Notes under the pieces: generated by a model
What the model was told of the DNA's origin: nothing
The model's database searches: none
What the model saw: the letters and a program-made list of their open reading frames with translations, nothing else
NCBI RefSeq assembly: GCF_001563265.1
Contig: NZ_CP005084.1
Span: 752,001 to 816,000, forward strand
Direction: 5' to 3'
From: Sphingobium sp. TKS
GTDB taxonomy: Bacteria; Pseudomonadota; Alphaproteobacteria; Sphingomonadales; Sphingomonadaceae
Length of the DNA: 64,000 nt
Translations under genes and position numbers: made by a program
Shown here: in pieces, positions 1 to 64,000 of the stretch
How the letters are laid out: every line of letters starts with the position of its first letter
Position numbering within the stretch: position 1 is the stretch's first letter

Positions 1-358
1 AGGGACCGGACAGGTTCGAGGCGATGGTCCGGTGCCATTCCTCTTCCTTGATGTCCAACAAGCGGTGAAACATGACATCGGCGGCGATATTGCACAGCAC
101 GTCCAGCCGGCCGAACGCCGTCATCGCCGCTTCGATCGCCTCCCTACAGCCACGCGGCTCGCCAAGATCGCAAGCCAGTTCGACACATCGGCCACCCGCG
201 TCGCGGATCAACCGCCCGGTCTCTTCCAGCTTGGCCCGGCTGCGCCCGACAAGGCACAGTGCCGCGCCTTCCCGAGCAAAGGCGAGACTCGCCGCCCGGC
301 CCAGGCCCGACCCGGCGCCGGTGACCAGTACGACCTTGCCTGCAAAGTCCATCCGCAT
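1..358 (-). CDS. SDR family oxidoreductase, 3' part cut by window edge
   Basis: N-terminal about 119 residues of a short-chain dehydrogenase/reductase, an NAD(P)-dependent oxidoreductase of unknown substrate. The start shows the Rossmann signature VTGAGSGLGRA around residues 12-22, then the acidic turn near LACDLGEP and the N-(I/A)-A type motif LCNIAADV that precedes helix 4. The catalytic Ser-Tyr-Lys lie beyond the window, so activity cannot be judged. ATG at 358 (MRMDF) is the first of two close starts; the second is at 352. It lies upstream of a DUF1214 gene and a sulfotransferase on the same strand, which suggests a small catabolic or detoxification cluster. Confidence 0.85.
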   Translation of the reverse strand, partial: MRMDFAGKVVLVTGAGSGLGRAASLAFAREGAALCLVGRSRAKLEETGRLIRDAGGRCVELACDLGEPRGCREAIEAAMTAFGRLDVLCNIAADVMFHRLLDIKEEEWHRTIASNLSGP

Positions 359-466
359 AGTCTTTCCCAAACGGGGCGGCGGCGGGATCAAAAGATGCCG
401 CGCTGAACGCCTGTCATATCGGTGATTACGACGCGGCCAACCTTTCGCCGGATGGGGTCGATCCCG

Positions 467-1645
467 TCACCAGCGCCGTCGCCATTGCGCGCCACGCCGA
501 CGGTTACGGATCATCTCGTCCCTCTGCTCCGGCGTGACCAGCGGCGTGTCGCCGGGAAGATGCGACCGAAGCTCTGCCGCGGGCACGAGTCTGAGCGTCG
601 GCTCCGGCCCGGAACTCGCGCCGGTCCAGCGCAGCATCAGCGACCCTTCGTTGCGGCCTGCCGGATCGAGCCAGTTGGGCACGCCCGGATCGTCCAGTGC
701 GATGACGGCGCGGAAGCGGCCGTCGCCGTCGAGCCGCGCCTGCGCTGCGTTGAGGCTGCTCTGATGGTTGATCCAGTCGATCGTGTTCCACAGTGGATCG
801 TTGAGCTGCACGTTCCAATAGCGCACCTGATCGGGCACCGCCGTATCGATGATCATCGCTTCCCCCGGTTCCAGCCGGAAGATGCCTTGATAATAATGCT
901 GCCCGGCAACGCCGCCGCGACCGGCCCAGTCGTCATATTCCAGCCTGTTGACGAAGCCCTGCGCCCGCTGTCGCTGACCATAGCCCAAGGCGAATGCGGC
1001 ATAGCGTTCGACGAAGGCCGACAGGCGATCGAGCCGATGGGCGATCTCGGCCGCGGGCACGGGACCGCCGCCCACGCGCCGGTCGACCCGTTCGATCGCG
1101 ATGCGCAGATCGCGCCCCGCGCCCCAGTCATAATAGGCATGGCGCAGACCAATGGTGACCGCGCGCGGGTCGAGCGGGAACCAGTCGCCCGCATGACCCT
1201 CCGGCCGCTCGCCGCCCAACAGGATGTCGAATGCGCCGTCCGGTCCCAATGTGCAGGCATCCAGATCGATCATGCCCACCGAAGCCCCCATATCCTCCAT
1301 CGGTCCCAGACCGCCCGCGACCAGATCGAGAAACACGAAAACCCCATCCCCGCGCGTGCCGGACAACCTGTAAACGCCGCTGCCGTCGATCCGCGCCGCG
1401 CCATAGATGAAGTCGGGATTGACCCCGACCGTGTTCAGCACGCTGCTGACCGACGGCACGAAATCGGGATGATCGGGATCGGCGAAGGCCGTCTGATAGC
1501 CGGTGGCGAGGATAGCGAAGAACAGGCGGTGCGCCTCGGCCCGGGCCTGTGGATCATCGGGATCGGCCAGCCTGTCCAGCACGCTTTCCGCCCCCGCCAT
1601 CTGCTCCAGCCAGGCGCGCCACTGGGACGTATTAGAGATAGGCAT
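467..1645 (-). CDS. DUF1214 domain-containing protein
   Basis: 392-residue protein of unknown reaction. The C-terminal half carries the DUF1214 pattern (MIIDTAVPDQVRYWNVQL, then DPLWNTIDWINHQSS and LMLRW near the end); the N-terminal half contains SGTRGDGVFVFLDL, also typical of this group. No signal peptide is seen. A TTG twelve bases upstream is in frame, but ATG at 1645 gives the family-like start MPISNTS. It overlaps the 3' end of the sulfotransferase gene by 14 bp, so the two are probably one operon. DUF1214 genes are frequent in sphingomonad steroid/aromatic degradation neighbourhoods; the role here is inference only. Confidence 0.8.
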   Translation of the reverse strand: MPISNTSQWRAWLEQMAGAESVLDRLADPDDPQARAEAHRLFFAILATGYQTAFADPDHPDFVPSVSSVLNTVGVNPDFIYGAARIDGSGVYRLSGTRGDGVFVFLDLVAGGLGPMEDMGASVGMIDLDACTLGPDGAFDILLGGERPEGHAGDWFPLDPRAVTIGLRHAYYDWGAGRDLRIAIERVDRRVGGGPVPAAEIAHRLDRLSAFVERYAAFALGYGQRQRAQGFVNRLEYDDWAGRGGVAGQHYYQGIFRLEPGEAMIIDTAVPDQVRYWNVQLNDPLWNTIDWINHQSSLNAAQARLDGDGRFRAVIALDDPGVPNWLDPAGRNEGSLMLRWTGASSGPEPTLRLVPAAELRSHLPGDTPLVTPEQRDEMIRNRRRGAQWRRRW

Positions 1646-2777
1646 GGTAGGTCTCAATATATTCGGCGAACCTGTCGCTCACCTGTTCGGCGGTCAGGCC
1701 ATAATCGGCCAGCGTATAGCTGCGCGGCCCATGCTTGCCCGCCGGATTCTCCCGCAGCCAGCCCAGAATGCCTTTTTCCGAGTCCGGCGTGAAATCCCAG
1801 CCGAAATGGTGATAGGCGGCCCGGATGGTCGAAACCGGGTCGGCAACGAGATCCTTGTAGCGCATGTCGTAAATCGGCAGGTCCGGATGCGCCTTGCGGT
1901 AATCCATGCAGCACTTCACCCCGTCCCACCAGAGTTGCAGAAATTCGGCGCCCAGCGCATGCAGGTCGAGCCGGTCGTAGGAGGGCCCACGGATGACGCT
2001 GATCAGTTGGGAGATGGAGGCGATGACGGTGGTCGGGTCGCGATGCGGCTGGATGAAGATCGCATCGGGATAGACGTGGCGCAGCGCCGGGAGCTTATAC
2101 ATATGCTCCTGAATCTTGAGCACCCAATGCCTGCCGGGATGCCGCCAGCCCAGATGCTGAAGCCACATCTTATGGACCTCGTAACGAAAGGTCGCGTCGA
2201 TGCCCTTGAACCAGTCGTAGAAGCGGGGAAGATGCTGGAACATGCACGGATTGCTGCTCTGAAACGACGTCGTCATGAACGATCCGCATTCTTGCGGGAT
2301 CTTGGCGCCGAGCGGATGGGCTTTGAGCAATTCGTCGGCATCACCGCCCAGTTGCGCGCGCAGATGTTCGTCGAAACGGGCGATGCGCGGGTCCGTATCG
2401 GCGGTTGCGGCTTCGGGCGGGGGCGATGGCTCGGCCACTTCCCACATCAGCGGCGTGCGGATCTGCGGGTCGCCTTCCATCAGGGCGTGCAGGAAACTGG
2501 TGCCGCACCGGGGCAGGCCGAGGATGAAAAGCGGCTGCCTGATTTCGACATTGGCAATGTTGGGATAGCGCGCCCGATCGTCGGCGATCGCCTTCAGCCG
2601 GGACAAGTCATCGGCGATGATATGCAGCGCCCGGGCATGGCCATTGGCGTTGAGTGCCCGGTCTTCCTCCATCGAGGCGAGCAGTTGTTCGAGCCCCGGC
2701 CGCACATTGTCCCGTAAATAATCAGGCAGCGGATATTGCGCCAGCAGCGCGTCCGCGTCCGGAAATCCAAATGTCAT
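1632..2777 (-). CDS. sulfotransferase family protein (PAPS-dependent)
   Basis: 381-residue cytosolic sulfotransferase-like enzyme expected to move a sulfuryl group from PAPS to an unknown acceptor. The 5'-phosphosulfate loop is visible as LFILGLPRCGTSFLHALM near residue 85, and the 3'-phosphate binding region as FIQPHRDPTTVIASISQL near residue 235 (R and S residues). The C-terminal part (FGWDFTPDSEKGILGWLREN) matches the family. ATG at 2777 is preferred over ATG 2783 because GAGAGG lies 6 nt upstream of it. It shares an operon with the DUF1214 gene. A complete PAPS synthesis set is encoded 1.4 kb away. Confidence 0.88.
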   Translation of the reverse strand: MTFGFPDADALLAQYPLPDYLRDNVRPGLEQLLASMEEDRALNANGHARALHIIADDLSRLKAIADDRARYPNIANVEIRQPLFILGLPRCGTSFLHALMEGDPQIRTPLMWEVAEPSPPPEAATADTDPRIARFDEHLRAQLGGDADELLKAHPLGAKIPQECGSFMTTSFQSSNPCMFQHLPRFYDWFKGIDATFRYEVHKMWLQHLGWRHPGRHWVLKIQEHMYKLPALRHVYPDAIFIQPHRDPTTVIASISQLISVIRGPSYDRLDLHALGAEFLQLWWDGVKCCMDYRKAHPDLPIYDMRYKDLVADPVSTIRAAYHHFGWDFTPDSEKGILGWLRENPAGKHGPRSYTLADYGLTAEQVSDRFAEYIETYHAYL

Positions 2778-2912
2778 TGCCATCCTCTCTCAAACCGGTC
2801 TGACGACCATTTTGGGCAGGATGACCGGTCCGGGCACCGATGAAAAGCGCAGGCGGCCTCGATGTCGCCTATCGGAAACAGATGTCGAAAATTGCGGCTA
2901 CACCAATGGGCG

Positions 2913-3806
2913 TCAGTGGATCAAAAGCCGGTCGCGGAACTGCTGCGGCGAACAGCCCTCCATCTGGCGGAAGGCCACACTGAAACTTGCCGTATTGGCA
3001 AAACCGCAGCGATAGGCGATCTCCTTGACCAGAAGCGATCGGTCCATCAGCAAGTCCTTTGCCAGAGCCAGCATATGACGGCGACAAAAGGCTGCGGGAC
3101 TTTCGCCCGTCGCGGCGCGGAACAGGCGTTCATAATGACGGACGCTGATGCCGCGTTCCGCCGCCAACTGCCCGATCTCGACCCTGCCGGGCTGCTCCCG
3201 GATATGTGCGACAAGGCCGGCCAGATAGCGCTGGTCGAACGTCCGGCGACTGGTGAATTCGGCTTGCGTTTCCGGGCCGAATTGCTGCACCATTTCGGCT
3301 GCAAGCCCGACGCTGATCGAATCCAGAACGAGTTGCGAACACAGCCCCGGCGCCACCAGTTCCTGCTGCGCCCTTAGAAGCAGCGCCCTGACGTGGGGAT
3401 TGCGCATGTCTATGGTGTCGCGCAGTTGTTGATCGGAAAGTTCCATCGGCAATCCGGTAATCGCGGGAATATCTATTCTGCAAAATAGCGATCTTTGCTC
3501 GCGTTCCTGCCAATGCATTTGGAACGGACGCGCGGCCGGATAAAAGCGCACTTCGCCCTGCTCGCAAAAGTCGCAGGCAGAAGCGAGATAACGACCCACG
3601 GACGGGAAGTGGGTCAATTCGAAATAGCTGCACGGCGGCGTGAAGACGATCTCGTTCCGTTCCCGCCAGAAAAACCGCCGGACTTCAAAGCGGGCACCAA
3701 CTGTAGCCTTGGCCGCTTCGAGAGACGTTTCGAATTCCTGCGGGAATATGAAGTCCAGTCTTGTGCCCTCAGCATGACGGGCAGCGTCATAAGGTCTTAT
3801 CGACAT
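2913..3806 (-). CDS. AraC family transcriptional regulator
   Basis: 297-residue regulator. The C-terminal about 100 residues form an AraC DNA-binding domain: first helix-turn-helix IGQLAAERGISVRHYERLFR, second VKEIAYRCGFANTASFSVAFRQMEGCSPQQFR. The N-terminal part resembles the AraC-type ligand-binding domain with a histidine-containing FQMHW segment. ATG 3806 has AAGGG seven bases upstream. It is read in the same direction as the sulfotransferase/DUF1214 pair and divergently from cysD, so it may control either the sulfotransferase operon or sulfate activation; the sequence does not decide. Confidence 0.9.
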   Translation of the reverse strand: MSIRPYDAARHAEGTRLDFIFPQEFETSLEAAKATVGARFEVRRFFWRERNEIVFTPPCSYFELTHFPSVGRYLASACDFCEQGEVRFYPAARPFQMHWQEREQRSLFCRIDIPAITGLPMELSDQQLRDTIDMRNPHVRALLLRAQQELVAPGLCSQLVLDSISVGLAAEMVQQFGPETQAEFTSRRTFDQRYLAGLVAHIREQPGRVEIGQLAAERGISVRHYERLFRAATGESPAAFCRRHMLALAKDLLMDRSLLVKEIAYRCGFANTASFSVAFRQMEGCSPQQFRDRLLIH

Positions 3807-4142
3807 ATCGGCCCTTACCTGCGCTCTCTTCTCTCCGGATTATCGTGATGATAGGCGATCGACCTTATCAGGAGAAGCTGATTTATCGGACGATCTCTTC
3901 TGGTTCCAAAAATATAATCGGATGATTTCCCTGATACGCGGTTACGGGAAATATTCATATTTTTGACGATAGATACCCAAGATGTTACTGTTATCATCAT
4001 TCGGATCGGCTACGATCGTACTAGCCTATCCTTGACGGAATCGCTATTCATTTGGCACTTTGAATGCTGATCGATAGCTCGGAATCGACACCTTATATTG
4101 CTACCGAGCAGATAGTGTCCATTTGCTATCGGCAGGAATTTC
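3807..4142. promoter_or_regulatory. divergent intergenic region araC-like / cysD
   Basis: 336 bp without a credible gene between divergent start codons. It is clearly more AT-rich than its surroundings, as expected for back-to-back promoters. cysD has a good ribosome site (AGGAATTTC before ATG 4143). A TTGACG at about 4032 could be a -35 element, but no convincing -10 follows at the usual distance, so no promoter is assigned. The short minus-strand reading frame at 3815-4000 has no coding character. Confidence 0.5.
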
Positions 4143-5060
4143 ATGATCAAAGAGCCACGGATAGGGCTGACGCATCTCCAGCGCCTGGAGGCGGAGAGCA
4201 TCCATATATTGCGGGAGGTCGTTGCGGAGGCCGAAAAGCCCGTCATGCTGTATTCCGTGGGCAAGGATTCGGCGGTGATGCTGCATCTGGCGCGCAAGGC
4301 CTTCTACCCCTCGCCGCCGCCCTTTCCGCTGCTGCATGTCGACACGACGTGGAAGTTCCAGGCGATGTACGATCTGCGCGACCGGATGGCGCGGGAATCG
4401 GGGATGGAACTGCTGGTCTATCACAACCCCGAAGCGCAGGAGCGCGGGATCAACCCGTTCGATCATGGCGCGCTGCACACGGACATGTGGAAGACGGAAG
4501 GCCTGAAGCAGGCGCTCGACCTCTATGGCTTCGACGCGGCGTTCGGCGGCGCGCGGCGCGACGAGGAGAAGAGCCGGGCGAAGGAGCGCATCTTCTCCTT
4601 CCGCACCGCCAGCCACGGCTGGGACCCCAAGAACCAGCGGCCGGAGCTGTGGAACCTCTACAACGCCAAGAAGAACAAGGGCGAGAGCATCCGCATCTTC
4701 CCGATCAGCAACTGGACCGAGCTGGACATCTGGCAATATATCCATCTGAACGACGTGCCCATCGTGCCGCTCTATTTCGCGCAGGAGCGCCCGACCGTGG
4801 AGCGCGACGGCATGCTGCTGATGGTCGATGACGAACGCTTCCCGCTGAAGGCTGGAGAGGAGCCGGTGATGCGCTCCATCCGGTTCCGGACATTGGGCTG
4901 CTATCCGCTGACCGGCGCGGTCGAGAGCAAGGCGAAGACGTTGCCGGAAGTCATCCAGGAAACGCTGCTCACCACCACATCGGAACGGCAGGGCCGCGCC
5001 ATCGACAAGGATGCCGGCGGCGCCGGCATGGAGAAGAAGAAGCAGGAAGGGTATTTCTGA
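4143..5060 (+). CDS. cysD: sulfate adenylyltransferase subunit 2
   Basis: 305-residue small subunit of ATP sulfurylase, which makes adenosine 5'-phosphosulfate from sulfate and ATP in the cytosol with the GTPase subunit CysN. The PP-loop [16 protein letters not shown] lies near residues 38-53, followed by the conserved HVDTTWKF and [22 protein letters not shown]. Length is normal. It starts the plus-strand operon cysD-cysNC-cysQ; 122 bp containing two palindromic repeats separate it from cysNC. Confidence 0.97.
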
Positions 5061-5094
5061 CGCACTACGGAATGCGAAGCGTTCCCAAGCGTCA

Positions 5095-5165
5095 ACCCCA
5101 GCGCAGGCTGGGGTCTTTCGCCTCCTGATACGAACCAGACCAATGCGACCCCGGCCTTTGCCGGG
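5095..5165. repeat. two interspersed palindromic units in the cysD-cysNC gap
   Basis: Two hairpins fill the gap: a perfect 8-bp stem ACCCCAGC/GCTGGGGT at 5095-5114, and a perfect 6-bp stem CCCGGC/GCCGGG with a 4-nt loop at 5150-5165, followed by ATGACGGG. They resemble the short GC-rich palindromes scattered between genes in many alphaproteobacterial genomes. In this position they could stabilise or trim mRNA ends. No poly-T follows, so they are not called terminators. Confidence 0.55.
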
Positions 5166-5182
5166 ATGACGGGACAGATGAC

Positions 5183-7096
5183 ATGACCGACACGCTCGAC
5201 GAACCTATCTACAAGACCGATGCCCTCATTGCCGAGGACATCGACCAGTATCTGCAGGTGCATGAGCACAAGACGATGCTGCGCTTCATCACCTGCGGAT
5301 CGGTGGACGACGGCAAGTCGACGCTGATCGGCCGCCTGCTCTACGACAGCAAGATGATCTTCGAGGATCAGCTCGCCGCGCTGGAGGCGGACTCCAAGCG
5401 CGTCGGCACCCAGGGGCAGGAAATCGACTTCGCTCTGCTGGTCGACGGCCTTGCCGCCGAGCGCGAACAGGGCATCACCATCGACGTCGCCTATCGCTTC
5501 TTCGCCACCGAAAAGCGCAAGTTCATCGTCGCCGACACGCCGGGGCATGAACAATATACGCGCAACATGGTGACCGGCGCGTCCACCGCCGACCTTGCCG
5601 TCATCCTGATCGACGCGCGCAAGGGCGTGCTGACGCAAACCCGCCGCCACAGCTATCTGGCGCATCTGATCGGCATCAGGAATATCGTCCTCGCCATCAA
5701 CAAGATGGACCTGGTCGACTATGACCAGGCGGTCTATGACGGCATCGTCAAGGATTATACCGAGTTCGCCCACTCGATCGGCATCATGGCCTTCACGGCC
5801 ATGCCCATTTCCGGCTTCAAGGGCGACAATATCACCGGCCCGTCGGCCAACACCCCCTGGTACAAGGGGCCCGCGCTGATCGAGCATCTGGAGACCGTCG
5901 AGGTCGATCAGGTCTCCGATCAGGCAAAGCCCTTCCGCATGGCGGTGCAGTGGGTCAATCGCCCGAACCTCGACTTCCGCGGCTTTTCCGGCCAGATCGC
6001 GACCGGCACGGTGCGCAAGGGCGATGCGATCCGCGTCCTGCCCTCCGGCAAGACCAGCACGATCAGCCGCATCGTCACGCTGGGTGGCGATCTGGACGAA
6101 GCGATCGCCGGTCAGTCGGTGACATTGTGCTTCGCCGATGAGATCGACTGTTCGCGCGGCGACGTGATCGCGGCGTCGGACAATCCGCCCCAGGCCGCCG
6201 ACCAGTTCGAAGCGACCATCGTCTGGATGGCGGACGAAGAAATGCTGCCCGGCCGCCCCTATTGGCTGAAGATCGGCACCCAGACCGTCACCGCCACGGT
6301 CCAGCACCCCAAATATCAGGTCAACGTCAACACGATGGAGCATCTGGCGGCGAAAACGCTGGAGCTGAACGCCATCGGCGTCGCCAACCTGTCGACCGAC
6401 AAGCAGATCGTGTTCGAACCCTATGAGACGAACCGCACGCTGGGCGGCTTCATTCTGATCGACAAGATCACCAACGCCACGGTGGCGGCGGGGATGCTGC
6501 ACTTCTCGCTGCGGCGGGCGCAGAATGTCCATTGGCAGGCGACCGATGTCAGCCGCGATTTCCATGCGGGCCTCAAGAACCAGAAGCCGGCCGTGCTGTG
6601 GTTCACCGGGCTTTCGGGCGCGGGCAAGTCGACCATCGCCAACCTTGTCGAGAAGAAGCTGGCGCGGATGAACCGCCATACCTTCCTGCTCGACGGCGAC
6701 AATGTGCGTCATGGGCTGAACAAGGATCTGGGCTTTACCGATGCCGACCGGGTGGAGAATATCCGCCGCGTGGGCGAAGTCGCCAAGCTGATGACCGATG
6801 CGGGGCTGATCGTCATCACCGCCTTCATCTCGCCCTTCCGCGCCGAGCGCGAGATGGTGCGGCAGATGATGCAGCCGGGCGAGTTTGTCGAAGTGCATAT
6901 CGACACGCCGCTGGCCGAGGCCGAAGCACGTGACGTCAAGGGCCTTTACAAGAAGGCGCGCACGGGTCAGCTCAAGAACTTCACCGGCATCGACAGCCCC
7001 TATGAAGCGCCGGAAGATCCGGAGATCCGCGTCGACACCACCGCCATGACGGCGGAAGAAGCGGCCGATGCCATCGTTGCGAGGCTGATCCCATGA
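5183..7096 (+). CDS. cysNC: bifunctional sulfate adenylyltransferase subunit 1 / adenylylsulfate kinase
   Basis: 637-residue fusion. Residues about 30-450 are the EF-Tu-like GTPase CysN: G1 [10 protein letters not shown]3 [13 protein letters not shown]4 NKMD. Residues about 465-637 are APS kinase CysC with P-loop GLSGAGKST and the [10 protein letters not shown] segment. Together with CysD it converts sulfate to APS and then PAPS. The fused form is common in alphaproteobacteria. The stop overlaps the cysQ start (ATGA), indicating translational coupling. Confidence 0.97.
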
Positions 7097-7863
7097 GCGC
7101 GGCGGTGGAAAACATGACCGACGCCGATCTCGCCGCCCATCTGGCGGAGATTGCCGGGCGCATCCTGATCGATGTGCGGGAAAGCGGCCTGTTCAGCCCC
7201 AAGGCGCTGGGCAAGGCGGGGGACCAGACGGCGAACCAGTTCCTGTGCCACGCCCTGCGCGAGGTCAGGCCGCAGGACGGCCTGCTCTCCGAGGAGGAGA
7301 AGGACAATGCCGACCGGCTCGCCATGAGCCGGGTGTGGATCGTCGATCCGGTGGACGGCACCCGCGAATATGGCGAGGAGCGGAGCGATTGGGCGGTGCA
7401 TGTGGGTCTGGCCCTCGACGGGCAGCCTGCCATAGGCGCAGTCGCACTGCCGGGTCTGGATGGCGGCACGCTATTGCGCTCCGACCAGCCGGTCACCGTG
7501 CCGCCTGCCCCGGACAGGCTGCGCATGGTGATCAGCCGCACCCGCCCCGCCGCCGAGGCGGTCGCGGTCGCGGAACGGCTGGGGGCGGAGCTGGTCCCCA
7601 TGGGCAGCGCCGGCGCCAAGGCGATGGCGGTCATCCTGGGCCAGGCCGATATCTATCTGCACTCGGGCGGGCAATATGAATGGGACAGCATGGCCCCGGT
7701 CGCGGTCGCGGTCGCCCATGGCCTCCACTGCTCGCGGATCGACGGCTCGCCGCTCGTCTACAATAGACAAGACGTCTACCTCCCCGACCTTCTCATCTGC
7801 CGCAAGGAGCATGCGGGGCAGATTCTCGAACTGATCGCGGAGGTCACGCAGGTCGCCGACTGA
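7093..7863 (+). CDS. cysQ: 3'(2'),5'-bisphosphate nucleotidase
   Basis: 256-residue member of the inositol monophosphatase fold. The metal-binding motif [12 protein letters not shown] lies near residues 77-88 and the C-terminal motif [16 protein letters not shown] near 194-209. It hydrolyses PAP, the inhibitory product of PAPS-dependent sulfotransferases and reductases, to AMP. The ATG lies inside the end of cysNC. It is the last gene of the sulfate activation operon and the last clearly chromosomal gene before the conjugative element. Confidence 0.93.
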
Positions 7864-8061
7864 AACGGCCGATCCCGCCAGAGCGGGTCATATGCCCGGT
7901 AAGCGTTCACCGATTGTTCGCCCTTAGCGTTGTCTGACGTGCTTTCCACGCTATGTCCTCTATATGGCTTCCTTCAACATCAGATGCCTGACCGAAATCT
8001 GCTGGGCCCCGCTTCCAAGCCGATCCACGCCGATGATCGCCGTTTTCACCCTGATTTTTGA

Positions 8062-8370
8062 ACGTCGAGCGATTTTGTCAAAAATTGGCTAACGGGAGCA
8101 ACCGACCGGTTTCCCCCGTACAATCAAAATCTCAATGGTCGCAGTTACGGCGTCGAAGGCAACGGGAATCGCATTACGTCAACGCTCTACGGCTCCAAGA
8201 CTGACCTGGGTGGCGGCGGCGCCCGAACAGCCGGCGGTCAACTGATTTGCTGCACCATATGTTGCCGGAATGGCGGAATTCAGCCGCTTTGCGGGTGTGG
8301 GAACAAGTCCACTGGCGTTATACATATTGGGGAAGACGACGGTGCCTCACCTACGCCTGCATCCGCTTGA
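8062..8370 (+). other. open frame without start codon, possible gene remnant
   Basis: The roughly 520 bp between cysQ and the transglycosylase gene holds a 102-codon stop-free frame that begins right after a TGA and contains no ATG, GTG or TTG early in the frame. The translation looks protein-like: N-terminal DFVKNWLTGATDRFPPY, then GGGGARTAGGQLICCTICC, a second cysteine pair PLCGCGN, and an acidic/proline end. The GGGG...CC pattern faintly recalls DUF3304, but I cannot assign it. It may be the 3' piece of a gene truncated at the junction of the mobile element. Otherwise I see nothing in this gap. Confidence 0.3.
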
Positions 8371-8383
8371 GCAGGAATAGGCA

Positions 8384-8905
8384 TCAGGGCATATTTGCTC
8401 CTTTTCCGAAAGCATCAAGTCCAAAACGTGCAACAAGCCGCCTCCATACATTCTGAATATAGCTAGTTTTCCTCCATGTAACCCGACTATGATAGTGGCC
8501 GATCGCTGCCCAGTAATCTCGGGCGTCCTGCAAGTCGGTCAGAAATATCCAGCGGGCAGCGTACACATTGAAGCAGGTGTCATGTTGAAGCCGATGCCAT
8601 ATCTCAGATTCCGATTGATGAACCAAGGCCGAGATTTTCGGTACCCACCAACTGTTGATTTGCAATGGGCCCAAATCGTAGCTGCCGTCTGTGTTCCTGA
8701 TCTTGGCGCCAACCCATCCCGCTTCCTGATCTCGTAGGCCCCAAAGCGTCTTTTCCAGCCAGCCCTTTCCATTTGATGCGAGCCGAATGCACCGCGCCAC
8801 CTCGACATCCCCGGCAAACTGCTTTGCGTTAGCTGGGGCTGCATACAGGATTGTCAGGCTCATGACGATCAGCCCTGCCAATACCAGGCCTTTCGGCCCA
8901 CTCAT
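8384..8905 (-). CDS. lytic transglycosylase, conjugation-associated (VirB1/TrbN-like)
   Basis: 173-residue secreted protein with a signal peptide (hydrophobic LVLAGLIVMSLTILYA, cleavage likely after ANA). The SLT-type fold is indicated by RDQEAGW (candidate catalytic Glu61), DLGPLQINSWW, and the C-terminal GHYHSRVTWRKTSYIQNVWRRL typical of the TrbN group. It should open peptidoglycan for the conjugation apparatus. Its ATG overlaps the relaxase stop (ATGA), so it is the last gene of the coupled operon RHH-traD-traI. Confidence 0.85.
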   Translation of the reverse strand: MSGPKGLVLAGLIVMSLTILYAAPANAKQFAGDVEVARCIRLASNGKGWLEKTLWGLRDQEAGWVGAKIRNTDGSYDLGPLQINSWWVPKISALVHQSESEIWHRLQHDTCFNVYAARWIFLTDLQDARDYWAAIGHYHSRVTWRKTSYIQNVWRRLVARFGLDAFGKGANMP

Positions 8906-11817
8906 CGATCCAACCCTTTTGACCGATCATGCCCATGTTCCTGATCTTGAGTCGGTTCCGGCCTGGACCGGTCGCGTCCAATCAACGAGCGCAGAAAGGA
9001 ATCAAGCTGTTCGGCAACGGACCGTGCCCGGCCTGCAAGCTTTTCGGGCAGCGTCAATTCCTCCGCTTGCGATCGGGAGCTTGCCGAACCCAAACGTTCT
9101 CTTCTCTCCTGCCGCTGGATTTCCTGATCCATGCGCTGACGACGCAATTTCTCCCCATGACGCGCCGTGAAACTGCGTCGACTGTCTCGATCAAGACGAC
9201 CAAGACCTTCAAGAGATGATGTCTTTTGACCTGAGTTTTGCTCCAATTTCTTGGCCAGCTTATCCCTGTCTTCCGTCCATAGCTTCACGCCAAGGCGCGC
9301 GCGGGTGATCGCCGTGTAGAAATTCTGACCATTGACGAGACTTGATCCGATGGGAGCCAAAACATAAGCCCGTGCATAGGTCTTAGACTGAGACGAATAC
9401 ACGGTTTCGGCGTAGCCATGGTCCCAAGTCTTGTGTATCGACAAATCTACGGTCTGGACTCTATCATCCCGATCCCATCTGATTGTTGCCAGCAATCCAT
9501 CGAGCTGTTCGACCGTGCCTCGCTCAGCATTCTTCAGATCGAGCTCCTTGTTGGCCAATCGCCATTGAACGCGATCCCCGGACGCCAAGTCCCGCTCACC
9601 TTGGTCGAAGACATTGACCTGACGGGGGCGCGTCGATCGGGGGTCCCACCGGATAATCCGTCCCTGTTCATCGGCTAACCGAACGATTTGCCGGCCGTTC
9701 TCATTGCGGCCAAGTCCTACCACGCGATATTCCACGTCCCGGGCGATACCGACCTCGGCAATGTCGCGCCCAAATTTCACGACCTGCCCACGCGAATAAA
9801 AGCGCGCGAACCGCTTCTCTTCGTCGGTCATCCCCGCCGGCGACACAATCTGGAGACGACTCTCCTCGATGGCGATGCCCCCCTCCTTCTGGAGCGCTTC
9901 CCGTATCTGGGCGTTCACAGCCAGACGAGTGGCATTTTCAAGCACGAGAATGTTCGTGCCAACGCGATGCTCCGTTTTGAGCCGGGTCCACTCCCTCACC
10001 ATGTCCTTGGCAAGTATGTCCACGCTCTCCCCGCTTACGACCTTATCGAGCGCGGCGATCGAAGCGGGATAGTCACCCTCGCGCGCATACGTAACCGCAG
10101 CTCTCATCGACTTGGTTTCCTGCCGTACCGACTCCTTGAGTTCCGCGGTCGGCAAACCCAGTCGTTGCAGCAACCAGAAGGCTTTGCCCTGCTCGATGGC
10201 GCCGGTCTGGTGATCGTCACCCAAGAGGAGAAGGCGGGCACCCGTTTTGCGACTGATCTCCAGCACACGGGCAGCTTGCCGATTGCCGAGCTGCCCAGCT
10301 TCATCCAGCACCAGCACATGGCGATCGCTGATCCCATGACCGCCCCCGGCAAGCAGACTGGCAACGGTCCGGGACTCGATGCCGGCATCCTGCCCAAGCT
10401 TCAATGTCGCAGACGAAGTCGGGGCGGTCGCAATGAGGATGGTGCCTGGCTCCGCAGCCTCTTTGAGCGTCTTGACCAGCGTTGATTTCCCCGAGCCGGC
10501 CACCCCATGGATGCCATTCACCCGATCGCGCGAGATCGCGACATTCACCAGCGCCTGTTCCTGGGCCGGCGTCAAACCAGCCTTTTCGAGCGCGACCAGC
10601 AGCCGGTCCGCAGACGCGAGGGGCCGAGCATCGCTCAACGCAAGCGCAAGATGCTGCGTCAATTCCAACTCAAGACGCGCGGTTTTTCTCGTCGTGCGGC
10701 CCCGGGTCAATATCTGATGGCCCGTTTGTTCGCGCGTTGCCAGAAGCTTGCGCCGTGCCTCATGGGCTTCGATCATCGGGCGGACGTCAGACAAGCGCAC
10801 TTCCCCAACATGGGAAGCGAGGCCAAGACGGAATATGCGTCCCAGATTGTTCACCGCTTCGCGCGTTTCCGCCTGTCGCATGCCGAACAGAGCGGCCCGG
10901 CCAACGTCGGCCGCGCGCGGAACGATCTCCCTGCTGTCCTTGCCGCTCAATAGATCGAGATCTTCGCGGTATCGTTCCGATCGGTGCTGCCATTGCTCCC
11001 GCAGCGCCTCGATACCGACCTTCTGCTTGGGAGGGCGGGTCGCATAGAAGGAGGCCTGGCGTCCGGCCTGCCCGGTCAGCCCCTCTTCCCGCGCATGGGC
11101 ATCGATCTGTTCGGCACGCCTGGAAAATGCCTTCACCAGATCCTGCGGAACACCCCTGATTTCGAAGAGGCCGTTGCGAGGATCATGGTCGATCTCATAA
11201 CCCAGCTCCCGAAGGCCATGGGCTAGGTCGTTGCGATACACCTGTCCCGCGGTCATTTGCTCCGCAAACATGGCGCGAGTTTCCAGACTTGCCATGTGCG
11301 CCTCGCCCTCCCTGCCAGTGATGTTCATGACAACCACATGGGTGTGGAGATGGGGGTCGAGTTCCCGGCTGGCATGTTCGGTGAAGCGAGCAAAAATCAG
11401 CCGGCCGGTCGTCTCATAGACAATCTCGCCGGCGACGCGGCGCCGCAGGGCGGCATGTTCTTCCAGATAGTCCAACGCTGTCCCGACCGCCTTTTCATGT
11501 GCAGCCAGTATCCGCTCGTCTCCCGCGACCAGCGCCATGATGGAAACCGACTTGGGCGCGTTGACCGCGAAATCCCAACCGGGATGATGCTCGATCTCCC
11601 CATCCTTGTGGTGCCTTCCAAGCTGCTGCTCCCTAACCCAGCCGGAGAGCAGTTGCTCGAATATCTCGGGATCGACCTTTCCTTCGAGGCCAAGGTCACG
11701 CGCAATTTCCCCTCCCCATTCGGAATGCTCATCGGGACCCTTCTTGTAATAATCGCCGAGCGCATAATAGCGGACGACATTGCCGGGTTTGCCATATAGG
11801 CGGACGGGATTGATCAT
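8902..11817 (-). CDS. traI: MobF-family conjugative relaxase/helicase
   Basis: 971-residue TrwC/TraI-type relaxase that nicks oriT and unwinds the transferred strand. The relaxase domain (about 1-300) has N-terminal tyrosines at 17/18 and 23/24, the conserved WDFAVNAPKSVS at 81-92, and the metal-binding triad in HLHTH (His156, 158, 160). The helicase half has Walker A GVAGSGKST at 438-446 and VLVLDEAGQL as Walker B; AITRARLGVKLWT near residue 840 is helicase motif VI-like. The tail is charged. It is shorter than F TraI, closer to R388 TrwC. Its start overlaps the traD stop (ATGA). Confidence 0.95.
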   Translation of the reverse strand: MINPVRLYGKPGNVVRYYALGDYYKKGPDEHSEWGGEIARDLGLEGKVDPEIFEQLLSGWVREQQLGRHHKDGEIEHHPGWDFAVNAPKSVSIMALVAGDERILAAHEKAVGTALDYLEEHAALRRRVAGEIVYETTGRLIFARFTEHASRELDPHLHTHVVVMNITGREGEAHMASLETRAMFAEQMTAGQVYRNDLAHGLRELGYEIDHDPRNGLFEIRGVPQDLVKAFSRRAEQIDAHAREEGLTGQAGRQASFYATRPPKQKVGIEALREQWQHRSERYREDLDLLSGKDSREIVPRAADVGRAALFGMRQAETREAVNNLGRIFRLGLASHVGEVRLSDVRPMIEAHEARRKLLATREQTGHQILTRGRTTRKTARLELELTQHLALALSDARPLASADRLLVALEKAGLTPAQEQALVNVAISRDRVNGIHGVAGSGKSTLVKTLKEAAEPGTILIATAPTSSATLKLGQDAGIESRTVASLLAGGGHGISDRHVLVLDEAGQLGNRQAARVLEISRKTGARLLLLGDDHQTGAIEQGKAFWLLQRLGLPTAELKESVRQETKSMRAAVTYAREGDYPASIAALDKVVSGESVDILAKDMVREWTRLKTEHRVGTNILVLENATRLAVNAQIREALQKEGGIAIEESRLQIVSPAGMTDEEKRFARFYSRGQVVKFGRDIAEVGIARDVEYRVVGLGRNENGRQIVRLADEQGRIIRWDPRSTRPRQVNVFDQGERDLASGDRVQWRLANKELDLKNAERGTVEQLDGLLATIRWDRDDRVQTVDLSIHKTWDHGYAETVYSSQSKTYARAYVLAPIGSSLVNGQNFYTAITRARLGVKLWTEDRDKLAKKLEQNSGQKTSSLEGLGRLDRDSRRSFTARHGEKLRRQRMDQEIQRQERRERLGSASSRSQAEELTLPEKLAGRARSVAEQLDSFLRSLIGRDRSRPEPTQDQEHGHDRSKGLDR

Positions 11818-13880
11818 GCCGGCCTTGCCTGTTCGCGGGGGCCATCGGCGCGGCCATGCTGGACGAGGTTCGACTGAATGCTGCCCTGGCGCGCAGCCAG
11901 CAAGGTCCAGGCATCGCGCGGCGGGATCGGCAATTTACCCTGCTCCGCGCCGAGAATGGCATCGACCTGCGCCGCCTCACTCTCGACCGCAGGCGACCCA
12001 TCCACGCTCGGCGCACCGGTGGCAGAAGCACTGGAGCCCTGCCCCTCCTTAGCGGGAGGACGCAGATCATCACCCTGCCCCCTTTCACGCTCGAGCGCCT
12101 CTCGCACCCGTGCCTCGGCCTTGGCCAGTTTGACCAATTCGTCCGCCTTACTGAGCCGCTCCGGCGGACCCACACGTTCGACAAATGCAGGTTCGTCCGA
12201 GGAGACGACATTGTACCGGTCCGCGAACTTGACGACCGGAAGGTTACGCCCGAACCGGAGGAAACCGGAAAGATTGGGAAGGTTCGTGACCTCGGTGTGC
12301 ATGACAAGCGGCCGGGTCACCTGTATCCGGGAGAGATTGACGCCGTCCCGCATGTCGTTGACGCCATAGCTCATGCCTTCATTGGCTTCGACCTGTTCGA
12401 CCTGACCCAGATTTTCGGAAACATGCTTGGCGGTCGGGGTGTCATTGGCGCGCAGCGCCACCCAGGTCGAGCAATAGCCGGTGATGGCGGCAGCATCCTG
12501 AATGCCATAGGTGGCCTCAAGCTGCGGGTAACTCTGATAACCCAATATGCCGCAGCCACCATATTTGCGCGCCCGCGCGAGGAAGTCGCTCAGGGAGGGC
12601 AGCTTCTGGAGCGTTGGAAGTTCATCGATGACGCAATAGAGGCGCCGGTCCCGATCCGGCATGAGACTCATGATGGCGCTGATGGCGATGTCGAGCCAGA
12701 CCGTGATCAGGGGACGCAGCGAGGGAAGCTGGTCCGCCTTCACGGTGATGAACAGCCAGCTTCCCGGTTCCCCTTTTTCCACCCAGTCGCGGATCGAGAA
12801 ACCATCCTCCGTGTCATCGAGATAGGAAAAGCTGCGCATGACCGAGGCCAGTTCCGCCTGGATGCCGGCCGAGGTCCGGTCCCCTTCCATGCTGAGAAAA
12901 GCGGCAGCATCGGTGCCGGCGGCGAACGCCACGAGATCCTTGAGCTTGGACCGGAGCAACCGGTCAAGGAGCAGAGAGACATAGGTATGCTTCTGCCGGG
13001 CGAGCTTTCGCAGGACTGCCACCAGAGTCCCTCTCGCCGCCTTCGCCCAGAAGGGATCACCCCCCTTATCCGGGATCGTGGACTCAGCGATCTGGTCATA
13101 ATGATAGTCGCGCGGGACATCGACCCAAGGGGACCATCGCGCGGTCCGCTGGTCGAGGGGATTGAGCAGCGTATCATATTTGGGGCGGTAGAATTTCTCG
13201 ACGAAGGTGCCTGCGGTATCATAGACGATCGCCCGTCGACCCGATGTGCGAATGCCCTCCAGCATCTTGACGATGAGATTGGTCTTGCCGGTGCCGGGCG
13301 CTCCGCAGAGGAGGATATGCTCGGGCTCGAAAGCCTCCGGCACCGGGACTCCCCCGATCGTGAGCGGCCCCTTCTTCTGCCAGAGAAGCGCCCGCTTCAA
13401 CTGTCTGACGGTGCCGAAGCGGGCGCCGCGCAGGAATTGATTGGAGCCAAGGCCGCGTCCCGTGCGGGTGAAATAGAACCAGGCCCAAAGCAGCATGGCG
13501 AGGGCGAAGACACCCGACAGAGCAGCCCCGTGCAGGAGGTAGCTTTCGAAGGCCGCGAGGGTCTTGTGGGCCAGCCGGGAGTCGAGCAGCGCCTTGGGCG
13601 TGGTCCAATATTGCTGGCCCGTTGGTGTCCTGAACAGGATCGGCGTGACATTGCCGGGAACCGCGTCTCTCATGAAGGTCGCCTGGCCGATCTTCACCAG
13701 CACGAAACGCTCATAGTCGGAGGATTTTTCGAGCGCATACCAGACGATACCGCCGATCCAGATCACGAGACCGGCAAGGCAAGTCTGGTAGAAGACCTGG
13801 GTGGTCATGCGGACATTGTGAACGATGGCCTGTCCACCCCTCGTCCAACTGCCCAGCGTGTCGTTGCGGAAGATGCTCAT
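11814..13880 (-). CDS. traD: type IV coupling protein TraD
   Basis: 688-residue inner-membrane ATPase that couples the relaxosome to the secretion channel. Two N-terminal membrane segments (about 30-50 and 117-137) precede a P-loop CGAPGTGKT at 192-200; Walker B is YCVIDELPTLQKLPSL. Sequence signs such as GSNQFLRGARFG point to the F-type TraD subgroup. The C-terminal about 80 residues are low-complexity and acidic/alanine-rich, probably the relaxosome contact tail. ATGA overlaps link it to the RHH gene upstream and traI downstream. Confidence 0.95.
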   Translation of the reverse strand: MSIFRNDTLGSWTRGGQAIVHNVRMTTQVFYQTCLAGLVIWIGGIVWYALEKSSDYERFVLVKIGQATFMRDAVPGNVTPILFRTPTGQQYWTTPKALLDSRLAHKTLAAFESYLLHGAALSGVFALAMLLWAWFYFTRTGRGLGSNQFLRGARFGTVRQLKRALLWQKKGPLTIGGVPVPEAFEPEHILLCGAPGTGKTNLIVKMLEGIRTSGRRAIVYDTAGTFVEKFYRPKYDTLLNPLDQRTARWSPWVDVPRDYHYDQIAESTIPDKGGDPFWAKAARGTLVAVLRKLARQKHTYVSLLLDRLLRSKLKDLVAFAAGTDAAAFLSMEGDRTSAGIQAELASVMRSFSYLDDTEDGFSIRDWVEKGEPGSWLFITVKADQLPSLRPLITVWLDIAISAIMSLMPDRDRRLYCVIDELPTLQKLPSLSDFLARARKYGGCGILGYQSYPQLEATYGIQDAAAITGYCSTWVALRANDTPTAKHVSENLGQVEQVEANEGMSYGVNDMRDGVNLSRIQVTRPLVMHTEVTNLPNLSGFLRFGRNLPVVKFADRYNVVSSDEPAFVERVGPPERLSKADELVKLAKAEARVREALERERGQGDDLRPPAKEGQGSSASATGAPSVDGSPAVESEAAQVDAILGAEQGKLPIPPRDAWTLLAARQGSIQSNLVQHGRADGPREQARPA

Positions 13881-14176
13881 GAACGTCCCTCCTCAGACAG
13901 AAGGCCCCGCTCATCGAGCAATTGGCGGGCATAGCCTTGCCCCTTTTCCAAGGCCTGCGGCGCTCGTTCGCCGACCGCGGTCACGAGGATCGCGAACGTC
14001 TGGATTACCACCGCGAGGATCTCGTCTTTCGACGAGTAAATATAGGCGCGATCAGGATCGGCGGCCCTGGTCAGGACTGACCGGATGAATGCGGAAAGAC
14101 TGAGATCGGCCCCATTGGCGCGCCGAAGGAGGCGCCGATGGAGGGCGTCGTCGAGACGAAAAGTAACTGTGACCAT
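13877..14176 (-). CDS. ribbon-helix-helix protein, putative relaxosome accessory factor
   Basis: 99-residue protein. The N-terminal VTVTFRLDDALHRRLLRRANGADLSLSAF fits a ribbon-helix-helix beta strand plus two helices. The rest is helical with no other motif. It is the first gene of the operon ahead of traD and traI, the place where F-type systems put small DNA-binding proteins (TraM/TraY role). Its likely targets are the inverted repeats just upstream (14353-14403). Function is inferred from fold and place. Confidence 0.7.
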   Translation of the reverse strand: MVTVTFRLDDALHRRLLRRANGADLSLSAFIRSVLTRAADPDRAYIYSSKDEILAVVIQTFAILVTAVGERAPQALEKGQGYARQLLDERGLLSEEGRS

Positions 14177-14687
14177 GCAGAAGCTCCGATGATACGGAGC
14201 CCCTACCGGGGAGGTGAAGCACAGCTTTTATAGTTGAAATGAAGGGATTTTTCAACACCCCGAGGACGGCGCGTTCAAAATGTCAGGATACGGAAAAATA
14301 ATACGGATCATACCGCATCATTTCAGTATCTTATCAAGAAAATGCGATGGCCCGGTCATACCGGTATGACGATCTGCGGTGCATCGGTAATACCCGTATG
14401 ACGCCCGCAAAGCCGCAGAAATGCTGGGCAAACGCCACGCAGCACCCGTGCGTGGGGTGCATTACAAACGGCCAGCGGTCGTGCGTCCTTTCTTCGCAGC
14501 GCGCTTGCCCGCTGCGTTGCCTCGTGCCGGAAGGCGCGGGGCTCCCCCGCAGGGGGTCTTGTTCTTCCCGGCGGCACGCCGGGCAGCAACTCTTTCCTCG
14601 CCTGTGCGCGAGACCTGGATTGCAATCATGATGTTCTCCATCGATAATGAGGGTTGGCGGGCAGACCATCCGATGAGGAAGATGATC
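14177..14687. promoter_or_regulatory. divergent control region of the relaxosome operon, oriT candidate
   Basis: 510 bp between the RHH gene (minus) and a small plus-strand gene. The left 170 bp is AT-rich, with repeated ATACGG/CCGTAT half-sites around 14288-14318 and two palindromes at 14353-14403. The right part is GC-rich with several short inverted repeats and no convincing gene. A MobF origin of transfer is commonly beside the accessory-factor gene, so oriT is plausible here, but no known nic consensus is recognised. Confidence 0.4.
14353..14403. promoter_or_regulatory. pair of palindromic operator-like sites
   Basis: Site 1 is a perfect 16-bp palindrome GTCATACCGGTATGAC at 14355-14370, flanked CG...G. 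Site 2 at 14385-14403 repeats the same 19-nt frame with two mismatches (GTAATACCCGTATGAC). Centre-to-centre spacing is 32 bp, three helical turns, which puts both on one DNA face. This suits cooperative binding by a dimeric protein such as the adjacent ribbon-helix-helix factor. Confidence 0.6.
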
Positions 14688-14948
14688 ATGCCCAAATTGA
14701 CTGACCGGGAACGCCTTGCGGGCCTTGAGGCGCAACAGAAGAAGATCGCGCAGGATATCCTGGACACCCGCCGCACCCTGCGCGGCAAATATGCCGCCAT
14801 GCTTGCCGATATGGAGATCGAGCGACTGTCGGAACGGGAGTGCCGCGAAATCCTTGTCCATGCGATCCGGGCGGGTGGCACGGCCTCGATCGCTGCTCTT
14901 AAAAGCCTCTCTGCGACACATCGCGCCGAACCCGACAAGCGCCCGTAG
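14688..14948 (+). CDS. small TraC/TraD-like coiled-coil protein
   Basis: 86 residues, strongly helical: LTDRERLAGLEAQQKKIAQD and the following heptads look like a short coiled coil, then a helical end. The layout resembles the small conjugal TraC/TraD accessory proteins of rhizobial plasmids, an assignment made by resemblance only. GAGGAAG six bases before ATG 14688 sets the start. It is divergent from the relaxosome operon and followed by about 185 bp of GC-rich sequence without a gene. Confidence 0.6.
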   Translation: MPKLTDRERLAGLEAQQKKIAQDILDTRRTLRGKYAAMLADMEIERLSERECREILVHAIRAGGTASIAALKSLSATHRAEPDKRP

Positions 14949-15081
14949 GGCGTCCCTGCGACGAGCACGGCGGAGCCGCGCGCAGGAGGCCCGCGCCGCA
15001 TGGCGCGGCCTCGTCGACCGACGGGACCGGCGCTATCGCGGCGGTCCTTGAGGGCGACGAAAGGGTGGTGGAAAGGAAAAG

Positions 15082-15120
15082 AGCGGGACCGATCCGGGAG
15101 AAACCCGAACCGGTCCCGCT
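15082..15120 (-). terminator. hairpin terminator after first DUF2493 gene
   Basis: Near-perfect stem AGCGGGACCGATCCGGG / CCCGAACCGGTCCCGCT around a short AGAAA loop. On the minus strand it is followed by TCTTTTCCTTT, so it fits an intrinsic terminator for the minus-strand gene ending at 15134. Confidence 0.7.
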
Positions 15121-15133
15121 GTCCTTGGCGGGT

Positions 15134-16117
15134 TCAGTCGACCCAATGCGCAGGCCCTCCATAAAGGGTGAGCAGGATGGGATCGACGCCTATCGAGCGC
15201 ATCACTCGTACAAGTTGCGCCTGGACCCCGCTACCCTCCGCAATGACGGCCTCGACCGGTCGCAGCCGGGCGATCTGGTCGTTGCGCACGAACCCCGCCC
15301 GATTGCCCCAGCGCCCCTTGTCGATGCCCAGCCTCACCACCGGTGTCCCGGTCCGGGCGGCCCAGGCTTCGGCGATGGCGTCCCCTCCGCATTTCTGCGC
15401 CGTGGTCAACAACACCATCGTCGGGCGCACCGCCTTGATCCGATCGAGGGCTTTCCAGATCGGCGTATAATCGGACCATTGGCTGCCACCGGAAAAGGCC
15501 ACCAACGGGCCGTCGGGGTGATGCTGCCCAATCCGGCGTTGACGGCGCGCGGCGAGATAATCGGTGCCGTTGATGACGCTCGCGGTGCGCTTGGAGGATA
15601 TCAGCGTGGCCTTTGGTGCTGACCAGGGCTTCCCGGTCTCATTGTGGAAGATGTCTGCCGCATGATCGCGCATGCAGGCCATTGCGTCGGATGCTTCGTC
15701 GAGAAAGGCGAGCAGTTCGTGCACCCGTTCCAGTTCGACGCTGTGGATCTCGCTGCCATCGGCGCGGCGGAGCAGGTCCTGCATGTCGCGCGTCGCCTTG
15801 TCCGCCTGGGCTGCCCACTGATCGGCTGCGCGGTGGAAGCTGTAGACCATCCCCCATGCGATGGTCCCCGCTGCGCTTTGCAGCCGGCTGTCCCGCAGCA
15901 CGTCGAAAAGGGTCGTGACGATCAGTTCGATGGCGAGTTGGACCTGTGCCGGGTCGGGCATCTCGCAGGGCATTTCATCCTCGCCCTTCCCGATCCGCAC
16001 CCCATCCAGATCTGATGCGAAGGCGGCGAGGAAGCTCTCGCTTGTCGAGTTGTCGTCGGCGGCGATGTGCGCCACGATCTCGGAGAAGGAGCGGATGGAA
16101 CGGTTGGTCTTGGTCAT
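15134..16117 (-). CDS. DUF2493 domain-containing protein, copy 1
   Basis: 327-residue protein of the DUF2493 (SLOG-like, Rossmann nucleotide-binding) group. The C-terminal about 140 residues hold the domain: LVAFSGGSQWSDYTPIW, MVLLTTAQKCGGDAIAEAWA, FVRNDQI and VIAEGSGVQAQLVR. The N-terminal half is an element-specific helical region. AGGAGGTTCCC before ATG 16117 fixes the start. A second copy lies at 16781-17806. Exact ligand and job are unknown; SLOG proteins bind or act on nucleotide-derived ligands. Confidence 0.8.
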   Translation of the reverse strand: MTKTNRSIRSFSEIVAHIAADDNSTSESFLAAFASDLDGVRIGKGEDEMPCEMPDPAQVQLAIELIVTTLFDVLRDSRLQSAAGTIAWGMVYSFHRAADQWAAQADKATRDMQDLLRRADGSEIHSVELERVHELLAFLDEASDAMACMRDHAADIFHNETGKPWSAPKATLISSKRTASVINGTDYLAARRQRRIGQHHPDGPLVAFSGGSQWSDYTPIWKALDRIKAVRPTMVLLTTAQKCGGDAIAEAWAARTGTPVVRLGIDKGRWGNRAGFVRNDQIARLRPVEAVIAEGSGVQAQLVRVMRSIGVDPILLTLYGGPAHWVD

Positions 16118-16368
16118 GGGAACCTCCTTGTACTGAACCAAAAGAGGCTTTCCCTCGACACGGGCTTGCGCCGGCGGGGTCAAGGATCGTGGCGCAGCCA
16201 CGACCGCGAAGCGGCGATGGGGGTCACGATTTTTTCTGGCGCGCGCCAGGCCTGACAGGGAGTGCCGCCGCCCGCCCGCCAGGAAAAATGGTGGGGCCCC
16301 GTCGTCCTTGAGGCCGCCGGTGTTCCCCGTGTAAACTTAACCCCGATGTTGAGAGAAGAGAGGAGGCT

Positions 16369-16401
16369 CGAGAATCGGGGGCTCGATGCCCCCGATTCTC
16401 G
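16369..16401. repeat. perfect 13-bp-stem hairpin
   Basis: CGAGAATCGGGGG and CCCCCGATTCTCG form a perfect stem around CTCGATG. The central GGCTCGATGCC is repeated inside the neighbouring terminator hairpin (16442-16452). The minus strand continues with a pyrimidine run, so it may be a second terminator for the DUF6117 gene. Confidence 0.6.
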
Positions 16402-16426
16402 AATGGGTGCCTCTGGACGAAACCTC

Positions 16427-16456
16427 AAAAGGCGCGGGGCAGGCTCGATGCCTGCC
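16427..16456 (-). terminator. terminator after DUF6117 gene
   Basis: Stem GGCAGGC / GCCTGCC with loop TCGAT at 16438-16456, followed on the minus strand by CCGCGCCTTTTGAGG. It begins 11 bases beyond the DUF6117 stop codon. Confidence 0.55.
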
Positions 16457-16467
16457 TCGGGTCTTCG

Positions 16468-16710
16468 TCAAGCCTTGCGGCGGGCACCGACCTCGCCATC
16501 GGGCGGGATGTAAGCGGCGAAAGGATCGCCATCATTCAGATGACCGAAGGGGGTCATGATATAATCGCCGCGGTCCCTCCCGACTGCGCAGATCACGTAG
16601 CGCGGTTCACCCGTGGCGGCATCAGTGCATTCGAGCAGGGCAAGATTTCCATCGGCAGCTGCGCGCAGCAGCGTTTGGAAATTGCGGCGATAAGAATCTG
16701 GAATAGCCAT
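16468..16710 (-). CDS. DUF6117 family protein
   Basis: 80-residue protein beginning MAIPDSYRRNFQTLLRAA, followed by YVICAVGRDRGDYIMTPFGHL and FAAYIPPDG, the pattern of DUF6117 proteins carried next to DUF2493 and DUF736 genes on sphingomonad mobile elements. Function unknown; no membrane segment or DNA-binding motif. GGGAGTTGTTC precedes ATG 16710. It lies between the two DUF2493 paralogues, with its own terminator on each side. Confidence 0.7.
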   Translation of the reverse strand: MAIPDSYRRNFQTLLRAAADGNLALLECTDAATGEPRYVICAVGRDRGDYIMTPFGHLNDGDPFAAYIPPDGEVGARRKA

Positions 16711-16725
16711 GAACAACTCCCATGG

Positions 16726-16756
16726 AAAAGGGGACGGTCGCACCCGCGCCGTCCCC
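16726..16756 (-). terminator. terminator after second DUF2493 gene
   Basis: Perfect stem GGGGACGG / CCGTCCCC, followed on the minus strand by CTTTTCC. It separates DUF2493 copy 2 (stop 16781) from the DUF6117 start at 16710. Confidence 0.7.
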
Positions 16757-16780
16757 GATGATGTCTTATAAGGGCTACAA

Positions 16781-17806
16781 TCAGCTGCGCCGCCTACGCC
16801 AACTGGCCTTCGGACGACCGACGTCTGCGGCGGGGGCCTGGTCCGCCTTGCGGAAGGCATGGATCGGAACGCTGGCCTTGCGCAGCGCCTGGTAGAGATT
16901 GGCCTGGATGCCGGACCCTTCGCCCAGCACGGCTTCGACCGGCTGCAATTCGACCATCTTGCGGTTCCGGGCGAAGGGCGCTTTACGCCCCGCTCCCGGC
17001 AAGGTGTAGGCGACAAGCGGAACCTGGCGGTCCCCCGCCCATGCCGCGACGATGGCATCGAACCCCTTCCGTTGGGCGGTCGTCACCAGCATCATATGCG
17101 GTATGCGTTCGAGAATGAGGTCGAGACGCTCCCAGATTGGTTGCCAGTCATGCCAGACGGCATGGCCCGAGGCGATCACGATCGGTCCCGTTGGCAGATA
17201 GCGCTCGCGGGCGGCGAGATCGCGAGCGCGCAGATAGTCCTGCACGGCGACCTGGGTTGCGCTCGATGCTTGCAGCGCGCGAGCCGAACGGGTCTTGCTA
17301 CCCTTTGAAGGGGACCAGGGCCAGCCGGACTGGGCGCGATACATTTCGGCCGCATAGTCGCGCATACACTCGACCGCCTCGCGCTGTTCGGTGGTGGACT
17401 GGCAGAGGAGCTGCTTATCCTCCAGTTGCTGATTATAGACCTCGGAAAGGTCGGGCCTGTTCGCCATGTCGCGCAGTTCATCGGCAAGCGCATCCTCACG
17501 CCGTTCCAGCTTGTTAGCCACGAAGTGGAAGGAGTTGACGAAGCCCCAAGCGATCTCCGCGGCGAGCGGTTCAAGCCGCGTATCGGCGAGGAGGTCGAAG
17601 ATGGTGGCGATCACCGCCCCGCACTCAGCCTGCGCCGCGAGCGGCTCGGGCATATCATGATCACCCGGTTCTTCGCCCGGCTCAACGATGGTGAGGGGTA
17701 TGGGATCACCGAAGGCGCGCTGGAAATCGGAGCTGGCGGTGATCGCGGCATAGAGGCTCTTCAGGTCAGCGAGGCTGTCCACGCTGCGGGGATGAATGTC
17801 CGTCAT
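16781..17806 (-). CDS. DUF2493 domain-containing protein, copy 2
   Basis: 341-residue paralogue of the protein at 15134-16117 with the same order: helical N-terminal half (ATIFDLLADTRLEPLAAEIAWG matches TTLFDVLRDSRLQSAAGTIAWG in copy 1), then the DUF2493 domain with IVIASGHAVWHDWQPIW, MMLVTTAQRKGFDAIVAAWAG, FARNRKMVEL and VLGEGSGIQANL. The C-terminus adds a basic tail (SWRRRRS). GAGGAGATATCCC before ATG 17806 sets the start. The sequences are clearly diverged, so duplication is old. Confidence 0.8.
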   Translation of the reverse strand: MTDIHPRSVDSLADLKSLYAAITASSDFQRAFGDPIPLTIVEPGEEPGDHDMPEPLAAQAECGAVIATIFDLLADTRLEPLAAEIAWGFVNSFHFVANKLERREDALADELRDMANRPDLSEVYNQQLEDKQLLCQSTTEQREAVECMRDYAAEMYRAQSGWPWSPSKGSKTRSARALQASSATQVAVQDYLRARDLAARERYLPTGPIVIASGHAVWHDWQPIWERLDLILERIPHMMLVTTAQRKGFDAIVAAWAGDRQVPLVAYTLPGAGRKAPFARNRKMVELQPVEAVLGEGSGIQANLYQALRKASVPIHAFRKADQAPAADVGRPKASWRRRRS

Positions 17807-17829
17807 GGGATATCTCCTCATGGGATGGG

Positions 17830-17868
17830 CAAAGAAAAAGGGCTGGAGAAGCAGCGCTTCCCCAGCCC
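17830..17868 (-). terminator. intrinsic terminator after DUF736 gene
   Basis: Stem GGGCTGG-A-GAAGC / GCTTC-C-CCAGCCC followed on the minus strand by CTTTTTCTTTG. It begins 22 bases past the DUF736 stop codon and ahead of DUF2493 copy 2. Confidence 0.8.
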
Positions 17869-17890
17869 GATTGCTGCGATGATCGAACCC

Positions 17891-18379
17891 TCAGTTGCGG
17901 AAATCGTCATCGAAATCGGCACCGGCGCCGGCTAGCTGGCCGCCCAGTTCCGCAGTGCTTGCGCCGAAGCCACCTTCGCCGCCCGGTTGATAGTCGGAAC
18001 CGCCGCCGCCCATGCTGTCGTAATTGGCGGTGCCAAAGCCCGAACCGCCGAAGTCGGACCGGAGCGTGTCGCGCCGCCAGGCGATGGAGTAGCCTCCATT
18101 CTCGATCGGGAACAGCGCAATCGCCAGCGGTTCGGGGAGGCTCGGATCATCGATATTGCCGGCGAGGAAGACTTCTCCGGACCTTTTCGCGGTTGCCTCC
18201 CACAGCGCGCCCACCTGCACCCACCGCCGCGCGACGTTGAGGGCGATGACTTCATAGACGGGCGCCCTGGGGTTCATGCTATCGACCTTGCGCAGGCCGA
18301 TCCGGGGGAGATCGATCGTGCGGGTGGCGAGACGGCCTTCGAGACGACCATTGACGAGATGAACTTCACCGATATTCAT
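17891..18379 (-). CDS. DUF736 domain-containing protein with acidic-tipped glycine-rich tail
   Basis: 162 residues. The first about 100 match DUF736 (NGRLEGRLATRTIDLPRIGLRKVD, APVYEVIAL, VGALWEAT, EVFLAGNIDDPSLPEPLAIALFP), a small beta-rich domain common on alphaproteobacterial plasmids. Residues about 115-162 are a disordered glycine-rich tail ending ADFDDDFRN, which resembles the acidic protein-interaction tip of single-stranded DNA-binding proteins. GAAAGG eight bases before ATG 18379 supports the start. It has its own terminator. Function unknown. Confidence 0.8.
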   Translation of the reverse strand: MNIGEVHLVNGRLEGRLATRTIDLPRIGLRKVDSMNPRAPVYEVIALNVARRWVQVGALWEATAKRSGEVFLAGNIDDPSLPEPLAIALFPIENGGYSIAWRRDTLRSDFGGSGFGTANYDSMGGGGSDYQPGGEGGFGASTAELGGQLAGAGADFDDDFRN

Positions 18380-18875
18380 TGACTTGACCTTTCATTCTAT
18401 CGCTCGAAACCCATTCCCGGCGACAAAAATCTCAGATCCCTCTCTTCTCTGGTCCCCGACCGTAGGGCCTGACGCATCCCTCTCGGCTCTGGCGTACGCC
18501 ACCAAGCAACCGCTTCCCCCTTTTCGCGCATGTGCTGAACGCCCGACAATCTCGCGACCGCGATACCCTCTGGCCCAGCGCGGCAGGGATGACCGCCCGC
18601 CAGGGCCGAGACCCGCGCAGCGGGGCTCGGGGCGAAGCCCGTCAGCCCGGCGTCCGCGGAACGCGGGCGGCCGCCCATCCCCCTTACAAGCTACAAGACC
18701 AACTCCTGCACGGCTCCACGCAACGCGGACATAAGCCGCCGGCCATGCGCAAAGGAGAATGAGGGGCCATTTCTTCGCGATCGGCGCATAAAGTCGATTT
18801 CGAAATCATCCGGGTTTCGATCTCCATCGCGGCATGAGAGCATCGATATTCGCTGCCAAGCACTCGGACATCCCG
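18380..18875. other. 496-bp GC-rich gap, no gene seen
   Basis: Between the DUF736 and DUF5983 starts/ends. The right 100 bp is moderately AT-rich; the middle (about 18570-18670) is extremely GC-rich with short inverted repeats. Short frames on both strands lack ribosome sites and protein-like composition. The DUF736 promoter must lie at the left end. Confidence 0.45.
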
Positions 18876-19199
18876 TCAGCTGTGGTCATAGGTTGGCCAA
18901 GCCGATGATGGCGGTTCGTCGCGGTCAAATAGAACCCAGGACGCGTCGCCCTGAAAGGCGGCCTCAAGGATCGTCCAGAGTTCGCGTGACACACCAAGCG
19001 GCGGTTCGACTTCACCCAAAACCACGCAAGTGTGAACGAAAAAGCCGTAGAGATGAGGCTCGATCACCAGCGCGCCGTGGTCGACCACGACCCGGCCGCC
19101 TTCATTGCGGGGGGCATTCAAGATGAGTTGATCGATGGCGTTCCGCTCGGCCTTGGGCAGGTGGGCGGTAGAAACGACATAAAGTGCCGACAGACGCAT
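18876..19199 (-). CDS. DUF5983 family protein, copy 1
   Basis: 107 residues: LYVVSTAHLPKAERNAIDQL at the start, HLYGFFVHTCV in the middle, and a C-terminal WVLFDRDEPPSSAWPTYD that matches the DUF5983 ending (D-x-D-x-P...P.YD). These small proteins of unknown function are widespread on conjugative plasmids and ICEs. ATG 19199 follows GAAGGGGTACTT. A longer, more typical copy is at 23292-23690. Confidence 0.7.
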   Translation of the reverse strand: MRLSALYVVSTAHLPKAERNAIDQLILNAPRNEGGRVVVDHGALVIEPHLYGFFVHTCVVLGEVEPPLGVSRELWTILEAAFQGDASWVLFDRDEPPSSAWPTYDHS

Positions 19200-19221
19200 A
19201 AGTACCCCTTCGAAACAGATT

Positions 19222-20886
19222 TCAGGCGGGCTTGTCGAGCGTGACGGAGAGGCTGTCGCGCGTCGCAGTCAGCGCGAGAGTTCGCCCCTTCGGATGCAAC
19301 CACTGGACCTTGCGTTCAACCGCATCGCGAATTTGCTCTATCAGTGCGGCTTCCTCGCCAAGCAGAAGCGCATTGGCGAGATCGCGTGCGTCGCGCTCAA
19401 AAAATTGGCTCTGGGTTTTCCAACTATCGCTGTTGGCATCGTCGGACGCGCAGAAAATGCAGCTCTTCATCCACCAGGCAAGCAGGGACGGCGCTATCTT
19501 TGCCTTGGCATCGAATAAGATGATGGCTTCATCCAGTTCAGTTCCACCATTGCCGCAGACGAGCATCTCCAGTGGATAGCTGAGATGGTTTCTTCGTGCT
19601 TCCGGCAAAGTAGATTCGGCAATAACAAGGTCGAGGTGGATTGAATCGACGGGTCCGGAAGCGAACGCAGCATCGAGGGGATCGTCTCCATAGACCGCCT
19701 TCTCGCCATTCCGTTCGATCGAGAATGTAATCTTGTCCAGTCGGGGGAGCCGGTCATACCAGCTATAGCCAGCAAATTGTTCCTCGGCGCATACCACTTC
19801 ACCGCCCATTCGCGCGGCATCTTGCAGTATCGGGGCTGCGCCTTGCTCTATATCCACATCGAACCGGGGCACGATGATCATCGTTGCTGAACGCACAGGG
19901 CCACCGCATTCTCGACCCTGGCTGTCAGCAGTGATGGGCATCCACGCTTCGAGCCATGGAGCCGCCTCAGCCAGGGTCACGCCCAATTGCTCAGCACGTT
20001 TCCAGCGCTTGAAGGAAAGACGATGGTTGGACTGCTGCGCAATGACACGATAGATGCCGGTTTCCGCCTCGAGCCGAAGCGTGGCAAGGGCGTCATTCTC
20101 TACCATCTCCTTTCGGGCCGGCAAAACGAGTTGCAGGTCCGGCGCATCGACGATGTCGATCTTGACGTGCCAACGGTCGAAGGTTCCGATCTCCAACACG
20201 GACGGCATTAGGCATGGCGCGGTGACACCATGAAAATTGAACCGGGGTGCGTCATTGGGATCATAACCGGCGGCCGAAAATATCCCGATCCTGCATCCCC
20301 GGCATTCTTCGATCCGAATAGCGCCGGCCAGAAAATCTTCTCTGGGCAACTCAGTTCCGTTAAAGATGACAGGGAGCGGGAAATAGCGCGATGCTTCGCG
20401 AACGGAATCCGGTAAGCGCTCGATCCACTGTTCAGGGAGCGTGATCTCAAGCTGAGTGCCGGCAGTTCGGGAAGAACACTCCACGGCAAGAGCCATGTCG
20501 CCCTCCCAGGCGTTTTCGGGAATTTCGACCTCCCAGCCCTGCCCCGCAGCGCGCGACCAGGATCTGATGATGACGTGGTGACCGGCAAGACTGAAAACAC
20601 CCATGCCAGCGGGATCCTCGCGTCGCGCGATGTCCTTGTCCCAGCCGGAATAGCCCAATGTCACAAGGGCCGACGGATCATCGATGCCGGAACCGTCATC
20701 GGAGAAGATCAGTTTCTGGACCCCATCGATGTCGGTCACATCGATGTCGATCCGGCTCGCGCCTGCGCGGCGGGAATTCTGTAACAGTTCATGAAGGACG
20801 TCATGAATTGTGCCGTTGAACAGGCGCGAGACGCGGGTGATCAGCGACTGACCGACGGACGGCTGAATGCTGGCTGGAAGCGACAT
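19222..20886 (-). CDS. GHKL (HSP90/MutL-type) ATPase-domain protein
   Basis: About 554 residues. The N-terminal 180 form a GHKL fold: N-box DVLHELLQNSRRAGASRIDI, G1 box IFSDDGSGIDD, and G2 box GMGVFSLAGH. The remainder is unassigned. GHKL ATPases open and close a clamp on ATP; related accessory proteins occur in repair, chaperone and defence systems. ATG 20886 is taken (GGAG upstream); ATG 20916 is in frame but only one base from its GGAGGA. It sits among DUF5983 and hypothetical genes of the element's maintenance block. Confidence 0.75.
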   Translation of the reverse strand: MSLPASIQPSVGQSLITRVSRLFNGTIHDVLHELLQNSRRAGASRIDIDVTDIDGVQKLIFSDDGSGIDDPSALVTLGYSGWDKDIARREDPAGMGVFSLAGHHVIIRSWSRAAGQGWEVEIPENAWEGDMALAVECSSRTAGTQLEITLPEQWIERLPDSVREASRYFPLPVIFNGTELPREDFLAGAIRIEECRGCRIGIFSAAGYDPNDAPRFNFHGVTAPCLMPSVLEIGTFDRWHVKIDIVDAPDLQLVLPARKEMVENDALATLRLEAETGIYRVIAQQSNHRLSFKRWKRAEQLGVTLAEAAPWLEAWMPITADSQGRECGGPVRSATMIIVPRFDVDIEQGAAPILQDAARMGGEVVCAEEQFAGYSWYDRLPRLDKITFSIERNGEKAVYGDDPLDAAFASGPVDSIHLDLVIAESTLPEARRNHLSYPLEMLVCGNGGTELDEAIILFDAKAKIAPSLLAWWMKSCIFCASDDANSDSWKTQSQFFERDARDLANALLLGEEAALIEQIRDAVERKVQWLHPKGRTLALTATRDSLSVTLDKPA

Positions 20887-20952
20887 ATCGTTATGCTCCG
20901 TGGGATGGAGGTCCATTCCTCCGATCCATCCTTCAGTCCCCCTCCTTCCTCC

Positions 20953-21324
20953 CTATTGCGGGCCTGCGGGTTCCGGTGGCACGCATGGCGTGAGCAGCTC
21001 TATTGGGTCCGACTCTTTCGATATTCGATGTGGATTTTCAGCATCCGACCAGTCGATATTGTCGATCACCCAGCCCGGCACAAAATCCCAATCAAAGCAG
21101 AGCGGATAGGTCGCGCTGACTTCCTGCCAGGCTTTCTCGACAGCGCTCGTCCAACCCACGACAATCAGGCGCAATGCAGCGGTCCCGACGGTCTCGAAAC
21201 TGCGCGCAATAGCCGCAGCCAAAAGCTTTGCGGCCTGATCGCCACTGGTCTGGTCCCGCAAAGCGAGCACGGCTTCCCAGAGGCACGCCGCAGTTTCGAG
21301 ACTGAACTCTTCACTCTGGTTCAT
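20953..21324 (-). CDS. conserved element protein, unknown function
   Basis: 123 residues, not recognised. The N-terminal half is helical (LETAACLWEAVLALRDQ, AAKLLAAAIARSFETVG); the second half is aromatic-rich (FDWDFVPGWVIDNIDW) and the end is proline-rich. No membrane segment or signal. AAAGGATCAGCAT precedes ATG 21324. It lies between the GHKL ATPase gene and the gene disturbed by the IS. Confidence 0.6.
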   Translation of the reverse strand: MNQSEEFSLETAACLWEAVLALRDQTSGDQAAKLLAAAIARSFETVGTAALRLIVVGWTSAVEKAWQEVSATYPLCFDWDFVPGWVIDNIDWSDAENPHRISKESDPIELLTPCVPPEPAGPQ

Positions 21325-21347
21325 ATGCTGATCCTTTCATGTGAAGC

Positions 21348-21830
21348 TCAGGCCGCGTTTTGGGCGCAGCCCTGGTAAAGTCCGAGATCGCATGCCATCA
21401 GCGCATCGACAGCCGGCTCGAGCCGATCGAATGCATTGGCGAGGTCAATAATCGGAACGCAATGGCAGGCATCGCCTGTCCCATGATCGCCGCGATAATG
21501 GATCGGCAGCATATCGGCAGTCATTTCGGGAAAAACCGCTCGAACAACCAGCGTTTCGACCCGGCGGGCCACGAGACCGACGCGACGAGCCAGATAGGAC
21601 CGTTCAGGTTCCCGCATGGGAAAATAGCGATCGGGCGCGATCAGCGGTGCTAGGCGTACACATTGAAGCCGGCCCCCAATATGGGGACCAAGGATCGAGG
21701 GAAGCATGGCCTGTCGGCCCGCTGCAAGTGCCGTCCAGGGTACCAACGCGCGATATTCGAACAGCAGCGCCGCGCCCGGAAGCCGGACGCGCGTAACGAT
21801 AATGTCCATGTTAGAGCGGTTTCCACTCAT
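21348..21830 (-). CDS. conserved element protein, start altered by IS630 insertion
   Basis: Unassigned protein; the native product would start at ATG 21809 (MDIIVTRVRLPGAALLFEY, 153 residues). It contains RYFPMREPERSYLARRVGLVARRVETLV and a HCVPIIDLANAFDRLEPAVDAL segment. The IS lies 2 bases upstream of that ATG; the original GGAGG is now on the far side of the IS (22870-22874). An alternative in-frame ATG at 21830 lies in the IS terminal repeat, overlaps the transposase stop (ATGA), and would add seven residues (MSGNRSN). Coordinates give this extended form. Confidence 0.6.
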   Translation of the reverse strand: MSGNRSNMDIIVTRVRLPGAALLFEYRALVPWTALAAGRQAMLPSILGPHIGGRLQCVRLAPLIAPDRYFPMREPERSYLARRVGLVARRVETLVVRAVFPEMTADMLPIHYRGDHGTGDACHCVPIIDLANAFDRLEPAVDALMACDLGLYQGCAQNAA

Positions 21831-22865
21831 TCCGGTTCATATCCGCACGATTTGAAGTAATTGGCGCATTCGTCGGGCAGGAAGATATCGACGAGCTTTC
21901 CGATCAGGCCCCAAAGCCCGCTGACGGTTCGCTCGCCCGCTTTGCGCAGCATTGCCTTCAGCCGGGAGAACGCCTTCTCGATTGGGTTGAAGTCCGGGCT
22001 GTAGGGTGGAAGGAAGCGCAGGGTTGCACCTGCGGCCTCGATGAGCACTTGGACCGACGCACGCTTGTGGCTCGACAGGTTGTCCAAGATGACGATGTCG
22101 CCCGGTCGCAGTTCCGGCACGAGCACTTGAGCTACGTAGGCTTCAAACCAGTCGCCGTTGATCGGGCCGTCGAGCACCATCGGCGCAATCATGCCGGTCA
22201 TGCGCAGGCCGGCCACCAGCGTGGTCGTCTTGCGATGGCCGTGCGGGAAGCCCATCCGCAGACGCTTGCCTTTGGCGCAGCGGCCATGGCTGCGGGTCAT
22301 GTTGGTCGCCGTCCAGGTCTCGTCGATGAAGACCAGGCGTTCTGGTTCCAGATCGAGCTGACCGTCGAACCAGTGGCGACGCTGCTTCAGAACGTCGGGA
22401 CGGTCTTGCTCGATCGCGTGCCCGGTCTTTTTTTCCGCGTGATGCCGTGGCGCACGAAAAAGCGATGCAGCGTGCCGATCCCGACCGGGGCGCCACGATC
22501 GATCAACCGAGCCTGAACTTCGACAAGGGTCATGTCGCCCTGTTCGGCAAGCAGTTCACGGATGAAGCCGCCATGCGCCTCGATCCTGCCCGAATGCCGG
22601 TCTCCGCCACGTGGCTTGGCAACAGCCTCACCATGTTCCAGCGCGCGTTGCCGCCAGCGGATCGCGCTCGATGCGCTGACACCAAACCGGTCAGCCGCAG
22701 CCCGACAACTCAAACCCCCATCAATCGCAGCAATGACCCTGTCCCGCAGGTCCTGTGAAAGCGTTCGTGCCATCCATGCTGGCCTCCTGCCACCAGCAGA
22801 CAGCGTGAATCACATCAGCGCAGCAAAGGGAACCCCTGCTGATTCAGTTCGTGTGGAAACCGCTC
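21814..22865 (-). mobile_element. IS630-family insertion sequence, 1052 bp
   Basis: Complete element bounded by 13-bp perfect terminal inverted repeats GAGCGGTTTCCAC (21814-21826) and GTGGAAACCGCTC (22853-22865), flanked on both sides by TA, the target duplicated by this family. It contains one transposase encoded in two overlapping frames. No other copy is seen in the window. It is inserted immediately in front of the gene at 21348. Confidence 0.95.
21827..22773 (-). CDS. IS630-family transposase, two frames joined by -1 frameshift
   Basis: First frame 22773-22387 encodes the helix-turn-helix part ([31 protein letters not shown]). The second frame, down to the TGA at 21827, encodes the DDE domain: [21 protein letters not shown] and [17 protein letters not shown] supply D, D and E. 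The frames overlap at a run of seven A (complement of 22428-22434); slipping back one base there (AAA AAA AGA to AAG ACC) joins them into about 315 residues. Both parts look intact, so the element is probably active. Confidence 0.9.
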
Positions 22866-23082
22866 TAGACCTCCGATGAAAGGGGGGCACGCCACGAATG
22901 ACTGAAAAGAACGGATCGATCAGATTATCGTCGATCGCCGGCAAAGGTCGCCGTTGCCGTCAGGCGCATCAGATATTATTCTCGGCGCATGCCGGACTCG
23001 GCGTCGATGGCGATCGTGCCCGACCCGGCCATGCTCCAGGATTTCAACCACCCTCTGGATCGACACGGATCGGGGAGGATTT

Positions 23083-23304
23083 ATGCGCGAACTCGACGAA
23101 GAAGAACGTGAGATACTCCGCATGTTGGACAGCGGAATTTCCACCCCGGACCTGATCACGATTGTCCGTGATCTTGGCGATGTGCTGCGGCAGCAAGGCT
23201 ATGTGATCCAGGCCAATGTGGCCGAACTTGCCGCCGACCGCCTGATCTATCTCCAGGCACGCCTGAAGGCACTGACGGCAGGACCACTCCCCTACCAGTC
23301 ATGA
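23083..23304 (+). CDS. small hypothetical protein
   Basis: 73 residues, acidic and helical: ELDEEEREILRMLDSGIS then TPDLITIVRDLGDVLRQQGY. Not recognised; the pattern suggests a compact helical or winged fold. GGGGAGG four bases before the TT-ATG fixes the start at 23083. It is the only plus-strand gene in this block; its 3' end overlaps the convergent DUF5983 gene by 13 bp. About 215 bp before it hold only divergent promoter space for the IS-disturbed gene. Confidence 0.65.
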   Translation: MRELDEEEREILRMLDSGISTPDLITIVRDLGDVLRQQGYVIQANVAELAADRLIYLQARLKALTAGPLPYQS

Positions 23305-23690
23305 ACGGGCAGTTCCGGGAGGACCGGACCGTCGCAGTCGAAATGCAGCAGACCAATGCCCCGGCTGCGTGCCAGGCGGATGGCAGCCATAAGATCCTCG
23401 GGAAGCGAAAATTCCCGCGCAGGATCGAACTGCCGCGTCGCGACGAACCAGCCACGCGCGTTGCGCGCAACGGTGATCGGCGCCTCATGCGCATGGCCAT
23501 TGGTCCAGCTATCGAGCATCGCCGCTGTGGCCATAGAGAGATGAGTGGTGGCAAGGACGCAGTAACGCCCGATTTCCGCCCCTGGCAGCGCTGGGAATTC
23601 GCCGTTCGAACTTCGCAGCTCTGGATGGGTTCCGGTTGAGGATGGAGAAGCTGACAATAAGGATGCCAGCCCGCGTGAGGAACGGGACAT
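23292..23690 (-). CDS. DUF5983 family protein, copy 2
   Basis: 132 residues. Typical DUF5983 order: YCVLATTHLSMATAAMLDSW, APITVARNARGWFVATRQF, SLPEDLMAAIRLARSRGIGLLHFDCDGP and the ending LPVHDW. Function unknown. ATG 23690 has GGAG nine bases upstream and is preferred over the in-frame ATG 23762, which has none. It is convergent and overlapping with the small plus-strand gene at 23083. Confidence 0.75.
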   Translation of the reverse strand: MSRSSRGLASLLSASPSSTGTHPELRSSNGEFPALPGAEIGRYCVLATTHLSMATAAMLDSWTNGHAHEAPITVARNARGWFVATRQFDPAREFSLPEDLMAAIRLARSRGIGLLHFDCDGPVLPELPVHDW

Positions 23691-23767
23691 GGGAATTGCT
23701 CCGGATTTGAAGGGTCCGACACAGAGGTAGACGGCGGGACCGATCGCGGGAGATCGATCCATACTTC

Positions 23768-23974
23768 TCAGACCTGCCTGGCAACAGCGCGTCGCCGCAA
23801 ATCAGGGATCAGCGCGTTATCATAGACGCTCTCGCCCGAGCGTTCGAGCGCATGCTGTTCGGCACGATACCAGTTCGGCGCGTCGATCGTGTAGAGCTCC
23901 ATCCCATATTGCTCGTCGCCGCTCAGGAACTGGACTTCGACAATGAAGGTCTGGATTTGAGGGGAAGCGCCCAT
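23768..23974 (-). CDS. small conserved element protein
   Basis: 68 residues: IQTFIVEVQFLSGDEQYGMELYTIDAPNWYRAEQHALE reads as a beta sheet followed by a helix. Not recognised beyond being element-associated. AAAGGATACCGCC precedes ATG 23974; an in-frame ATG at 23992 is less well placed. Lies between DUF5983 copy 2 and the DUF932 gene in the same direction. Confidence 0.6.
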   Translation of the reverse strand: MGASPQIQTFIVEVQFLSGDEQYGMELYTIDAPNWYRAEQHALERSGESVYDNALIPDLRRRAVARQV

Positions 23975-24059
23975 GGCGGTATCCTTTCGCAAGAGAAATT
24001 GCGGCCCCGGCGGGCGCCGGAGCCGAAGCGGATCGAAAAAGCGGATTTACGTCGGGCGC

Positions 24060-25256
24060 TCAGTGCGCCTTTTCGAGGAGCTTGCGCCCCTTGGCCTCGA
24101 GGTCGAGGCGATTGTCCTGATTGGATTTCGTCCGCGCGTGGGCGGTGATGCCCTGGACGAAATCGAAGAGACTGGCGGGCGGATGGCCTTCCTCGGCCAG
24201 CACCGTGGAAATGATCTTGCCGGTTTCGGCCTTCGAAAAACCCTGCTTACGCAGGAACGTTTCGCGATCCTCGTCGGTGCGCGCCACGATCCGCTCGCGC
24301 GCGGTGCGAATGCCATCGATAAAGCTTCGAGGGGAGGAATCCGCGAAATTTTCAAGCGCCGGCGCAGTTTCATGGGCGAAGCGATTGGCCGCGAATTTGG
24401 AGTGCCGGATCGAGATTTCCTCGAAATTCTCCGCGCCCCAAATGTTCCTGTTCATGCATACCGCGCGGAGGTAAAACGTCGCCATGCCAAGGGTTTTGGA
24501 GCCGACCTCCGAATTCCAGCAATAAAATCCCCGGAAAAAGAGATCTGGATCGCCATTGGCAAGACGGCCCGCCTCAATCGGATGGGTGTCGTCAACCAGG
24601 AACAGGAAGACATCGCGATCGGACGCATAGAGGGTCGTCGTGTCGCGGGTCACATCGACATAGGGGTTATAGTGCATGCTGCCCCAATCAAGTACGCCTG
24701 GAACTTTCCAACGCGTATCACCGACACCATTACCCGCGATCTTCATCACCGCGGAGACCAATTCATAATCCCAGATACGGCCGTAATCCGGCCCGGTAAC
24801 GGCCCGAAGTTCCGTGCGCCCCTCTTCGGTCTGGAGCAGCTTCACCTGTTCACCGCGATGAGCGAGCAGGCCGTGCTGGAGATTGATGCCCGCTAGGGCC
24901 GCCGGCAGTGAGCGGAGATAGGAAGCCGGCGCGCCGACCAGGCTCGAAAGCTGGCCAAAAGACCAGTTGGTGGGCGCAACAGGGCGATCGTCACCGGGAA
25001 CGAAAAGGCTGAGGCGCTCGGCATCTTCGGACCGCGCCTCGACCCGAACCGCCCTGCTTTCGACGATCCGGGTCGTGGCGCGATCGGCGCGGGCGCGGAC
25101 GCTGTCATAAAGGTCGGTCAACGAGAGGAACTTCTCGTCATCGGGTCGCGAATACCATTCGGAGGAAACCCGGCCGATATTGCGGCCCCGTGAGATATCG
25201 ACGCGATAGGCACCGCCAACTGGCGATGCATCACTGTGCTGGACGAGATTGGACAT
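24060..25256 (-). CDS. DUF932 domain-containing protein
   Basis: 398 residues. The DUF932 core is visible in WSFGQLSSLVGAPASYLRSLPA, LRAVTGPDYGRIWDYELV, GDPDLFFRGFYCWNSEVGSKTLGMATFYLRAVCMNRNIWG and FEEISIRHSK. DUF932 proteins are phage/plasmid-borne and of unknown biochemistry; some analogues act in anti-restriction or replication settings. GAGGAGATCATCCC before ATG 25256 sets the start. Length is normal. Confidence 0.85.
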   Translation of the reverse strand: MSNLVQHSDASPVGGAYRVDISRGRNIGRVSSEWYSRPDDEKFLSLTDLYDSVRARADRATTRIVESRAVRVEARSEDAERLSLFVPGDDRPVAPTNWSFGQLSSLVGAPASYLRSLPAALAGINLQHGLLAHRGEQVKLLQTEEGRTELRAVTGPDYGRIWDYELVSAVMKIAGNGVGDTRWKVPGVLDWGSMHYNPYVDVTRDTTTLYASDRDVFLFLVDDTHPIEAGRLANGDPDLFFRGFYCWNSEVGSKTLGMATFYLRAVCMNRNIWGAENFEEISIRHSKFAANRFAHETAPALENFADSSPRSFIDGIRTARERIVARTDEDRETFLRKQGFSKAETGKIISTVLAEEGHPPASLFDFVQGITAHARTKSNQDNRLDLEAKGRKLLEKAH

Positions 25257-25364
25257 GGGATGATCTCCTCATTCGAGTTGGACCTCGGGCGCATCCACAC
25301 CCGGTCCGCATCCATCCCACCCTCTTCCCTCCCGTTCCTGTCTCGCTGCCCGGCCTGCCCGGCC

Positions 25365-26114
25365 TTACAGTCCGCCCGGTTGCTCGGGCATGCTGATCGC
25401 ATCGGCTTGACACTGATCGGTCGGGAGCCATTCATACAGGAGATGGGCATCAGGTTCATGTTCAGAGCCAATTGCGATGCGGATAAGCCTGCCATCGCAG
25501 GCAAAGGCGCCGGCGCGAGGGAAGTCCATGAAAGTGCGGCCTTCGAACACGAAATCTCGCGATCTGATGGCTGTGACGGTCCGCGTCGTGCCGAGCGCCC
25601 GATGCCCCTTTGGGCCGTACAGAAGCGTCATGCGATCACCGACCTTGAGTTGCTTGCGAAAGGCGGCAAGCGAGATGCGGCTGACAACGGGATTGGCAGC
25701 ACCACGCCGGGCAGACAGGGCCGCCCAATAGGCCCTGCCGATCCTGATATCGGTATAGAAGGCGCAACTCATAAAGTCCTGAAGGAGGTTGGAACGGGTG
25801 AAGCCGAAGCGCTCGACCTGATCACGGATCATCACGATGAAAGCATGACGCGCTGGTGGGTCGGTGAGGTCCGCCGGCGCATCGAGCAACTCAACGATGA
25901 TCTTGCGACCGCCGGTGAAGACCTGGCTGCTCACCGAGAAGCGGGCGCCTGCAATCAGCCCCAACAGATGCTGCTCGATACGATGACACAGCGCCGGCAG
26001 CGCTTCACCCTGCCGGTAGAGATCGCCCTCATAATGGAAATTGCCCCGGCTGTCGGGTTCTGTCTGACTGTAGGAAAGGATCGGCGCAGGGAGGATGTTT
26101 GGCGCTACGGACAT
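25365..26114 (-). CDS. conserved element protein, possible LPD29-type domain
   Basis: 249 residues. The first about 125 (HRIEQHLLGLIAGARFSVSSQVFTGGRKIIVEL, then RHAFIVMIRDQVERFGFTRSNLLQDFMSCAFYTDI) suggest the LPD29 type of large polyvalent protein-associated domain, a tentative match. The C-terminal part is beta-rich (VGDRMTLLYGPKGHRALGTTRTVTAI). AAGGAAGCGTCC before ATG 26114 supports the start. It is upstream of and co-directional with the DUF932 gene. Confidence 0.6.
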   Translation of the reverse strand: MSVAPNILPAPILSYSQTEPDSRGNFHYEGDLYRQGEALPALCHRIEQHLLGLIAGARFSVSSQVFTGGRKIIVELLDAPADLTDPPARHAFIVMIRDQVERFGFTRSNLLQDFMSCAFYTDIRIGRAYWAALSARRGAANPVVSRISLAAFRKQLKVGDRMTLLYGPKGHRALGTTRTVTAIRSRDFVFEGRTFMDFPRAGAFACDGRLIRIAIGSEHEPDAHLLYEWLPTDQCQADAISMPEQPGGL

Positions 26115-26278
26115 GGACGCTTCCTTTTGCGGATTGAGGGGACGGACAGGCGGATGCGCAAACCCTTGCGACACGCGCGCCGCACAATGTCGCCACACCC
26201 ACTTCCCTCCTCAGGCGAGGTTCCCCGATGCTGACTCGTGAGATTGCCAGAGGAGGCACGTCGGGTCGGTGCCAATAT

Positions 26279-26485
26279 TCAGGCGAGGAGCGCAGGATCG
26301 ATAGCTTCATCCTCCGCGAAGTCGGTCGTCCAGATTATGGCATCGACAAAAGCCATCCCACACTCGATGACTTCGACTTCAGAAAGAAGGATGATTTCGC
26401 CCTCGGCATTCTCAATGAGACAGAAGGGTTCACCATTTCCACGGGAGCGAACCATCGCCCGCTGCTGCATATGGGGAATGATCAT
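26279..26485 (-). CDS. small hypothetical protein
   Basis: 68 residues: FCLIENAEGEIILLSEVEVIECGMAFVDAIIW is a plausible small beta-rich core. Not recognised. AAGGAA nine bases before ATG 26485 supports it. It is divergent from the MucR-like gene, so the 210-bp gap to 26696 holds two promoters. Confidence 0.5.
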   Translation of the reverse strand: MIIPHMQQRAMVRSRGNGEPFCLIENAEGEIILLSEVEVIECGMAFVDAIIWTTDFAEDEAIDPALLA

Positions 26486-26695
26486 GATCAGATTTTCCTT
26501 AGTAGCATCCAGATAGGATGCTCTTCCTTCTGGGCTGTTGCACCGTTCGACTTGGGATGATCAATTGCGACGGATATTACCTCACCCTATCGCCTTTCCT
26601 TTGACTCATTGAACTTAACGCGGCATGGTTTTACCGTTTCGCAACTGATCCGACTCCAGGGTCAATCCATTCTCAATATTCCAGGAAATGTCCTC

Positions 26696-27604
26696 ATGGC
26701 CGACACCCAACAGCCCGACTACACGACTTTGACGGTTCAACTGCTGAGCGCTTTTGTTTCGAAGAACAGCGTCTCCAGCGATGAACTTGCTGGTCTCATC
26801 CATGCGACCCGGACGGCCTTGATGACTGATACAGCGCCTGTCGTCGAGGACGCGCCCCAATATGTTCCGGCTGTCAGCATTCGCAAAAGCCTTGCATCCC
26901 GCGAGCATATCATCAGCCTGATCGACGGACGTCCATACAAGACCCTCAAGCGGCATCTCGCGAGCCATGGTCTGACGCCGGACGAATATCGTGCCCGCTA
27001 TGGTCTGCCCCAAAGCTATCCGCTCGTTGCACCGAGCTATTCCGATCAGCGCCGTGAAGTCGCGAACAAGCTGGGCCTGGGCCGGCTCCCCGCCACTGCC
27101 AAGGTGGCGGAGGCCGCACCGGCTGCAAAGGCAGCGGCGCCAGCTTCCAAGCCCGCCACCAGCAAGAAGGCAGACACCAAGGCCGCCGCCGCGCCCGCGA
27201 AGAATAATGCCACTGCCGAACCCGCCAAGACACCGGCAGTTGTGACAGTCAGCGATAAGGTTCCGGCCAAGGCAGCGCCGAAGGTGGTAGCGCCTTCGAC
27301 TTCCAGCAAGGCTCCCGCCAAGACATCGAAGCCCAAGGCGCAAGCGAAGCCCGCAAAGGCGGCTCCTGAAAAGGCGGCAAAACCAGAGGTGAAGGCGAAG
27401 GCGAGCCCGGCCGCCGCGAAGACTGGCAAGAAGCTGGTTGCCGCCAAAGCAGTCCCTGATGCCAAGGCGACGACGCCTGCGGCGGACACAACCAAGTCGG
27501 CACCCAAAGCTGCGCGCAAAAAGCTTGGCATCAAGATTCCCTCGGACGAGCCGACATCATCGGCGAGCGGCGAACCGGCGGCAGCAGTAACCGAAACCGC
27601 ATGA
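26696..27604 (+). CDS. MucR/Ros-like DNA-binding protein with histone-H1-like tail
   Basis: 302 residues. Residues 1-130 match MucR/Ros: TTLTVQLLSAFVSKNSVSSDELAGLI, PAVSIRKSLASREHIISLIDG, YKTLKRHLASHGLTPDEYRARYGLP, YPLVAPSYSDQRREVANKLGLGR. The two zinc cysteines of Ros are replaced (HIISLIDG), as in zinc-free MucR relatives. Residues about 135-302 are an Ala/Lys/Pro-rich low-complexity tail like bacterial H1-type proteins; ordinary MucR ends near 140. AGGAAATGTCCTC precedes ATG 26696. A nucleoid-silencing role for the element is inferred. Confidence 0.85.
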   Translation: MADTQQPDYTTLTVQLLSAFVSKNSVSSDELAGLIHATRTALMTDTAPVVEDAPQYVPAVSIRKSLASREHIISLIDGRPYKTLKRHLASHGLTPDEYRARYGLPQSYPLVAPSYSDQRREVANKLGLGRLPATAKVAEAAPAAKAAAPASKPATSKKADTKAAAAPAKNNATAEPAKTPAVVTVSDKVPAKAAPKVVAPSTSSKAPAKTSKPKAQAKPAKAAPEKAAKPEVKAKASPAAAKTGKKLVAAKAVPDAKATTPAADTTKSAPKAARKKLGIKIPSDEPTSSASGEPAAAVTETA

Positions 27605-27610
27605 GGCTGA

Positions 27611-27649
27611 ATGCCGCCTTCGGCTGTTTCAACGGGTCGAAGGCGGCAT
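27611..27649. terminator. bidirectional terminator hairpin
   Basis: Perfect 12-bp stem ATGCCGCCTTCG / CGAAGGCGGCAT around a 15-nt loop, placed between the convergent MucR-like gene (stop 27604) and the methyltransferase-helicase gene (stop 27678). It lacks a clean T-run. Confidence 0.65.
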
Positions 27650-27677
27650 GATCGGGATGAAATCCGAGCGGCGGCTG

Positions 27678-30600
27678 TCAGGATCGTTCAACGATAATAG
27701 CGTTGAGGATTGTTTCCGCCTTCTCGGGTGGCAGAAATAATCTCGTCTTATACTGGATGATTTCACTGAACGCGCCGCGCGCCTTCAGCCATTCCCTGTC
27801 ATGAGGCTGGAAGTCCCGTATCTCTATTCTGCGACTGCCGTTGACGATCGACGATATCAGTCTCGCCCCGCCAAGGCCGGGGACAAAAGCCCCCTCTCCA
27901 TTTTGCGCCGCGGCAATCAATTCTTCAGCGCTCAGCTTCATGGCCCGTTCAAGCCCAAACGCCGATTGCAACTTGTCGAGGGCCGATGGCCTGATGATAC
28001 GGCCCAGCACCGATAATCCCGTGCCATCGTCGATCCGCCAGACACGAACGTCGTCTTGCGGCAATTTGTGCCATACAGGTAACAGCAGACCGGTAGCGAC
28101 GCTGATGGTTTCCACGTCGAGCCGTGCCTCGGTCTCAGCGACTTCAGCATCCCAGAGGTCCTTGAACGTCGGGCGGCTGATCACGGTCCAGTGGCTATGC
28201 CCAAGCGCTGCGATTTCCATGCGTGATGTACCGGTCGGCCGGACCAGCTGGCACATGGCAATGGGCCGCCCGTCCTCGTCCGTGATCGACCAGGATGGCA
28301 CGCGCAAGGCGACGCGACCGGACCGACCGTTGCGCAGAAAGGCGATGTCGCGGGTCTCTTCCCAGAGATGCATGAGGCGGTTCCAACTGGTCGCGTGCGG
28401 ACGCAAATGGAGTTCCAGGCGCATGAGCTTTGTTTCCGCGCCCGTCACCGGATCGGTCCGAAGGACCTGATCCGACAAGGTGACGATCTTCTCCGCACGG
28501 ATCGTTTCGACGCCAAGATCCAAGGTGCCCGCCTCACGCGCAGCGTCCACGCGGGCCTGGATGAGGCCCATATATTCTTCGAAGATGGCGTTCTGGGTCG
28601 CGATCCGCAGAGCCAGGATGCGATTAAGCCAGCGCTGGATCGGCGGGAGCCGTTCGAGCAATGCGCCGCCATCGTCGACAAGCTTGAGACCGGTCATGTC
28701 CATGAAGTCGTTGAGGGTGACACTGGCGAGCTTTCCCGCGCCCAGCAGATGATACCATTGCGTCAGCGCTTCGCGCGCATAATCGCTTTCGAGATTGTCG
28801 GCCGGATCGAAGAGATTTTGTCCACCGGTCTGACGCTGGCCGCGCGTCAAAGCGCCCAGGCTGTCGAGGCGCCGGGCAATCGTGCTGATAAAACGCCGCT
28901 CGCCTTTGCAGTCGGTCGTCACCGGCCGGAACACCGGTGGAAACGCCTGGTTGGTACGGTGCGTGCGCCCCAGGCCCTGGATCGCAACGTCCGCGCGCCA
29001 GCCCGGTTCGAGCAGGAAATGAATGCGGCGCTTGTGCGCGCTCTTGCAGGCAAGATCGGCATGATAGGATCGGCCGGTCGACCCGGCGTCGCTGAAGACC
29101 AGGATCGACTTGATCCCATCCATGAAAGCCCGCGTTTCCGCAATATTGGCGCGGGCACTGCGGCGCTCGACCTTCTGGCGGCCATGGCTGTCGATGACTA
29201 TGCGTCGTGAGCGGCCTGTTACCTCGGCGACCATATTGGTCCCGAAATGCGCGATCATGGCATCGAGCGCGGCGGGCACAGCCGGCAGGGAGCATAGTTC
29301 CTCGATCAGGGCTTCACGCGCCGCGATCGCCTCCTGGCAGTGAACCGGCCGCCCCTCGGAATCGGCCATAGGCTCCGATCGCATGCTGTCGTCGCTCGCG
29401 CGGAAGACCCGCATCTGGCGCGTGGGGAAGGCGGATGTGAGATAGTCGATAAGGATCTGAAGCGGTGACAAATCCAGATCCAGCGTAGCGCGTTCTTCCG
29501 CCGACAGGCCCGCAAGACGACGATCCAATATAGCTTCCGCAGTGGTGACGAGTTGGACGACGACCGCGTGCCCTGCGGCGATCTCGGCCTCGAACGCCTT
29601 GATCGCCGTGGGCATCTTCATGGAGATCAGCAGCTGCGAAAAGAAGCGTTGCTTGGCGCTCTCAAACCGGCTGAGCGCCGCCCCCTTGGCCTGGGCGTTG
29701 AGGGTCGCACCCGACATGCGGTCGACGATGTTGGAGGCTTCCAGGACTTTCTGGAGTCCGCGATGGACGATCGCCCAGCTATCCGCGTAAGCGTCGTAGA
29801 TCGCAATCTGATCTGCGGTCAGCTTATGTTCGAGCGGCTCATATTCGACGCCGGCGAAACTCAATGCCCGGGCGGTATAATGCCCCATGGCTTTCAAGTC
29901 GCGGGCCACGATTTCCATGGCGGCAATGCCGCCGTCGTCCATGGCAGCCATGAAGGCATTGCGATCGGTAAAGGCGGTGCCCGGTCCCCACAGACCAAGC
30001 CGCGAGGCATAGCTCAGATTTTCAGGCTTGGTGGCGCCGGTCGCCGAGACATAGGCGATGCGTGCGCGGGGGAGCGCATTTTGGAGCCGGACGCCAGCCA
30101 GGCCCTGGTCCGAGCCCTTTGCGGTCCCGAAATCATTTTCGGTCCCGGCGGCATTGCCCATGGCGTGGGACTCATCGAACAGGATGACCCCCTCGAAATC
30201 CGATCCGGTCCATTGAAGGATCTGTTGCAGGCGGGTGGCGGTCTCATGGCGCGCGGAGCGCAACGTTGCATAGGTGAGGAAGAGAATGCCCGAAGCCATG
30301 CTGATCGGCTGCCCGATGGGGAAAGCGTCCAGGGGCTGGATATCGATGGGAAGGCCGCCAAGGGCGCTCCAGTCCCGGCGCGCATCCTCGAGCAGGGCTG
30401 CGCTCCGCGATATCCAGATGGCGCGGCGATTGCCCCTGTTCCACTGGTCGAGGATGCAGCCGGCACCCTCCCGGCCCTTGCCGACGCCCGTACCGTCGCC
30501 GATGAAATAGCCGGAGCGGTAGAACCGCCCCTGCGCATCCTCATGAAGCTGGTCGCCGGCGCTATTTGGGGTGAATGTGCCAGGCAGGTCCCTCGCAAAA

Positions 30601-31973
30601 GCTTCACCGGCGTGGATGATTGTTTCGAGCTGCGCCTCGGACAGCTGCGTCCGGGCGCTGCGCTGAAGCATCGGCCGCCAGTTCGGCGCGGGCGGCAGGA
30701 CCGACGCCATGGCCATGGATTCGACAAGCTGGTCGGGATGCCGCGTTGCCCCCTCAATTGTCATCCGGGCAAGCCGCCAGGGCGTATAGAGCCCAACCGG
30801 CTCACCGGGCGGCACGGGCTCGTCCAGGATCTGATAATCTAAGGGTTCCGGATCATCCTTCTCGTCAGGCCATCGCGCCGGTGGAGCAAGGCGCGGCGAT
30901 GCAAGCGCACTGAAAAGCGGCGACGGGGCAGCGCCGCGTGGCGGCCGAGTCCGGAATCTTGCCACGGGCGCGGATGGTTCAGGTAGTGAAGAGCCGTCCA
31001 GCCTTGGCGGCAGTGCCAGGACAGGGGCCAGCGCCGCGCGGATATCGGGCGCGCAATGACAGGTTGCAGACCCCGTCCAACCCTTGTCGAACAGGAGCAG
31101 GCGGACGGCGATGCTCGTCCCGTGTTTGGCATAGGGCGATCCCAATATCGTGATCTCGGCGCGGGGCGGCACTACCTCTGCCACCGAAGCATAAGCCGCC
31201 GCGCCGCTGCCATCGGCGGCAAAGGTTGAAGGCATGATCGCAACGCAGCGTCCACCTGGCGCCAGGCGCAATAGTGCCGAACGCAGATGGCGGGCGCCGC
31301 CATGTCGGTCCCGGCCCCTGCCCTCGCTGCGGCTGAAAGGCGGATTGATGAGGATGACGGAGGGACTGATGTCCACCGGCAAATGGTCATGGATGAATTC
31401 AGCGTCATGGGTGGTGACTGCCTGCCCCATGACAAGCGCGAGCAGCGCGGCGCGGGCCGGATCGCGTTCGTTGAGCGTGATTTGCGCTGGTGCCGCCCCG
31501 CAATGGGCCAGCAGCATGCCTGTGCCGGCCGAAGGCTCCAGGAGGCGATCATCGGTGCCGATCCGGGCCGCCTGGTTGACGAGCCAGGAGAGGGCAAGCG
31601 GCGTGCTGAACTGCTGCATCGCCACCTGATGTTCGGACCGATAGCTGTGGGTCGGAAGCCGGTCCTGGAGGAACAGCAGATCGTCAAATCGCGCTTCAGC
31701 CGTCCGGCTTTCCGCTTCGCTGGCCCCGCTCTCGCGAAGGAAAAGGACCTGAGCGGCTTCGAGTGCGTCATAGGCGTCACGCATCGACCAGTCGCCCCAT
31801 GCATCGCTGGTTCCAAAGCTTTGCGTCATCAGCCGCTTGAGCGTCTGACGGCTGGGCGGCCGGGAGGCCGCCAGCAATGCGGACACGGCTTGGGCAACGT
31901 CGAATAGCTGCCGGACCTTTTGAGGCACATCTGCATCGGGCGCCTCGACGGGCGCGAAGAGTGGAAGGGTCAT
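27678..31973 (-). CDS. N6-methyltransferase / strawberry-notch helicase fusion
   Basis: 1431 residues. An N-terminal methyltransferase-like region has motif I LLEPSAGTGML (144-154) and catalytic-type NPPF (210-213). A superfamily 2 helicase of the strawberry-notch (SNO) class follows: nucleotide loop GDGTGVGKGR near 490, DESH box ILFDESHAMGN near 597, VSATGATKPENL near 640, and C-terminal helicase motif QGLGRTHRTNQ near 990. Order and size recall phage P1 DarB-like antirestriction proteins; the role here is inferred. AGGAAAATTTC before ATG 31973 sets the start. Co-directional with parB. Confidence 0.9.
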   Translation of the reverse strand: MTLPLFAPVEAPDADVPQKVRQLFDVAQAVSALLAASRPPSRQTLKRLMTQSFGTSDAWGDWSMRDAYDALEAAQVLFLRESGASEAESRTAEARFDDLLFLQDRLPTHSYRSEHQVAMQQFSTPLALSWLVNQAARIGTDDRLLEPSAGTGMLLAHCGAAPAQITLNERDPARAALLALVMGQAVTTHDAEFIHDHLPVDISPSVILINPPFSRSEGRGRDRHGGARHLRSALLRLAPGGRCVAIMPSTFAADGSGAAAYASVAEVVPPRAEITILGSPYAKHGTSIAVRLLLFDKGWTGSATCHCAPDIRAALAPVLALPPRLDGSSLPEPSAPVARFRTRPPRGAAPSPLFSALASPRLAPPARWPDEKDDPEPLDYQILDEPVPPGEPVGLYTPWRLARMTIEGATRHPDQLVESMAMASVLPPAPNWRPMLQRSARTQLSEAQLETIIHAGEAFARDLPGTFTPNSAGDQLHEDAQGRFYRSGYFIGDGTGVGKGREGAGCILDQWNRGNRRAIWISRSAALLEDARRDWSALGGLPIDIQPLDAFPIGQPISMASGILFLTYATLRSARHETATRLQQILQWTGSDFEGVILFDESHAMGNAAGTENDFGTAKGSDQGLAGVRLQNALPRARIAYVSATGATKPENLSYASRLGLWGPGTAFTDRNAFMAAMDDGGIAAMEIVARDLKAMGHYTARALSFAGVEYEPLEHKLTADQIAIYDAYADSWAIVHRGLQKVLEASNIVDRMSGATLNAQAKGAALSRFESAKQRFFSQLLISMKMPTAIKAFEAEIAAGHAVVVQLVTTAEAILDRRLAGLSAEERATLDLDLSPLQILIDYLTSAFPTRQMRVFRASDDSMRSEPMADSEGRPVHCQEAIAAREALIEELCSLPAVPAALDAMIAHFGTNMVAEVTGRSRRIVIDSHGRQKVERRSARANIAETRAFMDGIKSILVFSDAGSTGRSYHADLACKSAHKRRIHFLLEPGWRADVAIQGLGRTHRTNQAFPPVFRPVTTDCKGERRFISTIARRLDSLGALTRGQRQTGGQNLFDPADNLESDYAREALTQWYHLLGAGKLASVTLNDFMDMTGLKLVDDGGALLERLPPIQRWLNRILALRIATQNAIFEEYMGLIQARVDAAREAGTLDLGVETIRAEKIVTLSDQVLRTDPVTGAETKLMRLELHLRPHATSWNRLMHLWEETRDIAFLRNGRSGRVALRVPSWSITDEDGRPIAMCQLVRPTGTSRMEIAALGHSHWTVISRPTFKDLWDAEVAETEARLDVETISVATGLLLPVWHKLPQDDVRVWRIDDGTGLSVLGRIIRPSALDKLQSAFGLERAMKLSAEELIAAAQNGEGAFVPGLGGARLISSIVNGSRRIEIRDFQPHDREWLKARGAFSEIIQYKTRLFLPPEKAETILNAIIVERS

Positions 31974-32104
31974 GAAATTTTCCTGGCTGGGGACCGGTTC
32001 GGTCGGTCGGCATCCACCTGCGCCGGACATGCGACCGGACAGGGCGGATGCAAAAAGGGGCCGCAGCGCAAGGCGACAGCCCCAAGGATGATCAATGCAG
32101 GCTG

Positions 32105-34123
32105 TCAGGCTGCCTGGGCGATGTCGTCGTTCTCAGCCGGGGGCAGCACTTGCGCATCCGCGGCAATATCTTCACCGCTTGCGCCCGGTTCGATGTCGTC
32201 TTCATCCGGCTCAACCGGCGGGCTGAAGCGCATTGCGTCGGGCAGCCAGGCCAACGCCTTTTCCTTGAGGTCAGCCTCGATGATCAGCGCGCCGGAGAAA
32301 AGCTTTTCGGCCGACAAGGCGAGATCATGCTTTTTCGAGGCGCTGTAACGGCTGCTGAGTTCAATCCCGCCAATCCCCTCGAACTCCGACAGGATCGACG
32401 CCTTGCTGATCCGGTCGAAATAGTTGTTCGCGGTGGGCCGCCACCATGAAGCGACGTCGATTTCCAGTTTCTGACCCAGGTGATCGATAAAGTGACTCCC
32501 GGATTGACCAGCAGGAACGGCCTGCATCGTACGGGCAATCAACCAGCCGAACCAGGCGGCTCGGGCTTCCTCAGCAAGCGCGCAAAAGGCGTCATAGCGT
32601 TCCCGCTCATCGGTAGGTTCGGTCCAGCTGCGATCAAGGCTGGCGTCGCACTTCATCCACTCCTCGGCTGCCGATGTCCCACTCTTATAGTCGGTGAGCC
32701 GGGAAAAAGGCGCATTGGCACGCAACTCGGTGGCAAGATCACTGGTCCGATATTTCCGGGTCGCAGCGTCAGCCATATAGAAGGTGGCGAGATCGAGCGC
32801 GAAGCGGGGATCGCTGGCGACATGGATACGGAGCAGCTCGGCCTTCATCTCAGCCAGTTCCTCGGCCAGACGCTGGCTGATGCGAGGCTTGGCCGAAACC
32901 TCTTCATCCGATGCGGCCTCTTCCTCCGCATCCTCGCCGGATGGCTCTTCCTCCTCATCGACAGGCTCGGCCGACGGGGCGATGTAGAGCTGCTCATGGA
33001 TGCGCGGCTGCCCGTCCTGCCCGATCACAACATAGGCCAGAGCGGAGGCCTTCTGTTCTTCGGTCAGAATCGGCGCGCGTTGCTGGATCGCCTCATATTC
33101 CGCATTCAGCCGATCATAACGTGCCTCGGCCTCTTCCTCGCTTTCGTCGGTGTCGGCGGGATTTTCGAAGCCTTCAAGTTCCGTTTCGATGTCGGCCAGA
33201 CGCTGTTCCTGCTCCTGCGTCAGCGGCGGTTGCTCACCATCGACAGGCTTCAGACCCCAGGTGGCGCTATAAGCGATATGGGTGGTCGGCACGACGCGGA
33301 TTTCTCCAAAGCCTTCCCGTTCCTGGATCGCCTCGGCGGCCTGCGCCAACTTGTCACTCGCAATTTGGCTGAGCAGATCGCCATCGATCCACATCTCGGT
33401 GGCGTTGTCGGTGAAGAGATCGCTGTCGATCCGGCCACCAGCGGCGAGATAGGCCTCGCGTCCGACGAGTAGGGCTTTGGGATCGCTGCCCCGATAGCTG
33501 CCCTGTGCCAGCTGACGCCGAATCTCGCTCACATTGGCGCGGTAATAGCCCTGGCCCAGCTCTTCGAAGACGTTCGCTTGGCGCGCGGGATCGGGGCTAC
33601 TGCCATAAGCCATGGCCACCTCGATGCTGATTTCACCATCGCGCAGTGCGTCAAACACGCAGGGCGCCAGATCAGCGAGGCGAAGCCGGCCAAGCACGAA
33701 ACGCTCGGTCAACCCGAACCGTTTGGCGATCTCGGCCGGCGTCTTGCCCTCGGTCTGGACGATATCCTGAAAGGCCTGGCAGGTGTCCGCAGGCGACATG
33801 CTTAACTTGAAGAAATTCTCTTCAAGGCTGGTCGCGATCGCATCCTTGGCTTCGCGAAGGACGAGGACGGGAACCTGATAATCCGCCGCGAAGATGCCCT
33901 TTTCGATCAGGCGATGGACTGCGTCGAGGCGTCGGCCGCCCGCAGCGATGCGGTAATGGCCCTTCTTGCGGGAGACGGGCAGGCCGATGAGATTCTGCCT
34001 TATGCCCTTGGCAGCGATATTGGCTTCGAGCTGAGCATCGGCGACGGGGTCGCTGGCCTTGCGGACGTTAGACGGCGATTTGGTAAGGTTCGCTGCGGGA
34101 ACGAGTATAGGAAGCTGGTTCAT
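32105..34123 (-). CDS. ParB/RepB-family protein, no ParA partner seen
   Basis: 672 residues, much longer than standard ParB (about 300). The N-terminal domain has SPSNVRK, GIRQNLIGLP, YRIAAGGRRLDAV and SLEENFFKLSMSPADTCQAF (CTP-binding ParB motifs); the helix-turn-helix is TPAEIAKRFGLTERFVLGRLRLA. The middle (about 320-440) is strongly acidic and disordered; the C-terminal part is unassigned. AGGAGAACTATTCC precedes ATG 34123. It may act in partition, stability or regulation; no parA is in the window. Confidence 0.88.
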   Translation of the reverse strand: MNQLPILVPAANLTKSPSNVRKASDPVADAQLEANIAAKGIRQNLIGLPVSRKKGHYRIAAGGRRLDAVHRLIEKGIFAADYQVPVLVLREAKDAIATSLEENFFKLSMSPADTCQAFQDIVQTEGKTPAEIAKRFGLTERFVLGRLRLADLAPCVFDALRDGEISIEVAMAYGSSPDPARQANVFEELGQGYYRANVSEIRRQLAQGSYRGSDPKALLVGREAYLAAGGRIDSDLFTDNATEMWIDGDLLSQIASDKLAQAAEAIQEREGFGEIRVVPTTHIAYSATWGLKPVDGEQPPLTQEQEQRLADIETELEGFENPADTDESEEEAEARYDRLNAEYEAIQQRAPILTEEQKASALAYVVIGQDGQPRIHEQLYIAPSAEPVDEEEEPSGEDAEEEAASDEEVSAKPRISQRLAEELAEMKAELLRIHVASDPRFALDLATFYMADAATRKYRTSDLATELRANAPFSRLTDYKSGTSAAEEWMKCDASLDRSWTEPTDERERYDAFCALAEEARAAWFGWLIARTMQAVPAGQSGSHFIDHLGQKLEIDVASWWRPTANNYFDRISKASILSEFEGIGGIELSSRYSASKKHDLALSAEKLFSGALIIEADLKEKALAWLPDAMRFSPPVEPDEDDIEPGASGEDIAADAQVLPPAENDDIAQAA

Positions 34124-34155
34124 GGAATAGTTCTCCTGGCGAGGGAACCTGACCA

Positions 34156-35052
34156 TCAGGCCCCCTCTCGCCACCAGTACCTCCCCCACTTCCCTTCCAT
34201 CTTGTGGACATCGTTCCAGTCGTTCATGCCCATGGGCGGCCAGATCGTCTGTACCATTCGGCCAGGGTCTTGATAGGCGATAAGGGCTTTGGCCGCGCTC
34301 AATTGCCCGGCCCGATCATTGTCGGGAAGCAGGATGAGGCGCGTCACCCGAGAGGGCAGCGCGATATTATGGAGACGTTCGCTGCCCAGCGTTGCCCAGA
34401 CGGGGATGTCGAGCAGGGCCATGGCCGAGATTGCAGTCTCGATGCCCTCTGCCAAGCCGAGCGTATCCGTCGCTGGAGCCAACATGACCGCCCCCTGTCG
34501 CGGTCCTCCTAGCATCTGCCGCGGATTGATCAGATCAGGTGCGAGACAGCCAGAATGCGGGTCGAGGAAAGTCCGGTGGACGGCAACGAAGCGGCTGCGG
34601 TCGTGCAGGGCTGTGATGATAGCCGGCCTGAATGTGCATGATTGTTCCCTGCCGAGGGGTGTTCGGGGATGGAACCGCAGGGAGCAGGGAGCCGCCTGGA
34701 TTGCGCGGCTGCGGAGATAATTTTCCCCGATCGTTCCAGCGAGGGGCATGCTGGACTGCCAGAGATCATGCGCGCGCTGCAGATTCCAGGATGAGGGCCG
34801 CGACCGGGTCGGCGAAGGGATGGCTATCGATTGTAGGGTGCCGCGATCAATAGCCCGGACGATCCGCAGCACGTCTCTCGTGTCGCAGCCAGCGAAACAT
34901 TTGAACAGAAGCGCTCTCTCGCCGACCCGCACGGATAGGCTGGGCGTATGGTCATCATGTGCGGGGCAGCGGCACATTCCACCTTGTGGTGTCCATATTC
35001 CACCCAGCTTCTCGACGATCCTGCGCCCTTGCGCGTCCAGCAGCGAAACCAT
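34156..35052 (-). CDS. CHC2 zinc finger / Toprim primase-like protein
   Basis: 298 residues. The N-terminal CHC2-type finger reads CRCPAHDDHTPSLSVRV...LLFKCFAGCD (Cys/His ligands). The C-terminal Toprim half has LAEGIETAISAMAL and LILLPDNDRAG (metal-binding D-x-D). This is the layout of primase-like proteins carried on plasmids and ICEs, probably priming the transferred strand. ATG 35052 is preceded by an in-frame GTG; no clear ribosome site is present, and it follows the upstream stop by 6 bases, so coupling is likely. Confidence 0.85.
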   Translation of the reverse strand: MVSLLDAQGRRIVEKLGGIWTPQGGMCRCPAHDDHTPSLSVRVGERALLFKCFAGCDTRDVLRIVRAIDRGTLQSIAIPSPTRSRPSSWNLQRAHDLWQSSMPLAGTIGENYLRSRAIQAAPCSLRFHPRTPLGREQSCTFRPAIITALHDRSRFVAVHRTFLDPHSGCLAPDLINPRQMLGGPRQGAVMLAPATDTLGLAEGIETAISAMALLDIPVWATLGSERLHNIALPSRVTRLILLPDNDRAGQLSAAKALIAYQDPGRMVQTIWPPMGMNDWNDVHKMEGKWGRYWWREGA

Positions 35053-35058
35053 CACAGG

Positions 35059-35538
35059 TCAGCCGGGAAAATCCATGCCCTCATGCGCAGACGACTGCGC
35101 AACGGTGCGGATCGCACGCCGCAGGTGCATGCGTATTTTCCAGCGAGGGATCGCAAATCGCTCGGTGATTGCATCGACTCCCATGCCATGATGCACCCGA
35201 AGAGCGAGTATCGCCGCAGTCAGCGGAGGCATGGCATCAACCGCCGACTTCAGCACTGGGTCCAAAGGCCGTTCTAATCCGGTTTCTTCCTTCACCCTCC
35301 GACACATTGGGTCGCTCCTAACGAATGGAAGGTCTTCGGGATCGTGGGCGCAGACTCGGTCACAGGGATCCGTCAGCACCGATCGCGGCCCATTTTGATC
35401 ATGCCGATTGTGACTTGCGGCGGTTGCAAGATAGACCCTGATCGCCCGCGCTACCGCAGCGTCGCTACCAGAGCCGCGACGCCAGGGACGGACCGACATC
35501 AGACCACGCAATGCCTGAAAACCCAGCCACCATCTCAT
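35059..35538 (-). CDS. sigma-70 region 4-like helix-turn-helix protein
   Basis: The C-terminal about 60 residues (AVDAMPPLTAAILALRVHHG, then VDAITERFAIPRWKIRMHLRRAIRTV) look like sigma factor region 4 without region 2, so it is probably an accessory DNA-binding protein and not a sigma factor. Two starts are possible: ATG 35538 (GGAG six bases upstream, 159 residues, chosen because codon use upstream stays coding-like) or ATG 35307 (AGGAG eight bases upstream, 82 residues). It precedes the Toprim gene in one operon. Confidence 0.65.
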   Translation of the reverse strand: MRWWLGFQALRGLMSVRPWRRGSGSDAAVARAIRVYLATAASHNRHDQNGPRSVLTDPCDRVCAHDPEDLPFVRSDPMCRRVKEETGLERPLDPVLKSAVDAMPPLTAAILALRVHHGMGVDAITERFAIPRWKIRMHLRRAIRTVAQSSAHEGMDFPG

Positions 35539-35819
35539 GGGAATCTCCGAGTTGAAGGAACGAGTGCAACCCAATGGCCGCATCACTCCCCCTCCCCCTT
35601 TCCTTCCCATGGCTGGGCGGTATCCAGATTCCTAGATCATGTCGGCCATCGGCCTCGCGTATCCCACACCATGGCGGAAGAATTTGGCAGGCCCGTTCTG
35701 CGCCCATTCTCCGTTGCTTTTGTGTTTCAGTTTCATGACACTGCAGCCATGCGACACCGACCGCGCATGGATGTCCGGGGCGAATTCGAGACGGTCAGGA
35801 TGTGGAGGTAGTGACGAAC

Positions 35820-36410
35820 ATGCCGCTCGACCCTGACGCGATCGACTGGGAGCCTCATCGAGAGCAACTCGAACGCTTTAACAACCTTGAGCGCGAAGTG
35901 CTTAAAAGGTCCGGGCATGGATTTAGCGCGAAGCAAATCGCCAAGCAGGTCGGCACTAGCCAAAACATGGTCACCAAGGCGATCTTCACAGGACGCACGC
36001 GCCTGGGCGGCCAATATTCAAAAGCTGAAGCGGGACGCATTGTGATTGCCTGGGAAGCTGCCATGGAGGCGGCCAAGAAAGCGGCCGAAGAAGGGGTACA
36101 TTCTTTATACCCCCAAAAATTATACCTTCCGCAGCGCGATGATTTCGGACCAGATGAACCCGCTGATGTCCAAGCGGATGCACAGATTCCACATGCAGAG
36201 CCACCGGCGTTGGAACAGGATGCTTTGTCCAGCTTCCTCCGCCGTCTGGCCCGTCGGAACATTTTGATGCTCCGCACAAGCGGGAGGCAAGATAATGACC
36301 TGAAGCTATTATTGACCCTGGCCGTCATTGCGGCCGTTGCCGTCCTCGCTCTTGTCATGGCAGGGTCGGCCGCTTCGCTGCTTACAGCGCTCAATAGCGC
36401 ATATACTTAA
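35820..36410 (+). CDS. helix-turn-helix protein with C-terminal membrane anchor
   Basis: 196 residues. The N-terminal LERFNNLEREVLKRSGHGFSAKQIAKQVGTSQNMVTKAI is a LuxR/sigma-4-like HTH. A charged, proline-containing linker follows (about 85-160). The end LKLLLTLAVIAAVAVLALVMAGSAASLL is one membrane segment with almost nothing after it, making a tail-anchored regulator with DNA-binding domain in the cytosol. GGAGG eleven bases before ATG 35820. First gene of a plus-strand run to 38371. Confidence 0.75.
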   Translation: MPLDPDAIDWEPHREQLERFNNLEREVLKRSGHGFSAKQIAKQVGTSQNMVTKAIFTGRTRLGGQYSKAEAGRIVIAWEAAMEAAKKAAEEGVHSLYPQKLYLPQRDDFGPDEPADVQADAQIPHAEPPALEQDALSSFLRRLARRNILMLRTSGRQDNDLKLLLTLAVIAAVAVLALVMAGSAASLLTALNSAYT

Positions 36411-36474
36411 GGCAGCCTTTTCCACATCGTCAAATGCAACGACCCGCTCCGTCCGGACGCGGGAAGGAGAAATC

Positions 36475-36819
36475 ATGCGCTCACAACGTCAAACCATCGC
36501 CAAATCCGTGGCCGGAAAACTCTTTGCCGCCGAAGAGGCCATCGACATCGCGGCAGCCAGGATTGCAGAGCTCAACGCCGCCCTGCCGATTGCCAGGCTG
36601 GATGCCCGCTTTGCAGCAGCCATCGGCCAGAATGCGCTCGTCAGTTCGGCATCGGCTGTCATGCTGATCGCCCAGACGCGGCAGGAGATCATCACGACCC
36701 ACGCCAATCTCAAACAGACCAACGACGATGTCGGGCTAGCAGAGGTGGGCTATGGCGACCTGTTCAAGGCCGAGCACAAGCAGCAGCCCCCAGAGGGTCG
36801 CCATCTGCGGGCGGCATGA
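36475..36819 (+). CDS. hypothetical helical protein
   Basis: 114 residues: long helices rich in alanine (KLFAAEEAIDIAAARIAELNAAL, VSSASAVMLIAQTRQEIITTHANL) and a polar end. No membrane segment. Not recognised; similar small helical proteins often sit beside tail-anchored HTH genes in sphingomonad elements. AGGAG six bases before ATG 36475. Confidence 0.6.
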   Translation: MRSQRQTIAKSVAGKLFAAEEAIDIAAARIAELNAALPIARLDARFAAAIGQNALVSSASAVMLIAQTRQEIITTHANLKQTNDDVGLAEVGYGDLFKAEHKQQPPEGRHLRAA

Positions 36820-36876
36820 TCCCAGCGGGCGGCAGCGGTTGACGGGTGGAAGCAGTTATGTGCTTTTCATACTGTT

Positions 36877-37317
36877 ATGACACGACAATCTGGATTTCTA
36901 CTGCTGCTGATCCTGAGCTGCCTCTATGCAATGATAAGGGGCGGCCGACCCGAAAGGATCGGGGCGGCCACCCTCTTCGGCGGCGCCTGCCTATCCGTGA
37001 TCGTCGTTGATCCGTTTGGCGGGCGGTTTCGTCACATTGAGCCGGGTCTGCTTTTGACGGACTTTGCAATGCTGGGCATTTTTCTATGGCTTTCAGTCCG
37101 AAGCACGAGATTCTGGCCGCTCGGAATCGCGGGATTGCTGCTGGCGGAAGTGATTGTTCATGCCGTGCGGGGAGCGATGCCGAACATCGTTCCCAAGGCC
37201 TATATCGATGCGGTCGGCTTCTGGAGCTGGTTCGCGCAATTATTTTTGGTGGTGGGGACATGGCGGCACGGAAAACGCATGAGACAGCGGAATGTCGACA
37301 AACCCTGGAAGAGCTGA
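36877..37317 (+). CDS. small multi-pass membrane protein
   Basis: 146 residues with about four hydrophobic segments (FLLLLILSCLYAMI; AATLFGGACLSVIVV; LTDFAMLGIFLWLSV; PLGIAGLLLAEVIVHAV) and a basic C-terminus (RHGKRMRQRNVDK) expected inside. Function unknown. Its last 58 bases overlap the RadC gene in another frame, implying co-translation. Confidence 0.65.
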   Translation: MTRQSGFLLLLILSCLYAMIRGGRPERIGAATLFGGACLSVIVVDPFGGRFRHIEPGLLLTDFAMLGIFLWLSVRSTRFWPLGIAGLLLAEVIVHAVRGAMPNIVPKAYIDAVGFWSWFAQLFLVVGTWRHGKRMRQRNVDKPWKS

Positions 37318-37889
37318 TCAGGCTTACCTGCCCGGGTCGCGCGAATGAACTGTCCAATCGGCTGGTGGATCGCTTCGGTTCGCTGGGCGACGCAGTAGCA
37401 GCGCGCACGGCAGACAGAACCGCAATCCTGGATGGCGTGCCCGAGGTGGAACGGACCATTCAATGCCTGCGAAAGGCCATGAACCAAATCCTGCACGGTC
37501 GAATCCAACAAAGGCGCGTCATGTCGAATGAGAGGGCGCTGCTCGATTATCTCCGCATGGCCATGGCGTTCGAACCGATCGAACAGTTTCGGGTCATATT
37601 TCTGAACGCAGCCAATGAGTTGCTGGCGGATGAGATACTGGGAATTGGAACCGTGTCCCGAGTCCATCTCTATCCGCGAGAGGTGATGAAGCGCTGCCTC
37701 GAAATTGGCGCCACGGCCATCATCCTGGTGCACAATCACCCAGCCGGAACCGCTGAGCCGTCACGGGCCGACCGGAATTTAACGCAACAGATGATGGCCG
37801 CGGCGCAACCGCTCGCCGTCACGGTTCATGACCATCTGGTGATCTGCCGAGATGGATATGTGAGCTTTCGTAAAGCTGGTCTGATGTAG
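37260..37889 (+). CDS. RadC-family JAB/JAMM domain protein
   Basis: 209 residues. The JAMM metal site is complete: Glu in ELLADEILGIG, then ILVHNHPAGTAEPSRAD (His-x-His and Asp). An N-terminal helix-hairpin region precedes it. RadC-type proteins are carried on many mobile elements; the name implies DNA repair but the biochemical role is unsettled. ATG 37260 follows GGTGGGG and lies within the preceding membrane-protein gene. Confidence 0.85.
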   Translation: MAARKTHETAECRQTLEELIRLTCPGRANELSNRLVDRFGSLGDAVAARTADRTAILDGVPEVERTIQCLRKAMNQILHGRIQQRRVMSNERALLDYLRMAMAFEPIEQFRVIFLNAANELLADEILGIGTVSRVHLYPREVMKRCLEIGATAIILVHNHPAGTAEPSRADRNLTQQMMAAAQPLAVTVHDHLVICRDGYVSFRKAGLM

Positions 37890-37999
37890 GTTCCGGCGCC
37901 CTGGCTGGGTATCGCCCCAGCCCCACGCGGCACCATCAGCACGCACCAACAATTCGTCATGAAATGGGAATTCAGCTTCCACGGGAAGGGAGTGCGCAA

Positions 38000-38371
38000 A
38001 TGACGCAGATGATGCCAATAAACCGCAGAACGGCGATGTGCCGCAGGCTTATCGATATGCGGAATGCCGTTGGCGACGCGCTCGGCTATGAATTTTGTCC
38101 CAGCCCGATCTGGGACATGCTCCTCGATCTGTATCTCGCGCGGCACGAAAATCGAGGCGTCTATCTTTGGTCCCTGTATATGGTCGCGCATGTTTCGCCG
38201 TCGACGGCGCAGCGCAGGGTTGTGGAAATGGAGCGGCAGGGCCTGCTCATGCGGGAGTTGTCCGACCGCGATCGCCGCTGCATCGGCGTCGAGATGACGG
38301 AAGGTGGCGTTGATAAGATGAACAGCCTGCTCGACCGGCTGATCGGCATCTGTCACACCTCGCCCTTATGA
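38000..38371 (+). CDS. MarR-like winged-helix regulator
   Basis: 123 residues with helices IWDMLLDLYLARHENRGVYL, recognition region VSPSTAQRRVVEMERQGLL and wing RDRRCIGVEMTEGG, a MarR-type layout, although short. AAGGGAGTGCGCAA before ATG 38000. It ends the plus-strand maintenance run; targets unknown, perhaps neighbouring cargo genes. Confidence 0.7.
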   Translation: MTQMMPINRRTAMCRRLIDMRNAVGDALGYEFCPSPIWDMLLDLYLARHENRGVYLWSLYMVAHVSPSTAQRRVVEMERQGLLMRELSDRDRRCIGVEMTEGGVDKMNSLLDRLIGICHTSPL

Positions 38372-38485
38372 CATGGCGGAGCGGCCCGGTCCGGTCAGCC
38401 CGTCCGACCAAAAGCGCCATGAACGCGGTGAAGGATTTTTGTTGGCCGCAATAGTGAGTTGCGGCATGCACGTTTTCGCCATGGC

Positions 38486-39067
38486 TCAGTCGTCGAGCGT
38501 GCGGGCGAAACGAACCACGCGGTCGATTTCCTCGGGCTTGCCTCTGATCAGGTCGATCCGGCGCCTGCCGTCGAATGCCGGTTCTCCCCCAACCAGAAAC
38601 TGGAGGATCGCCCATCCACTTGATCGGGGCGCTGCAGCAAGAAGCTGTGGGATGGCGGGCCGAACGCTGTTGCCGTCGAATTGAAAGCTCGAGAACAGCT
38701 TCACACCCCCGTCGTCCAGCATGAGCAGGCGGCGCTCGCGCGCAGCCTTGTAAACCGCCTGGACGGTCTTGTGGCCGAGCAGCTTGCGGACCGACTCCGC
38801 GCTGAGGGCCTGTCCAGCCGCCTCCATCATCTGCCGCTTGAAAGTGATTGTCCGGCCGAGTTCCTCGACAATGTCCGGGTTATCGACCTGGGTGGCGGGA
38901 ATGCCTCGCGCCAGGTTGAGGATGAATTCGGGCAGATCGACGCTTTCGATGGCGATCTTCTTGGCGGCGACCGGCATAACCTTCAGCAAACGTTCGGCGC
39001 TCGCCATGATGCGCGCGCGAAGCGCTTCATTCAGGTCGATAGAATTGCCGGTTGTCGGCCATACCAT
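38486..39067 (-). CDS. antitoxin-like DNA-binding protein, ParS/MbcA-type C-terminus
   Basis: 193 residues. Central LSAESVRKLLGHKTVQAVYKAARERRLLML is a helix-turn-helix with wing (KLFSSFQFDGNSVRPAI). The end GWAILQFLVGGEPAFDGRRRIDLIRG closely follows the toxin-binding domain pattern of Xre/MbcA/ParS antitoxins. These usually pair with a RES-domain toxin; none is adjacent, so it may be an orphan regulator. GAGGTGATCCT precedes ATG 39067. Confidence 0.65.
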   Translation of the reverse strand: MVWPTTGNSIDLNEALRARIMASAERLLKVMPVAAKKIAIESVDLPEFILNLARGIPATQVDNPDIVEELGRTITFKRQMMEAAGQALSAESVRKLLGHKTVQAVYKAARERRLLMLDDGGVKLFSSFQFDGNSVRPAIPQLLAAAPRSSGWAILQFLVGGEPAFDGRRRIDLIRGKPEEIDRVVRFARTLDD

Positions 39068-39202
39068 AGGATCACCTCGTTTAATGGAGATGATATTGCA
39101 TGGAAAGGGGACGAATTCAACGAACGGCCAGAGACAGTCAACTCGGGATTACATCAGGATCGGCTCTTGCCCCTCCCGGTTTCCCGAAGCATAGCGGTGG
39201 CG

Positions 39203-39367
39203 ATGAACGAAGAGCTGGCAAAAATTGTGCTGACAGTGCTGCAGCGGGCGCCCGAATGGATTCGGCACGATCTTGGCGCAAAGGACAACAGCCTGCGCGC
39301 GCGAGCCGAAGAGGTTTTGGCAGCGATGGTGGAAGCCGCGGTCCGGGAGCACGACTTAGCCTCGTAA
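39203..39367 (+). CDS. small protein, DUF6771-like
   Basis: 54 residues: IVLTVLQRAPEWIRHDLGAKDNSLRARAEEVLAAMV, a compact helical protein resembling DUF6771 small proteins of sphingomonads (tentative). The ribosome site is weak. It is followed by 214 bp of AT-rich sequence that must hold the abiE promoter. Confidence 0.45.
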   Translation: MNEELAKIVLTVLQRAPEWIRHDLGAKDNSLRARAEEVLAAMVEAAVREHDLAS

Positions 39368-39581
39368 TCCACCGAGTTGCTCACCATGGAGTAGCAATTC
39401 TCCAACCGCTTCACATGGTCGGGTATCATCGACGCTCGTTGCGGCCGCCCCGGGATGACAGGCACATGGGAGCGGGTGTGTAATCGCAGTTTGATATATC
39501 CATATTTTGCTAAGTTAAACTTTCTAAAATGAATGATTTTCAAACTAGACTTCGGTTTAAAAATATTCCAAAATACCAAGT

Positions 39582-40400
39582 ATGGCTTATTCTTCCGAAA
39601 GAAAGCTAAACCGTCTACAGCAGCTTCCCGAAAGCGTGCTGGTTGATGCCGCGTGGCTTGAACGCCATGGCTATTCGTCATCGCTGCGTAGCCAATACGT
39701 CAAACGGGGCTGGCTGCATCAACCCGCGCCGCGCGTTTATCGCCGAGCTTCCGGCCAGCCCACCTGGCAACAGGTCGTCACATCCCTCCAATCGTTCATG
39801 GATTACCCTCTGACTGTGGGCGGCCGCACCGCGCTCGAGGAGCAGGGCTATGCCCACTATCTGGGTGAACGGCGCGAAGTGCATCTCTATGGTCCGCGAA
39901 AGGCTCCGGGCTGGCTTGAGGCACTGCCGCTCGACATCCTGTTTCGCTGGCATAACAGCCGCCGCCTTTTCCCGGATAGTCCCGAACTGGCGCCGGCTTC
40001 GGCGCCCCCTGAAAACACGGATTCGCTGCTGCCCGGCGGCTTCATGGCAACCGCTGGCACAATGCAATGGCCGCTGCGCCTGTCCTCGCGGGAGCGCGCC
40101 ATACTCGAATTGCTCGACGAGTTACCCACCCACGAAAGCTTCCATCAGGTCGATATGCTGATGGAGGGGCTCACCAACCTTAGCCCTCGCCACCTGCAGC
40201 CGCTTCTCGAAAGCTGCCGGAGCGTCAAGGTAAAGCGCCTGTTCTTTTTCTTTGCCGACCGTCACCGCCATGCATGGCTGGATGGCCTCGACAAGAAGGC
40301 CGTCGATTTGGGTTCCGGCAAACGCTTGCTGGTCAAGGGCGGCAAGCTTGATCCGACCTATCTCATCACCGTTCCGGGAGACCTTGATGGCCTATCTTGA
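39582..40400 (+). CDS. abiEi: type IV toxin-antitoxin antitoxin AbiEi
   Basis: 272 residues. N-terminal winged helix (LPESVLVDAAWLERHGYSSSLRSQYVKRGWLHQPAPRVYRR) and C-terminal antitoxin part (SSRERAILELLDELP, RHLQPLLESCRSVKVKRLFFFFADRH) match AbiEi. It autoregulates through its N-terminal domain in known systems; the AT-rich 39490-39580 region is the likely operator zone. It overlaps abiEii by 14 bp. The pair gives abortive-infection defence and element stability. Confidence 0.9.
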   Translation: MAYSSERKLNRLQQLPESVLVDAAWLERHGYSSSLRSQYVKRGWLHQPAPRVYRRASGQPTWQQVVTSLQSFMDYPLTVGGRTALEEQGYAHYLGERREVHLYGPRKAPGWLEALPLDILFRWHNSRRLFPDSPELAPASAPPENTDSLLPGGFMATAGTMQWPLRLSSRERAILELLDELPTHESFHQVDMLMEGLTNLSPRHLQPLLESCRSVKVKRLFFFFADRHRHAWLDGLDKKAVDLGSGKRLLVKGGKLDPTYLITVPGDLDGLS

Positions 40401-41307
40401 CCAATATCGCGATCAGGTCGCCCTGCTCGTGCGCGCGATCCCGTTCGTTGCGACTGAAAATGATTTTGCGCTCAAGGGCGGCACGGCGATCAACCTGTTC
40501 GTAAAAGACTTGCCTCGCCTCTCAGTGGATATCGACCTTGCATATCTGCCGATAGCCGACCGGGCCACGTCGCTCGCGGAGATCGACACGGCCATGGCAC
40601 GTATCGCCGATCGCATCGAAAAGGGCATCCGGGGCGCTCACGTGACACCGAGCCGACTGCGCGCAGAAAATGTGATCACCAAACTGGTCGTCCGGCTGGA
40701 CAACGCACAGATCAAGATCGAGGTGACACCCGTCCTGCGCGGTACGGTCTATGACCCCACCGAAACCTCCGTCACCTCTCCCGTCGAGGATGCCTTCGGC
40801 TTTGCGCGCATGCAAGTCGTCTCCCTCGCCGATCTCTATGCAGGAAAACTCGTCGCGGCGCTGGACCGCCAACACCCCCGCGACCTGTTCGATGTCCGCG
40901 AACTACTCGCGGGCAGCGGCGTCGACGATGCGCTACGCCGCGCATTCATCGTCTACACCATCAGCCATGATCGCCCCCTGTCGGAGATCCTCGCCCCTAC
41001 ACGGAAACCGCTCGAAGAGGAATTCGCGCGCGGCTTCGATGGTATGACGCGCGAACCGATAGCCCTCGACGCCCTCATCGAGGCGCGCGAGGCGATGATC
41101 GGCACGATGATCGCGGCCATGCCAGATGCGCACCGGCATTTCCTGATCGGCTTCAAACAGGGGGAACCGGATTGGTCGTTACTGGACGTGCCCAACGCAT
41201 CGACTCTGCCCGCAGTGAAGTGGAAAATGCACAATCTCGGCAAACTCTCCCCCGAACGGCGCCACGCCCTCGTAGAGAGGCTACGAAGCGTGCTGTTTCC
41301 CGAGTGA
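40387..41307 (+). CDS. abiEii: type IV toxin-antitoxin toxin AbiEii (nucleotidyltransferase)
   Basis: 306 residues of the AbiEii/AbiGii nucleotidyltransferase family. The active-site motifs GGTAINLF and LSVDIDLAYL (G-G-T, D-x-D) lie near residues 27-50; DLYAGKLVAALDRQHPRDLFDV is the family's second block. Such toxins transfer nucleotides to targets such as tRNA acceptor ends in characterised members. Complete and probably functional. ATG 40387 lies inside the antitoxin gene. Confidence 0.92.
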   Translation: MAYLDQYRDQVALLVRAIPFVATENDFALKGGTAINLFVKDLPRLSVDIDLAYLPIADRATSLAEIDTAMARIADRIEKGIRGAHVTPSRLRAENVITKLVVRLDNAQIKIEVTPVLRGTVYDPTETSVTSPVEDAFGFARMQVVSLADLYAGKLVAALDRQHPRDLFDVRELLAGSGVDDALRRAFIVYTISHDRPLSEILAPTRKPLEEEFARGFDGMTREPIALDALIEAREAMIGTMIAAMPDAHRHFLIGFKQGEPDWSLLDVPNASTLPAVKWKMHNLGKLSPERRHALVERLRSVLFPE

Positions 41308-41433
41308 ATGCCGTCCACGGCATGTCGAAGAACGGAGGAATTGGCGCCGGACGCAGTTCCATACAGCGCGCCCTTCAATCTTGTTTGAGCTCGTTTCGTT
41401 CGCCACGATGTGCCAACATTTCCCGAAGATAAA

Positions 41434-41943
41434 ATGTTCTCGGTCTTTGATTGGCGAGTCGTGCACATGACACCGGAAAATCGTCAGACAGTGCCTATTC
41501 TGCTGAGCGATCTCATCGACGCGCTCGAATTTGTCAGCACTTCCCAATATGACGAACATCACGCCTATATTTGCAGGCAATCGGGCCGCATCCTTTTTCT
41601 GGCCGACAGCGTCGACATGGACGATGCGGCGGAGTTGCCTGACGATCCGGAGGCCGCAGGCTATATCCTGGTGCCCCATCGACGCGACCTCGACCTTGGG
41701 AAAAAGCTGGCGCTCGCATTCGCCGCCGAGGAACTGCCAGAAGCACAGATGGACGTACGGGACATTTTCAGCCGGAAAGGCGCCTACAGGCGTTTCAAAA
41801 ATCTGCTCGAGGCGAAGGCCGTGCTTGAAAGATGGTATGCCTATGAAGAACGCGCGGTCGAAGCGGCCATGTGCCGATGGTGCGACGATGTTGGCTTGAC
41901 CTGGACCCGCGATACCCATCCAGATGAGACAGGCAGGAGTTGA
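41434..41943 (+). CDS. UPF0158 family protein
   Basis: 169 residues from ATG 41434. The UPF0158 pattern is LLSDLIDALEFVS, AYICRQSGRILFL, ELPDDPEAAGYILVPHRRDLDLGKKLALAFA and FKNLLEAKAVLERWY. Function unknown. ATG 41467 lies closer to the usual family start; ATG 41434 has GAAG upstream. Its stop is 7 bases before the next reading frame, indicating an operon. Confidence 0.75.
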   Translation: MFSVFDWRVVHMTPENRQTVPILLSDLIDALEFVSTSQYDEHHAYICRQSGRILFLADSVDMDDAAELPDDPEAAGYILVPHRRDLDLGKKLALAFAAEELPEAQMDVRDIFSRKGAYRRFKNLLEAKAVLERWYAYEERAVEAAMCRWCDDVGLTWTRDTHPDETGRS

Positions 41944-41950
41944 GCGGAGA

Positions 41951-42528
41951 ATGATGCCGCGCATATCATGCGACGAATGCCATAGCGGCGTTCCAGACTT
42001 CGAAATAACGCATTTCGGGAGCCTCGAGGCCGGTTACCGGGATCTTTGCAGCCGCTGCACGAGGAGGTCGCCCGCCGGAACGGGCTGACCTTCACCCATA
42101 TCGCCTTCCTGCCAATGGAATTGCTCGATGCGAACGGGGCCGGGCATCGGTTCCATTTTGTGCTGCGGCTCCTTGGCATGATGCTGTCGCTTGAGGCTGT
42201 CGAAGTCAAAGGCGGAAGACGGGAAGGCTACGAATTCCAGGTGCATGGCGCCGCAGACGCCGATCCGCTTGATCTCATGACGCGCCTGCTCGAACGGATG
42301 CGGCATGATCTTGCCACGACCTACCTGGTCGAAGGCGATCTGGGTTTGTCCATTTCGGGAACGACCGTCCGAGGCCAACTCACTTGCGACCCAGAATCCG
42401 CCGATTATATGCCGGTGCTGATCATCGATGGGCGGGAGGTGAGTTGGGAGCAATTTGGTCGCATGCTCATGACCTTTGAGGGATGGCGAATCCATCTCGA
42501 AATCCAGGACCCCAGCGAGGAAGTCTGA
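41951..42528 (+). pseudogene. zinc-ribbon gene (DUF7713-like) broken by a frameshift
   Basis: Frame A (41951-42103) encodes SCDECHSGVPDFEITHFGSLEAGYRDLCSRC, a two-CxxC zinc ribbon. It then runs out of frame near 42059 and stops. Frame B (42046-42528) carries on the protein as EEVARRNGLTFTHI...FHFVLRLLGMMLSLEAVEVKGG and ends at 42528. Adding one base after the TGC at 42056-42058 restores CSRCNEEVARR, the natural order. So a single-base deletion (or base-calling error) splits the gene. Family name by resemblance only. Confidence 0.65.
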
Positions 42529-42590
42529 GAGTATCGGTCTTCAATGATCCAATTCCATGAACCGCAAATATCGTGCATGGTTGGGAACGA

Positions 42591-43082
42591 TCAGGCAGCC
42601 GCTTTCAAATCGGAAAGCGGGATCATGAGCGTCATCTCGTTGGTGGGTGATTGCAGGAAACCGCACGCCAAGTAAAATTGCTTCGCGTCATCACTGATTG
42701 CATGGACGATCATGCCACGGACGCCGACAAGGTCAGCGGCGGCAATCACCCGGCGGCCGGCGTCGCGGATGAGAGCCCTTCCAAAACCTTTGCCGTGTAT
42801 GGACTGGTCGATCGCCAAACGAGCCAGAGTTATAACCGGAATGGGATCTGGCATATTTCGGCGGAAGCGGCCTACGGCCTCCGCACAGGCGATCGAACTG
42901 GAGGCCAGCGAATAATAGGCGATGACGCGCGCGTCATCGCACAGGACGAAAGTTCTGCTGGCTCCGCTTTCATGATTGGCACGCGCGCGGCGCCTTAGCC
43001 AATCGTCAAGCGAAGCCGTGCCGGAGGTGAATTCGTCAAGCAGATGACCGTCATCGAGCGGCACCGGAGCGATGAGCGTCAC
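42591..43082 (-). CDS. GNAT-family toxin (TacT-like)
   Basis: 163 residues. GNAT fold signs: ARVIAYYSLASSSI, VITLARLAIDQSIHGKGFGRALIRDAGRRV (acetyl-CoA site R/Q-x-x-G-x-G/A), FYLACGFLQSPTNEMTLMIPL. Paired with a DUF1778 antitoxin this is the TacA/TacT class, where the toxin acetylates aminoacyl-tRNA. GTG 43082 start overlaps the antitoxin stop (GTGA), so translation is coupled. Confidence 0.88.
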   Translation of the reverse strand: MTLIAPVPLDDGHLLDEFTSGTASLDDWLRRRARANHESGASRTFVLCDDARVIAYYSLASSSIACAEAVGRFRRNMPDPIPVITLARLAIDQSIHGKGFGRALIRDAGRRVIAAADLVGVRGMIVHAISDDAKQFYLACGFLQSPTNEMTLMIPLSDLKAAA

Positions 43083-43372
43083 TGGGACTCCCAGGGCGCG
43101 GGCGTCTGCATGGTTTTGCGAAGCTGCTCATTCGCTTGCGCGGGGCGGTCGAGCATGGCCAAAAACTCGCCATAGGCTTCGGACGATACAGAAATGACAC
43201 GTTGGTCGAGGATGGCATCCTCGGCAGCCTTCCTGGACGCAGCAATCATGAAGTCGGAGCGCGTGCGGCCAAGCATGTTTGCCGCCCGATCGATCAGGGA
43301 CTGCGTGTCCTTTCGAACACGCAGATTGACGGCCTGAAGTGGCGTTTCCGAGGAGGCGGTGGTACGTGGCAT
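43079..43372 (-). CDS. DUF1778 antitoxin (TacA-like)
   Basis: 97 residues with an N-terminal ribbon-helix-helix (PLQAVNLRVRKDTQSLIDRAANMLGRTRSDFMI) followed by a toxin-binding helical region. Binds DNA and neutralises the GNAT toxin encoded next. GGATCAAGGGC before ATG 43372. A perfect inverted repeat 35 bases upstream is its likely operator. Confidence 0.88.
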   Translation of the reverse strand: MPRTTASSETPLQAVNLRVRKDTQSLIDRAANMLGRTRSDFMIAASRKAAEDAILDQRVISVSSEAYGEFLAMLDRPAQANEQLRKTMQTPAPWESQ

Positions 43373-43406
43373 GCCCTTGATCCTTTAAACCTCTCCCTAC
43401 CATGAA

Positions 43407-43425
43407 AGATACACGGTGTGTATCT
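43407..43425. promoter_or_regulatory. operator of the DUF1778-GNAT toxin-antitoxin operon
   Basis: AGATACAC-GGT-GTGTATCT: perfect 8-bp arms, 3-bp spacer, 35-53 bp upstream of the antitoxin ATG. The symmetry and place fit a ribbon-helix-helix autorepression site. Confidence 0.75.
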
Positions 43426-43985
43426 ATTATTTTGGAATGCGGGATCGCAGACGAATTTCCGGATCGGGAATGGTAAATTTCGGCATTTAACGGCGATGAA
43501 CGGCGCGTTGCCGAGCGGCCGGACTGATCCCGTTTGGAATGACATCACTCATACTCACGGTACTGGCGAAAAACAGGCTTAGCGGCGCTGCGCTAGCCAC
43601 CGTGAGCAGAAATGGTGTATTATACACCACCCGACAAATTCGAGCTTGCTTCAAGGCGTTAATCGCGCAAACTAGGCCCGCTTCCGGGAAAAGAACGGAA
43701 GTGGGGCGTGGAAACCCTTCTGGATTGCTCGGTCACAGATTTCTGGGGCCGGGTGGCATGCGCGCATGTCCAACCGGCAACGGTAAAGGCGCATGCGCCT
43801 GTTCCAGACAGGTTTCCAACATCCGGCTTAGGCCGTCGCCCCGAGTGGACATAGGTGCGACGAATGAGCCAGGGCCAATCACGACCGGCGCGGGACCGGT
43901 CTAATCCGGGAATATTTCCCTTTCACGACGACCGCTGCGGGAAGCCATTCCTGCGATGCGGTGCGCATATGATGAGAATGCCGTC
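43426..43985. other. intergenic region before the sigma factor gene
   Basis: 560 bp without a credible gene. It holds a second palindrome, TGGTGTA-TTA-TACACCA at 43613-43629, and a 16-codon mini-frame starting in it (ATG 43612, product MVYYTPPDKFELASRR). The rest is GC-rich, with the sigma-factor promoter expected near 43900-43960. Confidence 0.45.
43613..43629. promoter_or_regulatory. second operator-like palindrome
   Basis: Perfect 7-bp arms TGGTGTA / TACACCA around TTA. It shares a GTGTAT half-site with the toxin-antitoxin operator 190 bp away, but no gene start lies directly beside it. Confidence 0.45.
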
Positions 43986-44552
43986 ATGAGCGTCTCTCCC
44001 CAACGACGCGCGTCCCTCGACGATGACGACGCAAATAGCGCAGCCCCTCCCACCCATGATTTTGCAGACGTGTACCGGCGGGAAAAGCCCCGTCTCCTTC
44101 GCTATTTCCTGCAAAAGCTGGGAAATCGCTCGGATGCTGACGATATGGCGCAGGAAGTAATGACTAGGTTCCTGGGCGCCACGCCTCCGGTCGCGGTGGT
44201 AACCCCGCGGGCCTATATCACCCGCATCGCCACGAACATGCTGCGGGATCGCGCCGAACGGGGATCGACGCGCCTGTCGCAGCTGTCGGTATCCCTCGAC
44301 GAAGGATTGCACAAATCCAACGACATCGACCCGCATCGTGAAGTCGAGGCGCGGCAGGAGATCCAGCGCTGGCGAGCGATCTTGCGGCAACTGCCGCCGC
44401 GCACCCTGGAAATTTTCCTTCTCAATCGTGTCGAAGGCTATAGCTATCGGGAGATAGCGACTGATCTGAGGCTCCCCTTGTGGAGGGTGCAAAAGCATAT
44501 GTTGAAGGCCATCCGGCATATCGCCGCCAATATGGGAGGCGATCATGAATAA
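43986..44552 (+). CDS. ECF sigma factor, FecI-like
   Basis: 188 residues. Region 2 is FADVYRREKPRLLRYFLQKLGNRSDADDMAQEVMTRFL; region 4 is LRQLPPRTLEIFLLNRVEGYSYREIATDLRLPLWRVQKHMLKAI. Expected to direct polymerase to the TonB-receptor/isopeptidase genes when the anti-sigma partner releases it. ATG 43986 has GAGAA upstream; ATG 43956 is an alternative. It overlaps the FecR gene by 8 bp. Confidence 0.92.
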   Translation: MSVSPQRRASLDDDDANSAAPPTHDFADVYRREKPRLLRYFLQKLGNRSDADDMAQEVMTRFLGATPPVAVVTPRAYITRIATNMLRDRAERGSTRLSQLSVSLDEGLHKSNDIDPHREVEARQEIQRWRAILRQLPPRTLEIFLLNRVEGYSYREIATDLRLPLWRVQKHMLKAIRHIAANMGGDHE

Positions 44553-45516
44553 ACTCTCATGGTGGGATCGCCGTGCCGCTTCGCGATGGCTTATGAAAAT
44601 GCAATGCGACCCTGACAGGCATCGCGCGGGTCTCCGCCGGTGGATGGCAGCCAAGGATGGCCGTCAACATTTCTATGAAAAATTGTCGGCCAGCGTCGGC
44701 GTCGCAGCCGGCGCCGCGGCCGTTGCGCCCATGCATGTCGAGAAGGGCGTCGCGCAAATGCCAGGATGGCGGCCTGCGCTTGCCGCGGCAACCGTCATGA
44801 CCCTGATCACCGCCGCCCTGGTCATGATGTTCTTCTACGCCCCATTCGCGCGCACGGATGCTCTGGGCGGCGGCAAGCTCGCAACGAGGATCGGCGAAGT
44901 ACGCGAAGTCCGGCTGGAGGATGGATCGACGCTCATCCTCGACACCGGAACGAGCATCAATGTCGATCTCTCGGCGGAGCAACGTGTTGTAAGCCTGGAA
45001 CGCGGGCGGGCAAGGTTCAGGATCGCGCATGATGCCGCGCGACCGTTCATCGTGCGCTTCGGCCAGAATGAAATCCTGTCCCCCGGCACGATATTCGATG
45101 TGACCTATGGCCATCGTATCGCCATTCATCTCCTTGAAGGAAGCGCCGACGTGAAGGTGCATGGATGGCGTTCCAGTGCTCGCTCCGAGCGACTCTTTCG
45201 TCTCCATCCCGGGGAGCAATTAGCCTTCCTTGATGGACAAGCCATGTCGCCTTCTGTCATGTCCGCAAAACCTACCGACGAGCAATGGGTCAGCGGCGTG
45301 AAAGATCTAGATGATGTTCCGATCAGCGAGGTAATCGCCGAAGCCAACAGTTACAGCACGACGCAGATCGTGCTCGCTGATCCAGGGCTTGGCAGCCGGG
45401 AGATATTCGGCTCGGTTCACATCCGCGACATTGACGCCGTGGCGGAGGCAATTGCCGCATTCCTGGAGGCGAGGATCGATCGTTCCCATCCAGGAAAATT
45501 GATCATCACCAAATAA
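44545..45516 (+). CDS. FecR-family anti-sigma/sigma regulator
   Basis: 323 residues. The N-terminal cytoplasmic part (AASRWLMKMQCDP, RRWMAAKDGRQHF) binds the sigma factor; one membrane span (TVMTLITAALVMMFFYA, about 93-109); the periplasmic FecR domain has IGEVREVRLEDGSTLILDTGTSINVDLSAEQRVVSLERGRARF. The end contains a secretin-like STN-binding region. It relays receptor occupancy from the outer membrane to FecI. Confidence 0.92.
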   Translation: MNKLSWWDRRAASRWLMKMQCDPDRHRAGLRRWMAAKDGRQHFYEKLSASVGVAAGAAAVAPMHVEKGVAQMPGWRPALAAATVMTLITAALVMMFFYAPFARTDALGGGKLATRIGEVREVRLEDGSTLILDTGTSINVDLSAEQRVVSLERGRARFRIAHDAARPFIVRFGQNEILSPGTIFDVTYGHRIAIHLLEGSADVKVHGWRSSARSERLFRLHPGEQLAFLDGQAMSPSVMSAKPTDEQWVSGVKDLDDVPISEVIAEANSYSTTQIVLADPGLGSREIFGSVHIRDIDAVAEAIAAFLEARIDRSHPGKLIITK

Positions 45517-45610
45517 ATTTTAGCCAAGCCAGCTTCAACTTTTCCTTCCCCCGTCTTTTCCCGTTTGCCCTGTCCAAGAAGGGCGCAGCGAAAATGATGG
45601 GGGAAGCATC

Positions 45611-48205
45611 ATGGGTTTCGGCAAGACGGGATTTCTGATTGGCGCAGCGACCGCCCTGGTCGCGATAAGTCCGCATGTCCTGGCTCAGGACAGCGAAAAG
45701 CGATCCTATGATCTTCCGGCGCAGGATCTGAAATATGCGCTTCGTGCCGTTGCCCGCAAGGACGGCTATCAACTGATAGCGGATTCAAGAGCACTTCGGG
45801 GCAAGCAGGCAAAAGCCCTCAAGGGCGCCTATACAGTCAGCGAGGCTGTCAGCCTCCTTGTCGAGGGCAGCGACCTCATAGCGGAAGTCCGCAACGGTTC
45901 GATCTTCGTTCGGGGGCGAGGCGAACCATCGCGGGAGGCGATAAACGGCACGGCGGAAAATAATATCATCGTCACCGGGTCGCGCATTCGCGGTGGCGCA
46001 AGCGCGTCGCCCGTGATGACCAGGACACAGGATGATATTCGCACAGCCGGACTTTCCAATCTCGGCGATTTCGCCCGCAGCCTGCCTCAAAGCTTTGCCG
46101 GCGGGCAAAATCCCGGGGTCACGGTCGGCGTGGGAGGTATCAGTAACGAGAATGTAAGCTCCGCTTCCAGCCTCAATCTTCGCGGACTTGGTCCCGATGC
46201 CACGCTGACACTACTGAATGGCCGACGCATCGCCTATAATGGCGTGGCGCAGGCCATCGATATTTCCTCCATTCCCCTGGGCGCGGTCGATCGCGTGGAA
46301 ATCATCACCGATGGTGCTTCTGCCGTTTACGGTTCGGACGCGGTCGCTGGCGTCGCCAATATCATCCTCAAGCGCAGCTATGATGGAATGGAGGCATCCG
46401 CCCGATTGGGCGCGGCAACCGATGGCGGCGACGAGCAGCAGCAATATAGCGTGGTGGCGGGAAAGACCGGACGCAATCTCGGCTTCATGTTCACCTATAG
46501 CTATGACCGCAGCACGGCCATAAAGGCCGGCGACCGTTCATTCACCAACAACGCCTTTCCCAACACGACCATTCTCCCGGCCATGAGACAGCATAGCATA
46601 GTGGCGACCGGATATTGGGAACCCACCGACCACCTCACCATCAGCACCGACGCGCTTTTCAGCAATCGTCATTCCATCACCATTCAGCCGCTTATCAGCA
46701 ACGATTATCGGGATCGAGGATATCGCCGGACACCGCGGAACCAATCCTGGTCAATATCCCCAAAAATAGAATGGAAGCTGCCCGCCGACTGGCTCGCCAC
46801 ATTCATGGGTACCGCAGCACAGGACAAGCTTGAAATCAACTCGCGCCTCTACACAGCAGGTCTGCTGAATTTCGCCTCGGTCGGCAGCTATACCAACAAG
46901 TCCCGCATATTGGAGATGAACCTGGAGGGCGCACTCGTCGATCTGCCGGCTGGCGACTTGCGACTCGCCCTCGGTGGCGGCTACCGATCGAACAGGCTGA
47001 TCGCCGATCTCCAGACGGAAAGAGCGACCGGGACAACGCCTACGGTACAATTTTCAAAAAATCGCAGCAGCTATTACCTCTTTGGCGAAGCCGCCATTCC
47101 GATCGTGGCGCCAGAGCAGGACATTGATTTCATTCATGCGCTGTCTCTCAGCGCCGCAGCGCGCTATGAAAGCTATTCGGGCGGAATGGGGCATGTCACG
47201 ACGCCCAAATTGGGACTCGTCTACGCCCCGTCGAAAGATATCAATCTCAAATTTTCATGGGGCCGCTCGTTCAAGACACCGACGCTCTACCAACAGTTTC
47301 TCGATTATACGGCGCAGTTGGTGCCGATCAGTGATTTTGGCGGCAGTGCCTACCCCGCTTCAGCTACGGCGCTCTACATCTCTGGTGGCAATGCTGATCT
47401 CAGGCCCGAGCGGGCCACCACAATGGCCGCGACGTTTGAGATACATCCGGCCGCGCTGCCTGGGCTTAAGATGAGCACAAGCCTCTTCCACATCCGTTAC
47501 AAGAACAGGATCGCCACGCCGATCGCCTCGACGACCGGTCTATTGTCCAACCCCGCCTATCAGTCCCTGGTCAACCTTAGTCCCACCGAGGCACTCATCG
47601 AAGCTTTCATATCGGGATCTCCCACAGGTCTTACGAACCTCACCGACGCGCCTTTCAATATCGACAATGTGGCGGCTATCGTCGACAGCCGATACGTCAA
47701 TATCGCCCAGCAGACAGCGAAAGGGATCGATCTCGACATAAGCTATTCTGTCAGATTGGCCGCTGGGGATATGATCCATCTGACGGGAAATCTGACCTAT
47801 CTCGAGAGCCGCCGGAAAGTCACTCCCGTATCCGCCGCGGTCGATACGGCCGGCACCTTGTTTTTCCCGCCGCATTGGCGCGCGCGAGGGGGCGCGGACT
47901 GGTCTCATGGCGGTTTCAGCCTGGGGATATTCGGCAATTATATCGGCGGAATCAAGGATCAACGGCTGATGGCCGCCTCATCGATCGACGGCATGACCAC
48001 CGTCGACATGTCCGCGCGATACCGCACCTCCGATGACAGCGGTATCCTCAACGGAATCGAAATCAGCGCTGCAGCACTCAATATCTTCAACGACAAGCCG
48101 GATCGGATCCAGACGACAGCTCGCTACTATCCGACCTTCGACTCCACCAACTATTCCGCAATGGGGCGCTTCATCAGCCTAACGGTGACGAAGAGGTTTC
48201 AATGA
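45611..48205 (+). CDS. TonB-dependent receptor with STN signalling domain
   Basis: 864 residues. Signal peptide (to about AQD), STN domain at about 30-95 (YDLPAQDLKYALRAVARKDGYQLI...YTVSEAVSLLVEGSDL), plug (IIVTGSRIRGG, NLRGLGPDATLTLLNGRRI, VDRVEIITDGASAVYGSDAVAGVANIIL), and a 22-strand barrel ending SLTVTKRF with terminal aromatic. The STN domain signals to FecR. In this locus it probably imports or senses the lasso peptide. GGGGGAAG precedes ATG 45611. ATGA overlap with the isopeptidase. Confidence 0.95.
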   Translation: MGFGKTGFLIGAATALVAISPHVLAQDSEKRSYDLPAQDLKYALRAVARKDGYQLIADSRALRGKQAKALKGAYTVSEAVSLLVEGSDLIAEVRNGSIFVRGRGEPSREAINGTAENNIIVTGSRIRGGASASPVMTRTQDDIRTAGLSNLGDFARSLPQSFAGGQNPGVTVGVGGISNENVSSASSLNLRGLGPDATLTLLNGRRIAYNGVAQAIDISSIPLGAVDRVEIITDGASAVYGSDAVAGVANIILKRSYDGMEASARLGAATDGGDEQQQYSVVAGKTGRNLGFMFTYSYDRSTAIKAGDRSFTNNAFPNTTILPAMRQHSIVATGYWEPTDHLTISTDALFSNRHSITIQPLISNDYRDRGYRRTPRNQSWSISPKIEWKLPADWLATFMGTAAQDKLEINSRLYTAGLLNFASVGSYTNKSRILEMNLEGALVDLPAGDLRLALGGGYRSNRLIADLQTERATGTTPTVQFSKNRSSYYLFGEAAIPIVAPEQDIDFIHALSLSAAARYESYSGGMGHVTTPKLGLVYAPSKDINLKFSWGRSFKTPTLYQQFLDYTAQLVPISDFGGSAYPASATALYISGGNADLRPERATTMAATFEIHPAALPGLKMSTSLFHIRYKNRIATPIASTTGLLSNPAYQSLVNLSPTEALIEAFISGSPTGLTNLTDAPFNIDNVAAIVDSRYVNIAQQTAKGIDLDISYSVRLAAGDMIHLTGNLTYLESRRKVTPVSAAVDTAGTLFFPPHWRARGGADWSHGGFSLGIFGNYIGGIKDQRLMAASSIDGMTTVDMSARYRTSDDSGILNGIEISAAALNIFNDKPDRIQTTARYYPTFDSTNYSAMGRFISLTVTKRFQ

Positions 48206-50400
48206 TCCGCGCGATCAAGGGTCTGACGCTTTCGACAGCAGCGCTGGCCTTTGCCGCCGGCACGCCCGCCCTTGCCGACGTGCCGGCGGATTGCAGCGAT
48301 CTGAAACCGGATGCCGTCTCCCACGAAACAGACACCCAGCAGGCGATCACGCCAGAGAAGCTGCTTCGACTGCGGGATGTAGGACTGCCCGCCGCCGCGG
48401 CCGTCTCCAGGCACGGGGCGATAACCGTTTCGCCAAACGGGAAATTGGTCGCCTTTCAAATCCGTCGCGTCGATCGGACGGCGAGTGCCTATTGCCTCGG
48501 CATGTTCGTCACAGCCCTCAACGGCGCGCATAGACTGATCGCGATGGACAGAGGCGGCGAACTCATCCGGATGACGATCGAGCGGACCGGCATTACCCGT
48601 TTCCCCACTGGGGTACCCCAGCTCATCACGCCACATTGGTCGCCCGATAGTCGCTGGATTGCCTATCTCAAACGCATCAATGGCGTGACACAGATATGGC
48701 GCGCCCGGGCAGACGGCCAAGGCGCCGAGCAGCTTTCCTCTTCGCTGGACGACATAGAGGATCTGGGGTGGTCGCCCGATGGAACGACGATCATTTTCGC
48801 GAGCCGGCCGGATTATCGCAAGATCCAGCAGCAGATCGACGAAGAGGGCGAGGCCGGCTTTCATTATGATGCCCGGTTCGTTCCCAAGGCAAGCCCCCGG
48901 CCCTTTCCTTATGCCCCCATCGATCGCGCCTATCTTGCAATCGATGTCGTATCCAGGGCGGCCCGTCCCGCCACGCACGAGGAAATCAATCTGCTGCAAC
49001 TGCAGAACGACAGAGCAAAACCGGTCGGCGCCAATCTCTTCGCGCACGGCCCAGGCGGCGCACGCGCCTGGACCGCCATTCGGCCATCGAGCGGCTACAT
49101 GCCCCAATTTGATCTCCATGTCGTGCTTGCATCGGGAGAGCAGTTCAATTGCCGCTTTGACACTTGCGAGGGCATCGTAGGCCTATGGTGGCCAGTGGGC
49201 GGCTCGAGCCTCCTTTTCCTGCGCCGGGAAGGCTGGGGTAACAGCCAGCTCGGTCTGTACCGATGGAAACCAGGCCCTGCCAGGAGACCGGTTAGGCTGT
49301 TCGTGACAGACGATATGTTGGCAAGCTGCGAACTGGTGGGTGAGCAGCTGCTATGCCTTCATGAAGCCTCCAACCAGCCGAGCCGGCTTGTGTTCGCCGG
49401 TCTTGACGGGCATCTGGAGCCGGTGGTCGACCTCAATCCGGAGTTCAGGGCGTTGACGTTCGGACCCACCCGCCGCCTGAAATGGCGCAATGCCTTTGGC
49501 GTCCAAACCTTCGGCGATCTCGTCTTGCCGCCCGACTATGACGGGAAGCGACGGCTCCCCCTCATCATCGTCCAATATGACAGTCGCGGATTCCTGCGCG
49601 GCGGCACGGGCGACGAATATCCGATCCAGCCGCTCGCAGCGCGCGGTTTTGCGGTATTGAGTTTCGAACGACCGCGCTTCACCGGGTTCGCTCGCCCCGC
49701 GAAGGATGGTGATGAATTGTTCCGGCATAATCTGGAGGGATGGTCGGATTTGCGCAGTGTCCTCTCATCGCTCGAAACCATCACCGATCAGCTTGTCACG
49801 CAAGGGATTGCCGATCCCGCGAGAGTGGGCATTGCTGGCCTCAGCGACGGCACAAGGAACATCCAATATGCGTTGGTCAACAGCGACAGGTTCGCGGCAG
49901 CTTCCGTCAGCAGTTCCTTCGAGGAGCCGGGCACCTTCCTGCCTCTCGCCGGCCCGGCCGGTGCGAACAGCTATGTCGCGTCCGGCTATCCCCGGATGGA
50001 GGAGATGGCACCGGATTTCTGGAATTGCTATTCGCTGGTAAGGAATGCCGCGCGTCTTCGCACGCCGGTCCTCATGCAGCTTTCCGATGATGAATATCTG
50101 GGGGCACTGGAACCTCTCGCCGCCTTGCAAGACAAGGGCATTCCCAGCGCGCTCTACGTCTTTCCTGGCGAGCATCATGTCAAATGGCAACCGCGCCATC
50201 GTCTCGCCGTCTATTACAGGAATATCGCCTGGTTCGAACATTGGTTGATGCCGGATCATCCCTCTTCGCTTGCCGCCAAATGGCTACCAGCCGACATCGC
50301 GCCATCGACTGTGCTTTCTCGCGCGAGGGGAGACGTCGCCGCACCGGTCCAATGCCGGGCCCAGGCCTCCGCATCCGCGAGCGCCAGCAGGCGCAGATAG
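48202..50400 (+). CDS. Atxe2-family lasso peptide isopeptidase
   Basis: 732 residues, signal peptide (to about ALAD), so periplasmic. An N-terminal beta-propeller-like region (HWSPDSRWIAYLKRING, LGWSPDGTTIIFAS) precedes an alpha/beta-hydrolase end: nucleophile in GLSDG (Ser548), acid in LSDDEYLGAL (about Asp629/630), histidine in GEHHVKW (His658/659). Members cut the ring isopeptide bond and linearise the lasso. Coupled to the receptor gene. The last 145 bp (tail SASASASRRR) overlap the cyclase gene on the other strand. Confidence 0.9.
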   Translation: MIRAIKGLTLSTAALAFAAGTPALADVPADCSDLKPDAVSHETDTQQAITPEKLLRLRDVGLPAAAAVSRHGAITVSPNGKLVAFQIRRVDRTASAYCLGMFVTALNGAHRLIAMDRGGELIRMTIERTGITRFPTGVPQLITPHWSPDSRWIAYLKRINGVTQIWRARADGQGAEQLSSSLDDIEDLGWSPDGTTIIFASRPDYRKIQQQIDEEGEAGFHYDARFVPKASPRPFPYAPIDRAYLAIDVVSRAARPATHEEINLLQLQNDRAKPVGANLFAHGPGGARAWTAIRPSSGYMPQFDLHVVLASGEQFNCRFDTCEGIVGLWWPVGGSSLLFLRREGWGNSQLGLYRWKPGPARRPVRLFVTDDMLASCELVGEQLLCLHEASNQPSRLVFAGLDGHLEPVVDLNPEFRALTFGPTRRLKWRNAFGVQTFGDLVLPPDYDGKRRLPLIIVQYDSRGFLRGGTGDEYPIQPLAARGFAVLSFERPRFTGFARPAKDGDELFRHNLEGWSDLRSVLSSLETITDQLVTQGIADPARVGIAGLSDGTRNIQYALVNSDRFAAASVSSSFEEPGTFLPLAGPAGANSYVASGYPRMEEMAPDFWNCYSLVRNAARLRTPVLMQLSDDEYLGALEPLAALQDKGIPSALYVFPGEHHVKWQPRHRLAVYYRNIAWFEHWLMPDHPSSLAAKWLPADIAPSTVLSRARGDVAAPVQCRAQASASASASRRR

Positions 50401-52076
50401 TCATCATCGCGCTGCGGCCCCTCATAGGCCAGATAGGCCGACACCGCTTCGCGATCGATCACATGATGCTCCGCCAGCAGACCATCCAGCAGCATGTCCC
50501 GATATTGGCTTCGGTAGGTATCGAGCAGTTCAATACAAAAAGCGGACGGACCGCCCTTCCGGACCCGGCGCATATTATCATCGCCAAGAATCTGGCGATA
50601 GGCCTGGCGGGCAACCGCTCGGTTGATCCCGCCCGAAATCCAGAGCCAGCTGGGAATGGAAAGGCAGAATTCGACAATGGGCTGAGACAATAGCGGACAG
50701 ACCAGTTCCAGTTCATCGTCCCGCGCATAGCCCTCGGTGAACCGCTGCACCCGCGTCGCCCATATACCATGGATGATGCGGCCACGAGCAAGACCCGCCG
50801 GCGCATCAAACCAGGGATGCGCGTCGAACATTTCCCGGCTCGCATCGCGCGCGACCAGGAATCGGTCTTCTATCTTCATGGCGATGGCCGCCGGCGAACT
50901 ACCCCTCTTGCGGCGGAGGGCGGACAGCACCTGCGGAATGCTGCTGTCGGTCATGCGGCAAACATCGGCGAGGGTTTGTAGCAGGCCGCCGCGAGCGCCC
51001 CGCGTTTCCCAACGGTCCAGAATTGGCGTCACATTCTGCATGAAGCAGAATACCGCATCACCGCCATTCCCACGAAACAGGGTCTTGCTTCCCACAGCGC
51101 GCGCAAGCTCAAGGAGGATATGGTCATAGCTCTGGAGAAAGGGTTCGCCCGTGGGCCGCGCCTGATGCGCGGCGCTGGGACGCGCCGGATCGACATGCCG
51201 GGCAGCATAGAGTGCGCTGTCGAAGGGCAAGCCAAGCCTCAGGCATACCCCGCGCGCATAGCTACGTTCATCGCCATCGGGGTGACTGGTCGCAATGCTG
51301 ATACCATGGGCGCCAAATTCGACCTCGCGCAGTGCCGCGGCGATGATCGATGAATCGAGTCCCCCAGAGACACCGATCAAGATAGGGCTTGCCGTGGATC
51401 GGCCCAAAGCTTTGATGCATTTTTCGGTGATGTCCCGCAAGCGAAGCGCCGCCTGATCCAGGCCCCCTTCAAATCTGCGGGCGGCATGCTTCCATGGTGA
51501 CCATAGCGATGTTTCCGTCGCCATCGCTCCCTGCCAATCCAGCACGAATCCCGGCAGCAATTCCCTTGCACCGACCAATGCCGTCGAGGGGGATCGCTGA
51601 TTGGGATATCGGAACTGATGGAGAATATAGTCATAATTGACCGCGGCGCGCAACAAGCCTGCGGCAACGAGCAATCCGACATCCGATGCCGCCGCGTGGC
51701 AGCCGTCCCGGCTCACATGGTAGCAGGGCAAGCCGCCTGAAGGATCGCGCAGGATCTGTGCGCCTTCGTTTCCATGCTTCACCGCGACATATTGCCCCCA
51801 TCCCTGCTCGAGCAGATCGGACAGAGGGGCCGTTCGCTCATTGCCATCGGTCCATTTCGCGAGGTCCATCGGCCGGAAGTCAGTTTGCGAAAAAATGCGC
51901 CCGATGCCGATGAGGTTCACCCCTTCGACAATCTGCACAGGCGTGTCGTTCGACAGGAAGAGCATGAGTTGGTCGGATTGCCAGGCAAGCTTCAGTCCCC
52001 GGCGACCGACAGACGCGGCAATGGTACGCCGCCGGTCCGAACAATCGATGCTGGCGATGAGATAGCGCGCCGCCAT
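50256..52076 (-). CDS. lasso peptide macrolactam synthetase (C protein)
   Basis: 606 residues, asparagine synthetase B-like. The N-terminal part resembles a degenerate glutaminase domain without the catalytic Cys2 (starts MAARYLI). The synthetase half has the PPi loop GVSGGLDSSIIAAAL near residues 235-249 and FRGNGGDAVFC. It adenylates the ring Asp and closes the macrolactam onto Gly1. ATG 52076 overlaps the B stop (TGATG); an in-frame GTG lies one codon upstream. Confidence 0.92.
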   Translation of the reverse strand: MAARYLIASIDCSDRRRTIAASVGRRGLKLAWQSDQLMLFLSNDTPVQIVEGVNLIGIGRIFSQTDFRPMDLAKWTDGNERTAPLSDLLEQGWGQYVAVKHGNEGAQILRDPSGGLPCYHVSRDGCHAAASDVGLLVAAGLLRAAVNYDYILHQFRYPNQRSPSTALVGARELLPGFVLDWQGAMATETSLWSPWKHAARRFEGGLDQAALRLRDITEKCIKALGRSTASPILIGVSGGLDSSIIAAALREVEFGAHGISIATSHPDGDERSYARGVCLRLGLPFDSALYAARHVDPARPSAAHQARPTGEPFLQSYDHILLELARAVGSKTLFRGNGGDAVFCFMQNVTPILDRWETRGARGGLLQTLADVCRMTDSSIPQVLSALRRKRGSSPAAIAMKIEDRFLVARDASREMFDAHPWFDAPAGLARGRIIHGIWATRVQRFTEGYARDDELELVCPLLSQPIVEFCLSIPSWLWISGGINRAVARQAYRQILGDDNMRRVRKGGPSAFCIELLDTYRSQYRDMLLDGLLAEHHVIDREAVSAYLAYEGPQRDDDYLRLLALADAEAWARHWTGAATSPLARESTVDGAMSAGSHLAASEEG

Positions 52077-52738
52077 CACAGGCTCACTATCGGACTGAAC
52101 GTCCGAATCCGCTCAACCCGATCGTTCAGAAGGAGATCCCCTCGCTGGACCCAGGCATGAGCGGAAAATGGGCTGGCCGTAACGCCAAGCACGAGCGAGG
52201 CAGCAATATTGCGACGGCGCAGCAGTCTTGCAAGGGCAAGAGACCGAACGAGGCATTGGTCCGCCCCGGTCATGATAAAAGCCGATTGCGCGAAAGCCCA
52301 TCCCAGGCGGTTCGCGATTTCACCAGCCCTCAGAGGTTCACAGGCCTTCACCGGCGATGCGGCGACCTCCTTTGCGAGGCAATGCATGCCATGATGCCGC
52401 AAGTCCCGGCAAGCCTGCCACTGCGACCAGGCCACGCGCGCGGTCAAATAGCTGCTTGCTCGTTGGGGTCGCTCGTCGAGAAGGGATCTGATCGGCATTA
52501 TGGGTACTGCGCGAAGGGATTCCTCCGCGGCTTTCTCCGATGGCTCGATTAGCCGGGCATCTCGCAGCCGCTGCACCTCGCGCAGGTTGATGGAGCCGTT
52601 CTCTCCCCGAACGATAGTACGAAATGCCCGATTCCAGGTCGAAGGAATCGTGAAATACCGGCCAGACGACACATCCAGAAAGATGATATGCTGACCAAGA
52701 TCAGAAAAATGCAAATTCTCTCGCAAAGCGTAAGTCAT
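52076..52738 (-). CDS. lasso peptide leader-binding/protease B protein (fused RRE-B2)
   Basis: 220 residues. Residues about 1-80 form a PqqD-like recognition element (YALRENLHFSDLGQHIIFLDVSSGRYFTI); residues about 110-220 are a transglutaminase-like cysteine protease with Cys in GADQCLVRSLALARLL, His in SAHAWVQ and Asp in LLLND. It binds the leader and cuts after it. ATG 52738 is chosen with GAGGTG upstream; the in-frame ATG 52771 falls inside the hairpin at 52758-52790. Coupled to the cyclase. Confidence 0.9.
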   Translation of the reverse strand: MTYALRENLHFSDLGQHIIFLDVSSGRYFTIPSTWNRAFRTIVRGENGSINLREVQRLRDARLIEPSEKAAEESLRAVPIMPIRSLLDERPQRASSYLTARVAWSQWQACRDLRHHGMHCLAKEVAASPVKACEPLRAGEIANRLGWAFAQSAFIMTGADQCLVRSLALARLLRRRNIAASLVLGVTASPFSAHAWVQRGDLLLNDRVERIRTFSPIVSL

Positions 52739-52757
52739 CGCCACCTCGGATCGTGAT

Positions 52758-52790
52758 GGGAGGGCACGCATAGCCTATGTGTGCCCTCCC
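52758..52790 (-). terminator. strong hairpin between lasso precursor and B gene
   Basis: GGGAGGGCAC / GTGCCCTCCC perfect arms, continued inward by CATAG / CTATG, giving a near-perfect stem of about 15 bp with a tiny loop. It lies 9 bases past the precursor stop and 20 bases before the B start. It may act as a leaky terminator or mRNA stabiliser that raises the precursor level relative to B and C. Confidence 0.75.
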
Positions 52791-52798
52791 GGGTCGGA

Positions 52799-52933
52799 TC
52801 ACTCGTCCAATATACCCATGCCGGTCAGGGGCGACTGGTCCACATCGCGCGCCTTGCCCTCGATCCCCTTGGTCTGCTCGACAGCCGATCCGAGGTCGAT
52901 CAGCGCTTCATTCCGTTCGAAGTCACGTTCCAT
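52799..52933 (-). CDS. lasso peptide precursor (A peptide)
   Basis: 44 residues, the peptide substrate of the locus. Leader (1-22) MERDFERNEALIDLGSAV, then EQTK: the LIxLG-A-T-K pattern with Thr at the penultimate position matches sphingomonad/Asticcacaulis leaders. The core (23-44) begins GIEGKARD, so Gly1 and Asp8 can form an 8-residue macrolactam ring; it continues VDQSPL and ends TGMGILDE. The C-terminal GILD-acidic ending recalls syanodin-type peptides. AAGGAA six bases before ATG 52933. It stands directly upstream of B and C on the same strand. Confidence 0.88.
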   Translation of the reverse strand: MERDFERNEALIDLGSAVEQTKGIEGKARDVDQSPLTGMGILDE

Positions 52934-53002
52934 GATTGCTTCCTTCAGATACCGCTTGATTGCGGCCTGATGATTTTAGGGCAGGATGAAGAAACGGCCG
53001 AC

Positions 53003-53033
53003 CATATACGTTCCCAATTTGACAACATATATG
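53003..53033. promoter_or_regulatory. inverted repeat upstream of lasso precursor
   Basis: Arms CATATA (53003-53008) and TATATG (53028-53033) in an AT-rich patch 70-100 bp upstream of the precursor ATG and just downstream of the GntR gene. It may be the GntR operator or part of the precursor promoter; no -35/-10 pair is clear. Confidence 0.35.
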
Positions 53034-53098
53034 CTGGACATTGCAGAGTGATTGTGATTCTCGCCACGATAATAGCTGAATGATACGGATTTCCGTTC

Positions 53099-53734
53099 TC
53101 ATTCTATGAATCCATTCTTCATCATGGCCGAAAAAATCGTCTCTACGTTCAACAAACGTCGGCGATGATAATGCCAAAGGGCCGTTCTGATGGAATGTTT
53201 GTTCCTCGAACGCACGAGATTCCATAGGGATTCCAACTCGGAAAGACACCGCGGCAGCACATTTTCATGGATCCGAATCAAGTGCAGCCGCGCTTCCAGG
53301 GCAAGGACAGCGTGGAGATGTTCCGGATTATGCGAACATGCCGCCAATGACGCGAAGAGCTCATCAGCCAGGTTCGCCAGATGATGATGTTCATCGCTTG
53401 TCTTACCTTGATCATAGACCGGAAACTCGCCGATCTCGATGGGGTCATTGATAGCGCGAACAATGATACGAAGAAGATCGCCGTGCCAGGCATAAAAACA
53501 GCTTATGCGGTCATGCGTGAGAGGAGGAACGGCAAATCCCCCTCCGCCTTGCATCTCGAGAAGACGTTCGCCGACCATGCGCAATATTGCGTCGCGTACC
53601 GGAGAGACACTGGTTCCAGCGCTATCAGCAATCTGGCTCAGTATAAGAACTGCTCCTGGGCGCAATTCTCCTACCATGATTTGCCGCTTCAATTCGCGAT
53701 AGACGCGATCGGCCGTAACAGCATCGGGCGACAT
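53099..53734 (-). CDS. GntR-family (FCD-type) transcriptional regulator
   Basis: 211 residues. The N-terminal winged helix is ADRVYRELKRQIMVGELRPGAVLILSQIADSAGTSVSPVRDAILRMVGERLL; the C-terminal helical part resembles an FCD ligand-binding domain (HHHLANLADELFASLAACSHNPEHLHAVLALEARLH, then HYHRRRLLNVETIF). It lies directly upstream of the lasso precursor on the same strand and probably regulates it. GGGAGG ten bases before ATG 53734. It follows the XRE gene by 5 bp. Confidence 0.88.
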   Translation of the reverse strand: MSPDAVTADRVYRELKRQIMVGELRPGAVLILSQIADSAGTSVSPVRDAILRMVGERLLEMQGGGGFAVPPLTHDRISCFYAWHGDLLRIIVRAINDPIEIGEFPVYDQGKTSDEHHHLANLADELFASLAACSHNPEHLHAVLALEARLHLIRIHENVLPRCLSELESLWNLVRSRNKHSIRTALWHYHRRRLLNVETIFSAMMKNGFIE

Positions 53735-53739
53735 GGCGC

Positions 53740-54159
53740 TCAGGCCTCCCTGTCGATGCCCTCATCCGTAAGTGGAATCGGGATTGAACGGAGGAATGGT
53801 TTCAGACGATAGCTCGCAATAAACTCGATGCATCCAGCCTCCAGTTCATGCATGTCCTCATCGAAAATCTGTCGTGGAAAGTGCATCTGATGCTCCAGAA
53901 ACAACATTGGCAAGAGGAGATGCGATGCCGACAATCCAAGACCGTGCGCGCACCGCAAATGGTCGTCGAGCCGGGACTTGGGACTTCCCGATTCGACTTC
54001 CCGGAGCCAGCGTTCACCCATCCCAACCTGGGCTGCCAGCTGCTTCTGCGTCATGCGCTTGTCCCGCCGCCTTTCCTCGATGCGGCGGCCCGAGATCTGT
54101 TTGACCTCGGCTAGAATAGCGGCGCGGCTACCCGGCCGCCTGCTCTGAGTCGACATCAT
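53740..54159 (-). CDS. XRE-family helix-turn-helix regulator
   Basis: 139 residues; HTH is GRRIEERRRDKRMTQKQLAAQVGMGERWLREVESG. The C-terminal part (MLFLEHQMHFPRQIFDEDMHELEAG) is unassigned. GGGAGAACCTG precedes ATG 54159. In an operon with the GntR gene, so it may be a second control layer for the lasso locus. A candidate operator is at 54207-54228. Confidence 0.85.
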   Translation of the reverse strand: MMSTQSRRPGSRAAILAEVKQISGRRIEERRRDKRMTQKQLAAQVGMGERWLREVESGSPKSRLDDHLRCAHGLGLSASHLLLPMLFLEHQMHFPRQIFDEDMHELEAGCIEFIASYRLKPFLRSIPIPLTDEGIDREA

Positions 54160-54206
54160 CAGGTTCTCCCTGAATGTTCCTCAAAGCTTCCATGCACATT
54201 CCGACT

Positions 54207-54228
54207 GTTTCAACTTGTTGTGTGAAAC
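54207..54228. promoter_or_regulatory. candidate operator upstream of XRE gene
   Basis: Inverted repeat GTTTCA-N10-TGAAAC, 48-69 bp upstream of the XRE start codon, in an AT-rich 150-bp gap. Spacing fits a dimeric XRE protein binding its own promoter. Confidence 0.45.
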
Positions 54229-54308
54229 CCTCGGTGCGTCAAATATTATCGTTCTCATTTTGGGAGCAATTACCGTCAGGCTCTTCGATGACCAAAGCCT
54301 GATCCTGC

Positions 54309-54728
54309 TCACTTATCTGCCAGAAGATCGCTCATTCGGCTATACGCCGCTCGCAGGGTCTTGTCCTCGCTGGCGGCCATGAGCGCGATACAGGCTGCAT
54401 AAAGGGCGTTCTTTGTTGGCCGATCGCCAAGATGATCCGATCTTTCCAGGCGATCGCTGATCTTGCCCGCGATTCGCTGCAATCGATCGGACGCCCCGAC
54501 AAAATGCTCCCTTTTCCCGATCAGCCGTCGCAAATGGGGGAGTTCGAGTTCGGCAGCAATCTCCGATGCATCCGACGCTTCCGCGATCAATATGGCTACA
54601 TACAGTGTCGAGCCATAGGAAATCAGGCTGTTCGCGAGTTTTGCCAGACGTGCATGGCAAACCAGGAAGAGATCGGTGCCCTCAGGCGAAAGGCATAGTT
54701 TGTACGTTCTCGATTGGCGTTCTGTCAT
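54309..54728 (-). CDS. hypothetical helical protein
   Basis: 139 residues: YKLCLSPEGTDLFLVCHARLAKLANSLISYGSTLYVAILIAEA then a helical end (NALYAACIALMAASEDKTL). Not recognised; no clear membrane topology. ATG 54728 follows GGGAGACATC; ATG 54764 upstream has no ribosome site. It is the last minus-strand gene before the plus-strand tra operon. The 295 bp to 55024 hold that operon's promoter; no element was pinpointed. Confidence 0.6.
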   Translation of the reverse strand: MTERQSRTYKLCLSPEGTDLFLVCHARLAKLANSLISYGSTLYVAILIAEASDASEIAAELELPHLRRLIGKREHFVGASDRLQRIAGKISDRLERSDHLGDRPTKNALYAACIALMAASEDKTLRAAYSRMSDLLADK

Positions 54729-55023
54729 GATGTCTCCCTCATCCGATTCGAGGTTGGTACTCATGATGATGACGACCCGAACGGAGAATAAAGCCGATTT
54801 TTGACAAGGAAAGCGGCATTTATATGCCGCTTCCGGAAGATGAATGCCGCAATCGGCACAACAGTGCCCTGCCCCTTGCGCGCCTTTTCAAGCTGTGAAC
54901 AACTCGTCTCACGGTCGATGACTGGGAAGCATGTTCCGGCAATTTGTACAGAGCTTCCGCCCACCGATCCCGCCCTCAAAAAAAGGCGTCCGAGAGGATT
55001 TGCCGCTTGCCTGGAGTACCGTC

Positions 55024-55293
55024 ATGGTCCAATCTCCGCCTGTCCTTGGCGCCTGCCTGAGCCTGGCGCTCGCCGCAAACCCGGCGAGCGCAAAACCACT
55101 CCGCTTGGCTTCGACGGATCTGCCCGACCGACTGCGCATCATTCAGGCGAGCGACGCATTCCAGATCGTTGCCCTCCCAGCTGCCGAACCGGCATTCACG
55201 CCGCCCGGCAGCGCAATGGCCGTCGGCAGCAGCATCCGCATCGATGCCGATATTGCTCGCGCGATCACGCAGAACAGCGGAGGCACGCAATGA
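55024..55293 (+). CDS. small secreted protein leading the tra operon
   Basis: 89 residues with a signal peptide (VLGACLSLALAANPASA). The mature part (LASTDLPDRLRIIQASDAFQIVALP) is unassigned. GGAG eight bases before ATG 55024. Its stop overlaps the DsbC-like gene (ATGA), so it belongs to the transfer operon, presumably in the periplasm. Confidence 0.6.
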   Translation: MVQSPPVLGACLSLALAANPASAKPLRLASTDLPDRLRIIQASDAFQIVALPAAEPAFTPPGSAMAVGSSIRIDADIARAITQNSGGTQ

Positions 55294-56084
55294 GCCGCCG
55301 GATGAGTTTCTCACAGGCGGCCGGCGCGGCCCTGCTCCTAGGCGTCAGCATCGGCGGCGCCCAAGCCCAGGCAAAGCCCGACGATGTGCAGCTGCTGCAA
55401 AAAGCGGCGCAGGACGCCGAGCAGAAGCTCCGCCAGAGCTTCACCAACCTTCAGTTCGAGGGGTTCGAGCCAGCGCCGGTCAAGGGGCCGATCTACCAGG
55501 CAAGCGCGGGCAGCCGCATGCTCTATTATGCTCCGGAGAGCGAGCATATCCTTTTCGCGACGGTCTATGACCGCAACGGCGTCAATGTGACGGCGCTGGC
55601 CCAGGATGCGCGAGCGCAGCGGCAGCTTGCCGCGATCGATCCCAAACAGGCGCTGGAGATTGGCCCAAAGGACGCGCCTTCGGTGATCGAATTCACCGAT
55701 CCCGATTGTCCCTATTGCCGCGCGCTCGATCGCTTCTGGACGGCCAAGGCAGCGGAAGGAAAGCCCGTGCGGCGCCTTGTCTATTTCGTCTCAGGCATCC
55801 ACCCCGAGGCCGCGACCAAGGCGGAACATATCCTCTGCGCGCCCGACAGGGAGGCCAGCTTCAAGGCCCTCTATGCCGGCGCGAAGCCCCCTGCCCTGCT
55901 GACATGCCCGGAAGGTCGCGCCAAGGTGGAAGCCGACGCGGCACTGGTGAAAAAGGTGGGCGTCAGCGGTACGCCGACCCTCATCGTGGGCGGCAAGATC
56001 ATCTCGGGTTTCGACCAGGCGGAGATCGAGGCGTTTCTCGGACAAGCCTATGCGGCGAAGGCGTCCACCCATGCGCAGCGCTAA
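55290..56084 (+). CDS. DsbC/TrbB-like periplasmic disulfide isomerase
   Basis: 264 residues with signal peptide (cleavage near AQA). Thioredoxin fold with active site CPYC (Cys140, Cys143) in FTDPDCPYCRALD and cis-proline loop GVSGTPTLIVGG. Such proteins fold cysteine-containing secretion components; TraV below has cysteines. Second gene of the operon. Confidence 0.88.
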   Translation: MSRRMSFSQAAGAALLLGVSIGGAQAQAKPDDVQLLQKAAQDAEQKLRQSFTNLQFEGFEPAPVKGPIYQASAGSRMLYYAPESEHILFATVYDRNGVNVTALAQDARAQRQLAAIDPKQALEIGPKDAPSVIEFTDPDCPYCRALDRFWTAKAAEGKPVRRLVYFVSGIHPEAATKAEHILCAPDREASFKALYAGAKPPALLTCPEGRAKVEADAALVKKVGVSGTPTLIVGGKIISGFDQAEIEAFLGQAYAAKASTHAQR

Positions 56085-56262
56085 CCCTTCCCCTTATCTG
56101 GCGGCTGCCTGGACCGCGCGGCGTCCCGCGTGGACCATGCGGAACGGAATGCCGGCGATCGCGGCCCTCAGGAGCCGTCCGACACGATCATCGGCAGCCT
56201 ACGAGGTCCCTCGCCGGCACATATCCCAAGCGGACGGCTCCTTCTTGCACATGGAGTATGAC

Positions 56263-56580
56263 ATGATCAAAGCCCTTGGACGACGCAGCCTTTCCGCTGC
56301 CGACTATTCGATCGCCGCTCTCCTGGCCATATTTGCGGCCACGGGGATCGCCCATGCTTTCACGGCGCCCGCCGCCGGCGACCTTGGCTACGACATTTAC
56401 GACATCGTCGTGAACCAGGGCGTCAAGGGACCGCTGGGCTTTGTCGGCGGCGTCGCGGCCTTCCTGTTCGGCGTCTCGCGCCTCTTTTCCAACATCATGA
56501 TCGGCATCCCGACGATCGTGGCGGCGGTCTGCCTCATCAAGGCGGATTCGATCCTCCAGACCTTCGGCATGACCATCTGA
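56263..56580 (+). CDS. traA: pilin subunit, TraA/VirB2-like
   Basis: 105 residues: leader of about 32 ending in AHA, then two hydrophobic segments (GFVGGVAAFLFGVSRLF; IMIGIPTIVAAVCLI) separated by a short polar loop, the architecture of conjugative pilins. GGAGTATGAC before ATG 56263. The 178 bp upstream have no convincing gene. Name by position before traL and by topology; sequence similarity to F TraA is low. Confidence 0.7.
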   Translation: MIKALGRRSLSAADYSIAALLAIFAATGIAHAFTAPAAGDLGYDIYDIVVNQGVKGPLGFVGGVAAFLFGVSRLFSNIMIGIPTIVAAVCLIKADSILQTFGMTI

Positions 56581-56701
56581 ACTGATCGGCGCGGGTCGCC
56601 ACACTCTCACGCAACCCACGCCCCCGAGCCTGGAAGCCAATGATGGCTCCCGGGAAACCCCGAGCTCATGCCGGGGAGATGAAGCAGGAGGAGAAGGGAC
56701 A

Positions 56702-56968
56702 ATGGACGAACGCCTGCCCCAGTATCTGCATCGGCCGGTCCAGATCCTATGGTTCGGATCGGACGAGTTCATCCTGGTGGTCTCGACCATCTTCGTCGCC
56801 GTCATCGTCGGCGGGCTGATCGGATGGGCGCTCATCCTTGCCCTTCTCCTTTTCATCCCCTGGAAGCGCAGCAAACCCCGCGGCTTTCTGCCGCATCTCG
56901 CCTGGCGCTGGGGCCTGCTTGGCTTTCGCCATTATCCGGGTCCGACCCAGACCCGCTTTTATGAGTGA
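56702..56968 (+). CDS. traL: conjugal transfer protein TraL
   Basis: 88 residues. PQYLHRPVQILWFGSDEF then a long hydrophobic hairpin (ILVVSTIFVAVIVGGLIGWALILALLLFI) and RGFLPHLAWRWGL is the TraL pattern; inner-membrane part of the F-type secretion channel, equivalent to VirB3. AGGAGGAGAAGG precedes ATG 56702. Confidence 0.9.
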   Translation: MDERLPQYLHRPVQILWFGSDEFILVVSTIFVAVIVGGLIGWALILALLLFIPWKRSKPRGFLPHLAWRWGLLGFRHYPGPTQTRFYE

Positions 56969-56979
56969 GGCTTAAAGCC

Positions 56980-57618
56980 ATGTCGCTCTTCCCAAACCGA
57001 ACTGGCCGCGAGGTCGATCCACTCCTTGGCAAACCGCCAAGCTTCGGCATTCACCGCTATCTCCAGGGCTCCTCCAATCTCTTCGAGGAGAACCGCCTGC
57101 TCAAATTCGCGATTGTGGGCCTGTTCGGCATCACGGCGGTGCTGGGCGCGGTGGTCTATTCGACCGACCAGAACCGGCGCACCGTGGTCGTGCCCTTTGG
57201 CACGGGCGGCGATCTCTATGTGACGGGCTCGAAACCCTCGACGGACTATCTGCGCACCATGACGCGCAACATCGTCGCGCTCTCGGGCACCTATTCCGCC
57301 TATTCGGCAGATCCGCAGTTCCAGGAGCTGCTCTCGATCGTCCATCCGAACGCCTATAACAGTATGCGCGACAGCCTCAACGCAGTGCTGGACGAGCTTT
57401 CCAAAAACCCGACCCTGTCGATCGCCACCTATATCCGTCCCGACCAGCCGGTCAGCTGGACCGACAGGGACATCATCGTTCCGGTCGAGAAGGTCCGCAT
57501 CATCGGCGGCGTGATCCGCAAATTCCGGGGCACGCTGCGCATCGGCTACGGCGTCGAGAACGGCCGCTTCTGGATCACCCGCCTTTCGGAGGAAAAATTC
57601 GATGCCGAGCTTCGGTAA
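56980..57618 (+). CDS. traE: conjugal transfer protein TraE
   Basis: 212 residues. One N-terminal membrane span (FAIVGLFGITAVLGAVVY) and a periplasmic domain with TVVVPFG, YLRTMTRNIVALSGTYS and WTDRDIIVPVEKVRIIGGVIRKF; F-type counterpart of VirB5/VirB8-class scaffold. ATG 56980 (GAGG nine bases upstream) preferred to GTG 56965. Overlaps traK by 17 bp. Confidence 0.9.
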   Translation: MSLFPNRTGREVDPLLGKPPSFGIHRYLQGSSNLFEENRLLKFAIVGLFGITAVLGAVVYSTDQNRRTVVVPFGTGGDLYVTGSKPSTDYLRTMTRNIVALSGTYSAYSADPQFQELLSIVHPNAYNSMRDSLNAVLDELSKNPTLSIATYIRPDQPVSWTDRDIIVPVEKVRIIGGVIRKFRGTLRIGYGVENGRFWITRLSEEKFDAELR

Positions 57619-58369
57619 ACCCCTGCGCGCGTCCGCCGCCCTGCTGGCCATGATCGCGTCGGCGCCGGTCTTCGCCCAGTCCATCGTCGCGCTGCCCGAT
57701 CAGACCAGCACGATCCGGCTGTCGAACCGCGACGTCAATCATGTGATCTGTACAGGCGGCGAGATCGAGGACGTCAAATTCTCGGCGGAAAAGGCGATCG
57801 CGGTCGAGAAGGGCGGCGCGGACGCCTGGATCAAATTCTTGGTGAAGGAAGTCGATGACGCCGGTGCCGTCACGCGCAGCTATGTGACCGCGCCGTCCGA
57901 ATTCTTCATTTCCTGCAATGGCGCCATCTATCCGCTCTATACCGAGCCCTCGGACATTCCCGCCCAGACCGTCACCCTGGTGCCGGGCAGCGCGCAGCGC
58001 GCCAAGGCCAATGACGAATTGCTGGGGCCGCTGGTCGAGGAGGAGCGCGCCGTCTCGATCACGCTCGCTATGCTCCAGGACCGTATCCCGGCGAGCTTCA
58101 CCGCCGTCGCGCCCAAGGCCGAGCGGGTCGTGCTGCCCTCCCTTCCCGCCGCGCGAATCATCGAACGCCGACGGGTCGAGATAGAGGGTTCCGGTCTTTC
58201 GGCATCGGAATATCGGGTCGAAGCGGACGCGGACCTCGGCCTTGATGAGCGGCTGTTCCTCGACCGCGCCTTTGGTGCCCGCGTCTTTGCGGTCAGCGCC
58301 GATCGTCTTTCGCTCAAAGCCGGAGAGACCGCCCGCCTCATCATCGTACGGCGGGGAGCAAACCAATGA
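57602..58369 (+). CDS. traK: conjugal transfer protein TraK (VirB9-like)
   Basis: 255 residues with signal peptide (cleavage near FAQ). STIRLSNRDVNHVICTGG and SEFFISCNGAIYPLY are TraK-like; the C-terminal part is beta-rich. It forms the outer ring of the core complex with TraB and TraV. ATGA overlap with traB. Confidence 0.9.
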   Translation: MPSFGKPLRASAALLAMIASAPVFAQSIVALPDQTSTIRLSNRDVNHVICTGGEIEDVKFSAEKAIAVEKGGADAWIKFLVKEVDDAGAVTRSYVTAPSEFFISCNGAIYPLYTEPSDIPAQTVTLVPGSAQRAKANDELLGPLVEEERAVSITLAMLQDRIPASFTAVAPKAERVVLPSLPAARIIERRRVEIEGSGLSASEYRVEADADLGLDERLFLDRAFGARVFAVSADRLSLKAGETARLIIVRRGANQ

Positions 58370-59721
58370 ACGAGAAGAAGCAAGGCGGGAAAGAAACCCC
58401 GCAGGATCTTGGCGCCCCGATCAAAGGCTTTTCTCGCCCCCCGAAAGATCAAAATGAGGCCAGGGACGGAAAGCAAGGGCAAGCAAAGGATCAGGGCGCC
58501 GTTCGCGGCCCGACCCTGCTCGACCTGAAAACCCACTGGCGCGCCATGTCGGCAAGACAGAAACTGCGCGCCAAGCAGGTGGGCGTGGGAGCAGCGGTCG
58601 CGATCCTGGGCTATGGTCTCTACACAGCGTCCAGCGGTTCCTCCGACGACAAGCCCGATCTGCCCGCAGCCTCGAAGCTGGACATGGGCGCGGGCCTGCG
58701 CGGTGATAGTCTGGAAACCAAGCTGCGCGGTGACCTGCAAAAGGTGCTCGACGGCCAATCCCTGCTGGGCGATCGCATCACCGCGATCGAGGAGGGCAAG
58801 GTCATGCCCGGCAGCAAGGTCGGCGGCACGTCGACCGATGGTGGCGATCTGCCGTCGGCCATGACGGGCACATTGCCGGCCTTCCCGCCGCCACCCAGCG
58901 ACGCGGAGCTGGACAGCGCGATGGGGTCGATCCCGCCGCCTGTACCGCCGGTCGCTCCGGCCGCGCCGCCCGCGCCCCCAGTCGAGAAGACCGTCGGTTC
59001 GATTGGCGCTGCCACCAGCGCCATCATCCCCGCCGCAAACAAGGAGGGCGCCGGGTCCGGCAACGGAAAAAAGTCGCGGACCATCTATTTACCGCCTGGT
59101 TTCATGAAGGCACGGCTCCTGACCGGGATCGACGCACTGGCCAGCCGGGACGCGACCTCGAACCCGGAACCGCTGATCGCCCGCGTGCAGGCCCCCGCCG
59201 TGCTGCCCAATGATGTGAAAGCCAATCTTGCCGGCTGCTTTGTCATCGGCAATGCCACCGGCAGCCTCGCCAAGGAACGGGTCGAGGTCCAGCTGGTGTC
59301 GCTCTCCTGCGTCGATTTCGACGAGCGGTCCGTCGTCGATCAGCCCATCAAGGGCTTCTTCGTCGACACCGATGGAAAGAAGGGGCTTTCGGGCAAGGTC
59401 GTGACCCGCGCCGGCGCGGCGCTGGCCCGATCCTTCATCGCCGGGACCGTGAGCGGCTTTACCAGTTCAGTCGAAAACAGCTTCGGGGACCTCTCCACCT
59501 CCGCCCTGGGTTCGGTCCGCACGCTCGATGCGACCGATGCCGCAAAGAGCGGCATTGCCGGCGGCCTTTCCAAATCCTCCGACAAGCTCACCGATTTCTA
59601 TCTCGACCTTGCGCGCCAGGCTGGCCCCATCGTCGAGGTCGGCGCCGCCAAGGAGGTGGTGGTGGTCATCCAGGAGGGCGTGACCCTCGACATCAAACCC
59701 AGCGCAGGGAGCAAATTCTGA
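58366..59721 (+). CDS. traB: conjugal transfer protein TraB (VirB10-like)
   Basis: 451 residues. One membrane span (about 67-84, VGVGAAVAILGYGLYTAS), proline-rich periplasmic stretch (SIPPPVPPVAPAAPPAPPVE) and TrbI/VirB10 C-terminal domain (IYLPPGFMKARLLTGIDAL, AGCFVIGNATGSLAKERVEVQL, VVVIQEGVTLDI). It spans the periplasm of the core complex. Stop shares a base with the traV start. Confidence 0.93.
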   Translation: MNEKKQGGKETPQDLGAPIKGFSRPPKDQNEARDGKQGQAKDQGAVRGPTLLDLKTHWRAMSARQKLRAKQVGVGAAVAILGYGLYTASSGSSDDKPDLPAASKLDMGAGLRGDSLETKLRGDLQKVLDGQSLLGDRITAIEEGKVMPGSKVGGTSTDGGDLPSAMTGTLPAFPPPPSDAELDSAMGSIPPPVPPVAPAAPPAPPVEKTVGSIGAATSAIIPAANKEGAGSGNGKKSRTIYLPPGFMKARLLTGIDALASRDATSNPEPLIARVQAPAVLPNDVKANLAGCFVIGNATGSLAKERVEVQLVSLSCVDFDERSVVDQPIKGFFVDTDGKKGLSGKVVTRAGAALARSFIAGTVSGFTSSVENSFGDLSTSALGSVRTLDATDAAKSGIAGGLSKSSDKLTDFYLDLARQAGPIVEVGAAKEVVVVIQEGVTLDIKPSAGSKF

Positions 59722-60386
59722 TGGCATATCGTCTTTTGAGGGGCATTCGCCCCATGCCTGACACGCCCGTTGGTGCTGCGCGCCGGGCTGGATCGCCAGC
59801 GCTGCTCGGCATGGCTCTGCTGCTCGCGGGCTGTTCCACCATTGGCTCGGTCATGTCGCCCTACAGCGAGAAGTTCAGCTGCAAGAATAGCGACCATGGG
59901 CAGTGCATCCATCCCGACAAGGCCTATGCCGATGCGGTGGCTGGCGTGCCATCCCGCTCCGATCCCGCGGTCACCCATGACAAGGCTCTTCTCAGCCAGG
60001 GAGACGGTACCGGGACAAGCAGTGCCACCAAGCGGGGCAAGACAGGCCCATCCCCCTATCTTGGCTATCGCGACAGCGTCTATCGGGAGTTGCAGGGCCT
60101 GGTCGATGCGCCGGTCACGCCGATGCTGCGCCCCGGCCGCACGGTGCGCACGCTGATCCTGCCCTATGCCGACCGCGAGCGGCCCGACCGGCTCTACATG
60201 CCGCGCTATGTCTATTCGATCCTCGAGAGGCCCCAATGGGTGGTGGGCGATTATCTGGTGAGCCCGGTCCAGTCCGCGACGGGCGTGCCGGTGCTGGAAC
60301 AGGTGAGGGACAAGGGCGCGTCCGACCGCGCCGTCGAGGGCGAGCCCGCCGATATCCCCGCTACGCCTGAGGAGGCACGGCCATGA
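59721..60386 (+). CDS. traV: conjugal transfer lipoprotein TraV
   Basis: 221 residues. Lipobox LLLAGC near residues 34-39, followed by STIGSVMSPYSEKFSCKNSDHGQCIHPDKAY, the cysteine pattern of TraV. Outer-membrane anchor of the core complex, equivalent to VirB7. The long pre-sequence suggests ATG 59754 may be the true start. ATGA overlap with traC. Confidence 0.88.
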   Translation: MAYRLLRGIRPMPDTPVGAARRAGSPALLGMALLLAGCSTIGSVMSPYSEKFSCKNSDHGQCIHPDKAYADAVAGVPSRSDPAVTHDKALLSQGDGTGTSSATKRGKTGPSPYLGYRDSVYRELQGLVDAPVTPMLRPGRTVRTLILPYADRERPDRLYMPRYVYSILERPQWVVGDYLVSPVQSATGVPVLEQVRDKGASDRAVEGEPADIPATPEEARP

Positions 60387-62902
60387 TCGCGCTCGGTACC
60401 CGCCATGGCGGCGGCCTCACCCGGTCGGACCTGCATCGCGCCGTCGCGCGCGACGCCTATTCCGATTTTCTGCCGCTCGTCGCCTGGAACGAAGAGGAGG
60501 AAGCCTTTCTCTGCATCGACGATGGCTGGGGCCATGCCTGGGAGCTGATCCCGTCGGCCTATATGTTCGCTCATGTCCATCAGGCCTTGCTGGGCCTCCT
60601 CAACATCCATTTTCCCGATGGGACGGTGTTGCAGCTCCACGGTTTTGCCGATCCGCTGATCGACCATGCGCTCGATGCCTTCCTGGATATGAAGACCCGG
60701 CCCGATCCTCTGATCCAGGCATCGGCGCGGCGCACCGCCGATTATCTGCGCGCCGGAACCGAGGGGCTCGACGCGCTTCATGGCATCCCGGTGCGCAATT
60801 TTCGGCTGTTCCTCTCGATCAAGACGCGGGTGGAACTTGGCCATGACCTGCGCCGCCAGATCGAGGAACAGCTCGCCAAGCTTGGTATCCGCCGTCTGCC
60901 GCCCGAGGAACTGGTCAGCTTCTATCGCCGGATCTTCAACGGTCTCTTCGATGCCGCGCCAGGCGTGTTCGCCGATGGCAGTGACGGCCAGCCCGCCCCG
61001 CCTGTTCGCAAGCAGATCATCGATGCAGGCCCCGACCTGCTGTTCGACGGCCCGGAAGTGCATCTGGGCAATCAGGTGGCGCGCTGCCTGACGCCAAGGG
61101 CGCCGGCACGGCGCATCACCGCCGAGCGCGCCAATCGCCTGCTGGGCGGGATGCGCGGGGCGGCCGAGGACAGCGACCAGATTGGCGGCCCTTTTCTCTT
61201 CACGCTCAACATCCTGTTCGATCACAGCCAGTTCGAGATTCACAAGCGCGCCCAGATCCTCTCCGCGCAGAAGGCGGCGGGCAGCTTCGCGGTCGAGGTC
61301 GGCAAGCAGATCGAGGAAATCGGCTGGGTGCTCGATGAGGCGGGCAACAGCCGCTTCCTTTCGGTGATCCCGATGGTCTGGGTCTTCGGCCGCACCAGCG
61401 CCGACGCGCGGGAAATGGCGGCGCGCGCCAAGCGCCTGTGGGAGAGCGAGCCGCTCCCCTGGATGATGCAGGAGGAGAGCTATCTCAATCCGGTCCTGTT
61501 GCCGATGAGCCTCCCCTTCGGGCTCTATCCCGAAAAACGCACGATGCGGATGCTGGAACGCGATTTCCGCATGCCGGTCAAAGCCGCCGTGCTGCTGGCG
61601 CCGGTGCAGACCGACTTTCGCGGCGGCGGTCGCCCGGCCCTTCTTTATACCGGCCGCAAGGGCCAGCTCATCACGCTCGATCTTTTCGATCCGCGCATCA
61701 ACAATTATAATTTCATCGTTTCGGCCGAGAGCGGCGCGGGCAAAAGCTTTCTACTCAACAATCTCTGCCAGCAATATTATGCGCAAGGCGCGCTCATCCG
61801 CATCATCGATATTGGCGGGAGCTATCGCAAACTCTGTACCCTCTGTTCGGGCCGCTATATCGACATTGGCGAAGAGAAGCTTATCCTCAATCCGTTCGAC
61901 ATGGGCTTCGCGCTCGATGGCGACGATCGCCAATCCGCGATCTCCATGGCGGTCGCGATCGTAGCGGAAATGGCCAATGCCGCAACGCGCAAGGGCGTCT
62001 CGACGTCGGAATGGAATCTGCTCAAGTCCGCCGTGCAGTGGACGATCGACGAAGGTCATGCCGAGGAAGGGATAGATAGCGTCCGGGCATGGCTTGGCGC
62101 CTATCCACAATTTGCAGCGTCCGATCTCGACCGGGTCGATCATCTGGTTCCGGCCGCGCGGGAACTCGCCTTCAACCTGCGCGATTTTGGCAGTGACGGC
62201 GCCTATGGCCATTTCTTCAACGGTCCCTCGACCTTCGACATCAGCAACGATGAATTTGTGGTTCTGGAGCTTGAGCGGCTCAAAGCCATGCCGGACCTGT
62301 TCAACGTCATCGTCATGGTCGTGGTGAACGCGGTCACCCAGGAACTCTATCTGTCCGCGCGCGACCGGCCGCGCTTTGTCCTGTGCGATGAAGCCGCCCA
62401 GTTCATGACCCGAAGCGAAGGGCAGGACTTGTCGCGCCTCGCCGAGGCTTTCGGCCAGGGCTATCGCCGCGCGCGCAAATATCAGGGCAGTTTCGGTGTC
62501 GTCCTCCAGAGCATGAACGACCTGCTGCTCTTCGGCGGCACCGGACAGGTGATCCTCGAAAACGCGGCGACACGCTTCCTGCTTCAGGGGTCTACCTATG
62601 CCCAGGCGGTCGAGAACAAGATCCTCGACTATTCGGGATTTGTCCTCGATCTGCTCAAATCCGTCCGTAACGCCAAGCCCCATTATAGCGAGATCTTTAT
62701 CGACTCTCCCCTGGGGCTGGGCGTGGCCCGGCTGGTGGTGGACCCCTTTTCCTACTGGATCAACACCAGCGCGCCGCAGGAGGTCGCGGCCTTTGAAGCG
62801 CTGATCCGCGCTGGGCGCAGTCCACTCGAAGCCGTGTGCGAGCTGGCCGGGGTCGATCCCGCCGAAATCCTGCCTGCAATCCAAGATGGAGGGGCAGCAT
62901 GA
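60383..62902 (+). CDS. traC: type IV secretion ATPase TraC (VirB4-like)
   Basis: 839 residues. Walker A VSAESGAGKSFLLN near residue 450, FVVLELERLKAMPDLF, and Walker B region RFVLCDEAAQFM; ends of the protein match TraC. Energises pilus assembly and transfer. Coupled to traV upstream (ATGA) and to the small membrane gene downstream (ATGA). Confidence 0.95.
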   Translation: MIALGTRHGGGLTRSDLHRAVARDAYSDFLPLVAWNEEEEAFLCIDDGWGHAWELIPSAYMFAHVHQALLGLLNIHFPDGTVLQLHGFADPLIDHALDAFLDMKTRPDPLIQASARRTADYLRAGTEGLDALHGIPVRNFRLFLSIKTRVELGHDLRRQIEEQLAKLGIRRLPPEELVSFYRRIFNGLFDAAPGVFADGSDGQPAPPVRKQIIDAGPDLLFDGPEVHLGNQVARCLTPRAPARRITAERANRLLGGMRGAAEDSDQIGGPFLFTLNILFDHSQFEIHKRAQILSAQKAAGSFAVEVGKQIEEIGWVLDEAGNSRFLSVIPMVWVFGRTSADAREMAARAKRLWESEPLPWMMQEESYLNPVLLPMSLPFGLYPEKRTMRMLERDFRMPVKAAVLLAPVQTDFRGGGRPALLYTGRKGQLITLDLFDPRINNYNFIVSAESGAGKSFLLNNLCQQYYAQGALIRIIDIGGSYRKLCTLCSGRYIDIGEEKLILNPFDMGFALDGDDRQSAISMAVAIVAEMANAATRKGVSTSEWNLLKSAVQWTIDEGHAEEGIDSVRAWLGAYPQFAASDLDRVDHLVPAARELAFNLRDFGSDGAYGHFFNGPSTFDISNDEFVVLELERLKAMPDLFNVIVMVVVNAVTQELYLSARDRPRFVLCDEAAQFMTRSEGQDLSRLAEAFGQGYRRARKYQGSFGVVLQSMNDLLLFGGTGQVILENAATRFLLQGSTYAQAVENKILDYSGFVLDLLKSVRNAKPHYSEIFIDSPLGLGVARLVVDPFSYWINTSAPQEVAAFEALIRAGRSPLEAVCELAGVDPAEILPAIQDGGAA

Positions 62903-63261
62903 TGCGCAAGCCTTCCACCCATCCCGATCAGCTGCCCCTGGGGTTCGGCAAGGATGCCGAGATCGAGCGGATCATCGAGGCTCGGGTCGCGATCCGCGCG
63001 GAGGCTGAGGCCATCCGATGGCGCTTTCGGCTGATGGTGATCGAAACCATATTGCTGACCAGCCTGGTGATCGTGACCGGCCTGATGCTGCATCAGCCGC
63101 CCATGCTGATCGCGCGCGGCGCGGTGCTGATCGGCGTCACCTGCCTCAGCACAGGCCTGCTGCTCATCCTGCTCACCGGCTTGACGGGGAAATGCCTCTC
63201 AGCGTTGCGCAGCTGGAAAGCCCGGCGTTCCAATCTTCTCGCTGGCTGGAAGCGGCCATGA
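62899..63261 (+). CDS. small membrane protein in the traC-traW slot, 1
   Basis: 120 residues; soluble N-terminus (LPLGFGKDAEIERIIEARVA), then two hydrophobic segments (LMVIETILLTSLVIVTGLML; AVLIGVTCLSTGLLLILLTGL) and a basic tail. Not recognised by name; F carries TrbI-type small proteins here, so a TrbI-like role is possible. Overlaps traC (ATGA) and the next gene (ATGA). Confidence 0.65.
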   Translation: MMRKPSTHPDQLPLGFGKDAEIERIIEARVAIRAEAEAIRWRFRLMVIETILLTSLVIVTGLMLHQPPMLIARGAVLIGVTCLSTGLLLILLTGLTGKCLSALRSWKARRSNLLAGWKRP

Positions 63262-63524
63262 GCGGCATCTTTTCATCCCGGCCCGGACAGCCCGCCATTC
63301 GCATGATTGTCGGCACCCATCTGCTGCTAACGATCCAGGCGGGGCTGGTGCTGTGGTCGGCTACGGAATTGGACATGGGCCTGCGCTGCATTGTCTGCGC
63401 TGCCGGCCTGCTGGGGCTCGCCGCCATCATCACAGCGATCCGCGGAGGAGAGGAGGAGGAAGGCCGGGTGTGGCGGCCCTATCGGCTGCGCAATCATGCG
63501 TGGCGTGGAGGCGGGCGGTCATGA
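63258..63524 (+). CDS. small membrane protein in the traC-traW slot, 2
   Basis: 88 residues; one or two hydrophobic segments (MIVGTHLLLTIQAGLVLWSA; CIVCAAGLLGLAAIITAI) and a basic end (RPYRLRNHAWRGGGRS). Unknown function, part of the coupled tra operon (ATGA overlap with traW). Confidence 0.6.
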   Translation: MSGIFSSRPGQPAIRMIVGTHLLLTIQAGLVLWSATELDMGLRCIVCAAGLLGLAAIITAIRGGEEEEGRVWRPYRLRNHAWRGGGRS

Positions 63525-64000
63525 TCCAACGCATCCTCCTTGCAGGCATGGCGATAGGCTGTTGTGTGCTGGCTGTCCCTGCGGCCATCGCCAGCACCGC
63601 GACGATCGGCCGAACCTGGCCGATATCCGAGCCGGACGCGCTGGCAGAGATCGAAGCGCGAGCCGCGCGACAACCCGCCAATATGGCGGCTCAATTTGGT
63701 CCACGCGCGAACTGGTCGGCACTACGTGCTGCGTCGCTCGGGAACGCCCGACAGGACCGAACCCGTTTCGTCGTGCCCTTCTATACCCTGTCCGACGAAA
63801 TCCGCCTGCCTGGTGGCAAGCTGCTTTATCCCAAGGGCTTCACCTTCAATCCACTCGACTATGTCTCGCTGCCCCAGCGTCTCGTCATCGTCCATCCGCG
63901 AAACCTTGGCTGGGCACTCGATCATGCCCGGCTCACCGATTTCATCCTGCTGACGGCGGGCGACGCGCTCGAACTTTCCGAGCGAACCGGGCGGGCGCTG
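63521..64000 (+). CDS. traW: conjugal transfer protein TraW, 3' end cut by window
   Basis: 160 residues visible: signal peptide (LLAGMAIGCCVLAVPAAIAS), then IGRTWPISEPDALAEIEARA, the TraW N-terminal signature, and FVVPFYTLSDEIRLPGGKLLYPKGFTFNPLDYVSLPQRLVIV. Periplasmic pilus-assembly factor. The operon continues to the right. Confidence 0.88.
   Translation, partial: MIQRILLAGMAIGCCVLAVPAAIASTATIGRTWPISEPDALAEIEARAARQPANMAAQFGPRANWSALRAASLGNARQDRTRFVVPFYTLSDEIRLPGGKLLYPKGFTFNPLDYVSLPQRLVIVHPRNLGWALDHARLTDFILLTAGDALELSERTGRAL

Follow-up and report, generated by a model that had tools for sequence, protein, structure and literature searches.

The lasso precursor gene A of Sphingobium sp. TKS lies at 52799..52933 on the minus strand of the window, a term we use for the whole 64,000-nucleotide stretch of DNA that was analysed (positions 752,001 to 816,000 of contig NZ_CP005084.1). 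The gene runs from an ATG at 52933 to a TGA over 44 codons and comprises a leader (52868-52933), a core (52802-52867) and the stop codon (52799-52801), all on the minus strand, its 44-residue translation being the leader MERDFERNEALIDLGSAVEQTK followed by the core GIEGKARDVDQSPLTGMGILDE. An earlier note on this DNA, which gave no strand, had described a 44-codon lasso precursor frame with a good ribosome site and a position directly upstream of lasso B and C genes. That description was borne out: an AAGGA-type ribosome site precedes the start codon (...CTGAAGGAAGCAATC-ATG), genes B and C follow directly downstream by their profile matches, and the precursor scores 31.2 bits against the Pfam family PF24178 (Subterisin), above the cut-off of 27. 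The leader end EQTK and the 22-residue core given in the note match the translated frame, in which Thr is the penultimate residue of the leader and Gly1 opens the core, as expected of a lasso precursor, and Asp8 is the sole acid at core positions 7-9, where the ring acceptor is expected. For the cyclised core, a mass near 2282.12 Da had been proposed, and our recomputation gives 2282.1213 Da for the neutral form, with [M+H]+ at 2283.1285 and [M+2H]2+ at 1142.0679.

A chance open reading frame might be suspected at this position, as the frame is short and its score against the NCBIfam family NF033522 (benenodin; 32.2 bits) is slightly under the cut-off of 33, but the PF24178 score, the conserved relatives, the hairpin and the B and C context make such an explanation extremely improbable. 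Our analyses confirm that 52799-52933 encodes a lasso precursor within a complete isopeptidase-type cluster, which is a known type, and the lasso finding by itself is a further example of it. The precursor was already present in the protein database with its Pfam domain, meaning that gene callers had caught it, and the remark in the earlier note that it would be easily missed by them therefore does not apply to this genome. It does apply to Sphingobium sp. RAC03, in whose record the precursor (L139) is unannotated yet the gene is present in the DNA, indicating that gene callers do miss some such genes. The first eight core residues had no match in a text search of the open literature, and neither had the first letters of syanodin, to which the earlier note had likened the C-terminal end of the core. 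Plasmids searched with the lasso region at near-DNA level, and with the precursor by tblastn, a method that is weak for short proteins, likewise returned no match.

Comparison with related precursors lent support to the predicted ring. The fetched loci gave 69 distinct related precursors, every one with a T-x-G at which the leader could be cut, and with each leader cut by rule at the first T-x-G, core position 8 is Asp or Glu in 67 of the 69. That shared acid supports the Gly1-Asp8 ring which the earlier note had predicted and which Asp8, as the only candidate at positions 7-9, also fits; the A product is predicted to be both ring-closed and threaded. An identical precursor occurs in Sphingobium sp. 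15-1, where the surrounding 13.8 kb is 99.96% identical to the window, and this locus, being a near copy, provides no independent support. The nearest other core found, GIVGLSKDLDQSPLGGAGILDD, is from Sphingomonas sp. Ant H11 (L100): this full-length precursor from a different genus is 55% identical to A, has a 22-residue core and the same neighbouring genes, with LasC and IsoP 44 and 57% identical to those of the window, respectively, and a tra side that is alike as far as the locus extends. A second lasso cluster in the same genome as the window (G000 contig C1, 2256410-2258980; L033) has the core GLQSMGQPDELTGLAFGPGLDPE, with its acid at position 9, and no TraC within 15 kb among those listed.

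Between A and B there is a stem-loop (52758..52790, RNA sense minus) of -28.7 kcal/mol, a value that 0 of 200 shuffles equalled. Each of the 69 distinct A genes of related loci likewise has a strong hairpin within 100 nt past its stop, the best 44-nt windows ranging from -22.5 to -37.6 kcal/mol (median -28.4), compared with a median of -16.6 kcal/mol for 345 windows further downstream and of -16.2 for the 69 stretches before A, of which 8.7% reached -22. Only 7 of 1380 shuffles were as strong as the observed hairpins. That the hairpin is common to the whole set suggests a stabiliser favouring the precursor message over the enzyme message, although it may be a terminator. The element is already known, as removal of a hairpin is given as a production strategy for astexin-1 in the portion of PMC7549694 available to us.

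Gene B (52076..52738, minus) encodes the transglutaminase-like lasso B protease, with 75 bits against PF13471 and 70.5 bits, over the cut-off, against NF033537. Its start was placed at the second ATG (52738), which has its own GAGGTGG site, because the upstream ATG at 52771 falls within the stem-loop. The protein has Cys162, His194 and Asp206, an order we take to be that of its protease family. Gene C (50256..52079, minus) encodes the asparagine-synthase-like lasso C macrolactam synthetase (PF00733, 90.7 bits), with an SGGLDSS motif at 238. Both genes stand beside A, as expected of the lasso class, and are complete with the expected motifs; searches of the PDB with B and with C gave no match. 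On the plus strand, 48202..50400 encodes an AtxE2-type lasso isopeptidase that scores 771.6 bits against NF033523 (cut-off 400) and matches AtxE2 (5txc) over residues 48-685 with an E value of 5e-137. The GLSDG, DEYLGAL and EHHVKW motifs are kept, and S548, E631 and H658/659 make up, by sequence, a Ser-His-Glu/Asp triad. The start of the isopeptidase (48202-48280) appears by eye to be a signal-peptide-like stretch, which means that the enzyme may act in the periplasm. The genes for C and the isopeptidase run towards each other and share 145 bases (50256-50400), compared with 17 bases in plasmid pHR1a.

Adjoining the isopeptidase gene, and also on the plus strand, are genes for a TonB-dependent receptor with an STN domain (45611..48205; PF00593, PF07715, PF07660), a FecR-type anti-sigma factor (44545..45516; PF04773) and a FecI-type ECF sigma factor (43956..44552; PF04542, PF08281). 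Together with the isopeptidase these are on the opposite strand to A-B-C and converge on C. No exporter gene, ABC or other, was seen in the lasso cluster. With a GntR regulator before A, and with the TonB receptor and the sigma and anti-sigma factors next to the isopeptidase, the locus has the isopeptidase-type architecture as set out in the available text of section 12 of a review (PMC9266682). Based on the protein families and motifs, B would cut the precursor after EQTK and C would join Gly1 to Asp8, producing a 22-residue lasso peptide, while the stem-loop after A probably raises the A message relative to that of B and C. What is known of the other families suggests that, outside the cell, the STN-type TonB receptor probably binds the peptide, that the bound receptor would signal via FecR/FecI and import the peptide, and that the isopeptidase would then open its ring.

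Beyond A, three genes that are all directed away from tra sit between the precursor and an operon of transfer genes: a GntR-family regulator directly upstream of A (53099..53734, minus; PF00392), an HTH regulator (53740..54159, minus; PF13560) and ORF151 (54309..54764, minus), a 151-residue protein with no Pfam domain and six relatives in the protein database. The tra operon is on the plus strand and begins with a small gene without a Pfam match (54931..55293), which has a counterpart at the same place in plasmid pCHQ1, and a gene for a DsbC-like thiol-disulfide protein (55290..56084; PF10411, PF13098). These are followed by TraE (56965..57618; PF05309), TraK (57602..58369; PF06586, PF23536), the TrbI-like TraB (58366..59721; PF03743), TraV (59721..60386; PF09676) and TraC (60383..62902; PF11130, PF19044). 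The operon carries on beyond the window with TraW, U, N, TrbC, F, H and G, and the presence of TraE, K, B, V, C, W, U, N, F, H and G identifies it, from its genes alone, as F-type (MPF_F). All 11 pCHQ1 tra queries, TraC included, were matched in G000:C2, and by these queries the operon is intact. Upstream of FecI there is an AbiEi/AbiEii type IV toxin-antitoxin pair (39582-41307), and in several other elements the FecI side is flanked by VapC or nucleotidyltransferase genes. Further away, at 27678-35055, are Strawberry-notch helicase, ParB-HTH and Toprim genes that look like the backbone of a mobile element.

The proximity of lasso and transfer genes, on which the earlier note had not commented, proved to be recurrent. 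Positions of the precursor family and of TraC (150 listed matches) were compared across one set of 94 genomes from the genus to which the window belongs, with 105 rows of precursor hits reduced to 102 loci after the merging of tandem precursors. At least 46 of the 102 lasso loci have TraC within 15 kb, and these linked pairs are divergent in 46 of 46 cases with a spacing of 7.0-10.6 kb, against approximately 1.7 pairs expected under uniform placement, an expectation that assumes a 4.8 Mb genome and disregards the clustering of mobile genes. A better control is provided by the TraC proteins of the same genomes, as linkage to a lasso locus is seen for 46 of the 78 low-scoring TraC listed and for none of the 72 high-scoring ones. 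Related genomes are not independent in these counts; L174, for instance, matches the window exactly in each of the 12 proteins compared and is counted among the 40 linked loci analysed below, and the core of L178 is that of the RAC03 plasmid locus L139. Additional linked loci that were missed by the Pfam precursor search are L188, L189 and, by coordinates, L057. The other 56 of the 102 lasso loci in the genus have no listed TraC within 15 kb. Outside the genus, at least 5 of 76 loci are linked, all back to back, and 71 of 76 are without a listed TraC, in a comparison of 83 lasso rows with 32 TraC rows hand-picked from lasso-hit genomes or the low-scoring class. A corresponding test for VirB4-like proteins, with 22 hand-picked rows, linked at least 6 of the 102 lasso loci.

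The converse situation, tra operons without lasso genes, was also found. Of 20 unlinked TraC loci hand-picked from 32 listed, L188 and L189 held a lasso, L190 and L194 were too short and L191 ended at a contig edge beside HTH, leaving 15 in which a lasso gene was absent from the 14-17 kb read. These 15 loci indicate that the tra operon can do without a lasso cluster. Ten proteins scanned from the lasso slot of five such loci are a hydrolase, transposase, LysR, acetyltransferase, recombinase, thymidylate synthase, integrases, Ku and one protein without a match, a diversity in which no single replacement system is seen. ORF151 is present at 38 of the 40 lasso-linked loci analysed versus 2 of the 15 lasso-less loci. 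The existence of related tra operons without lasso genes would be expected if the lasso cluster were plain cargo, riding on conjugative elements with no part in transfer and placed beside tra merely because that spot is a tolerated site of insertion or recombination. We take this to be a real possibility, somewhat short of an even chance. Such a tolerated site does not readily account for the single orientation and narrow distance of all 46 linked pairs, or for the absence of lasso loci next to any of the 72 high-scoring TraC in the same genomes.

Lasso clusters on plasmids were found in several settings. The order tra-GntR-A-B-C-isopeptidase-receptor is present on the named plasmids pCHQ1, pBSY17_1 of Sphingobium sp. 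RAC03 and pHR1a of Novosphingobium resinovorum, the layouts of all three being window-like, with FecI/FecR not annotated and ORF151 unmatched in pHR1a. The stretch read of plasmid pDC02 of Rhizorhabdus wittichii contains a tra operon and no lasso genes. On the PP1Y plasmid Lpl the lasso genes come directly after a trb operon, which is another transfer type, and in Sphingomonas panacis they come after an F-type operon, at its TraG end. There were 26 plasmid records with a relative of C, of which 13 were viewed. Conjugation genes are within 14 kb of the lasso genes in five of these, and among the other eight, viewed over a 9 kb span that in one case was limited by the end of the record, none has conjugation genes and three have LuxI; both are absent within 9 kb at 5 of the 13 viewed loci. 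By coordinates, the lasso genes of four more of the 26 plasmids are 4-8 kb from a tra match. The FecI-FecR-TonB-isopeptidase set is also present in plasmid lasso clusters that have no conjugation gene within 9 kb, and such clusters favour the cargo explanation.

The recurrence of lasso loci beside LuxI is harder to reconcile with mere carriage. A LuxI-type synthase gene is no more than 16 kb away at 27 of the 102 lasso loci, compared with 1.3 expected. Eight of these 27, which do not include the window, are tra-linked. On four plasmids (L141, L206, L209 and L210) the order is lasso cluster, GntR, phytanoyl-CoA dioxygenase, LuxI, and in L141, L206 and L210 the next gene after LuxI is of the LuxR type.

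Analyses of sequence identity revealed that the lasso side of the linked loci is far more variable than the tra side. Median identities to the window were calculated for 40 of 51 linked loci (L034, L035 and L037 being tabulated but outside the medians) and were 86% for TraC, 73% for TraE, 64% for DsbC and 50% for HTH, versus 37% for ORF151 (38 loci), 36% for GntR, 30% for LasB, 33% for LasC (39 loci) and 39% for IsoP (37 loci). There was hardly any correlation between tra and lasso identity over 780 pairs of loci (rho 0.10). Among pairs with tra 95-99.5% identical, LasB/C were below 45% identical in 16 of 24, with the bin spanning 21 to 96%. Such near-identical tra genes beside divergent lasso enzymes argue for replacement of the lasso genes as a block, rather than for fast drift. 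DsbC is 73-80% identical in the 12 most extreme pairs, indicating that the edge of the exchange may fall within the genes that open the tra side. A LasC tree was built from 59 of 71 rows, the 12 omitted rows, of which 11 were tra-linked, having no usable hit or a frame below 400 residues. On this tree tra linkage requires at least 12 changes, five of which are forced by well-supported branches, although some rows scored as unlinked adjoin other transfer systems (L141, L142). Shuffled labels required 18.9 changes, and 2 of 500 shuffles were as low as 12. Linkage is thus more clustered on the tree than in the shuffles, consistent with its having been partly inherited and partly gained or lost, and its several changes are a further point in favour of plain cargo.

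The peptides of the linked loci are themselves diverse, as the 40 loci carry 42 cores, 35 of which are distinct. Linked elements that are resident in the same cell shared a lasso in 0 of 19 pairs (identity 21 to 49%), and a lasso was common to 19 of 684 pairs between genomes, a contrast that is suggestive of co-resident elements never sharing a lasso but is not significant. Many differing cores on a conserved backbone, and co-resident pairs with no lasso in common, might result from competition between elements, with the peptide acting for maintenance as a narrow bacteriocin that enters via the TonB receptor and harms element-free cells, and the isopeptidase conferring immunity. Also in line with this, isopeptidases act only on the peptides of their own clusters according to the part of PMC9266682 at hand. 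The same part of that review states, however, that known isopeptidase-type lasso peptides, astexin-1 excepted, are without antimicrobial activity, and describes their biology as enigmatic. In addition, the receptor sits inside the cassette itself, and the contrast between co-resident and other pairs lacks significance. We rate a role in competition as rather unlikely.

The regulatory region on the tra side was found to vary with the lasso genes. The window has a palindrome, AAGCGGCATTTATATGCCGCTT (54811..54832, no strand assigned), in the stretch that separates ORF151 from the divergently oriented tra operon, and this is a possible operator. It belongs to the first of two types, CGGCAY..RTGCCG (20 loci) and ACCGGAA..TTCCGGT (9 loci), and matches the former once, at 54814-54829. 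One or other type is present at 29 of 40 lasso-linked loci versus 0 of 14 lasso-less loci, although 29 of 40 is no independent count, as both patterns were written after inspection of the linked loci; neither type is present at the remaining 11. In a pattern-independent test, palindromes with an arm score of at least 9 were found in 57.5% of the 40 linked loci versus 1.25% of shuffles, and the lasso-less loci (14 of 15, as L193 had no HTH hit) gave 7% versus 0.7%. An HTH gene is also beside the tra operon at 14 of the 15 lasso-less loci; this, like the 11 linked loci with neither type and the lack of a motif shared with the region before A, speaks against a simple model. HTH proteins from loci with the same palindrome type have a median identity of 47%, compared with 34% across types, and in the pair L151 and L161, whose palindrome types differ, tra is 97% identical, HTH 42% and lasso 27%. 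As HTH and palindrome change with the lasso genes, the swapped block seems to come with a regulator and an operator of its own that reach as far as the tra side, and we infer that HTH binds at the tra-side palindrome. This covariation is not what would be expected of simple cargo, whereas the lack of a motif common to the stretch preceding A and that between tra and ORF151 (8.8 versus 8.5 for shuffles) is more easily understood on that explanation. Upstream of A, a different palindrome, CTTATAAG, was found at 20 of 40 loci, the window version being CATATATG at 53026, and this is plausibly a GntR site.

Taken together, these results point to the lasso set, GntR, HTH and ORF151 forming an exchangeable cassette at a fixed spot by the F-type tra operon. 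The cassette would be swapped in one piece, together with HTH and the tra-side palindrome, next to tra genes that remain almost unchanged. Leaving purpose aside, we consider it very probable that the locus specifies a 22-residue lasso product and is part of such an exchangeable cassette of sphingomonad conjugative elements. Among the open-literature papers listed, no title or start of an abstract describes this link between lasso clusters and conjugation genes, and the accessible part of PMC12715929 treats lanthipeptides, with lasso clusters there only beside phage defence. A fixed and exchanged place by the transfer genes, with a covarying regulator and palindrome, gives a direct genomic handle on the purpose of isopeptidase-type lasso peptides, and the location suggests that they could have a role in how mobile elements behave or compete.

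Tentatively, we propose that the lasso peptide is a recognition signal encoded by the element, which would inform cells of the element variant carried by neighbours and adjust transfer. Each variant would then have a peptide, a receptor, an isopeptidase and a tra regulator-operator pair of its own, exchanged together as a single specificity cassette. We call this the most likely purpose, though at well under even odds, and plain cargo is rated as likely, with competition as the next rival. The readings overlap somewhat, and carriage as plain cargo is compatible both with competition and with a carrier role. In such a carrier role, which we regard as improbable, the peptide would aid the TonB uptake of PAHs, other hydrophobic compounds or metals, as would suit catabolic elements. 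A carrier role has been proposed for sphingocin of Sphingomonas BPH, in which a transposon inserted in the lasso B gene was accompanied by an inability to use phenanthrene, a result that consists of one insertion mutant in the part of PMC11006600 available, and the FecI/FecR/TonB layout is siderophore-like in terms of the available part of PMC9266682. Nutrient or pollutant uptake would, however, leave the fixed place on the tra side, the change of regulator and the LuxI neighbours unexplained. If the recognition signal that we propose were true, it would give the isopeptidase-type lasso group a natural function.

The astexin, benenodin, subterisin and sphingopyxin clusters have in common with the window the precursor family, B, C, an AtxE2-type isopeptidase, a TonB receptor, FecI/FecR and a GntR regulator before A. 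The window differs from them in its tra adjacency with HTH, ORF151 and the palindrome, features that are unmentioned in the available part of PMC9266682. Plasmid pCHQ1 of Sphingobium indicum UT26S has the same gene order as the window from FecI to TraG, and its tra DNA is 78.7% identical over the aligned 60% of the query, whereas its LasC is 34.7% identical and its core is different. That core matches sphingonodin II. For the proposed signal, the closest parallel in function is PhrI of ICEBs1, an element-encoded signal peptide that curbs redundant transfer. PhrI is a linear pentapeptide of a Gram-positive element that acts through a Rap receptor and has no homology with the lasso cassette, and the likeness is a functional analogy only: in both, a peptide is encoded beside the control of transfer.
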